Source: Neoarius graeffei
Lineage: Eukaryota > Chordata > Actinopteri > Siluriformes > Ariidae
NCBI RefSeq assembly: GCF_027579695.1
Contig: NC_083577.1
Span: 57,132,283 to 57,196,282, forward strand
Reading direction: 5' to 3'
DNA: 64,000 nt
The notes under the pieces: model-generated
Databases searched by the model: none
The model's input: only the letters and a program-made list of their open reading frames with translations
Told to the model about the DNA's origin: nothing
Position numbers and translations under genes: made by a program
Shown: one piece after another, positions 1 to 64,000 of the stretch
How positions within the stretch are numbered: the stretch's first letter is position 1
How the letters are laid out: the number at the start of each line of letters is the position of its first letter

Positions 1-70
1 TCACCAGCCTCGAACCCGGACCTTTTTTGCTGTGCGGCGACAGCGCTAACCACTACACCACCGTGCCGCC
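1..70 (-). mobile_element. V-SINE (mermaid/DANA-like), 5' head only, cut by window edge
   Basis: The sequence is the reverse complement of the tRNA-like head GGCGGCACGGTGGTGTAG through the B-box. The rest of the element lies outside the window. Confidence 0.8.
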
Positions 71-1097
71 CCAAAACTGCCCACTTCTCTGACTTTTGAC
101 ACTTATTTCATCTGAAAGAGTTACAAATGAAACATTAATTAATAATCTGTGCAACAAGAAAACTGCGATAAATTTAAAGCTCTGCTTTGGACGCGTTAAT
201 CATTGACTCTGTGCTCATCCTGTCAGAGTCGCTGTTCCGGGTTTGATTACTTTGGCCTGTTTGACTTGTTTTCATGAAGAGGGGGCAGACAGAAACATCT
301 AACAGCTTATTGCGTGGCTGTGACAACAAAGGTGAGAGGCACGTTTGGAAAATATTGTATTTTGAGGACAGTAACACCGATCAGATATTCTCTTTAAAAG
401 CGATGCCGTGGGGTGCTCGGTTTAAGGTTGTTGAACGACGTAAGCTCGCTTAGCATATCTGCTGCATTGACTCGATGCTAGCAGGCTAAGCTAGCTGTGT
501 TGTAATCTTTGCATTCAAATGACATCTCGAACTGTAGGCGAACAAACTCGGATAAATCCTCTAATCAGTGCTTTATGTCATCCTTAACAAGCGCCCATTA
601 CATGATTTGGGTTGCAGTGTCAACAAATCTGCCTCTGGATCAACTCACGAAGCACAGTGTAATTGATAAGAAAGCTAACAACAAAGCAAAGCCGAGTGCA
701 TGTCACTTTCAGGCCTGACATGAACAGCGCCTAGCCAAGCTCGTTGTGGGTAAACAAAAGGTGTGATAGAAGAAATAACACTCAATAACGCACTTTAAAA
801 AAGAAAAAAAAGGTATTGTTTATCAGTCTACCTAACTGTCTAACTAGCTCTCTGTTAGTCTATCCACATGTCTCAGGTGATAAATATATGGTGATGGAAA
901 TATAAAATACAGTATGTAACACAAACACAGCTTTAAAAAATACATTAAAATACAACTATTAGACTGTTCACTTTATAAATGTTGCTAAGAACAGGCTGTT
1001 TTGCCGGTTTTGGGTGAACAACGTGTTATTGTTTAGATGTTTTTCTTTGCCACGCCCCCTTTTGGCTGTAGCTGAAAAACAGGGTTTAATCTAGAAG
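71..1097. other. Unassigned region
   Basis: AT-rich sequence without a convincing gene, and no splice-supported exon. A repeated TAGC/GCTAGC-rich piece is near 430-500. Confidence 0.5.
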
Positions 1098-1103
1098 CAG
1101 TTG

Positions 1104-1559
1104 TACGGAAGCCGAGAGAGGCCCTTCATATAATCTCTTTTTTTATTCACCTTGTTATCCCGAGATAACGACATAATTAATTCAGGATCTCGAGAAAACA
1201 ACACAACTAATTCTAGATCTCGAGAAAACAAGACAATTATTCCGTGATCTCGAGAAAACAAAACAATATTGCCTTATTAGGTGATCGATTATTCCAGACA
1301 TTCTAATGGCCAAAGTTGCGTCTGTACAGAATGAAAAATAGCCCCAAAGTCAGCGTATCACAAGTCTCTTGGCGTACCTGAATGGACCATTTCTCAGCTG
1401 TTTACTCGAGATCATGAAATAACGGTTTTGTTTTTTCGAGATCTCGAATTAGTTGTGGTGTTTTCTCGAGATCCTGAATTAATTATGTCGTTATCTCGGG
1501 ATAACAAGGTGAATAAAAAAAATAAAGGATTATATGAAGGGCCTGTCTCGGCTTCCGTA
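1104..1559. mobile_element. Long-hairpin MITE with CTCGAG repeats
   Basis: The ends TACGGAAGCCGAGA and TCTCGGCTTCCGTA start long inverted arms that can be matched inward for well over 100 bases, including CCTTGTTATCCCGAGATAAC. A 6 bp duplication, CAGTTG, flanks it (1,098-1,103; 1,560-1,565). The left arm has three tandem units of about 31 bases around ATCTCGAGAAAACA. Transcribed RNA would fold into a long stem. Confidence 0.78.
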
Positions 1560-1712
1560 CAGTTGTGTTGTCTCATCTCATCTCATTATCTCTAGCCACT
1601 TTATCCTGTTCTACAGGGTCGCAGGAAAGCTGGAGCCTATCCCAGCTGACTACGGGCGAAAGGCGGGGTACACCCTGGACAAGTCGCCAGGTCATCACAG
1701 GGCTGACACTTA

Positions 1713-2373
1713 TGCCGCTTTTCCACTACCAACGCGGCTGAGTTGGGCTGAATCGAGCTGAGTGGGGCTGTTGGAGTTGCATTTCGACTACAACCGCGCT
1801 GAACCGTGCTGGCTGGAAGTGGGTGGACACATTGGGTGGAGTTAGCGAAAGTGGGTGGACGTCACGTGATGTCGTTAGGCGGCGCAAACAGTGACATCAG
1901 TGACCTTTTAAGCGGTGGTCTCACGACCTGGATAGTAAACAATAAACATGGAGGACATGGAGTCGTTAGTGTTGCTGGTCTTGGTGCTGTGGCTTGTTGT
2001 CACCGACAACGCCAACAGATACTGGCAAGAGCGTATAGATGAGGCGAGGCGCATAAGGCTTCAGAAATTCTCGTAATTCTTCTTCTTCCGGGTTTACGGT
2101 GTTTACAGATCCCAGCGTGCTTGCGGGGCATGTGTGGGTGTATGAGGACACTCCTCCTGACCAATCAGTGCACAGGGGAGTGTCTCCTCACGCCCCTAGC
2201 CCCACTCGGCTCGGTTTGGCTCGCTTCAGCCCCACTCCAAAACAGTGCAAGTTTTGGGTGCTGAGCAGGGCTGAAGCGAGCTGAGTCGCGCCGCTCTGAG
2301 GTAGTCGAAACGCGAGCCGTGTCGGGCTGAAGCGAGCTGAAGTGAGCTGAAAAAGGGTAGTGGAAAAGGGCCA
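1713..2373. mobile_element. Harbinger-like non-autonomous element, copy 1 (inside a V-SINE)
   Basis: The ends are TGCCGCTTTTCCACTACC and GGTAGTGGAAAAGGGCCA; flanks are TTA (1,710-1,712) and ATA (2,374-2,376), consistent with the 3 bp TWA duplication of PIF/Harbinger. The host SINE sequence resumes cleanly on both sides. A 42-codon frame at 1,948-2,076 on the + strand is conserved in the other copies. Confidence 0.85.
1948..2076 (+). CDS. 42-codon conserved frame in Harbinger-like element
   Basis: It begins MEDMESLVLLVLVLWLVV and continues TDNANRYWQERIDEARRIRL to a TAA at 2,074. The same frame recurs in copy 2 (42 residues, two substitutions) and copy 3 (39 residues, first Met lost). It is probably a leftover first exon of the autonomous element's protein: the end reads TTCTC|GTAATT, which could be a splice donor. 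No function is assigned. Confidence 0.4.
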   Translation: MEDMESLVLLVLVLWLVVTDNANRYWQERIDEARRIRLQKFS

Positions 2374-3052
2374 ATAGACACAGACAACCATTCACACTCA
2401 CATTCACACCTACGGTCAATTTAGAGTCACCAGTTAACCTAACCTGCATGTTTTTGGACTGTGGGGGAAACCGGAGCACCCGGAGGAAACCCACGGGGAC
2501 ACGGGGAGAACATGCAAACTCCGCACAGAAAGGCCCTCGTTGGCCACGGGGCTCGAACCCGGACCTTCTTGCTATGAGGCGACAGCGCTAACCACTACAC
2601 CACCGTGCCGTCCGTAAGCCATAATAAACGAAACAAAGTCAATATTTGGTGAGATGACCCTTTGCTTAAAAAAAAATTGTTTCAGGTACAATGAGTGCAG
2701 TTTTATAAGGAAATGAGCTGTAGGTTTTATTGAGCATCTTACAGAACCAGCCCCAGTTCTTCTGGACACTTTAACTGTCAAACTCACTTCTTAATTTTGC
2801 AGCAAAACCCAGGAGCCTTCATTATTATTATTTTTTTAAATCTGAAAAGTGGTCTCATGTAATATGCTGCTCAGATACACACTTTTTTTTTTTTCTGTAA
2901 CATTGTGCTGGAAAGTGAACGTTTGGAACTCTAAAATGTTTGTGTACTCACTCGATAATGTAGAAGTCATAAAATAGAAATCTGTAACAAAGTTTGTATG
3001 AAAAAACAGGGTGCTTAAGACTTTTTTTTTTTTTTGTATAGTACACCGGTAA

Positions 3053-3219
3053 ATATATCGGTACAGTAGGAGTCCATTTCTGTCCCCCAAGGTACAGTCT
3101 ATACTAATGCACCTCCTAGGGCTCATTATTGGTCTTCAAGATAACTATTTGTACCTTTTTAGGGTCAAAAAGGTACATGCATGTTCCCAATCAGTATGGA
3201 AATGGTACAAATAAGAACC
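3053..3219. mobile_element. GGTAC-rich MITE, partial reverse copy
   Basis: It shares the GTAGGAGTCCATTTCTGTCC and AGGGCTCATTATTGG blocks, inverted relative to the copy at 62,555. Harbinger-like copy 2 begins at its right edge. Confidence 0.6.
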
Positions 3220-3222
3220 TTA

Positions 3223-3904
3223 TGGCCCTTTTCCACTACCCTTTTTCAGCTCACTTCAGCTTGCTTCAGCTCACTTCAGCCCGACACGGCTCGCGTTTCG
3301 ACTACCAAAAACCAGCACGACTCGGCTCGCTTCAGCCCTGCTTAGCCCCTAAAACTCGCACCGTTTTGGAGTGGGGCTGAAGCGAGCCAAAGCGAGCCGA
3401 GTGAGGCTGAGGGCATGAGCAGACACTCCCCGTGCACTGATTGGTGAGGAGGAGTGTCCTCACATGCCCACACACGCCCCGCGAGCACGCTGGGATCTGT
3501 AAACACCGCAAACCCGGAAGAAGAATAATTACGAATTACGAGAATTTCTGAACCCTTATGCGCCTCGCCTCATCTATACGCTCTTGCCAGTATCTGTTGG
3601 CGTTGTCGGTGACAACAAGCCACAGCACCAAGACCAGCAACACTAACAACTCCATGTCCTCCATGTTTATTGTTTACTATTCGGGTCGTGAGACTACCGC
3701 TTAAAAGATCACTGATGTCACTGTTTGCGCTGCTTAACGACATCACGTGACGTCCACCCACTTTCGCTAACTCCACCCAATGTGTCCACCCACTTCCAGC
3801 CAGCACGGTTCAGCGTGGTTGTAGTCGAAATGCAACTCCAACAGCCCCGCTCAGCTCGACTCAGCACGGCACGGCTCAGCCGCGTTTGTAGTGGAAAAGC
3901 GGCA
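3223..3904. mobile_element. Harbinger-like non-autonomous element, copy 2
   Basis: The ends are TGGCCCTTTTCCACTACC and GTAGTGGAAAAGCGGCA, inverted relative to copy 1, with TTA duplicated at 3,220-3,222 and 3,905-3,907. The internal arrangement is the same, with runs of GCTCGCTTCAGC-type imperfect repeats near the left arm. It has cut an older GGTAC-rich repeat at its left flank. Confidence 0.87.
3536..3664 (-). CDS. 42-codon conserved frame in Harbinger-like element, copy 2
   Basis: The frame begins MEDMELLVLLVLVLWLVV and ends RIRVQKFS with TAA at 3,538-3,536. It differs from copy 1 by only two residues, with the stop at the same place. Confidence 0.4.
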   Translation of the reverse strand: MEDMELLVLLVLVLWLVVTDNANRYWQERIDEARRIRVQKFS

Positions 3905-3939
3905 TTAGAGGGTGCTGCCCCAGTAACAATACATCCACC

Positions 3940-4246
3940 CATCCATCCATTATCTGTAGCTGCTTATCCTGTTCTACAGGCAAGCTGGAGCCTATCCCAG
4001 CTGACTATGGGCGAGAGGCGGGGTACACCCTGGACAAGTTGCCAGGTTATCACAGGGCTGACACAGAGACAAACAACCGTTCACATTCACACCTACGGTC
4101 TATTTAGAAACCGGAGCACCCGGAGGAAACCCATGCAGACACGGGGTGAACATGCAAACTCCACATAGAAAGGCCCTCGCTGGGCTCGAACCCAGGACCT
4201 TCTTGCTGTGAGGCGACAGTGCTAACCGCTACACCACCGTGCTGCC
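3940..4246 (-). mobile_element. V-SINE copy
   Basis: The tail-type sequence CCATCCATTATCTGTAGC, the central domain and the tRNA-like head (ACCACCGTGCTGCC) are present. An internal deletion removes the segment between ATTTAGA and AACCGGAGC. It begins shortly after Harbinger-like copy 2. Confidence 0.82.
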
Positions 4247-4698
4247 CATAAATAAATTTTTTTTTTTTAAAGTAAGTATAAGTGGACCACAGTGACTGTG
4301 TTTTACAAACCCCCTGGCGCTCCCCAGATCCCATTTTAGAAGTGTTTATTCAAAATAGGCTGTTAGTCTCCATATACTGAGTGAATGATCAGTGAACAAA
4401 TTGGTACATTCTGAAGTTTAAAGATTATATATTTTAGTACGCTCATTTAGGAAGCCTGCACAATTAACTAGGAGAACTATCTTGCTTCATAGCTGTCATG
4501 ATGGAAACTTTTCACTCACTTGCATATGTCATGCTTTGAGTGTAAAGTTTATGATTGACAGTAATGTACATCATGTACCACAATGAAATAAGTGGTGTCT
4601 CTTGCTTACATGAACCCTGCATGCTTATTTGGAATAAATATCATATATGCTGATTATCACTGGAGGCCAAGCAGGGACGCTGCAGAGGTACCCATTGA

Positions 4699-5453
4699 GG
4701 CCCTGTTTACATTATTTCGAATCAGCGGATCATCAGATTGACGTTTTTAAAACGATTCGCGTACACACACACAATTTCTGTGCCCGCAACAAAACCGTTC
4801 CCCGTGCACACAGCCACGCCAATACACGGATACGCTAATCACATGACTAATTAGACGGCACGTCACATGATCCCAGTGCATATCGGGCATGCGCAAGTCA
4901 CTCACCACTTGCAAGTGGAAGGATGTCGTTGTAAAAAATGAAGTATGCCAGTCTGTTATCGGCGGTACCGGTACTACAATGACGCCTTTTTTACACCGTG
5001 TATGGCCTTCGTGTTTATGCTAGAAGGATCTAACAGTGTTCGGTACACTCTTCACCTCGCAGAACGGCCGTTTTTTGCGATTACAACAAGACTATTTAGT
5101 GCTACGGTAACCAACACACTTCCTGTATTGCTCATTCACTTAATGACTTCCTCAACACACTTCCTGTATTGCTCATTCACATGACCAACGTGGCATGACT
5201 AACGCCAGCGAATCAGGAAGGTGGATGTCACAGTGACGTTGACCAATGACGACGTCAGCTAGAGCTCAGCACTGCGTATCCTCGTTCCTCAATGTTTACA
5301 CAGCACCGGATCAGATACGAACTGGGTTGAATACGTGGGCCCTGGCGGATTCAGACTGTTCCGCCTGTGGAGTCGTTTTCCGGCGTTTTAATGTGCACGG
5401 ACAGTGCATCTGCAATGAAAACGATACGGATACGGTCTAATGTAAACACCACC
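4699..5453. mobile_element. MITE with GGCCCTGTTTACATTA ends
   Basis: The left end GGCCCTGTTTACATTA pairs with TAATGTAAACACC at the right. TGA flanks both sides (4,696-4,698; 5,454-5,456). ACGATTCG/GATACGG-like motifs near the ends and a duplicated 25-base piece around CACTTCCTGTATTGCTC (5,117 and 5,156) are inside. No coding capacity. Confidence 0.65.
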
Positions 5454-6106
5454 TGAGTTTCTATCTTTCTCTTATTATTCATCATCGTTGTCTATGGCAG
5501 CCTATAGAACCGTATGGTAAAAAGTTTTGAAATTTGGCACACTGACTGGGGACAATCCCCTGATTCTTTTCACCGAGTTTCATTTTTGCATTTCGAGTGT
5601 TGTAGCTCCACTAATAGGTCAAATTTGGAGGTGCATTTATGCATGTAACTAGATATCCGATTTTCAAAAGTGAGCTGTCGTCGGATTACTTGGCTTGTTG
5701 AAGCTTTTAGTCTTTTCAGAACTTTAAGATTAAATGTACCAGTTTTGCAACATGAAAGGTTTTCCACAGTTTGTCTATTTGAACTAGGTGCCTTTTTATA
5801 TTTTCACTCTTGGTTCATTTCTAATTGCTTGTGGTACTTGATAGTTTTGGATTGGATTTTGAGCTTGTAATAATAGTATAGCATATTTCAATAATATTGG
5901 CTCGCGGGTAAGCTTGTGCTGGCCTTCGAGAATGCTGATATGAAGAGTGTGTATGTATTATAATAATAATAATAATAACATTGGCTGGCTTTTTTTCATG
6001 GTATATCAGATATATTCCTTTCAGCTAGCCTGGTATAGAGCGAGTAGAAGACAAATTCAGTATCATGCAAGCTGAATGGAATATATCTGATAGACCACGA
6101 AAAAGC

Positions 6107-6153
<47 letters not shown>

Positions 6154-6734
6154 GCTTTCCTTTCGGGTGTTCGGCGTGTCTTTTCTCTTTCTAAATTCTC
6201 TCAAAATCTTCTGTATTTAACGAAGCAAACCTGGCAGCCTTGTTTGTTTACAAATTGTCAGCCACTCACTAGTGCGGAAGTTTTATGTCTCTGACGTGAG
6301 ATGTGATGTTGCCTTGACAACCACGTGATATCGTAAACCATATTCAACACTCATTCTCCATTGGGTAGAGTGATGCAGTACATGTATCAGGGCTCGAAAT
6401 TCATATATTTTTTCACCAGCCAGCCGGATTAGTTACCTTCCAAAGTAACTCGCCAAACAGAAAACCAACTCGCCAAAATTTGTTCATGTATGAATTTTAC
6501 TTCTGTCAAAAATAACGCAAAAGTGAGTAGTTACCATTGTTCATGACTAATGTGCATTTATTTCAAGACCCGAGTATTTTGATACTGTTGTTAAATACAT
6601 AAATGAGAACAACACAGAGCACCATATGGTAATATGGTAATATAATATCAACAAATAATAATATATTGGAAAACTTGCCAACTTGGTGTATGAGTATTGA
6701 AAACAAATATACTTACTATATCATGACTATCGCA

Positions 6735-7205
6735 CCCAAAATATTGCCTTCTGTGTAAAATGTCTGCGACCAGGCAACTCATATTTGGGATCGAGCGTGT
6801 TTAGTAATTTTTGGAAGCCTGGTTTTTCCACTATACTAATTGGGATCAAGTCTTCAGCAGTGACGTTAGTGATTGCATCCGTTATAGCTCTCCATCTCTG
6901 ACTCGTTTTCTCATATGGGGGGGCTTTGGAGAACGAGGCCGCTATGGTCATTTGTTTAGCTTGTGGGGGGGGTTTAGCTCGTGGGCAAGTCGTTCGGAGT
7001 TTGAGACTCTTCATACTGTACCGGGTGAGTTTTCAGGTGATGGAACATATTTGTAGTGCTGCTGCCTTTCGTGATGACAGGTTTTTTTTTTGCACACTTT
7101 ACAAACTGGCATTTGCTGTTCCACATCCTCCTCGCGATATCCAAAAAAATGCCAGATGACTGACCCCTTACTAGTTCTTTTAGGAACCAATTCGTCCGCT
7201 TCCAT
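6735..7205 (-). pseudogene. hAT transposase N-terminal fragment (BED zinc finger)
   Basis: Two overlapping minus-strand frames give MEADELVPKRTSKGSVIWHF with MPVCKVCKKKT, the start of a BED zinc finger. Then come a frame change and IPISIVEKPGFQKLLNTLDP, typical of the ZBED/hAT region after the finger. Only the N-terminal third is present; the catalytic RNase H-like core is missing. Confidence 0.8.
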
Positions 7206-7451
7206 TTTTAATTTGTCGCTGAAATTGACAGAGCTTACACGGTAGCCTATGCAGCACCAGTGATTGCACGAACTGAGTCAGCGCTGGAAACCGAAACTAG
7301 AAAATCTTCCCACAAGTTCCTTTCAGCACCGAGATGTCACCCGGGATTGGTTGGCGAGTGCGTGACGTTATTTATTTTTTTTTACCCTTAGGCAGCCTCT
7401 CGCGTTACTGCCTCAGGGACAGGGAGAAAACCACCGGGAAATGTTTTAAAC

Positions 7452-8148
7452 CAGGGATTTTCAAAGTGTGGGAGAGTCAGCCCCCCCTCAGAGAGCAAAT
7501 AAACAACAGCCCCCCCCCCTTACAATTTTTATTGTTGCTATACTTAATGTTCCATTCGTATTTAAAAAAATGGTTGTTGTACAGATTTTTATTTTTTTAT
7601 TTTAAACATATGAGCTTTTTAAAAACCTCTTTTTTACACGTTTTAAACATCTGTGCTTTTTAAAACCTCTTTTTTTTTTACACATTTTAAACATCTGTGC
7701 TTTTTTAAAACCTCTTTTTTACACGTTTTAAACATCTGTGCTTTTTTTAAACCTCTTTTTTTACACATTTTAAACATCTGTGCTTTTTTTAAAAACATCT
7801 TGTTTTACACATTTTAAACATCTCATAGCATCGTTAGCTAGCACCTCTTGGCAGACAACACACTGTGGCAGTGGAGCATCTTCAGATCCAGTCCATGAAA
7901 ATCCAAACTTTAAATAATCGTGGTCATACTTCCTTCTTTTTTTGCTTGGCCCAGACTCTGTCTCCTCACTCACTGTAGCTTTAGGTACTAAAAATCGATC
8001 CGTTTTGTCTCTGGCAAAGGCTAGCTGAAGTTCGCTAAATGTCTGCAATAGTAACTTATTCTGGTTTATTTTTCCTCACGTTGCGCCCCCCCCTGAAGAA
8101 CTCTGTCGCCCCCTAGGGGAGGCGCGCCCCACACTTTGAAAAGCCCTG
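7452..8148 (-). mobile_element. hAT-type element nested in hAT element
   Basis: The ends CAGGGATTTTCAAAGTGTG and CACACTTTGAAAAGCCCTG are flanked by a perfect 8 bp duplication, TTTTAAAC (7,444-7,451 and 8,149-8,156), the classic hAT signature. Its interior holds about five tandem units of a 40-base sequence around CATTTTAAACATCTGTGC (about 7,600-7,830) and a transposase remnant. Confidence 0.9.
7770..8048 (-). pseudogene. hAT (ZBED5/SCAND3-type) transposase N-terminal remnant
   Basis: The frame contains KKRRKYDHDYLKFGFSWTG and LPQCVVCQEVLANDAM, the hallmark start of ZBED5-like hAT proteins, where two Cys open a zinc finger. After DAM the similarity is lost and the frame runs into the tandem repeat region, so the His half of the finger is missing. 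Confidence 0.78.
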
Positions 8149-8537
8149 TTTTAAACAAACGCAACAAACACGAAACAAACGCAAGTCGGCAGATGACCAT
8201 AAAATACTCGATAGTTACGATATAATAATTTTATGTCTCTCACACAGAATTTTCAGCGATATATCAAGTATATTCGATATATCGCACAGCCCTAGTCTGA
8301 ATCTTCGCTTCATTCATATTTTTTATTTTCAACTAGCCAGCCGGGCTGCCTAGTGACAGGAATTACTCACCAAATTACAAATGAAGTCGCCTTGGGCGAC
8401 CGGACCACCGCGAATTTCGAGCTCTGATGTAGGATAAGCGATATGCTAACAATATTGCATTCTATCAAACCAAATGAATGAAACCCATTAGAAGGGAATA
8501 GAATACATGTTTTTATTCCATCAAAAAAGTGTCCTGT

Positions 8538-9543
8538 AGTGTTGTAATTTGAGATTGCACTAATTGGATGCCAGCTGCAAAACATGGGTCTGATACTGGA
8601 AAATTTATGGAATGTGTTTTGGGTTTTTTTTTCCCCTCTCCCCTTGGCCCATGTCTTATGAGTGTTGCTGTTCCGCCCGTGAACCACCCCCTCCCAATTA
8701 GCATGCCTGTAATGGAGAATCCATTCTTACGACACTGGTAAAATAGATTCCTTCTGTGTTTTGTGCGTGTATGAGACAGAGCAAGTGAGAGACTGCTTGC
8801 GGTCACTGTTTACACACCAACGCATGTTCATGCTAAAAAGGCTGACCTATTTTAGCCTTAGGAAATACTTGTCAAAACATTTTCCCTTTGCAGAGGCTTA
8901 TTATATTACAGAAGACAAGCATTTTGCTACTAATCAAAAATATAGACATACCTGCCCATAGAAAGGTTTTCTTCATTTTTTAAAATTCTTTTCATTTTTA
9001 ATTAAATAAATTTTATATTTAATTGACTAATATTAAACTATTGAGCTGTCTTATGTGGCAATTCTGCAGAATGTAGTTTTCCTGCTAAGCTGTATTATAG
9101 GCATTATAGGTATGATTTATAGGCATTATTGGATTACTTAACAGTCTAACGTATTTGTTTTTTATTTAAAACTGAATTTTTTTTTTTTTTTAAATACTGA
9201 TGCAGTCAGATTGGTTTTGAGAAATCAGTCAGCTCATTTGCTAGTTCTTCTTTCATGTAGGCTTCTGTTTTGCGGTGTATAGATAATATCTTGCATCAGG
9301 CAGCTGCACCAGGTTTTAGGGTATTGGAGAATGTGATGAGCTCAGATAGGGCCAACACAGGCCTACATTTCTGTAAATGATGATAACGTAAACCATTTAA
9401 ATGTACACCAGCTTCTTTACAGCAAGAATCTGTGCCAGTCCTACTCGGCATAGTCAGGTTTAAATTCATATCTTGAATAATGAATTTTATTCTGCATGTC
9501 AATCTGCATTTTAATTTATCATGATCTGAAAATATGAAAAGAG
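8538..9543. other. Unassigned region
   Basis: AT-rich, no credible frame or repeat ends beyond the flank of the hairpin-headed repeat. A T-run is near 9,178-9,192. Confidence 0.5.
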
Positions 9544-9558
9544 GGGGAAAAGTATTAT

Positions 9559-9669
9559 CTCATCTCATTATCTCTAGCCGCTTTATCCTTCTACAGGGTC
9601 GCAGGCAAGCTGGAGCCTATCCCAGCTGACTATGGGCGAAAGGCGGGGTACACCGTGGACAAGTTGCCA
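9559..9669 (-). mobile_element. V-SINE tail fragment with perfect target duplication
   Basis: Only the 111-base 3' part is present, from CTCATCTCATTATCTCTAGC to TTGCCA. It is bounded by a 15 bp duplication, GGGGAAAAGTATTAT, at 9,544-9,558 and 9,670-9,684. It was therefore 5'-truncated at the moment of insertion, as expected for LINE-driven retroposition. Confidence 0.85.
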
Positions 9670-9780
9670 GGGGAAAAGTATTATGTGTTTGTAAATCTAT
9701 TTTCCCCCCAAGGACTAACCTTCTGTTAAATATGCAGTTTATCAAGGGTTTTAAATGTTCCTAAATATATGCATTCCTAA

Positions 9781-10726
9781 GGCCCTGTCCACACGGCAAC
9801 GGATTCAGGTGAATCTGATAAAATTGTTTATCGTTTCGGCCTGGCGTCCACACGGCACCGGCGTTTTGGGTGCCCCAAAACGAAATCTTTTGAGAACGGG
9901 TTCCAGAGTGAAAAAATCTGGCAACGGAGCCGTTGCGAAGTCGTCTGGATGAGCAGAACGGATTTGTTTACGACGACGTCACAACCACATGACTGTCAGT
10001 GCTTCACGCCGGGTAGAAGTGTAACGAACTCGATGCGAGTTGTCAACAAATCCTATAACTTGGTTCATGAAACACGCTTACAAAATATTTTCACTGTGAA
10101 TATTTATTGTGTAATGGTGCAAAGTGAGAGAGAGAGCGAGTGAGAGAATAGCCCTTAGGGCAGAGCCTTTAGTCCAAACACTGCGGAAGCAGTACCAAAC
10201 CGCGCACCGCCCGTGCGCTTTCCAAAAACAATCCCGCCAGCGAAAATAGGAAAAAAAAGGAGCGATCTCACCTCTTCAGATGTTGGTTTAAGTCCGACAA
10301 TACATTCCTCAAAAAGGACGTAGAAGAACAAAGTAATCCATCAACGTGTAGCATTCAATTTATTCCAGACCATTAAAGAATTCTGGAGGATATCAGAATG
10401 TCGGCGTACCGGCTTCCATCTACCCCTGTTCATTCCTCTTTCCGCGTCTTTCGTTTTAAGCTACTGATTAATAATCAAAACTTTATGTGGCTAATGCTAC
10501 AGAAGAACGGGTTTATGCGCATGCGTCTATTTCTTCTATTGTTCTGGTGTCTCCGATGGGACCGTGTTACAGCGCACGTAGAGGTGTGGCATGTGTATTG
10601 CATCGTTTTCAGCAAGCGTTGCGTTGCCATATGTACCTGAAATTTTACTGATCCGTTGCCCATGTGGACGCGATATTTAAAAAAAAAAAAAATCTCGTTG
10701 CCGTTGTCGTGTGGATGTATGTAGCC
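9781..10726. mobile_element. GGCCCTGTCCACACGG-family element, copy 1
   Basis: The left end starts GGCCCTGTCCACACGGCAAC; the right end carries CGTTGCCGTTGTCGTGTGG and ends TAGCC. Internal blocks such as GGCGTCCACACGGCACCGGC and CATGACTGTCAGTGCTTCAC recur in copies at 28,528 and 44,641. It has no convincing protein and no clear flanking duplication. It probably belongs to the wider PIF/Harbinger/ISL2EU group, which is inference. Confidence 0.75.
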
Positions 10727-10802
10727 CAAGTCATGTGTGGATAAATTATGTCTTGTTAGATTTTTTTAAAATTCAATCCTATTTGATTAGCAAGCGGCAG
10801 AT

Positions 10803-11170
10803 CTCATCTCATCTCATTATCTCTAGCCGCTTTATCCTTCTACAGGGTCGCAGGCAAGCTGGAGCCTATCCCAGCTGACTACGGGCGAAAGGCGGGGTAC
10901 ACCCTGGACAAGTCGCCAGGTCATCACAGGGCTGACACATAGACACAGACAACCATTCACACTCACATTCACACCTACGGTCAATTTAGAGTCACCAATT
11001 AGCCTAACCTGCATGTCTTTGGACTGTGGGGGAAACCGGAGCACCCGGAGGAAACCCACGCGGACACGGGGAGAACATGCAAACTCCACACAGAAAGGCC
11101 CTCGCCGGCCCCGGGGCTCGAACCCAGGACCTTCTTGCTGTGAGGCGACAGCGCTAACCACTACACCACC
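10803..11170 (-). mobile_element. V-SINE, near full length, with target duplication
   Basis: A 13 bp duplication, GCAAGCGGCAGAT, flanks it at 10,790-10,802 and 11,171-11,183. All V-SINE parts are present except a few bases at the very 5' end of the tRNA-like head. It lies between GGCCCTGTCCACACGG copy 1 and a Kolobok-like element. Confidence 0.9.
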
Positions 11171-11262
11171 GCAAGCGGCAGATGTCTCTGAAAATTACAA
11201 ACTGTACTTTTAAAGAAAATTTAGGTTCTCTTAATCATATATTCTGCTACTGCTGATGTTAA

Positions 11263-12205
11263 AGGGGAACTGAAGGCAATTTTTTTTAATCAAAATTCTA
11301 TTTATCTCATTTTATAAGATCTAGGAATGTATTTCTGACAGCTATTTTGTCACTGCTATAGCAAGTTATGAGTGTTTGAAATAAGCTATGTAAAACATCA
11401 GTCCATATGTCAAAGCAATGGCCATAAACAAGATTCGCTGAGACCTGTGCGAGACATCGTAGGACGGAAGTAAAACGTACAGCGGAAATCAGTGACCAAC
11501 ATCTGCCAACGTTGTCAAAAGACGCACGCACCCTCCTTCGAATGCTGACGTAATCAAGCTGGAAGTTTTCCCTGTGTCTGAAATCACTCCCTACTCACTA
11601 TATAGGGCACTATATAGTGGGGACGCCATTTTGTAGTGCTGTCCGAAACCTTAGTGAGGGTTATGTGGGAAATGCGCTCAGTATAATATGTATTTATCAC
11701 AAAAATACATGCATGTATTTATTATTTTGAAAACCCACCAACCGCCTGATCTGGCACGTTTTAATTTGTGCAAAAGTAATGACGTAAATACCAGCGTGAC
11801 GGACTAGTCCTTATCCTGTCGTCTTTCCAACTCTTCTCTACTCCACGCTGGTTCGAAGTCGGATGGAATAATCTCCATCACTCATGAAGCTGGCAAATCT
11901 CGAAATTTAATCTAAATTGGAATGATATGGTGATCTGGCTGCTGTGTAAACAGTTTTTAAAATGGCAGCGCTGACACTTCACGTTTGAAGTCTCGCACAA
12001 GTCTCGTGAAGATCGCGTGGATAAGCGACACCTGCCGTGGACCATATGAACTAGATTCAATATGGCTAAAAACCGAAAAGGCTGATAAGCGTAATATAAT
12101 ATCCCAATACGAGTCACGATATAAGGTTAATAAAACCGAAAACGTTATTGAATAGCACCTTTAATTAAGAAATAAAGCAAGTTTAAAAATGACTTCAGTT
12201 CCCCT
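11263..12205. mobile_element. TTAA-target element (Kolobok-like), copy 1
   Basis: The ends AGGGGAACTGAAG and CTTCAGTTCCCCT are inverted repeats flanked by TTAA (11,259-11,262; 12,206-12,209). TTAA targets occur in piggyBac and Kolobok elements; the AGGGG end favours Kolobok, which is inference. A shared internal segment reads, on the minus strand, LISAVRFTSVLRCLAQVS and is also in copy 2. It also carries a CACTATATAG-rich palindromic piece. Confidence 0.78.
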
Positions 12206-12406
12206 TTAAACAACGGTGCATGTTAATATCAAATTGCCCATGCTTTATATTTTATTATTTTACCTTCTGTGTTGGGGAAACCAGAGAAAATACCAGACTG
12301 CTGTCTTGGGTTATTATTTACGGGGCTACTAAAGGGCCATTACTGTCATTCGGATCTGTATGATTGATCTGGCAATCTCCGTTACTCCTTCTTTCTTCAT
12401 TGCAAG

Positions 12407-12505
12407 GTGTGGCCTCCCAGCCCAGCCCAGCCCTCCACTGTAATGGATGCCTGTGCCCGGATCAGAGGTGTTCCACTCAAGAGCCGTGCCAGCATCAGGA
12501 AAGAG
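12407..12505 (+). CDS. akap11: AKAP11 first recognisable coding exon (start codon)
   Basis: A pyrimidine-rich tract followed by TGCAAG gives an acceptor ending at 12,406, and GAG|GTACTC gives a donor at 12,506. The ATG at 12,443 has G at -3 and G at +4, a favourable context, so I chose it as the start; 36 bases of 5' UTR precede it in this exon. It encodes 21 residues beginning MDACARIRG and containing KSRASIRKE, which matches the N-terminal basic segment of AKAP11. The exon ends in phase 0 and joins the exon at 27,671 across a 15 kb intron full of transposons. The frame stays open upstream of the ATG to the exon edge, so a start in an earlier exon cannot be excluded. Confidence 0.78.
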
Positions 12506-13116
12506 GTACTCCTATATTATTCAAGAAAAGCAATTACCATTTCTGATTATTGTTATAATTATCATTATATTATTGATAATTGTTGGTGGTAGTAATACAC
12601 TGCAACCCTGCTGTAGCAAACTCCTTGGAGGACATCCAATGGTTCATAATACTGAAATGGACCCACTCGTCACAGCAAACACTCACTTATATGCAAAAAT
12701 ATTAGGCACATTCTCCTTATCATGAATTTCTCCTTCCGAGTCACTATCGCAATTCACTGACTGAGTTAAAGGATCACGAACAGAGGCAATGATTTCTTCA
12801 TCTGTTATGGGAATGATGGAGGTTACCGGTGTATCGTTGTCGGTGTCCATCCACTGACTCGCTATGTTTTCTAAATCTTCACCATTCAGTTCATTTATGT
12901 GTTACAAATCACCGCTGATGTCATTTATGTCACACCACAGGGGTATAAAAATGCTGCCGATATGCTTTAAATATGTGTTAAGTTTAGCAGTATTAGCAGT
13001 CAGGTCATCCTTTCATTGAGCCTTTGATCACCGAGCTTGATAATTGTTAGCGATCGACACCTAAGCTAAGCTAGTCAAGCCTTTGTTTTATGGCGTTAAC
13101 ACATTAACTTGATGAC
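12506..13116. other. Unassigned start of the AKAP11 first visible intron
   Basis: AT-rich intronic sequence. A TATA-like GGGGTATAAAAAT near 12,940 is noted but has no supporting transcript evidence. Confidence 0.5.
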
Positions 13117-13119
13117 TTA

Positions 13120-13790
13120 TGGCCCTTTTCCACTACCCTTTTTCAGCTCACTTCAGCCCAACACGGCTCGCGTTTCGACTACCTCAGAGCAGCACGACTC
13201 AGCTCACTTCAGCCCTACTCAGCACCCAAAACCCGCACGGTTTTGGAGTGGGGCTGAAGCGAGCCAGTCCGAGCCGAGTGAGGCTGGGGGCGTGAGCAGA
13301 CACTCCCCTGTGCACTGACTGGTGAGGAGGAGTGTCCTCACATGCCCACACGCCCCGCGAGCACGCTGGGATCTGTAAACACCGTAAACCCGGAAGAAGA
13401 AGAATTACGAATTACGAGAATTTCTGAAGCCTTATGCGCCTCGCCTCATCTATACACTCTTGCCAGTATCTGTTGGCATTGTCGGTGACAACAAGCCACA
13501 GCACTAAGACCAGCAACACTAACGACTCCATGTCCTCCGTGTTTATTGTTTACTATCCGGGTCGTGAGACTACCGCTTAAAAGCTCACTGATGTCACTGT
13601 TTGCGCCACCTAACGACATCACGTGACGTCCACCCACTTTCGCTAACTCCACCCAATGTGTCCACCCACTTCCAGCCAGCACGGTTCAGCGCAGTTGTAG
13701 TCGAAATGCAACTCCAACAGCCCCACTCAGCCCGACTCAGCACGGCACGGCTCAGCCCAACTCAGCCACGTTGGTAGTGGAAAAGCGGCA
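13120..13790. mobile_element. Harbinger-like non-autonomous element, copy 3
   Basis: It has the same orientation as copy 2. The ends are TGGCCCTTTTCCACTACC and GGTAGTGGAAAAGCGGCA, and TTA is duplicated at 13,117-13,119 and 13,791-13,793. The conserved short frame lies on the minus strand at 13,412-13,531, starting at the second Met because the first ATG is ACG here. Confidence 0.87.
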
Positions 13791-13793
13791 TTA

Positions 13794-14489
13794 TTGTTTG
13801 TCTCTGGTGGGAAGAGAAGCGTGTGGCTCTGTGTCATGTTGCAGGAAGAGTGTTTATTTACAAACAGGCAGGCAAATGGTTCAAAAATGTAAAACGAGCA
13901 GAGCTGTGAAACAGGTAATGAGCATGCGAGCGAGGCACAAACAGAAGGGTAGAGGCAAAGAGGAAAGGCAGAGTCCAAATAAACAAACAAAGTCAAAACC
14001 AGAAAGGCAAGACACAAATACAAGGCTTGGTAACATGAGACACTAGATACAGTGTGTATACTTTTCCAAATCTGTGTGTTTAGTCATTATAAGCGTGCGC
14101 TGTGATTGTGCTCTAATCCAGAACAGGTGTGTAATAATTGGTCCTAATGGCGCTGCGTGCGTTGTGATCCGCTGTGCTCTCTGAGCGCTAACGCCCGTGG
14201 ACATGACAGTGATTTTTTTTTTCTTTTTTTTTTTCTGGAAGACTCCATCATCATTAAAGGCAGGGAACATGAACTTGGTTTGTTGTATGATAAATTTAGT
14301 GAAAGAGTTTGTTATAGCGGAGTTGCAGTGTAGTAGTATTTTTAATGTTGGCGTTATGGTTTTTCTTGGTGATGGTATTAATGACAAACATTTGTTTATT
14401 ATTATTATTATGAGTAGTAGTAGTATTGAGAGAAGTCAGAAGTGGAAATACAATAACAAAACTTAAGAAGTGTACTGGTGGACCAAAAA
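13794..14489. other. Unassigned intronic region
   Basis: Mixed sequence with a T-run (about 14,213-14,235) and TTATTATTATTA/AGTAGTAGT microsatellite pieces. No gene. Confidence 0.5.
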
Positions 14490-15000
14490 AATAAAACCCA
14501 CCACTAAATATTTAAATGTTAGTGGATACATGCTACACCCACGATGTAAGAAGGAGAGATACCGCAGGTCATTCATACCTAATGCTGTCAGACTGTATAA
14601 CATCCACAACTTGTAACGTAGCACCAATAACCTGTTTTGTCGTTTAATTTGCACTACTTCACCACTACTACCTCTGCCATCTCTCATCGACGCAATTATG
14701 TGCAATAATATAGACCCTAAACTATTTTTATGCATACTTATATTTATATATAAATATTATTTGTGTGTGTGTGTGTATACACAGACTCTACTTATAATGT
14801 GCAATTTTTCCGAGCCTCTCAATAAGGCAATTTTTCTATACTTTTTCACGGTAGATAATGCAAATAGCCCTCTGTATTTAATCCTTCGTTTGTCTAATTT
14901 TTATTTCAGTTTTATTTGTCATCTGTTTGACATTTTCTTGCTACTGTAACACGTGAATTTCCCCGATGTGGGATGAATAAAGTGAATCTAATCTAATCTA
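14490..15000 (+). mobile_element. LINE 3' end (L2-like)
   Basis: A short + strand reading gives RCKKERYRRSFIPNAVRLYN and a stop, the typical extreme C-terminus of L2-like reverse transcriptase proteins. The sequence ends GAATAAAGTGAATCTAATC followed by TAATCTA repeats, a LINE tail of this class. The rest of the element is absent (5'-truncated). Confidence 0.75.
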
Positions 15001-15527
15001 AACCAAATAGTAATGCATATAACATGATGCAAAGCAAGGGAAAGGTGAAATAGCTTGTTTAAGCTTAAAGAACACCTGGCGTGAGAAAAAGGGCTGAAAA
15101 GAAAAGGTTTTAACTGGGCTTTAAAGGATGTAATGGAGGCAGAGTTCTGAAAGCTCTGTGGGATTATATTCAAGGGCTTAAGTCCCAGGTTTAAGAAAAT
15201 TAGAGTACATACAATCCCTTGCATTACAGTATAGGCACTTAATGAGGAGATTGCTTATAAATCTGTGTGATGTGCATAGCAGTGAAATTTGAGACAATGT
15301 TGGATAATATAGCCAGAGAATAGGATGGGATAGGATGTCAATTTGAAAAATAAGAGGTGCACAAACATCTACAGTGCTGAGCGTAAATGAGTGCACCCCC
15401 TTTGAAAAGTAACATTTTAAACAATATCTCAATGAACACAAACAATTTCCAAAATGTCGACAAGACAAAGTTTAATATAACATCTGTTTAACTTATAATG
15501 GGAAAGTAAGGTTAATAATATAAACTT

Positions 15528-15698
15528 GGGGCATCATAGCTCAGGCGCCATACCATAAATCCAGGGACCCGGGTTCGATTCCGACCCGAGGTCATTTCCC
15601 GATCCCTCCCCGTCTCTCTCTCCCGCCCATTTCCTGTCTCTACACTGTCCTATCCAGTAAAGGTGAAAAAAAAGCCCAAAAAATCTTTAAATAATAAT
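15528..15698 (+). mobile_element. tRNA-derived SINE (second family) nested in Tc1
   Basis: It is the same family as the minus-strand copy at 26,670-26,856. The tRNA-like head contains CATAGCTCAGG and ACCCGGGTTCGATTCCGACC, and the tail is A-rich. A 14 bp duplication, AATAATATAAACTT, flanks it at 15,514-15,527 and 15,699-15,712. Confidence 0.87.
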
Positions 15699-15790
15699 AA
15701 TAATATAAACTTAGATTACACATTTTTCAGTTTTACTCAAATTAGGGTGGTGCAAAAATGAGTACACCCCCACAACAAAAACTACTACAT

Positions 15791-16773
15791 CTAGTACTTT
15801 GTATGGCCTCCATGATTTTTAATGACAGCACCAAGTCTTCTAGGCATGGAATGAACAAGTTGGCGACATTTTGCAACATCAATCTTTTTCCATTCTTCAA
15901 CAATGACCTCTTTTAGTGACTGGATGCTGGATGGAGAGTGATGCTCAACTTGTCTCTTCAGAATTCCCCATAGGTGTTCGATTGGGTTCAGATCAGGAGA
16001 CATACTTGGCCACTGAATCACTTTCACCCTGTTCTTCTTCAGAAATCCAACAGTGGCCTTAGATGTGTGTTTAGTCATGTTGGAAAAGTGCACGACAACC
16101 AAGGGCACGGAGTGATGGTAGCATCCATCTGTGAATTCATGATGCCATCAGTGAAATGCAGCTCCCTGACACCAGCAGCACTCATGCAGCCCCACATAAG
16201 GACACTGCCACCACCATGTTTCACTGTAGGCACCATGCATCTTTCTTTGTATTCCTCACCTTTGTGACGCCATGCAGTTTTGAAGCCATCAGTTCCAAAA
16301 ACATTTATCTTGGTCTCATCACTCCAGAGTATAGAGTCCCAGTAGTCTTCATCTTTGTCAGCATGGGCCCTGGCAAACTCTAGGCGGGCTTTTTTGTGCC
16401 TGGGCTTTAGGATAGGCTTCTTTCGTGGACGGCATCCATGCATGCCATTCCTCTGTATTGTGTCACGGGAAATAGTCACCCCAGTTTGGCTTTCTACTTT
16501 TTTTTACATAACTGCAGTGAACTTGCATGCCGATTTTCTTCAACCCTTCTCACCAGAAGACGCTCCTGTCGAGGTGTTAACTTCCGTGGACGACCTGGAC
16601 GTCTCTGTGAGATGGTTGCAGTTCCATCTTTCTTAAATTTGTGTACCACTTTTGCGACAGTATTCTGACTGATAAGTAAAGCATTGCTGATCTTCTTGTA
16701 GCCTTCACCTTTGTGGTGTAAAGAAATTATTTTCTTTCTCAGGTCTTGTCATTTCTCTTCCATGTGGTGCCAT
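15791..16773 (-). pseudogene. Tc1 transposase pseudogene
   Basis: Reading from an ATG at 16,773, a short start segment (MAPHGREMTRPEKEN) is followed by a frame change. Then come a helix-turn-helix piece, ISNALLISQNTVAKVVHKF, and the GRPR-type motif PGRPRKLTPRQ. A stop follows, then the catalytic core [12 protein letters not shown], then another frame change near 16,080. The C-terminal SMSPDLNPIEHLWGILKRQ is intact. The usual second catalytic Asp motif is degraded to HFSNMTKH, so the enzyme would be dead even without the shifts. Confidence 0.85.
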
Positions 16774-17472
16774 TGCTGACAGCATGAAATGGGAAGGGGT
16801 TTTCTTTAAGTAACACCTTTTTATAGTCAACTGTCTGCTGGACACCTACAGTATGTAATGACTAATTAGACTCACCTGTGATTGTATTCTTGTTAAATTA
16901 GACATTTGTAGTCTACAATTTAGCTTCGCTCCAGAGACTTTCAGTGGGGTGTACTCATTTTTGCACCACCCTAATTTGAGTAAAACTGAAAAATGTGTAA
17001 TCCAAGTTATATTATTAACCTTACTTTCACGTTATAAGTTAAACAGATGTTATATTAAACTTTGTCTTGTCAACATTTTGGAAATTGTTTGTGTTCATTG
17101 AGATATTGTTTAAAATGTTACTTTTCAAAGGGGGTGTACTCATTTACGCTCGGCACTGTAAGTCAGTGAGATATTGTCTGTCACTGAGATAAGAATAAAC
17201 CAGGAGCTGTGAGCTGTGCTAGTGGTTCAGTGACGGACAGGCAGACAAAGAGTGGCATGCTGGCTCAATAACGATCTATGATAAGAATTTTGATCACCAG
17301 AATCAGTAGAGTGCAGGAATGCCATTAATCCTCAGTGCTGGAAGATGGACAAAGCCAAGATATTAATGCCAATTAAATGGGCATCAGCTCTTTAATAATG
17401 TTGGCTATGCAAAGCAGTTTAGAGATTAATCTTTTTGTTGATTTTTCTTTTCTTTGGTTGGTAGTAGTGGTG

Positions 17473-19259
17473 CAGGGCTCGACATTAGCACTTGCCCGAT
17501 GGCCCGGCGGTGTTTTTTACGTCGTTCGGGCCAATAAATTTGGCCAAACAGTGGCCCGGGTGGGCCAGTACATTTTCGATACAAATTAACAAATTTTATT
17601 ACTCGTATTTTACCCAGAATTGTGAAGAAATTGTTCGTAAAATGCACCTTTTCGATACGAGGTCCGCCCTCTTTGTTTTTGTCATCCTCCGCTCCCCGGC
17701 AGGAGTGTGTCGTCTTCGTGCATCTTCGGAGATGTTTGGCTTCATTTTGAACTCGGCAGCCAATCAGAGCACGCGACGTCACGCTCGGTTTACAACTCGC
17801 CAAATCATAAAACAGCATTTCACCACGCGCTTTAGCTTCAGATGGTGTAAAATCGTTCAGACTTTGCATATTAATATCAAAATTTCAGGATACACTGCCA
17901 AGAAATATGTCTACACGTGTATCAACTTTTAGTGATTCAAGAATTAAGTATAAATGTTGGTTGCTATGACTGAAATAGAACAGATAAAATAATGTGGTAA
18001 ATTAGATCTGATCCCATATATTATATTATTCAAATATCCAAAGATGATGAAATCTATCAAAATAGCCAAACTAGGTTTACATTAGTTCATTACAACAAAA
18101 ATAATAACTATTCTGACCCTCTCTGGTACAACCAGACCATGCTAAACCCAGTATACCCCCAGTTGCTAGGGTATCTGCTGTTGCCATGGCAACGGTTTAT
18201 GCAAATGAGCTGAATTTGCAAAAATTTGCTACTAGTTCCCCCAAGGACGTATCCTGAAAATTTGGTGTTTATATCTTGTCTTATTAAAAAAAAAACATTT
18301 CACCCCTTTTTGGCTCACCTGAGCATACCTGTTAATTAGCTAATTAACAGGTAATTAGGGTTATAAATCACCCCCGAGCAGGTAAGGCTTTGCAAAAATC
18401 TCACTAGATTATTCCCCAAAGTCCACCCTTTCAGGAAATGTATGGTTTGTCAGTGATTCTCATGATATTTTATTAATTAAGAAATAAAACTTCTTCATGG
18501 GCAATAAAAATGCCCATTTAAATCCAGCATGATGAGGGTTAGTATGCCACCCTCACCTTTCATCCAGACTTGGGACTGGCCTGTGTGTGTCTTGTGGCTA
18601 TTATATAAAGGTGTATATAAAAAGTTCTTTGTACCTCTATTTCTATTAGAATATCTACAGTGGTGAGAATTCAATATCTACAATGTTGAGAATATATGAG
18701 CCAAAGTTGAAACCATGACAAAAAAGGAAAATATGTCTCCATCACACAGGGTGGGTTACAGGCAAAGCTTATTCTATAAACAAGTTAGTTGCATGGTGAG
18801 GCAAAACTTGGCGTATTCTAAAACTTATACAAACAATTGTTAATGTAAAACAGTAATCAACAGCATGTGTTAAACGAACAGAGAACAAGAACAAAGGAAA
18901 TTTTTAAATGTAACTAAGAAATTGATAGAACAAGAAATGCAAACAAAATATCAATGTGAACAAAGAAAGATATAATAATGTTAGCAAAATATGAATAATC
19001 TTATTTTCATTAATTGCACCTTAAAATGCATCAGAATGCATGAATATGAATTGAAAAATCAAAGTTTTCTTTCCAGGGGAGGGCCCCCGGACCCCACTCT
19101 TTGTGCAAGCACCTGTGGTGCTTGCAGCGGCTGCCTGCGGCAGCTGTGGTTCGGGTACCGCGCGCATTCGGGCCACCACATTTTCCTTTTGGGCCAGTAA
19201 CTTTTCAATTCCACTGGCCCAATGGGCCACCAGTGGTAAATGCTTAATGTCTAGGCCTG
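17473..19259. mobile_element. Non-autonomous hAT-like element
   Basis: The ends CAGGGCTCGACATTAGCA and TGCTTAATGTCTAGGCCTG are related inverted repeats, with TGGTG shared at the flanks. GGGCCA-rich stretches lie near both ends. The ends resemble the hAT element at 6,388. No transposase reading frame was found. Confidence 0.72.
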
Positions 19260-20279
19260 TGGTGTGTTTTTTTTTTTTTTTTTTTCCCTCCCCTCTCTCA
19301 CGCTCCTAAAAATTGAGGTTATTCTACCAGTTTAATCCACACAGAGTGGCATCGGCAAGACTTCAGTTTGGAAATGGGAGCAGAGATATGTGAGCAGTTT
19401 TCAGGAGAGAGGTGGGAACAGGATGTAACCCACAGGATGATGAGTTCGGCCTCATGTTCATTTCTCCCTTATAGAGAATAGACTGGCAGGAGTAAAAATA
19501 GAAATTCACTGTAGGAAGCCTAATGGGTGTTGGTAGAGCAGAGGTAATAGCAGTGAAAAAGTGTACTGGTTGAGTGGTTTGCAGCTTCTAGCTGACCCCT
19601 CCGACAGAAACGGGGGAGAAGTAGGAGGTTTGTGCAGGCCTGTGTTTAGGAAACTGTGGTCAGTGTGTGTTATAGAATGGATAGCAGGTCAGTCCGTGGC
19701 TTTCAGGTTGAAATAAGATACACTAGAGGGAGTGGAAATCTACAATTAAATTTAACCAACATGTTTTTAACAACATGTAGGAAAAGAAAGATGTCGTTTA
19801 AAGTTAAAATCCTGATTATTACCTTTGCCAACTTTGTCCGAGGTCTTGTTTTCATATCTGTTTGTTTGCTTGTTTGTCTTTTCCCAATGTAACTCAAAAA
19901 GTAGTGAATGGATTTTGCTAAAATTTTTGAGGAAAGGTGAGCCATGGGCCAAGGAACAGTTTATTTGATGCAAATTCGGCTACATATATTTATTTTTTTT
20001 TATTTTTTATTTTTTTTTACACACACAAGTTCCCAACATAACTCAAAATGTAGTGAACAGATTTTGATGAAACTTGGTGTACAGCTTTAGTATTATCCTA
20101 GGTTCAAGTGATTTTTGATTTTGATGATGTGTGGCTTGGTGGAGGTATGCACCCTATCGAGTGCCCTTCAAGTTTGTAATAATTCAGCAAAAATGCTTCA
20201 CTGCAATTTTAATATAAACAGTCGGAAGGAAGGAATGACGTGCAAGTTGGCATATGAATTTATGCAATCGCATAGACTG
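19260..20279. other. Intronic region with a duplicated AACTCAAAA...GATTTTG motif
   Basis: The motif TAACTCAAAA(A/T)GTAGTGAA followed by GATTTTG(C/A)T occurs near 19,888 and 20,038, about 150 bases apart, indicating a decayed internally repeated element. Otherwise nothing is recognised. Confidence 0.5.
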
Positions 20280-20283
20280 TTAA

Positions 20284-21364
20284 AGGGGAACTGAAGTCAT
20301 TTTTAAACTTGCTTTATTTCTTAATTAATGTGTTATTCAAGTACGTTTTCGGTTTTAGTAACCTTATATCGTGACTAATATTGGCAACTAATTGCAATTA
20401 AATATTAGACTTATCGGCCTATTCGGGTTTTAGCCATGTTGAATTTGGTTCGTTTGGTCCACGGCAGGCGTCGCTTATCCGTGCAATCTTCACGAGACTT
20501 GTGCAAGACTTCGAAATGTGAAGTGTCAGCCAGGTGTCAGTGCCGCCATTTTGAAAACTGTTTTTCCAAACGAAATATTGCACAAAAACGAGTTTAAATG
20601 ACGATTACTGTCTACCTTTTTTTTCAAACTTTCCCGATTGCTATCAAAACAAACAAAACTTCCGGCTTGATTACATCAGCATTCGAAAGAGGGCGCGCGT
20701 CTTTTTTTGCCGTCGTGCTGAAAGAAATCAAATTAAAAGTCTCAAATTTTATTTAATAAAAGGCAGCAGCAAAGAAGAAAGTATTCAGCCTTGATTTAAA
20801 AAAAAACTGAAAGATGCAGGTACTTTTATATTTATTAATGTGGGAAATGTGCTCAGTATAATATGGATTTATCACAAAAACACATGCATGTATTTATTAT
20901 TTTGAAAACCCACCAGCTGACTGATCTGGCACGTTTTAATTGTGCGACATTAATGATGTAAATACCAGCGCGACGGACTAGTGTCCGAAAGGGCGCCCCC
21001 GCCCCCCCATTTTACCAATGAGCTCACTATATAGTAATGAGTCCTCTATATAGTAATTCCTTATATAGTTATATAGGGAGTAGTGAACGAGTGAGCGATT
21101 TCAGACACGGAACGTTGGCAGATGTCGGTCACTTTGATTTCTGCTGTACGTTTTACTTCTGTCCTACGATGTCTCGCACAGGTCTCAACGAATCTTGTTT
21201 ATGGCCATTGCTTTGACATACGGACTGATATATTACATAGCATATTTCAAACACTCATAACTTGCTGTAGCAGTGACAAAATAGCTATGAAAAGTGCATT
21301 CCTATATTTAATAAAATGAGAGAAATAGAATTTTGATAATAAAAAATTTGCCTTCAGTTCTTCT
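20284..21364. mobile_element. TTAA-target element (Kolobok-like), copy 2
   Basis: It is inverted relative to copy 1. The ends AGGGGAACTGAAGTC and GCCTTCAGTTCTTCT are flanked by TTAA (20,280-20,283; 21,365-21,368). The shared segment is on the + strand near 21,125-21,310 (LISAVRFTSVLRCLAQVS). Divergence from copy 1 is visible throughout. Confidence 0.78.
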
Positions 21365-21368
21365 TTAA

Positions 21369-22900
21369 GTCTCAAATGGGTTCCCGAGAGCTTACCCCAA
21401 TACTGCAGTGAATTATGTTTCATTATGTTGGTAACTCGCCAGCGCCCCCTATAACGATCCCACAATTTCCTTGCGCGCTCCACCCGGATGTGACGTAAAG
21501 TGGAACTGCTTTAACTGTATCGAGAGCGCCTCGATTCGCTCTCTCATGTTCTGACTACTGGAGTGGTCGGACGGACTGTAGGCACGCTCGCCTACAGTGT
21601 TGAGACTAACCGCTATTGTCTGAGAACAGCCTGTTCAAATTAGTTTCGGCCGAACTTTTGAACGACCCGCTAAGTTTCAGCGATATAGTGGTTTTGATTC
21701 TAAACCTTTGCAAAGTTTAACTACAGTTAAGTAGTTTTCCACGCTAAGAGGCATTTGCGGACAGCTTCGCTCCTCTCAGCCTTTTCCTCGTCGACGCATC
21801 ACCGGAGGTTTCTCCTGAAGCACCGTGGGCCAGCTAGGCCTTCATCTCCCTGCTTCGTTAGCCGCGGTTGGACGCAGCGCGCCGCTAACCTCCTCTCCTC
21901 GGACCGCGACCCTCAGCGCGGACATCGGAGAAAGAACTTCCATCGCATTGAGTAGGCACTTGGGCAAATTTTTAATTTGTAGCTTATTCAGATGGTTGTT
22001 AGGGTCATGTTTAAGCTTTGAGCTATTTAGCATACCCGCTCAGACACGGAAGGTGTTTGTTTGTTTTTATTGTTTGTTTTGGTTCTGTTTTTTTTTTTTC
22101 TTTGAACTTGTTAGACAGGGTATCTTGCATGATATCTTTCCTTAACTCCATTGCTAGCTTCCCTATCTGATTAGCAGCGCAGCGACAAGTTTGTTATTTT
22201 AAGCTCCGAGGCTAGACCGCTACAAGGCCTAGTTCTCTCCATCCAACACATATACACACTCTCTCACACTCTCTCTCTCTCTCGCGTTGAGTTCTTTGCC
22301 TAGATAGTCTGTTGGAAATTGTTAAGTGCAGTGTTTGGATCCAGCTGTAGCGTGGTCAGATTCTCCTTAGCAACTTATTGCTAGCTACCTCAGGGTGATA
22401 CGCTAGCTGGTAGGCTTGTGTTCTCGACTAGGCCTGCAGGCGCCATCTTTCCGACGCCATTTTGATACCTTCCTCATTGAGTTACCTGTGATACGACACC
22501 TAGGCACTGACCGCCATTTTGTTTAAGCATTGCCAGAGTGGCTAGTCATTAGCATCTGCCCACAGATACCTACACAAAGCACACATTAGCCACAGAGCTA
22601 ATCCTTTGTTCTATTTAGCTAACATTCCTTTGTTTTAGCTAACATTCCTTTGTTTTAGCTAACGACAAGCTAGGTCACACACACACACCCACCTCCACAC
22701 ACACGCACACAAGGGATTCTTTTCTTTTTTCTTCTATCTCTTTCTCTCTCTCTTTCCCTCAAATTTATAGTCCAGGTGTAATTGTTCCATTGTTTTGTCT
22801 TGTTATTACCTTTGCTGACATTGAATGTATTTTGAGTTTATTATTATTAGTGAGTAGTAGACAAATAAAAGCTAATTAAAATTAATTGCATTTTACTTGT
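21369..22900. other. CpG-containing, promoter- or LTR-like intronic block
   Basis: From about 21,480 the sequence is GC-richer than its surroundings and contains CGGATGTGACGTAAAG (a CRE-like TGACGTAA), CT-rich tracts near 22,250, three TTTAGCTAACATTCCTTTG-type repeats near 22,615-22,660 and AATAAAAGC near 22,864. It could be a solo LTR or an alternative promoter. No open frame is convincing. Confidence 0.35.
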
Positions 22901-23244
22901 TCCTGTTGTTTATTCACAAGGTCAACTATTTAGAACTCCTTTTTCCTTCAGAATTTAGCTTTTGTATACAACTGGGTTTCCCATCTAATACAGAGCTACC
23001 ATTAATCTTGAATGTAACCATTCACGGTGAGTATTAAGATTAATAATTTAAGATTTTATGAGACTGATCTTTATTTATAAATTGATTAATTTAATTATCA
23101 ATTATTACATAATTTATAATTTAATTAATCCCAATTCAACCTACATTTATATTAGGAAATCTTGTACACAAAAAAAAAGAAAAGGAAAAAAAATCACATT
23201 TTGAATACAACTATTTGAGCTGACTTTGTGCACATGTATAGTAG

Positions 23245-23385
23245 AGTCTTGCTCTACAGGCTTGCTCATTGGGGATAGATTAGGGATAAAATTAGATCAT
23301 GTTTTAAGTCGTTCAAATTCTGTAAAGCTGCTTTGCGACAATGTTTATTGTTAAAAGCGCTATACAAATAAACTTGACTTGACTA
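23245..23385 (+). mobile_element. LINE/SINE 3' tail fragment
   Basis: GTAAAGCTGCTTTGCGACAA and GCGCTATACAAATAAACTTG followed by TGACT repeats form a 3' tail frequently seen in fish LINE-derived repeats. Confidence 0.6.
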
Positions 23386-24055
23386 GAGTCACCAAACAAC
23401 ATTGTACAAGTAAATAGTTCAGACAGATTAACTTAGGCTATTTAGCTATTAATCAATGGTCAGTAATTCATTTATTTATTTATTTATTTATTTTTGTTGT
23501 TTTTTGTTGGGACAAACATATATTGAAAACCTTAATATCACATCTTTCAAACAGGTTTTACTGTAATTGCATCAGCCATGTGAGGTTTGGCTTATCTTTA
23601 TGAAGGAACAACATCGATCGCACAATTTAAGATACAGCACCCTCCATGATTATCCCCCCCCCCGTAAAGGTTAGTAAAAATGGTTAGAACCCCCCCTTGG
23701 TGAAGTAGCTACACCTCGCACTGAAAACATGAGAAAAATCCAACTTTAAATTGAAATGAATTTATTTAGAGAAAAAAAAATCAAGAAAATTTTCAACAAA
23801 AACACGTGCCACTATTATCGGCACCCTTGCATTTAATACTTTGTACAACTTCCTTTTGCCAGTAAAACAGCACCGAGTTGCTTATAACAATTTATAAGCT
23901 TGGAGATACAGAGCAGGGCATCGGAGCCCATTCCTCCTTACACAGTCTCTCCACATCATCCAGGGTCCTCGGCCCTCTCTTGTGTTCTCTCCTCTTCAGC
24001 TCACCCAACAGGTTTTCATTGGGGTTCAGGTCAGGGGACTGAGACGATCATGGTA

Positions 24056-25663
24056 CAACCCCGATTCCAAAAAAGTTGGGACAAAGTACAAATTGTAAAT
24101 AAAAACGGAATGCAATGATGTGGAAGTTTCAAAATTCCATATTTTATTCAGAATAGAACATAGATGACATATCAAATGTTTAAACTGATAAAATGTATCA
24201 TTTAAAGAGAAAAATTAGGTGATTTTTAAATTTCATGACAACAACACATCTCAAAAAAGTTGGGACAAGGCCATGTTTACCACTGTGAGACATCCCCTTT
24301 TCTCTTTACAACAGTCTGTAAACGTCTGGGGACTGAGGAGACAAGTTGCTCAAGTTTAGGGATAGGAATGTTAACCCATTCTTGTCTAATGTAGGATTCT
24401 AGTTGCTCAACTGTCTTAGGTCTTTTTTTTGTCATATCTTCCGTTTTATGATGCAGCAAATGTTTTCTATGGGTGAAAGATCTGGACTGCAGACTGGCCA
24501 GTTCAGTACCCGGACCCTTCTTCTACGCAGCCATGATGCTGTAATTGATGCAGTATGTGGTTTGGCATTGTCATGTTGGAAAATGCAAGGTCTTCCCTGA
24601 AAGAGACGTCATCTGGATGGGAGCATATGTTGCTCTAGAACCTGGATATACCTTTCAGCATTGATGGTGTCTTTCCAGATGTGTAAGCTGCCCATGCCAC
24701 ACGCACTAATGCAACCCCATACCATCAGAGATGCAGGCTTCTGAACTGAGTGCTGATAACAACTTGGGTCGTCCTTCTCCTCTTTAGTCCGAATGACACG
24801 GCGTCCCTGATTTCCATAAAGAACTTCAAATTTTGATTCGTCTGACCACAGAACAGTTTTCCACTTTGCCACAGTCCATTTTAAATGAGCCTTGGCCCAG
24901 AGAAGACATCTGCGCTTCTGGATCATGTTTAGATATGGCTTCTTCTTTGAACTATAGAGTTTTAGCTGGCAACAGCGGATGGCACGGTGAATTGTGTTCA
25001 CAGATAATGTTCTCTGGAAATATTCCTGAGCCCATTTTGCGATTTCCAATACAGAAGCATGCCTGTATGTGATGCAGTGTCGTCTAAGGGCCCGAAGATC
25101 ACGAGCACCCAGTATGGTTTTCCGGCCTTGACCCTTACGCACAGAGATTCTTCCAGATTCTCTGAATCTTTTGATGATATTATGCACTGTAGATGATGAT
25201 ATGTTCAAACTCTTTGCAATTTTACACTGTCGAACTCCTTTCTGATATTGCTCCACTATTTGTCGGCGCAGAATTAGGGGGATTGGTGATCCTCTTCCCA
25301 TCTTTACTTCTGAGAGCCGCTGCCACTCCAAGATACTCTTTTTATACCCAGTTATGTTAATGACCTATTGCTAATTGACCTAATGAGTTGCAATTTGGTC
25401 CTCCAGCTGTTCCTTTTTTGCACCTTTAACTTTTCCAGCCTCTTATTGCCCCTGTCCCAACTTTTTTGATATGTGTTGCTGTCATGAAATTTCAAATGAG
25501 CCGATATTTGGCATGAAATTTCAAAATGTCTCACTTTCGACATTTGATATGTTGTCTATGTTCTATTGTGAATACAATATCAGTTTTTGAGATTTGTAAA
25601 TTATTGCATTCCATTTTTATTTACAATTTGTACTTTGTCCCAACTTTTTTGGAATCGGGGTTG
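24056..25663 (-). mobile_element. Inner Tc1-like element nested in the 23.6-27.1 kb Tc1
   Basis: Long inverted repeats begin CAACCCCGATTCCAAAAAA and extend well past 60 bases, flanked by TA at 24,054-24,055 and 25,664-25,665. It carries a decayed DD34E transposase on the minus strand. The insertion lies within the transposase region of the outer element, so it is younger than that element. Confidence 0.9.
24277..25301 (-). pseudogene. Tc1 transposase pseudogene (DD34E)
   Basis: The frame opens with [20 protein letters not shown] and a helix-turn-helix and runs about 231 codons through [10 protein letters not shown]. It then meets an in-frame TGA after QHMLPSR near 24,609. The sequence continues in the same frame through IFQHDNAKPHTAS and SPDLSPIEN, meets a second stop, then shifts frame near 24,440 before ending VKRKGDVSQW. 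The spacing between the second Asp and Glu is 34 residues. The stops and shift make it non-functional. Confidence 0.88.
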
Positions 25664-26669
25664 TAGAAGCTTGATTCTGTGGTCAGTGAACTATTTTTGT
25701 GTTGATTTGGACATATGCTTCTGATCATTGTCCTGCTGGAAGATCCAGTGATGACCCAGTTTTAGTTTCCTGCCAGAAGCAGCCAAATTTTGATTTAAAA
25801 TGCCCTGGTATTTCATGGAGTCCATGACGCCATGTACCCTAACAATGTTTCCTGGGCCTTTGGAGGAAAAACAGCCCCAAAACATCACAGAACTTTATAC
25901 CATATTTTACAGTTGGAATCGGGTTCTTTTCATTCTAGCCATATTTCTTTTCACACTAAATCCACCTTGAGTGTTTATTACCAAAAAGCTCTATTTTTGT
26001 TTCATCAGACCATAGAACATGGTTCCAGCCAAAAGTTATAGTAGCACTTCACAAATTTCAGGTGTTTGTTTTGTGGTTAACTGACAGAAAAGGCTTTTTC
26101 CTGGCAAACCTTCCAAATAACCTGCTGGCATGGAGGTGGTATCTGATGGTGGTTATAGAGACTTGGAAACCCAAAGATTTTACTTTTTCTTGTAATTCAC
26201 CAACAGTAATCCTTGGAGTTTTTTTTTTTTTTGCTCCTTTACCATCCTCCTCACTGTACATGGGGGTAAAAGAAACTTGGGTTCTCTTCCAGTCAAGTTT
26301 GTAACTGTTCCAGTTTGTGTCCACTTTTTTGTTATTGCACCAACAGTAGAAATGGACATTTTAATGCAAGTAGCTGTTTTTTTTTTTTTAACAACAATTT
26401 CCTGTCTTATGAAGGTCAACACACTCCTTTCTCATTTGGTTTGTGTTCTCTTATCGTTCCCATGTCAATGGATGACTAAGGGAATTTGGCCTCTGTGCGT
26501 CACCTCATATTTGTTCCTCAGTTAATCAGGAAGTCATGGATTACAGCTTGAAAGTTCCTACACACTCCAATCAGCGTAAAAAGTAAAATTTAAATGGGAA
26601 GCATGCTTCAGTTGCATTGTGTCCACTATAATTTCCAGGCGTGGCAATAATGGTGGCACATGTGTTTTT

Positions 26670-26856
26670 TTTTTTTTTTTTTTTTAAGATATTTTTTGGG
26701 CTTTTTTCACCTTTATTGGATAGGACAGTGTAGAGACAGGAAATGAGCGGGAGAGAGAGACGGGGAGGGATCGGGAAATGACCTCGGGTCGGAATCGAAC
26801 CCGGGTCCCCGGATTTATGGTATGGCGCCTTATCCACCTGAGCCATGACGCCCCCA
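26670..26856 (-). mobile_element. tRNA-derived SINE (second family) nested in Tc1
   Basis: On the minus strand it has a tRNA-like head with ACCCGGGTTCGATTCCGACC, a B-box type promoter, and a T/A-rich tail after CACCTTTATTGGATAGG on the + strand. It is flanked by a 15 bp target duplication, GGCACATGTGTTTTT, at 26,655-26,669 and 26,857-26,871. It sits inside the outer Tc1-like element. Confidence 0.85.
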
Positions 26857-27052
26857 GGCACATGTGTTTTTGATAAATTATTATTTATTGAGGGATTTTT
26901 CTCTGAATATATGTATTCAAATTAAAGGTTGGATTTTTTTTCTCATTTTTTCAGTGTGAGATGAAGCTACTTCACCAAAAGGTGTTGATCCCCCTCCCCC
27001 CACCCTTTTTACTAATCTTTACAAGGCGTGCCATAAATTGTGTAGGGTGCTG

Positions 27053-27670
27053 TATATAACCGCTAATTTAGGACAGAACATCATGACAATAAATAGACTA
27101 GATAAGTTGGTAGATGGCATTAAATGGATAAACAAGAAAACATAATGAGTGAAAAGTGGCAGCCAGGTAAAAGAGTTTCTACACAGTGGAAATGGGACGT
27201 GTATCCAAAGGCTGGCATGAATGAGGCTTTCTATAGGAAAATTCAGTGCTTTATTAAGGGAACCCACAGAAGGTCTCATTTTCAGGAAAAATCATTAAAG
27301 CTAGAGTCTAACTGATATATGATACCATGACACATATTAGAATGGAATTATTGCCTTTGTTTTTACCCTTTGTTTCTTCAAGCCAAAACACTCAAAACAT
27401 CCAGCGATGAAGTAATTCTCGTCATTCAGTTCTGTCCAGCTGCTTGATTCTGCTGGCATTAGGTCAACACTGGGGAAACCATTAAAGTGTTTACTGTTTA
27501 AACATCAACTTTCACCACGCTACAGCACTCCTTATTATCATTCGAGTCTACACCATGGCGTTAAATGATGGATAAATATTTCTTAGTTGTCATTATACTT
27601 GTTTTAGTAGTTTTTGAACTTGAATGAACGAACTAACAGCTCTATTTTCTCTTGCGTTTTGTATGAATAG
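27053..27670. other. Intronic region before AKAP11 exon 2
   Basis: No repeat or frame recognised, apart from the pyrimidine tract preceding the acceptor at 27,670. Confidence 0.5.
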
Positions 27671-27781
27671 ACTGTCCGTGAGAGTTCAGCCCTGTCCCTG
27701 AGGAGCCTTTTAAAGAACAGGAAAGAGCTGAGCAATGTGGTGCCAGAGCTGCATGCTAGAGAGTCACAGTGTCTGCAACAA
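27671..27781 (+). CDS. akap11: AKAP11 coding exon 2
   Basis: The exon lies between an acceptor (AATAG) ending at 27,670 and the donor CAA|GTAAGG. Its 37 codons contain SLRSLLKNRKELSNV and end ESQCLQQ. This matches the family pattern in which a short Leu/Lys-rich helix precedes a CLQQ exon end. Both boundaries are phase 0. It continues the frame of the exon at 12,407 and is a confident member of the gene. Confidence 0.85.
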
Positions 27782-28196
27782 GTAAGGATAATATACAAAA
27801 AAAAACCAACAAAAAACTACACTTACACTTACTACAGATTTCAGAAGAGACTGAAGTGTCACAGCAGATTTATGTCTCTCTTCACAAAACATTTCAAGCT
27901 TGTTTATATTTATGGACGTGGCCTCTGTTCTCCATTCTGACCACAGGTTTCAGCTGTTTCGGACATTATTATGGCCATAAACCTGCTTAATTATATTTTA
28001 ACTGCTTTGTTGTATTTGATCTGTTTATTACTTGACATGCAGGTCAACAACCATCTGTCTCTCCCCCCCCCCTTAAAATCTCTTTGGCTTTCCCAGCATT
28101 GGCTGATATTTGTTTATAATATTTATTTTATACAGTCATTCTCTTGTGTGTCAGTAATTCTGGACTTCACTGTAAACTTGCATTGGTGGTTTTAAA

Positions 28197-28516
28197 GCCT
28201 CGGTCACAACCGGCCGTACGTGCTCCTACGGCCGGTCTACATGCAAAAAACGCAAGAAAAACACGGAGAGCGCGCGTGAAACGCACGAGAGCGCGCGTGT
28301 GACGTGCTGATTTTCAAGCCGCAGACTGGCCGCAGAGGTTCTTTGTCATGTCAAACAAACTCTACGGGCGCTTACGGTTTTTTTCAGGTTGCAAGACAAA
28401 CTTACGGCCAATGCGCATCTTTCTCCATGAACAAAAAAAAAAAAATGCAGCGATTTGGGAAACGCCAAAAATCGCACGGCCAAAAAATCGTACGTCCGGT
28501 TGTGACCTAGGCTTAA
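28197..28516. mobile_element. Short MITE (CGGTCACAACCGG ends)
   Basis: CCTCGGTCACAACCGGCCGTA at the left (20-base core) pairs with CGTACGTCCGGTTGTGACC at the right. The interior is CpG-rich. It abuts GGCCCTGTCCACACGG copy 2. Confidence 0.7.
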
Positions 28517-28806
28517 CCACAGTCTTAGGCCCTGTCCACACGGCAACGGATTCAGGTGACTCCGATACAATTGCTTATCGTTTAGGCCTGGCGTCCACAC
28601 GGCACCGGCGTTTTGGGTGCCCAAAACGCAATCTTTTTGAGAACGGGTTCCAGAGTGGAAAGATCTGGCAACGTTGCTGTTGTGAAGTCGTCTGGATGAG
28701 TAGAACGGATTTGTTTACGATGACGTCACAACCACATGACTGTGAGTGCTTCACGCCGGGTAGAAGTGTAACGAATATCACCAGGAAAAAGCCTTACAGA
28801 GCACTA

Positions 28807-30364
28807 CAGGGAGTGCAGAATTATTAGGCAAGTTGTATTTTTGAGGATTAGTTTTATTATTGAAAAACAACTATGTTCTTGATGAACCCAAAAGACTCAT
28901 AAATATCAAAGCTGAGTATTTTTGGAAGTTGGAGTAGGGCTTTCTTAGTTTTAGCTATCTTAGGAGGATATCTGTGTGTGCAGGTGACTATAACTGTGCA
29001 TAATTATTAGGCAACTTAACAAAAAACAAACATATACCCATTTCACTCATTTATTTTCACCAGGGAAACCAATATAACAACTCAACATTCACTAATATAC
29101 ATTGCTGGCATTCAAAAAAAAAAAAAAAATCAGTGACTAATATAGCCGCCTTTCTTTACAAGGACACTCAAAAGCCTGCCATCCATGGATTCGGTCAGTG
29201 TTTTGATCTGTTTGCGATCAACATTGCGTGCAGCAGCAACCACAGCCTCCCAGACACTGTTCAGAGATGTGTACTGTTTCCCCTCCTTGTAGATCTCACA
29301 TTTGATGAGGGACCACAGGTTTTCTATGGGGTTCAGATCAGGTGAACAAGGAGGCCACGTCATTAATCTTTCTTCCTTTAGACCCTTTCTGGCCAGCCAT
29401 GCTGTGGAGTACTTGGATGCGTGTGATGGAGCATTGTCCTGCATGAAAATCATGTTTTTCTTGAAGGATGCTGACTTCTTCCTATACCACTGCTTGAAGA
29501 AGGTGTCTTCCAAAAACTGACAATAGGACTGGGAGTTGAGCTTGACGCCATCCTCAACCCGAAAAGGTCCCACAAACTCATCTTTGATGATACCAGCCCA
29601 TACCAGTACCCCACCTCCACCTTGCTGGTGTCTGAGTCGGACTGGAGCTCTCTGCCCTTTGCTGATCCAGCCACGAGCCCATCCATCTGGCCCATCAAGA
29701 CTCACTCTCATTTCATCTGTCCATAAGACCTTAGAAAAATCAGTCTTGTGATACTTCTTGGCCCAGTCTTGACGTTTCATCTTGTGTGTCTTGTTCAGTG
29801 GTGGTCGTTTTTCAGCCTTTGTTACCTTGGCCGTGTCCCTGAGTATTGCACACCTTGTGCTTTTTGACACTCCAGTGATGTTGCAGCTCTGAAATATGGC
29901 AAAACTGGTGGCGAGTGGCATCTTGGCAGCTTCACGCTTGACTTTCCTCAGTTCACTGGCAGTTAGTTTGCGCCTTTTTTTTTCAATGCGCTTCTTGCGA
30001 CCCTGTTGACTATTTTGAATGAAGCGCTTGATTGTTCGATGGTCACGCTTCAAAAGCTTGGCAATTTTAAGAGTGCTCCATCCCTTTGCAATATATGTCA
30101 CTATTTTTGACTTTTCTGAGTCCGTCAAATCCCTCTTCTGACCCATTTTGCCAAAGGAAAGGAAGTTGCCTAATAATTTTGCACACCTGATATAGGGTGT
30201 TGATGTCATTAGACCACACCCCTTTTCATTACAGAGATGCACATCACCTGGTATGCTTAATTGGTAGGAGGCTTTCAAGCCTATGCAGCTTGGAGTAGGC
30301 CAACATGCATAGAGAGGGTAATGTGGTCAACATACTCATTTGCCTAATAATTCTGCACTCCCTG
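28807..30364 (-). mobile_element. Tc1/mariner element, DD37E type, with IR/DR ends
   Basis: The outer inverted repeats start CAGGGAGTGCAGAATTAT and are perfect for 25 bases at both ends, flanked by TA on each side (28,805-28,806 and 30,365-30,366). A second, inner copy of the binding-site-like sequence with AATTATTAGGCAA lies near 28,996-29,020, and its mirror lies near 30,166-30,192. This gives the IR/DR arrangement known from Sleeping Beauty-like elements. It encodes the intact transposase described separately and is inserted in an AKAP11 intron inside another repeat. Confidence 0.9.
29130..30146 (-). CDS. Tc1-type transposase, intact, DD37E spacing
   Basis: This is an uninterrupted 338-residue frame beginning MGQKRDLTDSEKSK. 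I chose this Met because it opens the usual N-terminal helix-turn-helix and gives a normal Tc1 length; the frame is also open 44 codons upstream. The N-terminal half holds helix-turn-helix segments (about residues 10-48) and a basic linker (about 50-70). The catalytic triad is visible as D144 (LWTDEM), D237 (FMQDNAPSH) and E275 (DLNPIENLW). There are 37 residues between D237 and E275, three more than the DD34E of classic Tc1. It catalyses cut-and-paste transposition at TA sites. It sits alone in a 1,558 bp element with paired terminal repeats. The lack of disabling changes suggests a young insertion. Confidence 0.9.
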   Translation of the reverse strand: MGQKRDLTDSEKSKIVTYIAKGWSTLKIAKLLKRDHRTIKRFIQNSQQGRKKRIEKKRRKLTASELRKVKREAAKMPLATSFAIFQSCNITGVSKSTRCAILRDTAKVTKAEKRPPLNKTHKMKRQDWAKKYHKTDFSKVLWTDEMRVSLDGPDGWARGWISKGQRAPVRLRHQQGGGGVLVWAGIIKDEFVGPFRVEDGVKLNSQSYCQFLEDTFFKQWYRKKSASFKKNMIFMQDNAPSHASKYSTAWLARKGLKEERLMTWPPCSPDLNPIENLWSLIKCEIYKEGKQYTSLNSVWEAVVAAARNVDRKQIKTLTESMDGRLLSVLVKKGGYISH

Positions 30365-30669
30365 TAGTGAGAGTGAAACATGAGCTTGGATATTATTATT
30401 ATTATTATTATGTTCAGTGTTAGTTCACAGTAGTAATGCAAGAAGCAGAATAGTGACAGTAATAGTGAAGCAGAAACATGCAATTGTACAAACACTGCAG
30501 CTCTACAGCAAAATATTCATTTATGAAATGGTCTGATTCTTAACACCAGTAGTGCCAATGATGATCTCATTGCGATGCGATGCGAGTCGTCAACAAATCC
30601 TATAACTTGGTTCATGAAACGCGCTTACAAAATATTTTCACTGTGAATATTTATTGTGTAATGGTGCAA

Positions 30670-30671
<2 letters not shown>

Positions 30672-30706
<35 letters not shown>
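30672..30706. repeat. (GA)n microsatellite
   Basis: About 17 GA units in GGCCCTGTCCACACGG copy 2; copy 1 has only a few units at the matching place (about 10,126-10,145). Confidence 0.95.
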
Positions 30707-30708
<2 letters not shown>

Positions 30709-30826
30709 CTGCCCTTAGGGCAGAGTCAATCCCGCCAGCAAAAATAGGGAAAAAAAGGAGCGATCTCACCTCTTCAGATGTTGGTTTAAGTCCGACAATA
30801 CATTCCTCAAAAAGGGCGTAGAGGAG

Positions 30827-31228
30827 CAAATTAATCCATCAACGTGTAGCATTCAATTTATTCCGGACCATTAAAGACGCCGCCTTCCGCGTAGAATCAT
30901 ACGTCATCCTCGCCGCCATATTGGATATGCAAAGCGGAGAATAAAGATTCATGCGCTGCCTTTAACTGTACCAACAGGTTTACCGTTCAAATGAGATCAC
31001 ATGGGATTACCTTTCACAGGTGAGAAACAACAAATTAATCCATCAACGTGTAGTATTCAATTTATTCCGGACCATTAAAGACGCCGCCTTCCGCGTTGAA
31101 TCATACGTCATCCTCGCCGCCATATTGGATAGGTCAAAGCGGAGAATAAAGATTAGCTGCGTTTAACTGTACCAACAGGTTTGCCGTCCAAACGAGATCA
31201 CATGGGATTACCTTTCACAGGTGAGACT
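30827..31228 (+). repeat. Tandem duplication (about 204 bp period) with THAP-like exon fragment
   Basis: Two units, 30,827-31,030 and 31,031 to about 31,228, are nearly identical. Each holds CGCCGCCATATTGGAT, a YY1-like site, then a short open stretch ending ACCTTTCACAG|GTGAG, a strong splice donor. In unit 1 the stretch reads CAAFNCTNRFTVQ then RSHGITFHR, the pattern of the N-terminal half of a THAP zinc finger (Cys-x4-Cys, later ITFHRFP-like). In unit 2 the first Cys of this pattern is missing. No in-frame Met immediately precedes it. It is likely the first exon of a THAP-type transposon protein. Confidence 0.6.
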
Positions 31229-31534
31229 GGAAAAATACTTTTCATTGTATTTGGTCATTATAATGTAATTTTACAAACAGATTTTCCTGACTTTGTGGCT
31301 AATATGAAGTCTTGCGCATAATAGTTTATGCGCATGCGTCCTTACTACTTCTATTGTTCTGGTGTCTCCGAAGGGACCGTCTTACAGCGCCCCTAGAGGT
31401 GTGGCATGTGTATTGCATCGTTTTCAGCAAGCGTTGCGTTGCCATATGGACCTGATATTTTACTGATCGTTGCCCATTTGGACGCGATATATTTTTAAAT
31501 AACGTCTCGTTGCCGTTGTCGTGTGGATGTAGCC

Positions 31535-32297
31535 TACGTTCACTGAATGATTGTGAAGTGACTTCCTCAATCTGAGGATTGTGATATAATTTATTGCGTC
31601 AGAGTTCATCTTGATTGTCTTAAAAGAAGTGCTAATAATTAAATCGACCAGTAATCCTAAGTATGTCATCAGTCCTGAAGTGGCATTTGGCCTAAATCTG
31701 TCAACGTTTTGGTGTGGGATTGGATACTTCTCTTGCTAGGTTATGTGAAATGCATTACAGTTGTGATGATATACTTTTTGTTACAGGTCTGTGTTGCCAG
31801 TACAGCATGACGCAGGGACAATAGGTTTAGAAATGTTTCAGGAGAAAAGATTGGCTGAGTGTCCGGTTAAACATGCCATATTTCTTCAAAGTTTTATGGA
31901 CTTCTTATGTACTCCTGTTGCAATATTCAGTGTTCGAACTGTGCGTTCTGACTACTAATGATTTGTCAATTTATATGGCTGTGTTCTGTTTTTTTAGATA
32001 CACTTCATATGCTTACCTAGTTCTGCAGGAGGGGAGGATTTCACATTACAGGCAAGTTTTCATTTTCTTGCAGTTTGCAATAAGTAAACTAGATTTAATA
32101 GATTATTACATACATGTTTTAGACATTCGTTATGATGCAAATAACTTTTTTTTCTGATATTTTTGGCATGTAGATGCTTTGCACTATGATTACACAAAAA
32201 GTGTAATAAAACACTACAGTAGTGTCATGGAAGGGCCGCTATAACTTGCTAAATGATCTTCACAAAAAATAAATTCATCTCATTTTAATTTGCATAG
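31535..32297. other. AKAP11 intron; possible home of the missing short exon
   Basis: AT-rich. A candidate acceptor GTACAG at 31,805 and an open 20-codon stretch to 31,865 are the only weak match found for the exon expected between CLQQ and AVPSLP. Confidence 0.3.
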
Positions 32298-32429
32298 GCT
32301 GTGCCTTCTCTCCCGACTGAATTATTGGAGTTGCTAAGATCCTTACACGTACAGACTCTCAAAGATGAAGAAGTGCTTCTCATCAAAGATCCGAAGCGAA
32401 CCCTGGACAGAAAAGATGCAGTCTCTCAG
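32298..32429 (+). CDS. akap11: AKAP11 coding exon (AVPSLPTELLELL segment)
   Basis: The acceptor GCATAG ends at 32,297 and the donor CAG|GTACAT starts at 32,430. The 44 codons begin AVPSLPTELLELLRSLHV and continue LKDEEVLLIKD. They correspond in position and pattern to the AVSLELPDIL region of mammalian AKAP11. Both ends are phase 0. The exon sits just upstream of a hairpin repeat that begins about 20 bases past the donor. Confidence 0.85.
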
Positions 32430-32445
32430 GTACATTTAAATAATA

Positions 32446-33152
32446 TTGGCTGGCATTGAGTGGTTATATCAGATATATTCCATTCAGCTAGCATGATGTT
32501 GAACGAGTCGAAGACAAATTCATGCTTGCTGAATGGAATATATCTGATATACCATGAAAATAGCTATTATTATTATTATTATTATTATTATTATGAGGGG
32601 CATCAGAAGCATTTTTAATGTGTGTGGGGGGGGGGTACTGGCGGGGGTCTGGAGGTCCTCCCCCAGAAAATTTTTAATTAATTAGATGCCATTTCCTGCA
32701 TTCTGGTGTATTTTTAACAGGTTGTTAAACACCTAATTTTACCTAAATTAGGTGTTTAAATTAAATGTACACGTCCCCTTCACATTCAATGGTGGCGACA
32801 CCCATGATTATTATTATACATTCCTTTCGGTTGTTCAACGCGTCTTTCTCTTTCAAAATTCTCTCAATCTTCCGTATTTAATGAAGCAAACCTGGCAGCC
32901 ATGTTTGTTTGCAAATTGTCACAGTCCCTCGCTGATGCGGAAGTTTTACATCTCCAATGTGTGACGTCATGTTGTCTTGACAACCATGCAATATCGTAAA
33001 CCATATTCAGCACTGATTCTCCATTGGGTAGTGGTGTAATACATGTAGGATAAGCAATATGCTAACAATATTGCATGCTATTAAACCAAATGAATGGAAT
33101 CCGCTAGAAGGGAATAGAACACATGTTTTTATTCCGTTGAAAGGGTGTCCTG
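32446..33152. repeat. Hairpin-headed interspersed repeat, copy B (empty hAT site)
   Basis: It has the same hairpin and (TTA)n as copy A, then a private insert of about 190 bases (32,596-32,800), then the shared body through ACATGTAGGATAAGC, where the hAT is absent. It lies directly downstream of an AKAP11 exon. Confidence 0.75.
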
Positions 33153-33422
33153 TGTATATATAATAAGCTATCATACAAAACGTCAAGTGTGTGTGTTTGG
33201 TGGATTTGCTTAATTTCTTGAGTATTAAGTTTCTTTTATGGTTTTCTAGGTGTGTGGTATGTTCTTTGTGTGACAACAGGGCTAAGACAGACAGACATTT
33301 GTCAAGCCACAAACTGATTACAGGCCTAACAAAAAAAAAAAAAAAAGTGTATTCTTTCACAAACACGTTTAGCCCACACAGTGTGATGTTTTTACAAACG
33401 TTGTCTGATTTCCCAATTGCAG

Positions 33423-33666
33423 ACGAACTCCTCCAGAGCCATGTGCATACTGAGACATGGCAGCTCTCAACAAATCAGTGTTTGTACTATGCTGGGGCTC
33501 CTGAGCCGCTATACAGCAGGGATCAGATACGCTCTGGAGGTACAGTCTCTGCAGAGGGGCATATCCGAGTCATGTCAAGCTGAGGATGATGACACCAACC
33601 AGTCTGTCTCTTCTATCGAGGAAGATTTTGTCACAGCTTTTGAACATCTTGAAGAGGAAGACACAG
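33423..33666 (+). CDS. akap11: AKAP11 coding exon (DDDTNQSVSSIE segment)
   Basis: A pyrimidine tract and AATTGCAG give the acceptor ending at 33,422; the donor is ACACAG|GTTGCA. The 81 codons plus one base encode LLSRYTAGIRYALE followed by an acidic stretch, DDDTNQSVSSIEEDFVTAFE. This is among the most conserved parts of AKAP11 and anchors the identification. The exon ends in phase 1 and is completed by the first two bases of the giant exon. Confidence 0.95.
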
Positions 33667-33854
33667 GTTGCACACTACTTTTCCATGTTACAGGACCCTT
33701 GTAAATGAGACACTACTAATTCATGAATGTTTGGCTCAAGAATTATCTCACATTCGGTATTACATATGCTGTACAAAACTATTAAAGTTCAAGTGAAATA
33801 AAACCGTTCTTTTTAAATGTAGTAATTGTCATTATGACCTCTCTTATGTTGTAG

Positions 33855-36800
33855 TTGTATATAACAAGAGGAACCAGAGAGATGTGGCCTCCCAAACTCT
33901 TCCCTCCCATTTCAAAGATTTATCTGGGTCACGTATCATCATTAGCTCTTTCTCCAAGAAGTCCAAGAGTAGAGAGAAGTCAACTTCTGATGTGTCAGGA
34001 TCAGTACAGAAGTCACCAACAACATGGCGTCGGGGTACGGAGAACGATTGGAACCTATCCACACCAAGTAACCGCCCAAAAAGTCATGTTACCTCGACAT
34101 CATTCACTGAATCTGATGATTCAGATTGCTCTAGTCCAAGTCCCATTATTTTTTTGGACGAGGTTGGTTATCAGAAAAGTCTGAAGGCGAAGCTTGATAT
34201 TCCAAAGATCCCTGTTCTTAAAGAGGGAGTAGAAGATTCTGACTCAGAAGTGTGTGAGTTTTTTGATAGTTTTGATCAATTCGATGATCTGGATCATTGT
34301 TTTGATTCCACTATGAAGGTGCCAAAAGAACAGATTCTCATTACCCAGAAAAAAAAGCCATCTGACAGTTCTGTTAGTAATTCTGATTCAAAATGTGGCT
34401 CAACAACAGCAATGAACCCTCACAAGTTTGACCACAGGACTCTTCCAGCCAATATCAAGAAGCCCACTCCACTTAAACCAGGATCTCCATATAGTATACC
34501 GTCTGACGCTCCAGATTCTCCACGACCAGTGAGGACATCCTGCGAGGAGAGCGGGGGACTCTTCAGCCCAATCCACTCCTCAGCATTTAGTCCACTGGGA
34601 GAAGGAGGAGCCTTGGAGTATTTTTGGAAAATAGATGGAGATGTTTCAGAATTGCGCAAACCACAGGACCTTTGTTCACTGTATAAGACTTATTCCGATT
34701 TTGCAAGCAATCTCTCGAAAGAAATTCTTGGATCTGTCTGTGGGTACTCCTCTCCTGTTGACATTAACATTAATAAGAACTTGAGTTGTGTGTGCCATAA
34801 AGAATTCAGAAACTCTAACGGCTATCTGATGAAACTGTCAGATATTCAGGAGACGGTCACTATTGCCAAATCGCACTCGCAGTCTCTGAAGGATGGGATT
34901 CAGAAGTTTGCCACAGACTTGGTTGAAATGAGCATTGGCAGTGCCTTAAGAGATTTACAGAGAGGAGTGTCCTCTTGCACTACAACACTTTGCCATTTAG
35001 CTGCTAGGCTGACATCTTCAGTGTTTCATATGGCTTTTCAAGAGATAGGAATGCGCCATGCATATGTGTTAAAAGAGCGTGCCATAAACGGATTGGCTGG
35101 ATTCCTTGTTGGGGAAGCAGTCTCTGGAGCTCTGAAAGAGTTTCTGTTTGTGAAAAAGCAGATTTTTAACAACACTGTCACCAGATTTGCAGCTGATCTT
35201 GCTGAGGAATTAATATTTGAGGGAATTATGGAGGTGTGCCAATTCTCATATCCTTCTACCCCTCTTACCCCAAAAGATTGGTCGTTTGAGCAAGAAGAGG
35301 AAGTGGTTTGTTCTTATGCTTCAGATCTTTCGGAGTCAGTTCTTCAAGAAGCCTTCATAGAACTGTCCCAAGCTGATGTGACTTTCACAACACAGGCTGC
35401 CATAAGCGTGTCACTGGACAATATCTGCTATGTCAGCGCTGAAGATGCATCTCAAACCACAAAAATCTGCAATGCCCAATTATGTTACCAGAATTCGCAG
35501 TTGCCTGTCCAGGCGGGAAACCAAGAAGAAGAAGAAGGCGGCTGCACTGTAAAGAAAGCTTTGTACTGTGTTTCTGGAATGGCCAGTTGTGTTCCAGTTC
35601 CAGCAGCTGGCAAAGCTATATCCTACCTGCAGAACCCAGAGGAAATGTGTCAGTATAAATCTAGCATTAGTCACACTTGCCAGAGTAGCCCCAAAAGAAG
35701 CATTTGTTTCCAAGGAAGGGCTGTGACCTCTACTTCAAACACATCCGCTGCAACATTTTCTGAGTCAGTGCTAGGTATTTCCAAAATCCGTAATGTCTGT
35801 GGCAGTCTTGGGAATGCGTCTACAAGTGCTGATGAGAAACCTCCAGTGGGAAACAATTTTGAAAGCGTTTCTGGTGCTTTGGTTGAGACAATTGTGGGTG
35901 AAGCGTTTGACACCATGTCCACAAGCAAAATGAAGAAAAAAGTGGACGACTGTGCTGATTTCTTAAGTAAAAATGCTGGGGGTCGGATGGCTACGTGTAC
36001 TGGCATAGCAAAATCCCAGGATGTGGCATGTCAGAGTTTACCACCTTATGATTTGTGCTCATCACAGAAAATGTTGTCTTTAATTCCTAAAGGAGATTTG
36101 ACTGAATCATTGTCATGTAACTCTCAGCCTCACATACCTTCAAAGAACACAGATAAAACAATCTGTCAATCTGGCTTAAAAAACATGCATCCACTTGAAA
36201 AATTCTCGCTGGAAGTCCAGTCTGCCGTGATGAAGGATACTTTGGAAGTACCCAGTTTTGAAGCGGGCATTCGTGGAAGCAGAAAAGTTGTCTCAGAAGA
36301 GATGCTTAATGGCAGCACTGGAATAAAATCCAGCGGAAGTCCTGGCACTCCTCCCTCAACTCCCCAACAACCGTCAGACATCTCATGTGAGAAAAAGCTT
36401 AAACAGTTTTCAAAGAAGCTGAAGGGCAAACTTGCAAAGGAATTCTCCCCTGCAACACCCCCACCCACCCCTCATTACGAGCCCACTCCAGGACTTGAAG
36501 AGGGCTCCGATTCAGAGAAGGAGGAATTCATGCTGAGGCTCATGAGGTCCCTTTCTGAAGAAGCTGTCAACAATGAAGATGAAGATGATGAGCAGGAAGA
36601 TGGTCTCGACTCTGCGACCCATAACACAGAGCAAAGTCCCAGTGTGGGAAACAAAATGATTGAGAGAGGGGCTCTGCATTATGCAGAGCGTTTGGCATGC
36701 CATATTGTTTCCATGGCAACTGAGATGGACACTTTAAGCATTGGTGATGCAAGTAAGCCAGAGAATGAAGAAGGCAGTGAGAGATTTGCTTTACACAGTG

Positions 36801-38136
36801 CACAATTCTCAGAACAGACCTTGAATTCCTTGTGGACATATGCTGGGGAAATTGCTGGGGAAGTCATCAGTGATGTAAAGAGGATGATGAGTTCCAGCAA
36901 TTGCCGTCACAAAGCAGTCAAAAGAGGATCGTTTAAGTCAGATAAGCATCCCTGTGGTGACTGGAAAGACTGTCACTTTGTTAGCAAGAATAGCCAGTGG
37001 TCAAATGATCTCATTCCACCAGTTCCCAGTCCTCAGAGTAACCCTTCAAGTAAAATCTCAACCCAGTCTGAGTACCCAAGCTGTGATGGTGTTCCTGATG
37101 AGTGCACCGGATATGTTATAAAGGTGCTTAAAAAAGACGGAGGAAGTCGGGAACTTATACTGGACCAGTATGCCAGTCAGTTGGCTTATAAATCTATCAA
37201 ATCAGGCCTAGCTCATGCTGCACAAAAAATAAAGCAGAAGTCTCCTTTAAGACTTGGCTCATCTCAACATTTACACCCTGAGGGCAGCCGTAGCATTTCT
37301 AAGATCCCACCATCGGAGTCTTCTCCTGCCATTCTTACCCGAGGACAAGAAGGGTCCTCTAGTGAGTCCATGCAGTGTCAAGATGTTGAAAACATTGGTA
37401 GGAAAGAATACATGGAACTTGTGAACTTTGCCGAGTCATTGGCCTACAATATTACATGTGATGTTACAAGAAAGCTAAGAATGTCCTCGATTAGGCTTCC
37501 AAAATCGCTTACAGATTCATGTCTCTACAGAAAGTCAAATGTTGAAGACATGGCAGGAAATTTAATCAAAACTGCGTTTTCATGTTCAATGCTACCATAC
37601 ACCAGGAAAAACAGGCAATATCATAGCACCAGCAGATTAGATGATGGAAATTACAATAATGGTGTTATGCAAGTAATTGATCATTATGCCAGGAAGATTG
37701 TTGATGACACTTTGGAAATGACTCTGGGGTCTACAGCTGTTCAGACAGCAGAAGAGAGGAGGTCTTTGGAACTCGGTTCTTTCACCGAAAAGCTGACGGA
37801 GGCATACAAGACTTGCTGGTACTGTCAAGCAAGAGATTGCTCGTTTTGCAAAAATTGTCACCTTAAGTACCATGGAATGCAAAAGAGAATACAGCAAGAC
37901 CCTGATACAATGGTTGGTCTTGAAATTCCCAAAATCCATATAGATTTGGACAAGAGAGCAGCTTTTGCTGAAGAAATGGTATCTGCAACACTTGAGAAAG
38001 CGAAGAAGGAACACAGTAGCACCAGCTTAAATGCAGACAGTGGGATTGGTCATGATGGCGCAAGCTTTGCAGAGAGCCTTACCACGGAGATTATGACGTC
38101 CGCATTGTCCAACATCTGCCAAACCATCAACCTCAG
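33855..38136 (+). CDS. akap11: AKAP11 giant central exon
   Basis: This 4,282-base exon encodes about 1,427 residues. The acceptor (GTTGTAG) ends at 33,854 and the donor is CTCAG|GTAACC. The start in this frame is set by the splice join (g|tt giving Val), not by an internal Met. Visible features in order: an acidic FFAT-like motif, EFFDSFD, at 34,256-34,276; about ten or more repeats of an amphipathic segment of the type (F/Y)AxxLxxxIxxxA, which resemble the PKA-RII-binding helices of AKAPs; Pro-directed Ser/Thr clusters near 36,340-36,500 (for example PGTPPSTPQQP); a Cys/His cluster at 37,814-37,873; and the final segment GASFAESLTTEIMTSAL. A single very long exon is typical of AKAP11. I see no frameshift or premature stop; the exon leaves in phase 2. 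Confidence 0.96.
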
Positions 38137-38352
38137 GTAACCAAAAAGATGACACATTTTCTAAACATTTTTGCAATACCTTAAGTTTATACTACTGAAG
38201 AAATGTGGCTCATCAGTTACTCGAATATTGTGGGTTCCTTAGTCATTAACGTTTCCTGTATTGGTGTAATACTGGGCAGATTTAGGGACGTGATTTAAAT
38301 GAATGACAAATATTCAGTTGCTTTTTCCTTAATTGCACTTTCTGCCATTATA

Positions 38353-39032
38353 CAGTGGTGCTTGAAAGTTTGTGAACCCTTTAGAATGTTCGATATTTCT
38401 GCATAAATATGACCTAAAACAACATCAGATTTTCACACAAGTCCTAAAAGTAGATAAAGAGAACCAAACCAAACAAATGAGACAAAAATATTATACTTGG
38501 TCATTTATTTATTGAGGAAAATGATCCAATATTACATATCTGTGAGTGGCAAAAGTATGTGAACCTTTGCTCATCTCTAAAGAGTTGGTTTTGTAACCTT
38601 TTCCAGCCTGATGATCATCAACAACGCTTTTTCTGAGGTCCTCAGAAATCTCCTTTGTTCGTGCCATGATACACTTTCACAAACGTGTTGTGAAGATCAG
38701 ACTTTGATAGATCCCTGTTCTTTAAATAAAACAGGGTGTCCACTCACACCTGGTTGTCATCCCATTGATTGAAAACACCGGACTCTAATTTCACCTTCAA
38801 ATGAACTGCTAATCCTAGAGGTTCACATACTTTTGCCACTCAGAGATATGTAATATTGGATCATTTTCCTCAATAAATAAATGACCAAGTATTATATTTT
38901 TGTCTCATTTGTTTAACTGGGTTCCCTTTATCGACTTTTAGGACTTGTGTGAAAATCTGATGATGTTTTAGGTCATATTTATGCAGAAATATAGAAAATT
39001 CTAAAGGGTTCACAAATTTTCAAGCACCACTG
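38353..39032. mobile_element. Non-autonomous Tc1-type element in AKAP11 intron
   Basis: Inverted repeats begin CAGTGGTGCTTGAAA(G/A) and stay similar for more than 100 bases inward, including AACATCATCAGATTTTCACA. TA flanks both ends (38,351-38,352 and 39,033-39,034). At 680 bp with only short internal sequence it is a deletion derivative or MITE. It lies just downstream of the giant exon. Confidence 0.88.
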
Positions 39033-39314
39033 TAATTTAGTTGAATTTGGCCCTAATTCTAGGGGTTTCCATTGTTTCTGCAATACAGTATAATTACACT
39101 ATGATGGTATCTGTAGTGTGTGTATTTTTCATGTAAATTACATGCATCAATCTGAAAGTGAGGTCTGTATATGAAGAAGAGTATCAATACGCTCTTTAGC
39201 AAAGCAGCCAACACTCGGACTTCAAACATCTCATCGGTCATAGTTTACATAGTTAAAGACCTTGTTTTTTAACATCTATGTTTTTTAAGTGAATATCTAC
39301 TATTTATGTTCCAG

Positions 39315-39470
39315 TGCCAATGGGAGGGAGAGCGTCAGCGTGACGGAGTCGACTGTCAGTCAGCAGCTGAATCTGAGTGTGGGAGATGACAGTCTGGGCA
39401 GCTGGTCTAATTTGAGCTTTGAAGAAGACCATCCCGATGAAAGTAGTAGCTTCCATCACCTAAGTGACAG
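39315..39470 (+). CDS. akap11: AKAP11 coding exon (WSNL segment)
   Basis: The acceptor TTCCAG ends at 39,314 and the donor is GACAG|GTAATT. The exon enters with one base completing a Ser codon and leaves in phase 2. It encodes NGRESVSVTESTVSQQLNL followed by DSLGSWSNLSFEED. The acidic WSNL core fits a LIR-type consensus (aromatic-x-x-Leu), relevant because AKAP11 is a reported selective autophagy receptor; assigning this motif as the functional LIR is inference. Confidence 0.93.
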
Positions 39471-41284
39471 GTAATTTTTAGGTTTGACAGCTTGAAGATA
39501 GTCACTTTTTTTTTAATTACTAACTCCTCACCAACTCTCCTCCCCCACCATTTCTAAACACCTTTTTCTCACTTGAACACAGTTCATAATTGACAGTTTA
39601 AGATGAGGGCAATTTCTGAGAATTTCATACATGAATATACTGGTTTGCGAAGCTGGAAGTGTGGTGTTTAATATGGTCATCAAAATAAATCAATCACATA
39701 ATTGTAAATGACCAGCAAACTGTTTTCATTGTCCATATTTTAATGCAGCCTGTGACATTTTGTTGATTGTGTTTCTGGCTCCTCTTTATTTTATACATTA
39801 ACTTGAGGCCTTTTATACAACTTGGGTTTCCCCAAAACAATGATTCATCTTTGCCAGTGAGTAATTCGTCTTTTTTTTTTTTCTTAATTTTATTATTTTT
39901 TTAAATAGATACTACACTCATTCATGGAAAATTGTTTATTCCAAAAATGGCAAAACCAATTGCTCTATAAAACATCAAGATCCATGGAAATGAGCATTTT
40001 TTTTTTTTTTTTAAGTATTATCGCATTTCCTTTTTCAATTGGGACTTTAAATGACCTCTTCCCCTAGGCTGAATATTTGAAAATCTTTTTTGGCAGAAGC
40101 TTTTTTCTAAGGAGGAGGCTCTTGTATGCAAGTAGTTATTTTTGAATAATGGAAGCCATCTGTAGGTAGCAAAATATTTTTTTGAAAGGTGTGCTTGTAA
40201 GCAGTTATTTATCTTGGGGCAGTGTTTCCAGGATGCTACTTCTGCACTGTAGATCAAGCTCTACTCCATAAATGTACTCCTCTGCTGTCCCTTTTTACAA
40301 GTGAACTGGTGGTGTAAAATAATAGCCTTTGTGCAGAAGGGTTTTTCAAGCTGTGTGGCGAGAACTGAATCTGATAGGTAGCCTATTATAAAATCTTGAA
40401 GATTTCTTCAAGGTGGGTATGTCCGCTCCATAGTGTCATGGCAATGACCTGGTAGTGTATGTGCTTGCCCAGTGTTGAGTGCTCCTCTTTTCTCCTACAG
40501 CAGTAATGGGAACAGCAGTAGCTGGAGCAGTCTGGGGTTAGAGGGCGAGGTTTATGAAGAGCATTTGTCCTTCTCTCCATCAGACAGGTTGGTCCAGAGC
40601 AGGAAACTGAGTATAGTCAGCGTTGGCTTTCTCAAATATCTGCATGATGTAAGAGCTTTGATCACAAAGTGTTGAAAATGTGTCTGTGTGACTGTAGCAA
40701 CCTTTGCCTTGTAGAGACAAACCCAGGAACACAACAGCTCTTTGTTGGTCTCCTTTCTGTGGTTTTACAAATGGAATTAGTCAATTAAATTGTGTGTGTG
40801 TGAGTGGGTGTAGGAAGGGTTGGGGAGTTTATTCCTTTTGTCAGTTCTTTGTAAAATCTTGACTCCGACAAAAGAGCAATCTGTCTTTGGTGTCTGCTGC
40901 ATGGCTGAGTGATGGGAGACTGTTCTGGCCCCTGCTTCTCATAAGGATCCTGTTCCACTGGGAAAATGACTCAGTGATGTTAAAATGGCAGTGGAGATCA
41001 CTGTCAGTACTTCATTTCACTGAACAGGAAAATGTTATCTGAACGTAAGCACAGTGAGACACTTTAATGAGATGAAGCACAATTGAATATGTTTCCTCTG
41101 GGCTGGTTTATTTGTGTGGCCGCCTGGGAAAACTGTTCAGAGTAAAGATTTATTTTCAAAATCTTCTGCTAAATACAATTCTGAAAAGACCAGAACTAAA
41201 AGGCTCGGGCATCCCACTCATCAAGCACTTATTTTCCATCTTTACTAATAAAAAATCCTTTATTTTCTTTTAAAACAAAAATCG
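39471..41284. other. AKAP11 introns around the NAGNAG exon
   Basis: Apart from the exon at 40,501-40,587, no gene or clear mobile element is seen. Poly-T runs occur near 39,870 and 39,998. Confidence 0.5.
40501..40587 (+). CDS. akap11: AKAP11 coding exon (WSSL segment, NAGNAG acceptor)
   Basis: The acceptor reads CTACAG|CAG|TAATGG, a tandem NAGNAG, so the exon can begin at 40,501 or 40,504, differing by one Ser. It encodes NGNSSSWSSLGLEGEVYEE, then LSFSPSD, and ends CAGACAG|GTTGGT in phase 2. A second WxxL core (WSSL, 40,523-40,534) lies in an acidic setting, paired with WSNL of the preceding exon. Confidence 0.92.
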
Positions 41285-41286
41285 TA

Positions 41287-41328
41287 CAGTACCACTTGCA
41301 AGTTTGGGGACACATTCATAGCTTTTAT

Positions 41329-41387
<59 letters not shown>

Positions 41388-41881
41388 ATATTGACTGTTT
41401 TCTACATTATAGAACAAATGAAGACATCAAAACTATGAAATAACATATGAAACATATATGAAATTATCTTTTAAACAAAAAGGTGTTTTAAAAAAAAGTT
41501 TCATGTTTTAGATTCTTGAAAGCAGTCAGCGTTTTACCTTGACGATGCTTTGCGCGCTATTGGCATTATCTTCACCAGCTTCATGAGGGTGTCACCTGGA
41601 ATGCTTTTCAATTAACAGGTGTGCTTCATCAAAAGTTAATTAGTGCAATTTCTTGCCGCCTTAATGCGTTTGAGATCAAATAATAAAAATACAGCAGTAA
41701 ATAACCACGACTATTTACTATTCCACAACTGTAGTAATCCAAATTATGTCAAGAACCATCAACTAAGTAAAGAGAAATGAAGGTCCATCATTACTTTTAA
41801 GACATGAAGTGCCTTTTTAATTAATAAAAATAAAGAAAAACCATTTGAATTAAGTGTGTCCAGATTTTCTAACTGGTACTG
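41287..41881. mobile_element. Short Tc1-type element with internal (AT)n
   Basis: The ends CAGTACCACTTGCAA and its counterpart TTTCTAACTGGTACTG form imperfect inverted repeats with TA on both sides (41,285-41,286 and 41,882-41,883). A perfect AT microsatellite occupies about 41,335-41,384. No transposase frame is seen. It ends a few bases before the next Tc1-type element. Confidence 0.75.
41335..41384. repeat. (AT)n microsatellite
   Basis: About 50 bases of uninterrupted AT dinucleotide, inside a short Tc1-type element. Confidence 0.95.
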
Positions 41882-41903
41882 TATATACAGTTGCAGTCAG
41901 AAG

Positions 41904-41907
<4 letters not shown>

Positions 41908-41934
<27 letters not shown>
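41908..41934. repeat. (AC)n microsatellite
   Basis: About 13 CA units at the start of a Tc1-like element, apparently expanded from the terminal-repeat sequence TTTACACAC. Confidence 0.95.
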
Positions 41935-41937
<3 letters not shown>

Positions 41938-42744
41938 TGTGTGAATGTCATAGCAATATTGGGCTTTTGATAATTTCTTCGAACTGTTCTTTTTCTGTGG
42001 CTGAATGAATGAATGATTGTACAACATACATTTTTAATAGAAAAAAAACAAGAATTTGGTGCACAAGGTCAAAGTTAAACACACAGGGCTGAAAATTAAA
42101 CATACAGAACACCTAATATTTGATTAAATGTCCCTAAGCAGGTTTCATCTCGACACTTTTGGTAGCCATCAACAAGCTCCTGGCAGAATTCCAGTTGGAT
42201 GTTTGGCCACTCCTCTTGGCGCATTTGTGAGCATTCAATTAAATTTCAGTATTTCCTGGCACAGACCTGACTTTTAAGCACAATCCACATATTTTTGACA
42301 GGCTTGAGGTCAGGACTTGTTTTAAGCTTGATGTTAGCCTGCTTTATTCATATCACAACCAGTTTTGATATGTGTTTGGGGTCATTGTCCTGTTGGAACG
42401 TCGAATTGTGTCCAAGTTTCAACATTCTAGCTGATGGTTTGAGGTTATGCTGAAGAATTCTGAGGGAATCCTCCTTCTACATTATTCCATCCACTTTGTG
42501 CAATGCACCAGTTCCACTAGCAGCAAAACAGCCCCAGAGCATGATACTACTACCACCACCATGCTTAACAGTTATGCTCATTGTGGCCATACGATTCAAT
42601 ATTTGTCTCATCTGACTGTAAAACTTTTCCTCCAAAAGGCCTTTTCTTTGTCCATGTTGTTAGCTGCAAACTTTAGCTGAGCTTGAAGGTATCAATTTTG
42701 GAGCAAGGACTTCTTCTTTCTTGAATGGCAGCCTCTCAGTCTAT

Positions 42745-43356
42745 GGCCCCGTCCACACGAGTACGTTTTTGTTGAATCCGCATAAATACTTTATCGTTTC
42801 GGCCTCGCGTCCAGACGGAGCTGGCTTTTTCGAGGTGTGAAACCGGTATTTTTTGAAAACGGGTCCCAGAGTGGGAAAATCCTAAAACGCCGGATAGCCC
42901 GGAGTCGTCTGGACGGCGAAGCAGATTTTTTCAGAAACGATGACGTATAAGCCCCGCCTCTCTAACCTTTAACCTCAGCCGCCGCCACTAGACACGTCAT
43001 AACAACAACAACAATGGCGGACTACAGGCTTGTGCTCGTACTGCAGAAACAACTCGGTCTATTACGGCTGCTACAACAAAACCTTCTGCTTTTATATTAC
43101 TGCGAGGAGCAACAAAACTTCTCGTGTTATGAGCTTGTTTTGTAAACAGCGCATGACCTTTATACGCATGCTCCATGGCTTCTCTTCCGGTTTAGGGTAT
43201 TGGTGTGGTGGTGTCACAGCGCCACATACAGGCCTGGCATATGTACTACAGCATTTTGGGTCGTTTCCAGTGAATCGAAACAACGCCGTGTTTACGGAGA
43301 TTTTTTTCAAAACAACAGCATATTGGGTGAGGCCGCGTACTCGTGTGGACGGGGCC
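42745..43356 (+). mobile_element. MITE with GGCCCCGTCCACACG ends, nested in Tc1
   Basis: A 21-base perfect inverted repeat begins GGCCCCGTCCACACGAGTAC, and TAT is duplicated on both sides (42,742-42,744; 43,357-43,359), a PIF/Harbinger-like duplication length. Inside, an ATG frame of 43 codons (43,014-43,142) begins MADYRLVLVLQKQLGLL. The ends and an internal TTTATCGTTTCGGCCT block resemble the GGCCCTGTCCACACGG family seen at three other places in the window. Confidence 0.8.
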
Positions 43357-44640
43357 TATGGTGAGGTGTAACTTGTTTGATTGAAGACAGTGTTCCAGTA
43401 GCTTCCAGGTCATGGCAGGCCTGTGCCTTGGTGATTTCCCTTGGTAGGTTGTTCCTGACCATGTGAAACAATTTCCTCTCAGCTGAGGGTGCCACTTTGG
43501 GACTTCTTCCAGTGAAGTGGTTTGGCAAAGTAACTACACCTCTCAATAACTTGTAATTACATATAATTGTTTGAACTGATGATCTTGGAATCTGCAGTTA
43601 TTTAGGAATGGTTCCAAGGGAAGTTCCTGAGGATCTTTGATCCTCTTTCTGAGATCTGCACTGAGCTCCTCAGACTTTCACATTGTACTGTGAGTTGGTT
43701 AATCCAGTGAGTGTTTTCAAACAAACCCTTTTGATTTTGGCACAGAGAAACTGCCAGCTGTTAGTCAATCGTGATCACTAACAGGAAGTTAAGAGGCCTT
43801 GGTAAGTTAAAATACATTTTGGAGCCTTCAGTACCACTGAATTAATAATGTAAGCGGGTGTAATTTCTGACCCTGTATGTATAATTTTGAGCCTGTGTTG
43901 ATTACAGAAAACCCAAAATAAATTAAAACTTGTGCACCAAATTTGTGTTGTGTTGTTTTTTTTTTCTATTAAAGATGTACGTTGTACAATCATTCTGCCA
44001 CAGGAAAGTTCAAAGAAATCACTGAAAGCTCAATATTGCCATGAGAACATTTATGTCTGTGTATGTAAACTTCTGACTACAACTGTATAAACCATTATCT
44101 GTTTGAAAACCAACATTTAATTAAACTTGATCATAGATGAGTTTAAAGGTCTTGACTGCAAAGTTGTCTGATTTTAAGATTTTTTAATTTTATTTATTTT
44201 TTTAAATTGTGCATGGCATTTTCCTGTGTCTCACAAAAACAATATCATGCGGATGAGATGTGATCATTTTGATGTGCTGAGGGTCACTTTTCTCTGTTTT
44301 GGGACTGAATATCCTACCTCTTGAGGTAAACAGTATGGCCTCACGGAAATGGCTGAACGCGAGGAGCTTAAACTAATTAACATAACTATGGAACTGCGTC
44401 ACATCAAGATGGCGACGCGCGGAAAACATCGTGACTCTGCATCGACCTTGGAGGGTTTTAAGTCGCAGGGATGTAATTTGTGGTCAACATTCGCGAATAG
44501 ATCCATGAAACAAAAGACAAATATATCTTTTCTCCGTTACTGCTTTTGTGTTATCGTTTCTTTCTCTGCAAGATCAAAACATTGGGTGTATAACTACGCA
44601 CTCGCTACTGTGGAGTCGAGTCCATGCATTCTAAGGCTAA

Positions 44641-45414
44641 GGCTACATCCACACGACAACGGCAACGAGATTTTATTAAAAAAAAAATCGCGTCCACATG
44701 GGCAACGGATCAGTAAAATATCAGGTACATATGGCAACGCAACGCTTGCTGAAAACGATGCAATACACATGCCACACCTCTATGTGCGCTATAAGACAGT
44801 CCCATCGGAGACACCAGAACAATAGAAGAAGTAGACGCATGCGCATAAACCCCTTCTTCTACCTGGCGTGAAGCACTCACAGGAACAAGCACACAACAAC
44901 AAGAAGAAGATGGCTGCGACTACGCGAGGAAATCGTGCCTTCTGTGTGTACAAATTAGTTTTATTAGTGTGCATGGTTTTATATAACTTTCTTATTGTGT
45001 GTGAACATTTTGAAAAGCATTTTTATATAATTTATATAACTTTTTATATTGTGTGTGAACATTTTGAAAAGCAGTCTTATTCAATAAAAAAAAGAAATTC
45101 AAGAAATGGTTCAGTTACTTGTTTATTTAAAAGAAAAGCTGTATACAAAAGTGAATGCAATGCAGTGGTTCATACAAAACAGCGAGAGTGCTGCTTGTTC
45201 TAGTCATGTGGTTGTGACGTCATCGTAAACAAATCCGTTCTACTCATACAGACGACTTTGCAACGGCGCCGTTGCCAGATTTTTTTCACTCTGGAACCCG
45301 TTCTCAAAAAATATTGTTTTGGGGAACCCAAAATGCCGGTGCCGTGTGGACGCCAGGCCGAAACGATAAACAATTTTATCAGATTCACCTGAATCCGTTG
45401 CCATGTGGACAGCC
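44641..45414 (-). mobile_element. GGCCCTGTCCACACGG-family element, copy 3
   Basis: It is inverted relative to copies 1 and 2: the left edge reads GGCTACATCCACACGACAAC and the right edge GAATCCGTTGCCATGTGGAC. The shared block around GTGTGGACGCCAGGCCGAAA confirms the family. On the + strand a frame beginning MAATTRGNRAFCVYKLVLL (from 44,908) occupies the unique middle; its reality is doubtful. Confidence 0.72.
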
Positions 45415-46795
45415 TCTGGATAGATAAGCATGAGCTAGAATGATTTAGTTATCTGTCCAGGAAAATGACATCTAACCTTGCTCTGTCTTGCAGTTGCGCT
45501 CACTAGGCAGGCTTTCCTTTTCTTTTCTGCTGGCTTTTAGCTGGCAGGAGAGCCGAGTCTTCCATGTTTGCCCACGCCGACTTGTTTTGGTTAAAAGTAG
45601 GTCAAACGCGCCCCACGGTGATCACGTGATGTTGTTCACTTGCTTCAGCGATTTCCGGGATCATAAATTGTGGGACGTGTTTTATCTCAGCAAAACATTT
45701 TTACACGCAGGATAAACAATGTGTGCGGCAGCGAAACATCTTGAAACTCCAACAGCAAGAGAAATCGGAACTTTTTGGGGGTTTTTTTGCCCAGAATTCA
45801 ACTTTGCAGCCAGAACCTTTTAATCTCAATACCTGAAGAAACAAAATGTGATGAACAGGAGCAGTGTTCTCTTTTGCATCAGTGCTGAAATCGTCATTGA
45901 TTTAATTCAGTATTTGTTTTATTAGACTCACTTTTATTAGCATTAAATTTGCAGCACCAGTTTTATTAGCTCTGTGTAAGCGATGGCGTATGCATTGCAA
46001 ACAATTTGACACATGATATTTAGACCATTTTCAAACTGAATTGATTAGGCTTAATGTTGTTTTTTTTGATAATCCTTTATCTGTTTTTACAAGTAAGGTG
46101 AGAGAGAAACGGAATTTCGATTCTCCTATATGTCCTGGATATATAGTGAATTGACAATAAAAAAAATCTTTGAATTTTGCAAATGCACATAATGAGCAAA
46201 TAAACTCTCTTTGCGGATGGATTATTATTATTATTTTTTTTTTACACCTGGGTTTGTTAAACTGGCTTCTTATTTGGCTCATTTATCGTTAGAAAGTAAA
46301 TAACATTTCTGCATTGTTTTGATTAATGTTTTCTTAAATTAGTGATGTCAAAGTAAGTTATAGATGGAAAATTCAATTTGGTTAAAGCCCAATTTTGTCT
46401 AGTTTTCCCATTCTGCTTCACATTTGGTCATTGATGCATTAATGAGTGCAAGTCCCATACATATTTCAGTAAAAATATTTAAGAAATTGGGTAAATTTAG
46501 TGTCTAGCAATTTAACAGAATGCTGAACTCAAAATATTGAAGTTTCTACTTCTCTCGTATGGTATAATTGAATATCAGAAGTAAATAGTGGAACAGGTCA
46601 GTATGAAAACTAGGTTTGCTGAAAACGGTCATCCCTCTCTTTATCTTTCGGTTCTGAATGACCCTTTGCATGTGGGTTTGTTTTGTTTGTTTGTTTGTTT
46701 TTGTTTTTCTTCCCCTCCCCCCAGCCTTTTGGCTTTTTCATTGACGTCTTTTTGATCTGTTTGCTCACACTAGTGATGTTTGTCATCCTGTATAG
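45415..46795. other. AKAP11 intron, unassigned
   Basis: No exon or clear element is seen. A GATCACGTGATGTTG piece near 45,620 may be repeat-derived. Confidence 0.45.
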
Positions 46796-46842
46796 TGACT
46801 TCACAGAGGAGAAGGAACCCGACGCCAAGAACATCATGGGTG
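46796..46842 (+). CDS. akap11: AKAP11 small coding exon (47 nt)
   Basis: The acceptor CTGTATAG ends at 46,795 and the donor is GGTG|GTAATG. The exon encodes DFTEEKEPDAKNIMG, entering with one base that completes Ser and leaving in phase 1. It fits exactly between the acidic segment of the previous exon and the GMVRVERGHTDGD segment of the next. It is short and preceded by a 6.2 kb intron with several Tc1-type insertions, so automated annotation may miss it. Confidence 0.9.
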
Positions 46843-47226
46843 GTAATGGATAATTTCTTGTTCTCATCATAAAACCTTTTTTTTTTTTTTGGATAAAGGT
46901 AAATACTGAAATACCATATTTGTACTTGTAGTCGGGCTTGACCCCGTCATTTTTCAGAACGATCATACTTGGCAGCAGGAGTGTTCCGCTACTTTGTCCA
47001 AACTGCACTGCTGTTGTTTCACATCCCTGTCTCCTGTAACTGTCCAAACGCTGCGGGTCTGCAGATGATTTCAGACTGAGTCGTCTGGCCCCATTTGCTG
47101 AAAGACTGTGGGAAACTGATTTATGCTATGGCCTTGCTGAAATAGGGGTTATCTGCTGTGATCATGCTGATGGCAGTTGGGATGTATGTGTGCTTTTAAC
47201 AGGCCTTTGTATGTTTGCTCTGGCAG

Positions 47227-47408
47227 GGATGGTGCGAGTAGAGAGGGGCCACACAGATGGGGACAGAGCTTTGCTGATAGTCAGTACAGATGCGTGGGGG
47301 CAGGGCCCAGACCCCCAACTGAGAACAGTGCTGCAGTGGATGGCAACCTCAATCACTGATCTTCCAGTCATGCAGCTCAGTCAGCAGTCTGAAAGAGAAG
47401 TGAAGCAG
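47227..47408 (+). CDS. akap11: AKAP11 coding exon (VERGHTDGDRALL segment)
   Basis: The acceptor CTGGCAG ends at 47,226 and the donor is AAGCAG|GTTAGG. The exon encodes MVRVERGHTDGDRALL, STDAWGQGPDPQLRTVLQW and a segment ending EREVKQ. This C-terminal block is highly characteristic of AKAP11 and continues in phase 0 into the last exon. A Tc1-type remnant begins about 45 bases into the following intron. Confidence 0.95.
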
Positions 47409-47445
47409 GTTAGGTTTTCCAAAGATATTCGATATTTCAAATACG

Positions 47446-47987
47446 CACTATATGGCCAAAAGTTTGTGGATACATGATCCTTACACCCATATGTGGGCCT
47501 TCCCCAAACTGTTGGAAACCACAGACCACAAAGTTGGAAGCACACAGTTGTATAGAATGTCTGTGTACTGTAGCATTACGATTTCCCTTCATTGGCACTA
47601 ATGGTCGCAAACCTGTTCCCCCATGACAACGCCCCTGTGCACAAAGCAAGCTCCATGAAGACATGGTTTGCCAAGGTTGGAGTGGAAGAACTCGAGTGGC
47701 TTGCATAGAGTCCTGATCTCAAGCCCACTGAAGAACTTTCGGATGAATCAGAACAAAGACTGAGCCCCACGTCTCTTCACTTGACATCAGTGCCTGACCT
47801 CACTAATGCTCGTGCGGGAATGTGCACAGACTCCACAGCCATGCTCCAAAATCTAATAGCCTTCCCAGAAGAATGGAGGATATTATAACAGCAAAGGGGG
47901 ACTAAATCTGGAATGAGATGTACATGAAAAGTACATATGGGTGTGTGTTGGTCGGGTGTCCACAATCATTTGGCCAAAAGTTGATGT
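47446..47987 (+). mobile_element. Tc1-type remnant in AKAP11 intron
   Basis: The left end CACTATATGGCCAAAAG pairs with CATTTGGCCAAAAGTTG at the right. A + strand reading includes PHDNAPVHKASSMKTWFAK and GVEELEWLA followed by a stop and SPDLKPTEE, a Tc1 transposase C-terminal domain in which the Asn-Pro-Ile-Glu motif is degraded. Inactive. Confidence 0.8.
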
Positions 47988-47995
47988 TCAACGAC

Positions 47996-48026
<31 letters not shown>

Positions 48027-49369
48027 CAGGGCTTTGAACCAGAATTTTTTTCCTATTGGTTCGTTCCGAACAGAAATGGAATTTTAACGTTTCCGGTTTT
48101 GGGTTCCACCATTAAATAGACGTTCCCGAACCGGTTAGAACAAAAAAATTTCATTCCCGGAACAGTTAATTACGTTCCCTGTCAGCTGTTTAACAAATGG
48201 CTATAAAATTATGTCTCTGTCTCATCCAGCTTAAGCCAAATGTAGGCTAATTCTATTACAACCTTCATTAAATAAGACAAGAAATAATTCAAAACAATTA
48301 TTATTTCAAATGTTGGCGATTTGGATTCTCAGTATGTCTTCCCATCTACACAAACAGAAAAAGTGCCAAAAATGAAAGATAATTCGTTTAGTGTGTTACC
48401 AAAGGCTAGTCAGGCCCTATAGAGGGCTACCGCATGACGTTACCGCGCCGCGAGATTTTGTTAGGCGCCATATTGGAAGACCAAGTACACATCTATGCAA
48501 GTACATACATTCATAAAACAAACTACACCTGAAATGTAGCCAGGGGCCGGTTCTGCCCTAATCTGGACCCGGGTGCAACATCGCGCAACCCCCTCCCAAA
48601 AAAAACCAGTCTAAATCAGGACAACCATCACATAACTATCAACATTTTATACCAACTATTTTAACTAAATGGGCTATAATAAATAAGCCTGCAGGCAGCC
48701 ACGGCGGGCTGCCTCAGAAAAGTAACCATTCAATGACACAACTGAAAGCCTGCAGCCACGGTGGGCTGCCTTAAAAAGTAACCATTTGTCCTACCTTAAA
48801 ACTCGTTTTGCATTTTCTGCCTCCTTTTTTGTATTTTCGACCCTCTGTTTATTTTCTTTCCTTTTCTGAAAACCCGATTTGTGTCCAGACATTTTGTTCT
48901 GCTACCAACGAACTAACTCGTCAGGTCTCGTCTCTCGAGCCCGCGATGATTCCCGTGGGAAGGGCAACAATTGATACATTTTTACAAACAGCCAATAGGG
49001 AGGTTGCAACGTTCAGGCTCTTCTTTGCTCAGACACTCAGTAATGCACTTACTCACTTATCACGTGGAGACGTGATAGTAGTCCACCCTCCCGCTCTCTC
49101 CATTCAGTCAGCGAACGTCACACAGGAAGTGAACCCCAGCGGGTCATAGAAACTTGCGCAGGAGAAGAATGACTTTTTTTATTTGTAGGCTACGGAAACT
49201 TTGAGGAACGAAATAAAAACCGGTATTAACCGGTTACCATTATTTTTAATAAGCGTTTCTGTTCCGGAACATAAAAAATAATAAAGTTTCTGGTTTCGTT
49301 TCTGTTCCATGTGAAATAGAAAAAGTTCCCGGTTTTCGTTTTCGTTCCTTGAACCGGTTCAAAGCCCTG
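48027..49369. mobile_element. Non-autonomous hAT-like element inside (ATT)n in AKAP11 intron
   Basis: The ends CAGGGCTTTGAACC and GGTTCAAAGCCCTG are perfect inverted repeats of 14 bases. The flanks share ATTATTAT, an 8 bp duplication, although the target is an ATT microsatellite. GGTTCGTTCC-like and CCGGTT repeats occur near both ends. No transposase frame. Confidence 0.83.
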
Positions 49370-49908
49370 ATTATTATACAACTAAACTTGCATACAATAA
49401 CAAGAAACCCAAATTTTTATGGTCAACTAAGCTTAAGTTCTTGAAACTTTCCCCATTTTAACAAAAACTACTGGGAAATTAAAACGACACTGCAAATTAG
49501 TAATAAACAATGTTTTAGTGATGTGTAAATGTAACATCTGCCATACAAGTCCCTGTGCATGAGCGCATTAATATTCTAATATTAATGAGCGCTTTAACCG
49601 AGGATTTGCTCTGCAGACTGAGCTTTGCTGTTATGGAATAATAAACACCACCACCTGACCAATCAGCACTGAGAGCTCAGCAGCTCTGTGATACAAGTAT
49701 ACATAATGGCAATCTTGGATTAATAGTGCAACAGAAGCTATAAAGTTGGTTTAATTCTCAGTTGCTCCAGTTTGTCCTCCTTAAGTTATAAAAGTTCACG
49801 AATACTGTAGCCCATCTGATTTCTGACACTGTAGATTCAGGTTCATACAAACATGGGAATGTTATTTCAAATGCATTCTAAATATAGCTGCTGTGTTTAT
49901 ATTTGTAG

Positions 49909-50076
49909 TTTCTGCGTGTAGTTCAGAGGCTGAGAGAGAGAGAGTGGAGAGTCGGCGAACTCCTTCAGGCTCTGCTTAAATACTATGAGGAGTGTCCTTC
50001 CGAGGAGGAACCATGCGCTGAGGATACAAGACATGAACGCAGGTCCCTTTTCCACTGGCTTCTTGAACACCCATAA
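49909..50076 (+). CDS. akap11: AKAP11 terminal coding exon and stop
   Basis: The acceptor ATTTGTAG ends at 49,908. Fifty-five codons begin FLRVVQRLRERERRWRV-like (FLRVVQRLRE, then WRVGELLQALLKYYEE), pass through an acidic CPSEEEPCAED and end SLFHWLLEHP followed by TAA at 50,074-50,076. This is the expected AKAP11 C-terminal helix and tail. Confidence 0.95.
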   Translation, partial: FLRVVQRLREREWRVGELLQALLKYYEECPSEEEPCAEDTRHERRSLFHWLLEHP

Positions 50077-53000
50077 ACCATCACCACCCACTGCTTACAC
50101 TCGCGCAAATGGCAGTGTATTGAGGTGAAGATTTCACTCACTTTCACGTTTATGTGCAATGTAGCTGCCAGTTTAGAGGTCTAGCCAGTGGGATGTATCG
50201 GCGGGGACGTGTGTGGTTGAGTGTATCGCATGCTGTGACTGAAGGTATTTTAGTTCTCGACCTTTCTGTTGTCACTTTTTTTTTTTTTGTTTCGTTTGAT
50301 ATTGGATTGCATATCGCACACTCGGAAGATTATCATTTGCACTTTTCTCAGTGTTTTGCTTTCATGCCCTAAGCCAGCATTACAGCAACACACAGAGGGC
50401 TCAGTAACGGCATTGCGTTGTCAAAGGGAATCTCTAGAGCAGAGATGAATATCAGATCACCTCTCTTTATGGGAATGCGTACATACAGTAAAGGGACCAG
50501 CTAGCCGAACCACTACACCTCCCTCCCATATCCGTGTTCCTGGTCCCTGAAGCGTTTCGGAGCTTAATATACAAATGAATGAAAAAGTAGCAGAGGACAC
50601 GTCAATTGTTCAGTTATAACAGGTGCACATACATCTAACCAAGTTATCAGAATACCATTTCATGGTAAATATTTTGACACTTTAAAAACAGCTGCTATTG
50701 AAGGACTCCATGAAAATATATTTTGATAATGTTCCCCTCCGTGTGAAGCCTTTCCTTTTTCAATGGGGCATCTCCGAATGGCACTGAATTTACTAAAAGG
50801 CCCTTATGGATAAGTATTTATGACACCACAGCGTGTGTATATATAGATATAAAAAAAAATATATTTTTTGTATGACTAAAGTCAGATGGTGTGGTGCACT
50901 CAGATGTTCCTTGACATACGAGTGCACTTGGTATACTAAACTGTATAAAATACACTGTTGCCAAAAATTAAGGAATACAAATTAATATTTTTTAAAAGTA
51001 CATTTAAGTTCATATTTAACATTTTAAATAATCAGTAAATGACAAGCTGCTAAACAGGCAAAGAAGCTCTGTAGTATGAAGGAGAAAGAAGGGCAGTTTT
51101 GCTGATTTTTCTAAATTAAACTCTTAGCCAGTGATGTGTGTTAAGTTTTCTATAGTTACTGTAGTAGTCAGACACTATGTTTGTACCTGATGTAGGCATG
51201 TGGGTCACGTTCTTTGGTTGAGCGGGATAGATGTTAGTATTGTTTAAAAAAAAAAATACATTTTTTTTTCCTTTCCCGTTTGATTCTTTCTTTGTACAGG
51301 ACTAACTACAAAATTAACTGTTTCTTATTTCCGGATTGTCAAAGATCATAAATGGCATATCCTAGAGTAGAAAGACAGAAATTTCAGTTCGTTTTGTTTT
51401 AAAATCAAATTTTCATGGTAATTTTGTTTTTCCTTACCTAGACTTTGATATAGATATTTCTTTGAGTTCTCTTCATAACATTTGTGGTTGCTTCGATTCC
51501 TCCGAACACCACTCTAATTTGAACCACGAATGAACCACAGCTGCCAGTTCCTGCATAACTCGGTCACTAATCACACACTTCTTACATCTCCTGGAAATGT
51601 TTTACACTCCAGCAGGAACTCAACCACCACAGTCTTTCCCACGTTTTCGTTTCCCTCAGTGACTGCACTTGACTGTGCGCTCCCCATGAAAGTAGCACTT
51701 TAGCCCGGAATGGCCGTGTAGGTCCTTCTCAACTTCTTTCACTATCTCGGAACAGTATATTCCCCAAGCTAGGTCAATATTAAAACCACCAGAAGTTTGT
51801 GTAGGTGAGTATTGATGATATGCCTGCCCTGTGGTTAAGTATAAGGATGCTTTCTTACCTGTTAGTCCATTTGCTGAGTCGTAGTAAGAGCAGAATTGAT
51901 ACTTTTGGATTGTTTGCTTCCTGGTTCGGTTTAGTTTCACACTGCACAAAATTAACAAAGCAAAAAAAAACTTGGCAGAAGGCTGTATATGGCTGAAAAT
52001 GTATTCCTAAAACTCAATCATTAGTCAGAAATACAAATTAAAAAAAAAAAAGATAAGCAAAACTTTGTCAAATGTGTGCAATCTCAAAAATCACCCAGTG
52101 CTCGATAAATTTAGATAATTATATAAATAACCAGTTTAAAACATTTGGTACATCATATCAGACAATTATTTCTACTTTTTATTATAGCATTTCTACGGCA
52201 CTTCAGCTCTGTCCGTTGGCTTAGTTTGTGCCTCATGACTCTTGCATCTACAAAAAAATGCCACCCATGATGCAAAATACAAGGCATGTTTGGCTCAGTT
52301 CCTACAGCTGGATTGATTCCGGGTTCACGCTAGAGTTCGCTTGAAACCAGACCTCGCTCAGAAGGCCTCAAACCGGTTGTTTTGATCTGTACTCGAATGC
52401 GATTTGCTGCGTTTTCACCTGCACAAACAAACCACACCAAGGGGGGAAAAAACCACCAGGGTTCGATTTAGATGGACTAAACACTGCACATGTGAAAGCA
52501 ACTGAAGAGACATCTCGGTACCAGTTGTTCAGTTTAAGCTGACGTTGCCATACATGTTAAATAATTTTAATGTATTATTCAGAAAACTGATGCAGTTCAA
52601 AATCGACTTAGAGTATGGTTTAGAGATGTGTACGTTGGTATAGGCAGTATGCACAGGCAGATCGGGGTAGGAGGAGTTTCACATGAACACTACTGCATGC
52701 TATTCTATCCCTCCATGCTTACCTGTATTACTGTTAAAGTGGTGTGGATGTTCAGTTTGTGGCATCATATCATTAATGATTATTTCTCAAGAGCATGGTC
52801 CAAAGTAATCCAGCACTGTGGCTGCTCGTGCTCTCTCGACGTAAATCGCTACAGTGAAATTTCTCTCGTCAAATTGTGAAGGAAAAGGGGAGGAGGGGGC
52901 CATTTTGTTTACATGATTTTGAGTTGCCATAAAAACCTTTTGGAGGCGGCTATGTAGGCATAATCTGAATCTAAATGTGGAAAAGAACTGTTTGGTTTTT

Positions 53001-53480
53001 GAGCTGACGACCCTAAAAAATCCAAATACTTTATTCATTCATTTGAAGGCATACAGTATTTGCAGATGTACACTTTTTTTTGCCTCTTTCACAGTATATG
53101 CTTTTGCTGTAAGTATAAATACACACGTACTGGCTTGTGTACTAACTTTATTTTATGTACATTCCTATATTTCCTGTATGACCGATTGCCATTTGTTATT
53201 TAAAGCTGTGTGTACTGCAGATCTGACATTCTAGTTTAAAGGTAAATATTTTGTTACTTGTGCAGTGTCCTGCTCATCTCCGTGAAGTAGACAGACAATA
53301 TTACACTGACTTCTCTATTTTTTTTTCTGCTTATTTGTATTATCTTGAAAAGTAAAATATTTAATAATTTGTCAGTATAACTTATAATTGTGATTACACT
53401 CGTGAAGTTGCTGAATAGTTTACATATTAAAAGCCTAAAGTAAGAGCACTACACCTGTTAAAGCTGTGGCTAAGAATAAA
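50077..53480 (+). other. akap11: Probable AKAP11 3' UTR
   Basis: The stretch after the stop has no credible coding frame. It is AT-rich with occasional AATAAA signals, the clearest at 53,475-53,480 and a second near 53,529. A 3' UTR of about 3.4 kb would match the long 3' UTR known for this gene. A short GC-richer, repeat-like piece lies near 52,315-52,520. The true end is not visible from sequence alone. Confidence 0.55.
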
Positions 53481-53549
53481 GCTTTTCCATGTGAAGCTGT
53501 CAAGTTTTCTTATTTATTGAATGACCCAATAAAAGAGTTGGAAAGTGAA

Positions 53550-56500
53550 ACCTTTTATTTTACCACTGAATGTGGAGGAACAATGCTATACATACACCCT
53601 CTTTCTAGAGGGAAGTGAAGCATAGAACAATTAAAGGTTTGTGCTCTTAAATAGTTCCTGAGTTATAAACCTGGCTGCATACAGATGCAAAAATACATTC
53701 AAATGATGATAATCATGTTCTAAAGATTGATGCAGCTTGGGCTTTCGTGTCTCACTCGCGGGTACAAATTTGAACCTGCGCCTGAGCAGCCATCTGGTAC
53801 AAACGCCTTTGTCCGTGATACTCCTCCAGAGCTGAATCTGCAAGTTTTTTTTAACAGCTACTCATTAACTCGTATTTTGTCTTTGCCTCATGAAGTATGT
53901 GATGATACAGTGCTGTATTTTTGCTGCTATGTACAGTTCCTGTCAACATCCTGCTCAAAGAGACTGGAGGGGATTCAGGGAGACGTGAATAGAAAGCAGA
54001 CCCGAAAGAGATAATTGCAGGCTTTAGCAGTGACGCAAAAACCGAAGAATGTGAAAGGGTGGCAAGTCTCACAAAAGGGCATTTCTAACATGGCTCATTA
54101 AACAAAGCTCATTACTGTGTTGGTGATAAAGCTTCGAGATGTCATTCATCCTGCCCAGCCTCTGCGCTGTTAAACAAGGTAATACAGAGCCGTTTGGAGC
54201 CTGCACAGGCCGTGGCCCCATTGACTTCACAAGGCTGGTGGTGTAACAGCAGACGGGCTCAGTCTTGAGCTGGAATCCCCCCCCCCCCTTCCTCCAACAA
54301 CCCCAGGACTGCCGTGATTCATCCCAGACCATGATATCATATGCTTCTCAGTGCCAACAAAACGCCAGTGTTGCTGGGTGAATCCACTGCCCTAAACACA
54401 GAAGCTTGAATCAGGGCCTTGGTATTCATGACCTACAGCATGGAGAGCATTTTATGTGAAGAAGGATCTCCACCTACATCATTTATACTGGATTTGTTTA
54501 ATCTGATGGACTATTTATTTAACATTTTGTTGTAAGCCACGCTCTGTGAGAAGCCAAACAACAGGTTTACAGAGTTCGACAAATTATTGGCTGAGTAAGT
54601 TCGCTCGTTTTCATGAATTAATGGGCAAATTTTTATTAAGTACGCCTGAGAGAGTTTCATGAATGTACATAATATGCAGAAACACACAAAATTTCCTCTC
54701 ATACTTAGCACTTCATTTAAACATAAATAAGAAACTGTCACGGAAAATCGTTTTCTTAATGTTTTTCACATCCCACAGAATTGAGTCCAGGTTGTTGTTT
54801 TTTTTTTCTTCAATTACAGTAAAGTGGTGTACATAATGGAGAGCTGGTGATGTCTCGAACACCGACCACTAACCATCCAATTTGCTTCAATCTGTTGAAC
54901 CGTGAACTCACTGACATTTGGCTGTTGCACCACAAGCGTCACCAAACACCTTATTCAACAGCCTGGCGGGACAGTCGTTAGCTGACGTGATTAGAGCAAT
55001 AGTGCCCATCACGGCTGAGTGGATGAGCTGTTCACTTCTATTCCACCGCAGATCATTGTTCTACCTCAGCGTATGGAGTATTGAGTGGCCGTATCCAGGA
55101 TATCTTAGACAACATGACGGCGCACATGGCAGTTGGCCTTGTTGTGTTTGTGGGCTGGGTGCATGGCTTGGGCTCTCCCACAGCTCTGAGCCAGATCAGC
55201 CTGGCCCTGTTTATCATGGAAAAGTCCCACCGTGGGAGAGCTGAAGCTTACAGACATGTGTAAGTTCCTTCATTTATTCAAGAGGTTGAGTCATTTTAAA
55301 AATCAGTATTTTATTAAGGTGGGGAAAAAGAAGACCTAACAGACATTCAACAACATCTCAGTAACTCGGTTCAATATTTCCCCTTCTGAAAATGTTTTGA
55401 CTAACATGACTGAAAACAGGCAAAGAGGCCGCGGATGAGAGACGCTGGCCGTGTTGTTCATGACACACTGACAGAATTGTTCTGACCACAATCCAATTAT
55501 TGACAATAAGGTCACACCTAATTTCTCACAAGTTTATTGCCTTTGCCTCTTTGATATATTTGCATCTTATGTTGTGATGATTTCAACTCATGAGCTCATA
55601 TGTTTCGTGTCATGACGATAGCACAAACACTCCTTCATCTCCTTCCATGACATCAGTCCTCCCTCTAACTCGTCCAGTTTTAATCCCCAAATACAAGCGC
55701 CTCCTTATTCACTTGGAGACATGGCGAGGAGGAAATTGAGATTAGATTTGGGGATTTGTCGATGAATCACGAGGTTTCCCCTGGCTGCCTGTAGGGATTG
55801 TAGCTCAGTCCTATTATTCCTGCTTGTGGTTACCAGAAGCGGGAGAAATGATTGTACAGTATCACCTTAACTGGAACCAGGAACAGCTTGCTTAGTGGGG
55901 TAGCATATTTCTCTTTGGGAGCTGGAAAACTCTGGCCTGTGCAGTTCACTCGGAGGTCCAGTGGGAGAATGAAGGCCGGAGCCAGATCGAACAGAGCAGC
56001 AGTGTGGCTTTTCTAATTAGGTCTTAACTGATGGAAAGACAAGCAGGAAGCTGTCTGCGGATAGTAGAGGAAGAACTGTTAGTGACATATTGAATGTTTA
56101 GTTCTTGTGGATAGACAGCAAGCCATCGAGAAGAGTTGTGGATATGCTTCGCACACACTAAGAGGGCCAGTTACAGTTTATGTACGGATAATTAGAGACT
56201 ATGGGGTTTTAAACCAATGTTTCAGCTCCTACTATCCATTGTTCATCTACAGCTCACATGACTGTAATGATACAGCAAGCATAGTTTGTATTTCATCATT
56301 GTTTAACATGGAAGGAAATCAGTAAAAAAAAAAAACTGTCCACCATTGTTCAAACAAATGCAATATTGCATTTAGTTTTTATTATAATTACCCGTTTATA
56401 TTTCAATAAGTGGTCAGGTTTCGCTCGGAGGTTCAGTGGAACCACTGGTGTAATTAACGACACGTTACTGAGAGCTGATTAAAAGGCTTGCTGCACATTA

Positions 56501-58950
56501 TAGTGATGGCAGCCAAGTAGATATTTGATCTGCCTACTTCAAGCCATAAACAAATGGATCACATGTCAAAATAAAAGGTTATGCAGGGGCCTGTTTGTAC
56601 ATTTTAAAACTTGTTGACAGCAAAAGTAGGCTGGTCCTTAGCGTGCTGACACAAGTTTGTTTTGTAATGCATCTGTTAAGAATTCCTATCGGGAATACAG
56701 GTTTGAGAATTTTTCTGTTGCGGCTCATCCGTCATCGCACAAATAATGTCTGTTGTAATCGTTCGTTTTTTTCAGTCAGCTCAGTTATCCTAGTTTTACA
56801 CTTGAACATGTGTGGTCAAAACCTAGTTCACAAACGATCCCTTAAATTTTGGACTTGGGCTAAAACCACACACTCGCCTTTGTGTGTCAGATGAGCAACA
56901 TCTTAGCAGATGGGGTTCTTTGTAAACACACTTGTTGCTATGTGAGTTGCTGTGTACTAAGTTCACAGAGGTCTAAAGTACAAAGGCCAGCACAAGGAGG
57001 CAGAGTAGGGCTACACACACACGCCCATACATATTCTTCTCAAGCCTTCTCGTGTTTTGGTGTGTGAATGAGAGGGCGGTAGGAGGAGGAACGATGGAGA
57101 AGCTCTTTTCCTGCTCTGGGATGGAAGCGCCACACAGGATGTGGGAGAGAAGGGAAAGACAACAGTGCGCCCTTTTATGTCCCTGTCTTCTTTTCTAAAC
57201 TGTAACAGTATTCCATTTGACATTCATTACCAGTTCGTAACTGGTTATAACCAGGATTGTTAGCAATAACCACAAGTGTTATTGCGCATGGGAGAGTGAA
57301 ATCTAGAAGTTTACAAGTCTGAAAGACAAATCTCTTTGGGCACTATTACAACAGTCATATTCCCTCACCGGGGTTTAGTTGAAGCCAGGGGTGTTAATAA
57401 TTCATGGCTTACTTCCTGTCCATCATGAAGTGCTGAAATATCATGAAACTTATGCAAAAAACGTGGTTGGCTTGAAATACAGCAGGGCAGCCACATGGAG
57501 TCTAGAGGCAGAAAAAAAAACACTCTCATGGTGACTCCACAGTCTGTGAAACATGCAGAGGGCTCTGGCACTTGCTCTCTCTCATCCTGTGCGTACAGTA
57601 CTGTGCTCACAGGAGAGCTAATAATACCCTCCCGTGGCCGGCTCAGCACACAGAAAAGTGCCTGCCAGTGGTTTCGGCTGCTTTGCTCTTGACACTGTAT
57701 GGTTTTGGCTCCTGTTCATATTCTGATGGAGCATTGGGTTCAGCTTGTTCAACTACCTCCTGGCTTGGGCAAGAACAGCTCACATGGCAAAACAAAAGGG
57801 TATAAATACCACCCAAACCTTCCTGCCGCAGCCCTAGCGCCTGCACTCTGCGGAAAATCGCTGAAGGCACGAGAAAGCCACTGCAAAAAAAAAAAAAGGG
57901 TTCTCACGGTATATTAATGACTCCAGAGTGAATGTGGAGCATTGTGGGATAACAGCGCCACAGCGCCTGGCTGGCCCGCTGAGTTCAAAAGGTCAGAGTG
58001 TGCGCTGGTCTCGGGCAAAAACTTCGTCTTGTGTTGTGCTCAGTTCCGTAAAAGAATGCAGGTGAACTGACAGTCAACAGGAATGTGCTTTGCCAAAATG
58101 CAATTACAACTGTAGCCTACTAATATGACACAGTGAGTAACCAGAGTGAGATTTGTGGTACTGGAAAATAAGCTAATTTAATGGCTGCACACTAAATGAT
58201 TTCAGGGCAGTGAGGTTGCAGGATTTAGAATGAAAACATAAAGGCCAAGTTTCACCCATGAACTCTTTTGACACCTAGTGATTATGCAAACGCGCTCTGA
58301 CTCTATTGTTACTCGAGGAACTTAAAAAAAAAACACACACACGCGCACACACACAGAGAATTTTAATCTGCTTCAAGTTTTTAAAAAAATTGTTAATTAA
58401 TAAAAAAAATGTTTTGATATATTTGAGCTACTTCTTGGCGCTATACTAAGTGCTTGAGCTCTGCCAGCCAAGCCAGTGTGCGATATTTAACATGAATTTA
58501 TGATCTTTACCTCCGCAGTTCACTGATGCACATCAACTATATGGCCAATGTCTGTAAATGATTATCATTAGACATGAACTGCTCTCCGTCGTTCAGCATC
58601 TTATTCTAACATGCCCATATGGTTCTATTTTTGGATAATGGATAAATGCATTTCCTGTGGAAATATTACTGTTGCCACAAAAAGATTGGAGGCACAGACT
58701 ACAATCAGACTTTATTTTCCTTGGCAGGAATGTCAACTGTAACACGTTAGTAAAAACACACATGATTTTAGAGGAAAGAAAGTCATAATGCTATTTAACA
58801 CTCCAAATAAGACACGCCACTGCAAACAGGGTGGAGTGGACAAAATAACTAACACCACACAAAAATGAGGACTTCAAAAAAAAAAAACAACATCGTGAGG
58901 CAACTAAAAATGCAAAGTGACCAAATTGTGCCAAAGTGCCCCGTGCATCA
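53550..58950. other. Repeat-poor intergenic stretch downstream of AKAP11
   Basis: This 5.4 kb is the least repeat-rich part of the window. It contains no assignable gene. One exon-like open stretch ends at a consensus GTAAGT donor near 55,260. Other stretches (about 54,100-54,330; 55,480-55,560) have a balanced composition that could reflect conserved non-coding elements. Confidence 0.4.
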
Positions 58951-59179
58951 AATCATGCAATGTGGCGGAAGGAACAGTGCCAAAAATCAATAAAAGGTAA
59001 GCCAGAAAGAAACGCGCTGTGGCATCGTGGCTGTAACTGAAGCTTAATGACAAAATGTGATAGATACTTAACAGAGGAGTTGTTAAACACAGTGAAAATG
59101 CAATATAAAGTAATTACTGTGAGATTGAATCAGCACTTTGTTGAAACAATTAAAGAACAACTACATGTGGTGAGCTTCA

Positions 59180-59560
59180 CAACACTGAGATTTATGACCA
59201 AGCTGCCATTCGGAAACTGCTGGTATCCAAGGCCCACACACAAACACACAACTTGGTGTAAGCAGCACAAAACCTGGACCCCTGAGCAATGGAAAAACGG
59301 ACTATGGTCTGATGAGTTGACTTTCACCAATTTTCCTACTTTCAGATGTGTTTACATTTCAAGAAAACCAAATCCACAATGTTTGTTGCTAACTGTTTAA
59401 CATGTTGGGGGAAGCATACTTTTATGGATACCCACCTTTTGGAAGTCATTAGCTCAAGAAATTTCTCAGCCTGCTTGTATGATGGTCAAAGAATATGAGG
59501 CAATTTACGAGCCAGGTGCACTTTAACAACAGTTCCTTGATGATACTGTATACTCAGAAG
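59180..59560 (+). pseudogene. Tc1 transposase remnant
   Basis: The + strand shows WCKQHKTWTPEQWKNGLWSD, then ELTFTNFPTF, the first catalytic Asp region of a Tc1 transposase. The following HGGGS motif is shifted out of frame and the rest is weak. The ends of the element were not found. Confidence 0.65.
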
Positions 59561-59589
59561 GAAATTCCCAAATAAGCGTTGCTAAAAAA

Positions 59590-59956
59590 TCTCATCTCAT
59601 TATCTCTAGCCGCTTTATCCTGTTCTACAGGGTCGCAGGCAAGCTACAAGCTGACTACGGGCGAAAGGCGGGGTACACCCTGGACAAGTCGCCAGGTCAT
59701 CACAGGGCTGACACACAGAGACACAGACAACCATTCACACTCACATTCACACCTACGGTCAATTTAGAGTCACCAGTTAACCTAATCTGCATGTCTTTGG
59801 ACTGTGGGGGAAACCGGAGCACCCGGAGGAAACCCACGCGGACACGGGGAGAACATGCAAACTCCGCACAGAAAGGTCCTCGCCGGCCCCGGGGCTCGAA
59901 CCCGGACCTTCTTGCTGTGAGGCGACAGCGCTAACCATTATACCACTGTGCCGCCC
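59590..59956 (-). mobile_element. V-SINE copy
   Basis: It is full length on the minus strand, from CTCATCTCATTATCTCTAGC to the head complement ACCACTGTGCCGCCC. A short deletion occurs in the segment before CTGACTACGGGCGAAAG. No target duplication is obvious. Confidence 0.87.
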
Positions 59957-59957
59957 T

Positions 59958-60122
59958 CTTTTTATATTTGTATATATAAATACTTAATTTATTTTAATTT
60001 ATCTAGAAGTTTTCCTCTATTTCTTTTCTCTGTTTATCTGTAATGAGGCTGCTGGAATCTTAATTTCCCTGAGGGAACCGTCACAAAGGGGTCAATAAAA
60101 AGTTTTATCTAATCTAATCTAA
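59958..60122 (+). mobile_element. LINE 3' tail
   Basis: AATTTCCCTGAGGGAACC followed by CAATAAAAAGTTTTATC and TAATC repeats is a LINE 3' tail of L2-like type. Only about 165 bases are present. Confidence 0.65.
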
Positions 60123-61048
60123 GTCTGCATTCGTGAACACACTTCTGGGATCATATACTGTATAACACACTAATGACCAGATCTGCACATTGCACCACCT
60201 TTATTGTATGTTTCGGAGGAAACTGTAAAGTACTTCCATCAAAGATCCATCAAAGAACTGGAGGTGTTTCTTCTTAAAGGAAAAACAAGTTAAGCTGTAG
60301 GCGTGATGAATGTAGGAGTGACCCCGCTCCTTATAAAGTACTTCATATTGTTGTTCGGTGTTTCCATTACTTTATCTACCCACAGGGTTTGCTTGAATGA
60401 CTTCATCATGTCTCACAATTTGACCGAAGGCAACTGAATTGCAATTAGCACTGCACCATTGCAACACCTGCTTAATCATTCTACCCAACAAATACCAATG
60501 AAAGACATCCTGTACGCCTCTGCATCTAGCATCATTCAGGAAGTTAGGACACATTTACGCTGCAAGTAAACGTGGACCAAAATCTGATTCTTCTCCTCCC
60601 CCCCCCAAAAAAAAAAAAAAAAATCTTGTTTTTAATGATAGCATGAACAGAAAAAAAATGATATTGACTAATAATTTACATTTGAAATTCTGATTTGTTG
60701 CTTTGGAAAAATAGGTGAAGAAATGGGAGTCAATGCATTCATTCATTCATTCATTCATTCATTCATTCATCTTCGGTAAACATTAACCTGATCACAGGTG
60801 GCTGTAGATCTGGAACCTATTCCAGGAACAAGGACAGAGGCAGAGACACACCCTGAATTCGATGCCAGTCCATCATATTTTTTCTTTTGATTTTCATTAT
60901 TGTCATTTCTATCAACACCAACAAACTAGAATAAAACAAGACAAGTTTTCTCAGTGACTATTCCCAAACGTGCAATTGCTATTACTTTCAATATGAACAG
61001 ACAATCTGTCTTCTTTAAAATATCTTTTTGTGTATTTTAATACAAAAT
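60123..61048. other. Unassigned region with decayed SINE-like piece
   Basis: Contains an A-run near 60,607 and a diverged piece at 60,770-60,880 (CCTGAATTCGATGCCAGTCC) resembling old SINE tails; otherwise nothing. Confidence 0.45.
60735..60770. repeat. (CATT)n microsatellite
   Basis: About nine ATTC units, followed by a diverged SINE-like piece with TGGAACCTATTCCAGGAAC. Confidence 0.9.
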
Positions 61049-61425
61049 AAGGCGGCACGGTGGTGTAGTGGTTAGCACTGTCACCTCACAGCAAGAAGGT
61101 TCCGTTCCGAGTTCGAGCCCGGTGGCCGACGAGGGCCTTTCTGTGCGGAGTTTGCATGTTCTCCCCGTGTCCGCGTGGGTTTCCTCCGGGTGCTCCGGTT
61201 TCCCCCACAGTCCAAAGACATGCAGGTTAGGTTAATTGGTGGCTCCAAATTGACCGTAGGTGTGAATGTGAGTGTGAATGGTGGTTTGTCTCTGTGTCGG
61301 CCATGCGATGACCTGGCGACTTGTCCAGGGTGTACCCCGCCTCTCGCCCATAGTCAGCTGGGATAGGCTCCAGCTTGCCTGCAGCCCTGCACAGGATAAG
61401 CGGTTATAGATACTGGATGGATGGA
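61049..61425 (+). mobile_element. V-SINE copy, + strand, with target duplication
   Basis: The head GGCGGCACGGTGGTGTAGTG with A-box, a B-box-like GAGTTCGAGCCC, central domain and tail ending TACTGGATGGATGG are in order. A 12 bp duplication, TTAATACAAAAT, lies at 61,037-61,048 and 61,426-61,437. It is the only + strand V-SINE here and shows the family layout most clearly. Confidence 0.9.
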
Positions 61426-61975
61426 TTAATACAAAATGAATTATTTTGTGCCATTGTTTAGAACTGTGCTGGATGAAGGCCATATTAAAAAGATAACATA
61501 AAATTAAATTGATCATCATTCATTCATTTATGAAATGTCACTAAGTGTTTTATCCTGGTCAGGGTCACAGGGGATCCAGACCTGATCACTGGAACACTGG
61601 ACACAAAGCAGGAATACACCCTGGATGGGATGTCAGTTCACACACGTATTCACGCCTACGGCCAATTTAAAATAGCCAATTCACCTTCTGGTATGGTTTT
61701 GGGAGGTGGGAGGAAACTGTATACCGTTCAAGGTCACAGTGGCTCAGGGGCCTGTTCCTTGGCCATAAAGCAGAATTACACCCTGGATGCAATGGCAGTT
61801 CATCATGGGAAACTAGATTTCAGTAAATCACAACTGAACACCGGGGCTTGCAGTGTGAATGCAGTCTTACTGATGCTAGGAGTCTGAACTGTCAAGCACA
61901 ATTATTGTGCACTCAAATCATAGACACTCAGAATCTTTCCTTGCTGCTTGGGTGGTACAATTATCTTTTGTATCT

Positions 61976-62344
61976 TCCATCCATTATCTGTAGCCGCTTA
62001 TCCTGTGCAGGGTTGCGGGCAAGCTGGAGCCTATCCCAACTGACTACAGGCAAGAGGCAGGGTACACCCAGGACAAGTCACCAGGTCATCACAGGGCTGA
62101 CACACAGAGACAAACAACCATTCACACCCACATTCACACCTACGGTCAATTTAGAGCCACCCATTAACCTAACCTGCATGTCTTTGGACTGTGAGGAAAA
62201 CTGGAGCACTTGAAGGAAACCCATGCAGACACGGGGAGAACATGCAAACTCCACACAGAAAGGCCTCTATTGGCTGCTGGGTTCAACCCCAGAACCTTCT
62301 TGCTGTGAGGTGACAGTGCTAACCACTACACCACCGTGCCACCC
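61976..62344 (-). mobile_element. V-SINE copy
   Basis: The tail CCATCCATTATCTGTAGCC, central domain and head complement (ACACCACCGTGCCACC) are present with moderate divergence, so this is an older copy. Confidence 0.85.
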
Positions 62345-62554
62345 AAGTCAGAAAATACAATAACAGTTACTGATTACTGCACTGGACGTGTTAATACAAT
62401 AGTAATTCACATTAAAACCATGAGCATAATAAAGACAAGATCCTTTGCTTTAATAATAATACACAACTGTACACACTGAGACAAAAGAGTACAAAGAGTA
62501 CCATTCAGTGTCTCTGGGAGACCTTTTGTACCTTTAGAATGTATGTTTTACCTA

Positions 62555-62810
62555 CACTCTCAGAAAACAAAGTACATCATTGTACCTTGAAGGGTACAAC
62601 AGCTTGTCACTGTGGCAGTACCCTCGAAGGTACTTATTTGTACCATGGGAACATATATATACGTTTTTGACCCTAAAAAGATACACATAGTTACCTGGAA
62701 GTCCAATAATGAGCCCTAGGGGGTACATTAGTGTAGATTGTACCTTGGGGGACAGAAATGGACTCCTACTGTACCCCTATTTCTGAAAGCTCGAGGGTAC
62801 CCTGAAGTGC
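62555..62810. mobile_element. GGTAC-rich MITE
   Basis: It starts CTCTCAGAAAACAAAGTAC and contains many GGTAC/GTACC half-palindromes, ending near CTATTTCTGAAAGCTCGAGG. A reverse-oriented partial copy lies at 3,053-3,219, cut by Harbinger-like copy 2. Confidence 0.6.
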
Positions 62811-63017
62811 CATGGTAAATCTTGTTTTTGTTTCACCACTATCTTCTTATGGAATAGCCTACCTAGTCATATACAGAAGCTCAGACACAAACTCAAGTCT
62901 CAGGTTAAAGAATTCTTATTCAATAGTTCTTGTTCTCATTCGGTATTAAACATTTACTTATGGTATTATTTATTTATTTTACTATGTAATTTTTAACTCC
63001 GCTTGTTATTGTATGCG

Positions 63018-63158
63018 GGAAGCCATGGCCAAATGGTTACAGAACCAGATTTGGGACCAGAAGGTTGCTAGTTCAAGTCCCTGAACCAGCAGGACTGGCT
63101 CAAGTGCCCTTGACCCCTAACTGCTCTGGCAAGAGTGGTGGCATACCTTGTGTCTGAT
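63018..63158 (+). mobile_element. tRNA-derived SINE, third type
   Basis: A tRNA-like head has the A-box CATGGCCAAATGG and a B-box-like GTTGCTAGTTCAAGTCCC, followed by GACTGGCTCAAGTGCCC. It abuts the chimeric SINE. The head is too diverged to call a working tRNA gene. Confidence 0.55.
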
Positions 63159-63516
63159 TAGAAGAAGAAGAAACCTTTATTTGTCACATGCACACTTCAA
63201 GCACAGTGAAAATTCATCCTCTGCATTTAACCCATCTGAAGCAGTGAACACACACACACCCAGAGCAGTGGGCAGCCACACTACAGCGCCCGGGGAGCAG
63301 TCAGGGGTTCGGTACCTTGCTCAAGGGCACTTCAGCCCAAGGCCGCCCCACGTCCACCTAACTGCATGTCTTTGGACTGTGGGGGACACCAGAACAAACC
63401 CACGCAGACATGGGAAGAACATGCAAACTCCACACAGAAAGGCCCTCGCCGACCACTGGGCTCGAACCCGGAGCCTTCTTGCTGTGAGGCGACAGTGCTA
63501 ACCGCTACACCACCGT
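63155..63516 (-). mobile_element. Chimeric SINE: V-SINE head and core joined to a different tail
   Basis: The right part (63,355-63,516) matches the V-SINE core and tRNA-like head on the minus strand. The left part (AAACCTTTATTTGTCACATG through CTCAAGGGCACTTCAG) is unlike the tail of the other V-SINEs. It is a second subfamily sharing the core domain. Confidence 0.7.
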
Positions 63517-63698
63517 AACTCCTTTTGGACCAGAATGGAAATAAGTGCTTGCACTTGCACTTTATTGTGTTATCCATTTATTATTATTATGTTATTGTAT
63601 TATTTTTATACATCATTTTCATAATGAATAAATCAAATCAAACCCCGCCTTTTCACTTGTATCTTCGAGGGATTATCTTTTGTACCTTCAGTGTGCAT

Positions 63699-63960
63699 GC
63701 AGAGGCGATTCTAGAGTCTGTTGTGGCCCCAAGCAAAAATTTCCAGGGGGCCCTTCTGACCAGTGTTCATCACCAATATGTTATAAATAATCTGACACCA
63801 ACGAAAAATGTATGAAACCAAAGTTTTTTAAATTCAAAATGTGAAAATACAATGGTAAAGAACAATAAAAAAACAAAATAAATAAGCCCTCGGGCCCCGA
63901 CTCTCGGGGGGCCCCTGGGCCAGGGGGCCCCAAGCAGTTGCCTGCCTTGCCTGTTCACAA
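63699..63960. mobile_element. Possible hAT-type MITE (GGGGCCC-rich)
   Basis: The left end CAGAGGCGATTCTAGAG and a right end near GCCTGCCTTGCCTGT suggest a short non-autonomous element with a GGGGGCCC-rich border. The ends are not strictly matched. Confidence 0.4.
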
Positions 63961-64000
63961 GCTGCGCGTCTGTGTGCATGTTTTACCTGCTAAGATGCAT

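Follow-up and report, generated by a model that had tools for sequence, protein, structure and literature searches.

A full-length, probably autonomous DD37E/TRT transposon among about 400 copies in the genome of Neoarius graeffei

Introduction

The 64,000-nucleotide stretch of the Neoarius graeffei genome analysed here (the window) harbours what is almost certainly a full-length and probably autonomous member of the DD37E/TRT family of Tc1-like transposons, one that has spread to about 400 copies across this genome and ranks among the youngest of them. It carries four repeats, an open frame and the catalytic residues, is bordered by a TA duplication, and has many relatives of low divergence, including a near-identical copy elsewhere in the assembly. 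A preliminary description, made from the letters of the window alone, had proposed an intact DD37E Tc1-type transposon with IR/DR ends, and the exact coordinates, the four repeats and a frame of 338 codons bear this out.

Results

Anatomy of the element

The complete TRT (DD37E, Tc1-like) transposon spans 1558 bp (28807-30364, minus strand) and is supported by its ends, the TA duplication, the open frame, its roughly 400 copies in the same assembly and the presence of empty sites. It begins with CAGGGA at 28807 and ends with TCCCTG at 30364. The outer terminal repeats, at 28807-28831 (plus strand; the 3' end of the transposase strand) and 30340-30364 (minus strand; its 5' end), are 100% complementary, so that the two 25-base ends previously reported as identical are indeed perfect reverse complements. 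The inner repeats lie at 28995-29017 (plus strand) and 30163-30185 (minus strand), and a 12-bp core, ATTATTAGGCAA, starts at positions 14 and 188 of the element and, as its complement, at 1351 and 1534 (numbered in transposase orientation); it is present twice per orientation in 37 of 40 genome copies. The target-site duplication occupies 28805-28806 on the left and 30365-30366 on the right, where 63 exact empty sites have a single TA. A longer, 30-bp inverted repeat returned as an arm by a repeat finder was rejected: its five extra bases (CACTA/TAGTG) belong to the target and not to the element, because the target site, CAC-TA-GTG, is itself a palindrome and the flanks differ in other copies.

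Sleeping Beauty has the IR/DR arrangement, in which each end carries one outer and one inner site. The window element resembles it and the DD34E Tc1 elements in this arrangement, in the TA target and in a related catalytic domain (PDB: 5cr4, 2.4e-18), but differs from them in its D-E spacing, 37 residues where they have 34, and in being only 23-34% identical to the DD34E sequences sampled from this genome.

The transposase

The transposase gene (29130-30146, minus strand) comprises 338 codons and a stop, as judged from its translation, a match to Pfam DDE_3 and the match to Sleeping Beauty 5cr4; an alternative upstream in-frame ATG would give a protein of 359 aa. All three catalytic acids announced by the preliminary description are in place (D144, D237 and E275), with 37 residues separating D237 and E275. 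DDE_3 matches with an E-value of 1.7e-16 and 60.8 bits (cut-off 28.6), and the Sleeping Beauty catalytic domain was the sole PDB sequence match at E 0.001. The protein thus has the DDE_3-type catalytic domain and N-terminal helix-turn-helix region of a Tc1/mariner transposase, the latter with HTH_38 (24.2, cut-off 27) and HTH_23 (22.3, cut-off 24.6) both below their Pfam thresholds. Chance is excluded as the origin of the element, because of the DDE_3 match and of 807 exact matches to its ends in the assembly, against 0 in a reversed control.

By analogy with the Tc1 family, the transposase would bind the four repeats, an outer and an inner site per end, via its N-terminal helix-turn-helix region and pair the element ends; its DDE RNase-H-type site would then excise the element, which would be joined at a TA that is duplicated in the process.

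Searches with the TRT protein in viral contigs and in prokaryote genomes returned no confirmed relatives, phage records gave no match to it, and viral contigs gave no relatives of the DD34E protein of the window; records of the window's own genome were possibly excluded from these viral, prokaryote and phage searches.

Assignment to the TRT family

Judged by its sequence, the window element is a new copy of the already described DD37E/TRT family (DrTRT, Mariner-14_DR), because it agrees with the published family in length, in D-E spacing, in its inner repeats and in the signature motifs. DrTRT/Mariner-14_DR is described as a 1563-bp element with a 338-aa transposase of the DD37E type, and the TRT motifs as (W/F)TDE, Q/HDNA, SPD/HLNPIE and GRKK (PMC5630946). 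The window element compares closely with this account: it has 1558 bp and 338 aa for an expected size of about 1.56 kb and about 338 aa, shares the 37-residue spacing, carries WTDE, QDNA, SPDLNPIE and GRKK in its translation, and is flanked by a TA duplication, with a single TA at empty sites and TA/TA borders in 37 of the 40 best copies. Short terminal repeats are likewise combined with the subterminal inverted repeat, TGTGCATAATTATTAGGCAACTT, which is identical at 28995-29017 (23/23 bases of the 5'-SIR printed for DrTRT) and one base off at 30163-30185 (22/23 bases of the 3'-SIR). The outer repeat differs, measuring 25 bp here (27 with the TA) as compared with a published 38 for DrTRT; the same table lists 27 for many other species (PMC5630946). 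The preliminary description had also matched the element to a smaller family reported as recently active. DD37E/TRT is such a family, and in the text seen recent activity is proposed for it from intact sequence and transcriptome matches, not from a transposition assay (PMC5630946).

Other families are set apart by their published descriptions. DD35E/Traveler, DD36E/Incomer and DD38E/Intruder are described as Tc1-like elements that have recently spread in ray-finned fishes (PMC7731502, PMC7093834), and differ from the window element in their D-E spacing. DD37E/Mosquito (ITmD37E) and DD37E/L18 have the same spacing but are described as clades separate from TRT and Tc1 (PMC10379824), and ITmD37E has the motifs MDDE and PDLA (PMC5630946), unlike the Tc1-type motifs of the window protein.

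Comparison with DD34E elements

The preliminary description had contrasted the element with other Tc1 copies of the window, to which it ascribed a DD34E spacing, and alignment supports this for two copies, at ~15803-16485 and ~24459-25301. Both are broken, and the first has lost the second D itself; two more weak Tc1 fragments lie at 42264-42557 and 47577-47738.

We consider it exceedingly improbable that the element is an ordinary DD34E Tc1 whose spacing was altered by a small insertion, with no separate DD37E branch. The spacing difference from the sampled DD34E rows is indeed a single 3-residue gap at one place of the alignment, and published trees place TRT inside the larger Tc1 family (PMC5630946); against this stand the low identity to those rows, additional gaps elsewhere and the separate clades in our tree. 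This tree has 17 rows, five of TRT, seven of DD34E and five of IS630-like sequences, with all TRT and DD34E rows coming from the element's own genome and the DD34E rows being chance neighbours within fetched loci. The TRT rows form one clade (support 100/99) and the DD34E rows another (87/74), with the IS630-like rows far away. Placement within DD34E Tc1, the outcome that would have spoken against the preliminary description, is not seen in this tree: the element falls outside the seven sampled DD34E rows. Their group has a support of just 87/74, three of the rows are short fragments and long branches meet, and the tree indicates separation from these sampled rows and no more.

PF13358 was discarded as a source of DD34E references, since the sequences read (eight, of 30 loci and 20 further) were mostly of another, IS630-like group. 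Among the best DDE_3 matches in the assembly (150 scored of 141,453 first-look candidates) there are many near-identical open IS630-like frames (FIDEAGFNL..., SPFLNPIEEFFS; e.g., loci L055, L062 and L078-L082), which are clearly distinct from Tc1.

Copy number in the assembly

The window's own assembly (2.34 Gb in 38 contigs) contains 807 exact matches (405 + 402) to a 27-mer consisting of TA and the 25-bp end, and 410 (197 + 213) to a 28-mer from the coding region, with 0 in the reversed control of the former and 0 in the control of the latter. From these 807 ends and 410 coding matches we estimate roughly 400 TRT copies in this genome, and the exact counts suggest that few copies lack the gene. 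When the first 100 end matches listed are considered, 94 combine into 47 facing pairs and 6 are single; 40 of the 47 pairs enclose 1517-1568 bp, and the coding 28-mer lies inside 24 of 26 end pairs on contig C1 among the matches listed.

The remaining seven of the 47 listed pairs are longer, three measuring 1.9, 2.4 and 2.9 kb and four, all on C1, 6.8, 6.8, 7.2 and 12.3 kb. That such copies with extra DNA between their ends are a mobile composite, the window copy being its simple form, is a reading to which we give almost no credence: in each of the four long C1 pairs one end does stand at its normal distance from the coding motif, but they have identical flanking DNA on both sides and are therefore segmental duplicates of one interrupted copy, not cargo-carrying TRT elements. 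They lie within C1:19391109-25712055 (loci L098-L105), where one TRT copy interrupted by other DNA was duplicated with its surroundings over ~6 Mb. Also on C1, two tandem pairs (C1:79140809-79145043 and C1:79333184-79337418), 192 kb apart, contain two TRT copies each at equal spacing; one copy from each pair (L026 and L027) has identical flanks, so that these two are one insertion copied by segmental duplication.

Insertion site and neighbourhood

The element interrupts a dispersed repeat that is not part of it (28523-31535, approximate limits), which is recognised by its relatives in the window at 9777-10719 and 44640-45412 and by matches to the left flank. The best 40 scored matches to the left flank, of 1036 candidates, have 97-100% identity and, with the window included among them, represent 39 other places. 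When the two flanks are joined with a single TA, the assembly yields 63 exact matches (29 + 34; 0 in the control) and, with at most two mismatches, 1675 (852 + 823; 0 in the control); the commonest variant among the matches listed has a C for the T of the window in the right flank. The empty sites carry a single TA, and both element ends and the 2-bp duplication are therefore fixed. They belong to further copies of the dispersed repeat and are not this locus in a second individual. In the relative at 9777 the sequence surrounding the insertion point is missing, so it does not qualify as a clean empty site; none of the best 40 left-flank places is among the 63 exact empty sites, and one of them, C1:45454445, is an empty site with one mismatch, among the matches listed. 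The dispersed repeat, whose ends read CTGTCCACACGG... and whose insertion site is present without interruption at least 1675 times in the assembly, is probably a non-autonomous DNA transposon, judging from its sequence.

TA is found on both sides in all of the 40 best TRT copies except L019, L025 and L031, which have CA or TG at one or both sides, next to TA-rich sequence.

The transposon is ~3.5 kb upstream of a 1418-aa open frame without a Pfam match (33884-38140, plus strand), which we take to resemble a large exon of an AKAP11-like anchoring protein. Self-comparison reveals another repeat that occurs many times within the window (1568-2610, 3940-4247, 9557-11171 and 59589-63516).

Divergence, decay and age

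The genome-wide copy search and divergence estimate advocated in the preliminary description returned the ~400 copies and no high divergence: the best 40 of 1745 first-look candidates, a sample skewed by its selection for the best matches, have a mean pairwise difference of 0.53% (at most 1.03%) and differ by 0.27% from the column majority. All 40 share the same six outermost bases at both ends; the 25-bp ends match perfectly in 38, and in 30 the frame is open over 338 or more codons. Four extra C1 copies, two taken as the first in the list and two chosen for lacking the coding 28-mer (one of them also short), share 97.7-99.2% identity with the window copy. Just one of the four keeps the 338-aa frame, so the best-match sample understates the decay of the whole TRT family.

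The changes among the 40 copies, with CpG-adjusted expectations, amount to 62 nonsynonymous (61.9 expected), 6 stops (4.5 expected) and 12 synonymous (20.8 expected). Neutral decay fits these changes, with no purifying selection and with synonymous changes somewhat below expectation. If neutral substitutions accumulate at 3-5 per billion sites annually, a difference of 0.3-0.5% from the source would correspond to between about half a million and two million years.

The window copy may be a fixed, inactive relic of a burst dating back some hundreds of thousands of years to a few million, its intactness reflecting youth alone, a reading that we place just short of an even chance. The neutral pattern of the changes speaks for it, as do the broken frames in 10 of the 40 best copies and in 3 of the 4 copies picked by position; what argues against it is that the window copy and its closest relative, described below, show zero substitutions over 1558 bp and are younger than the bulk of the family.

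A twin copy and recent movement

This closest relative, L009 on contig C12, differs from the window copy by one single-base indel and no substitution over the full length, and lies at its own TA between flanks unrelated to those of the window copy. Six substitutions separate the pair from most of the other 38 copies, and at three of these positions all 38 differ. One marker of the pair has two copies assembly-wide, only those in the window and in L009, and another has four. Since the window copy and L009 have a private marker in common, one or more insertions must postdate those changes; by its sequence, the sublineage of the two appears to have moved recently, and the window copy is among the youngest of the ~400 TRT copies. 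The recent insertion proposed in the preliminary description is hence upheld by the low divergence of the copies, the one-indel twin on another contig and the mutation private to the two.

At five residues the protein encoded by the window copy departs from what the majority of the 40 copies have in that column, and its predicted enzyme might therefore be impaired. The window copy may accordingly have been mobilised in trans by the transposase of other copies, its own enzyme being weak or dead behind an intact frame, and 29 other open-frame copies among the 40 could have supplied the activity. We regard this as a real possibility that we nevertheless incline against: the catalytic residues of the window transposase are intact, and the at least one insertion with the private change would be explained equally well by a working enzyme.

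Discussion

The window element is best read as a full-length and probably autonomous TRT copy of recent origin. A stronger proposal is that TRT is still jumping in this species, in which case the very young sublineage would have insertions polymorphic between individuals and the window copy's enzyme would work in cells in its natural form, a DD37E counterpart to Sleeping Beauty, which was reconstructed; we advance this tentatively, as a rather unlikely reading.

At the least, N. graeffei offers a well-documented recent TRT burst, with exact empty sites, a twin insertion and ~400 copies, which are near full length in most of the cases where the ends were examined. If the family is not active, the finding agrees with what published work would predict for the genome of a ray-finned fish; if it is still active, the element may lend itself to use as an insertion tool of natural origin and may mark recent changes in the genome.
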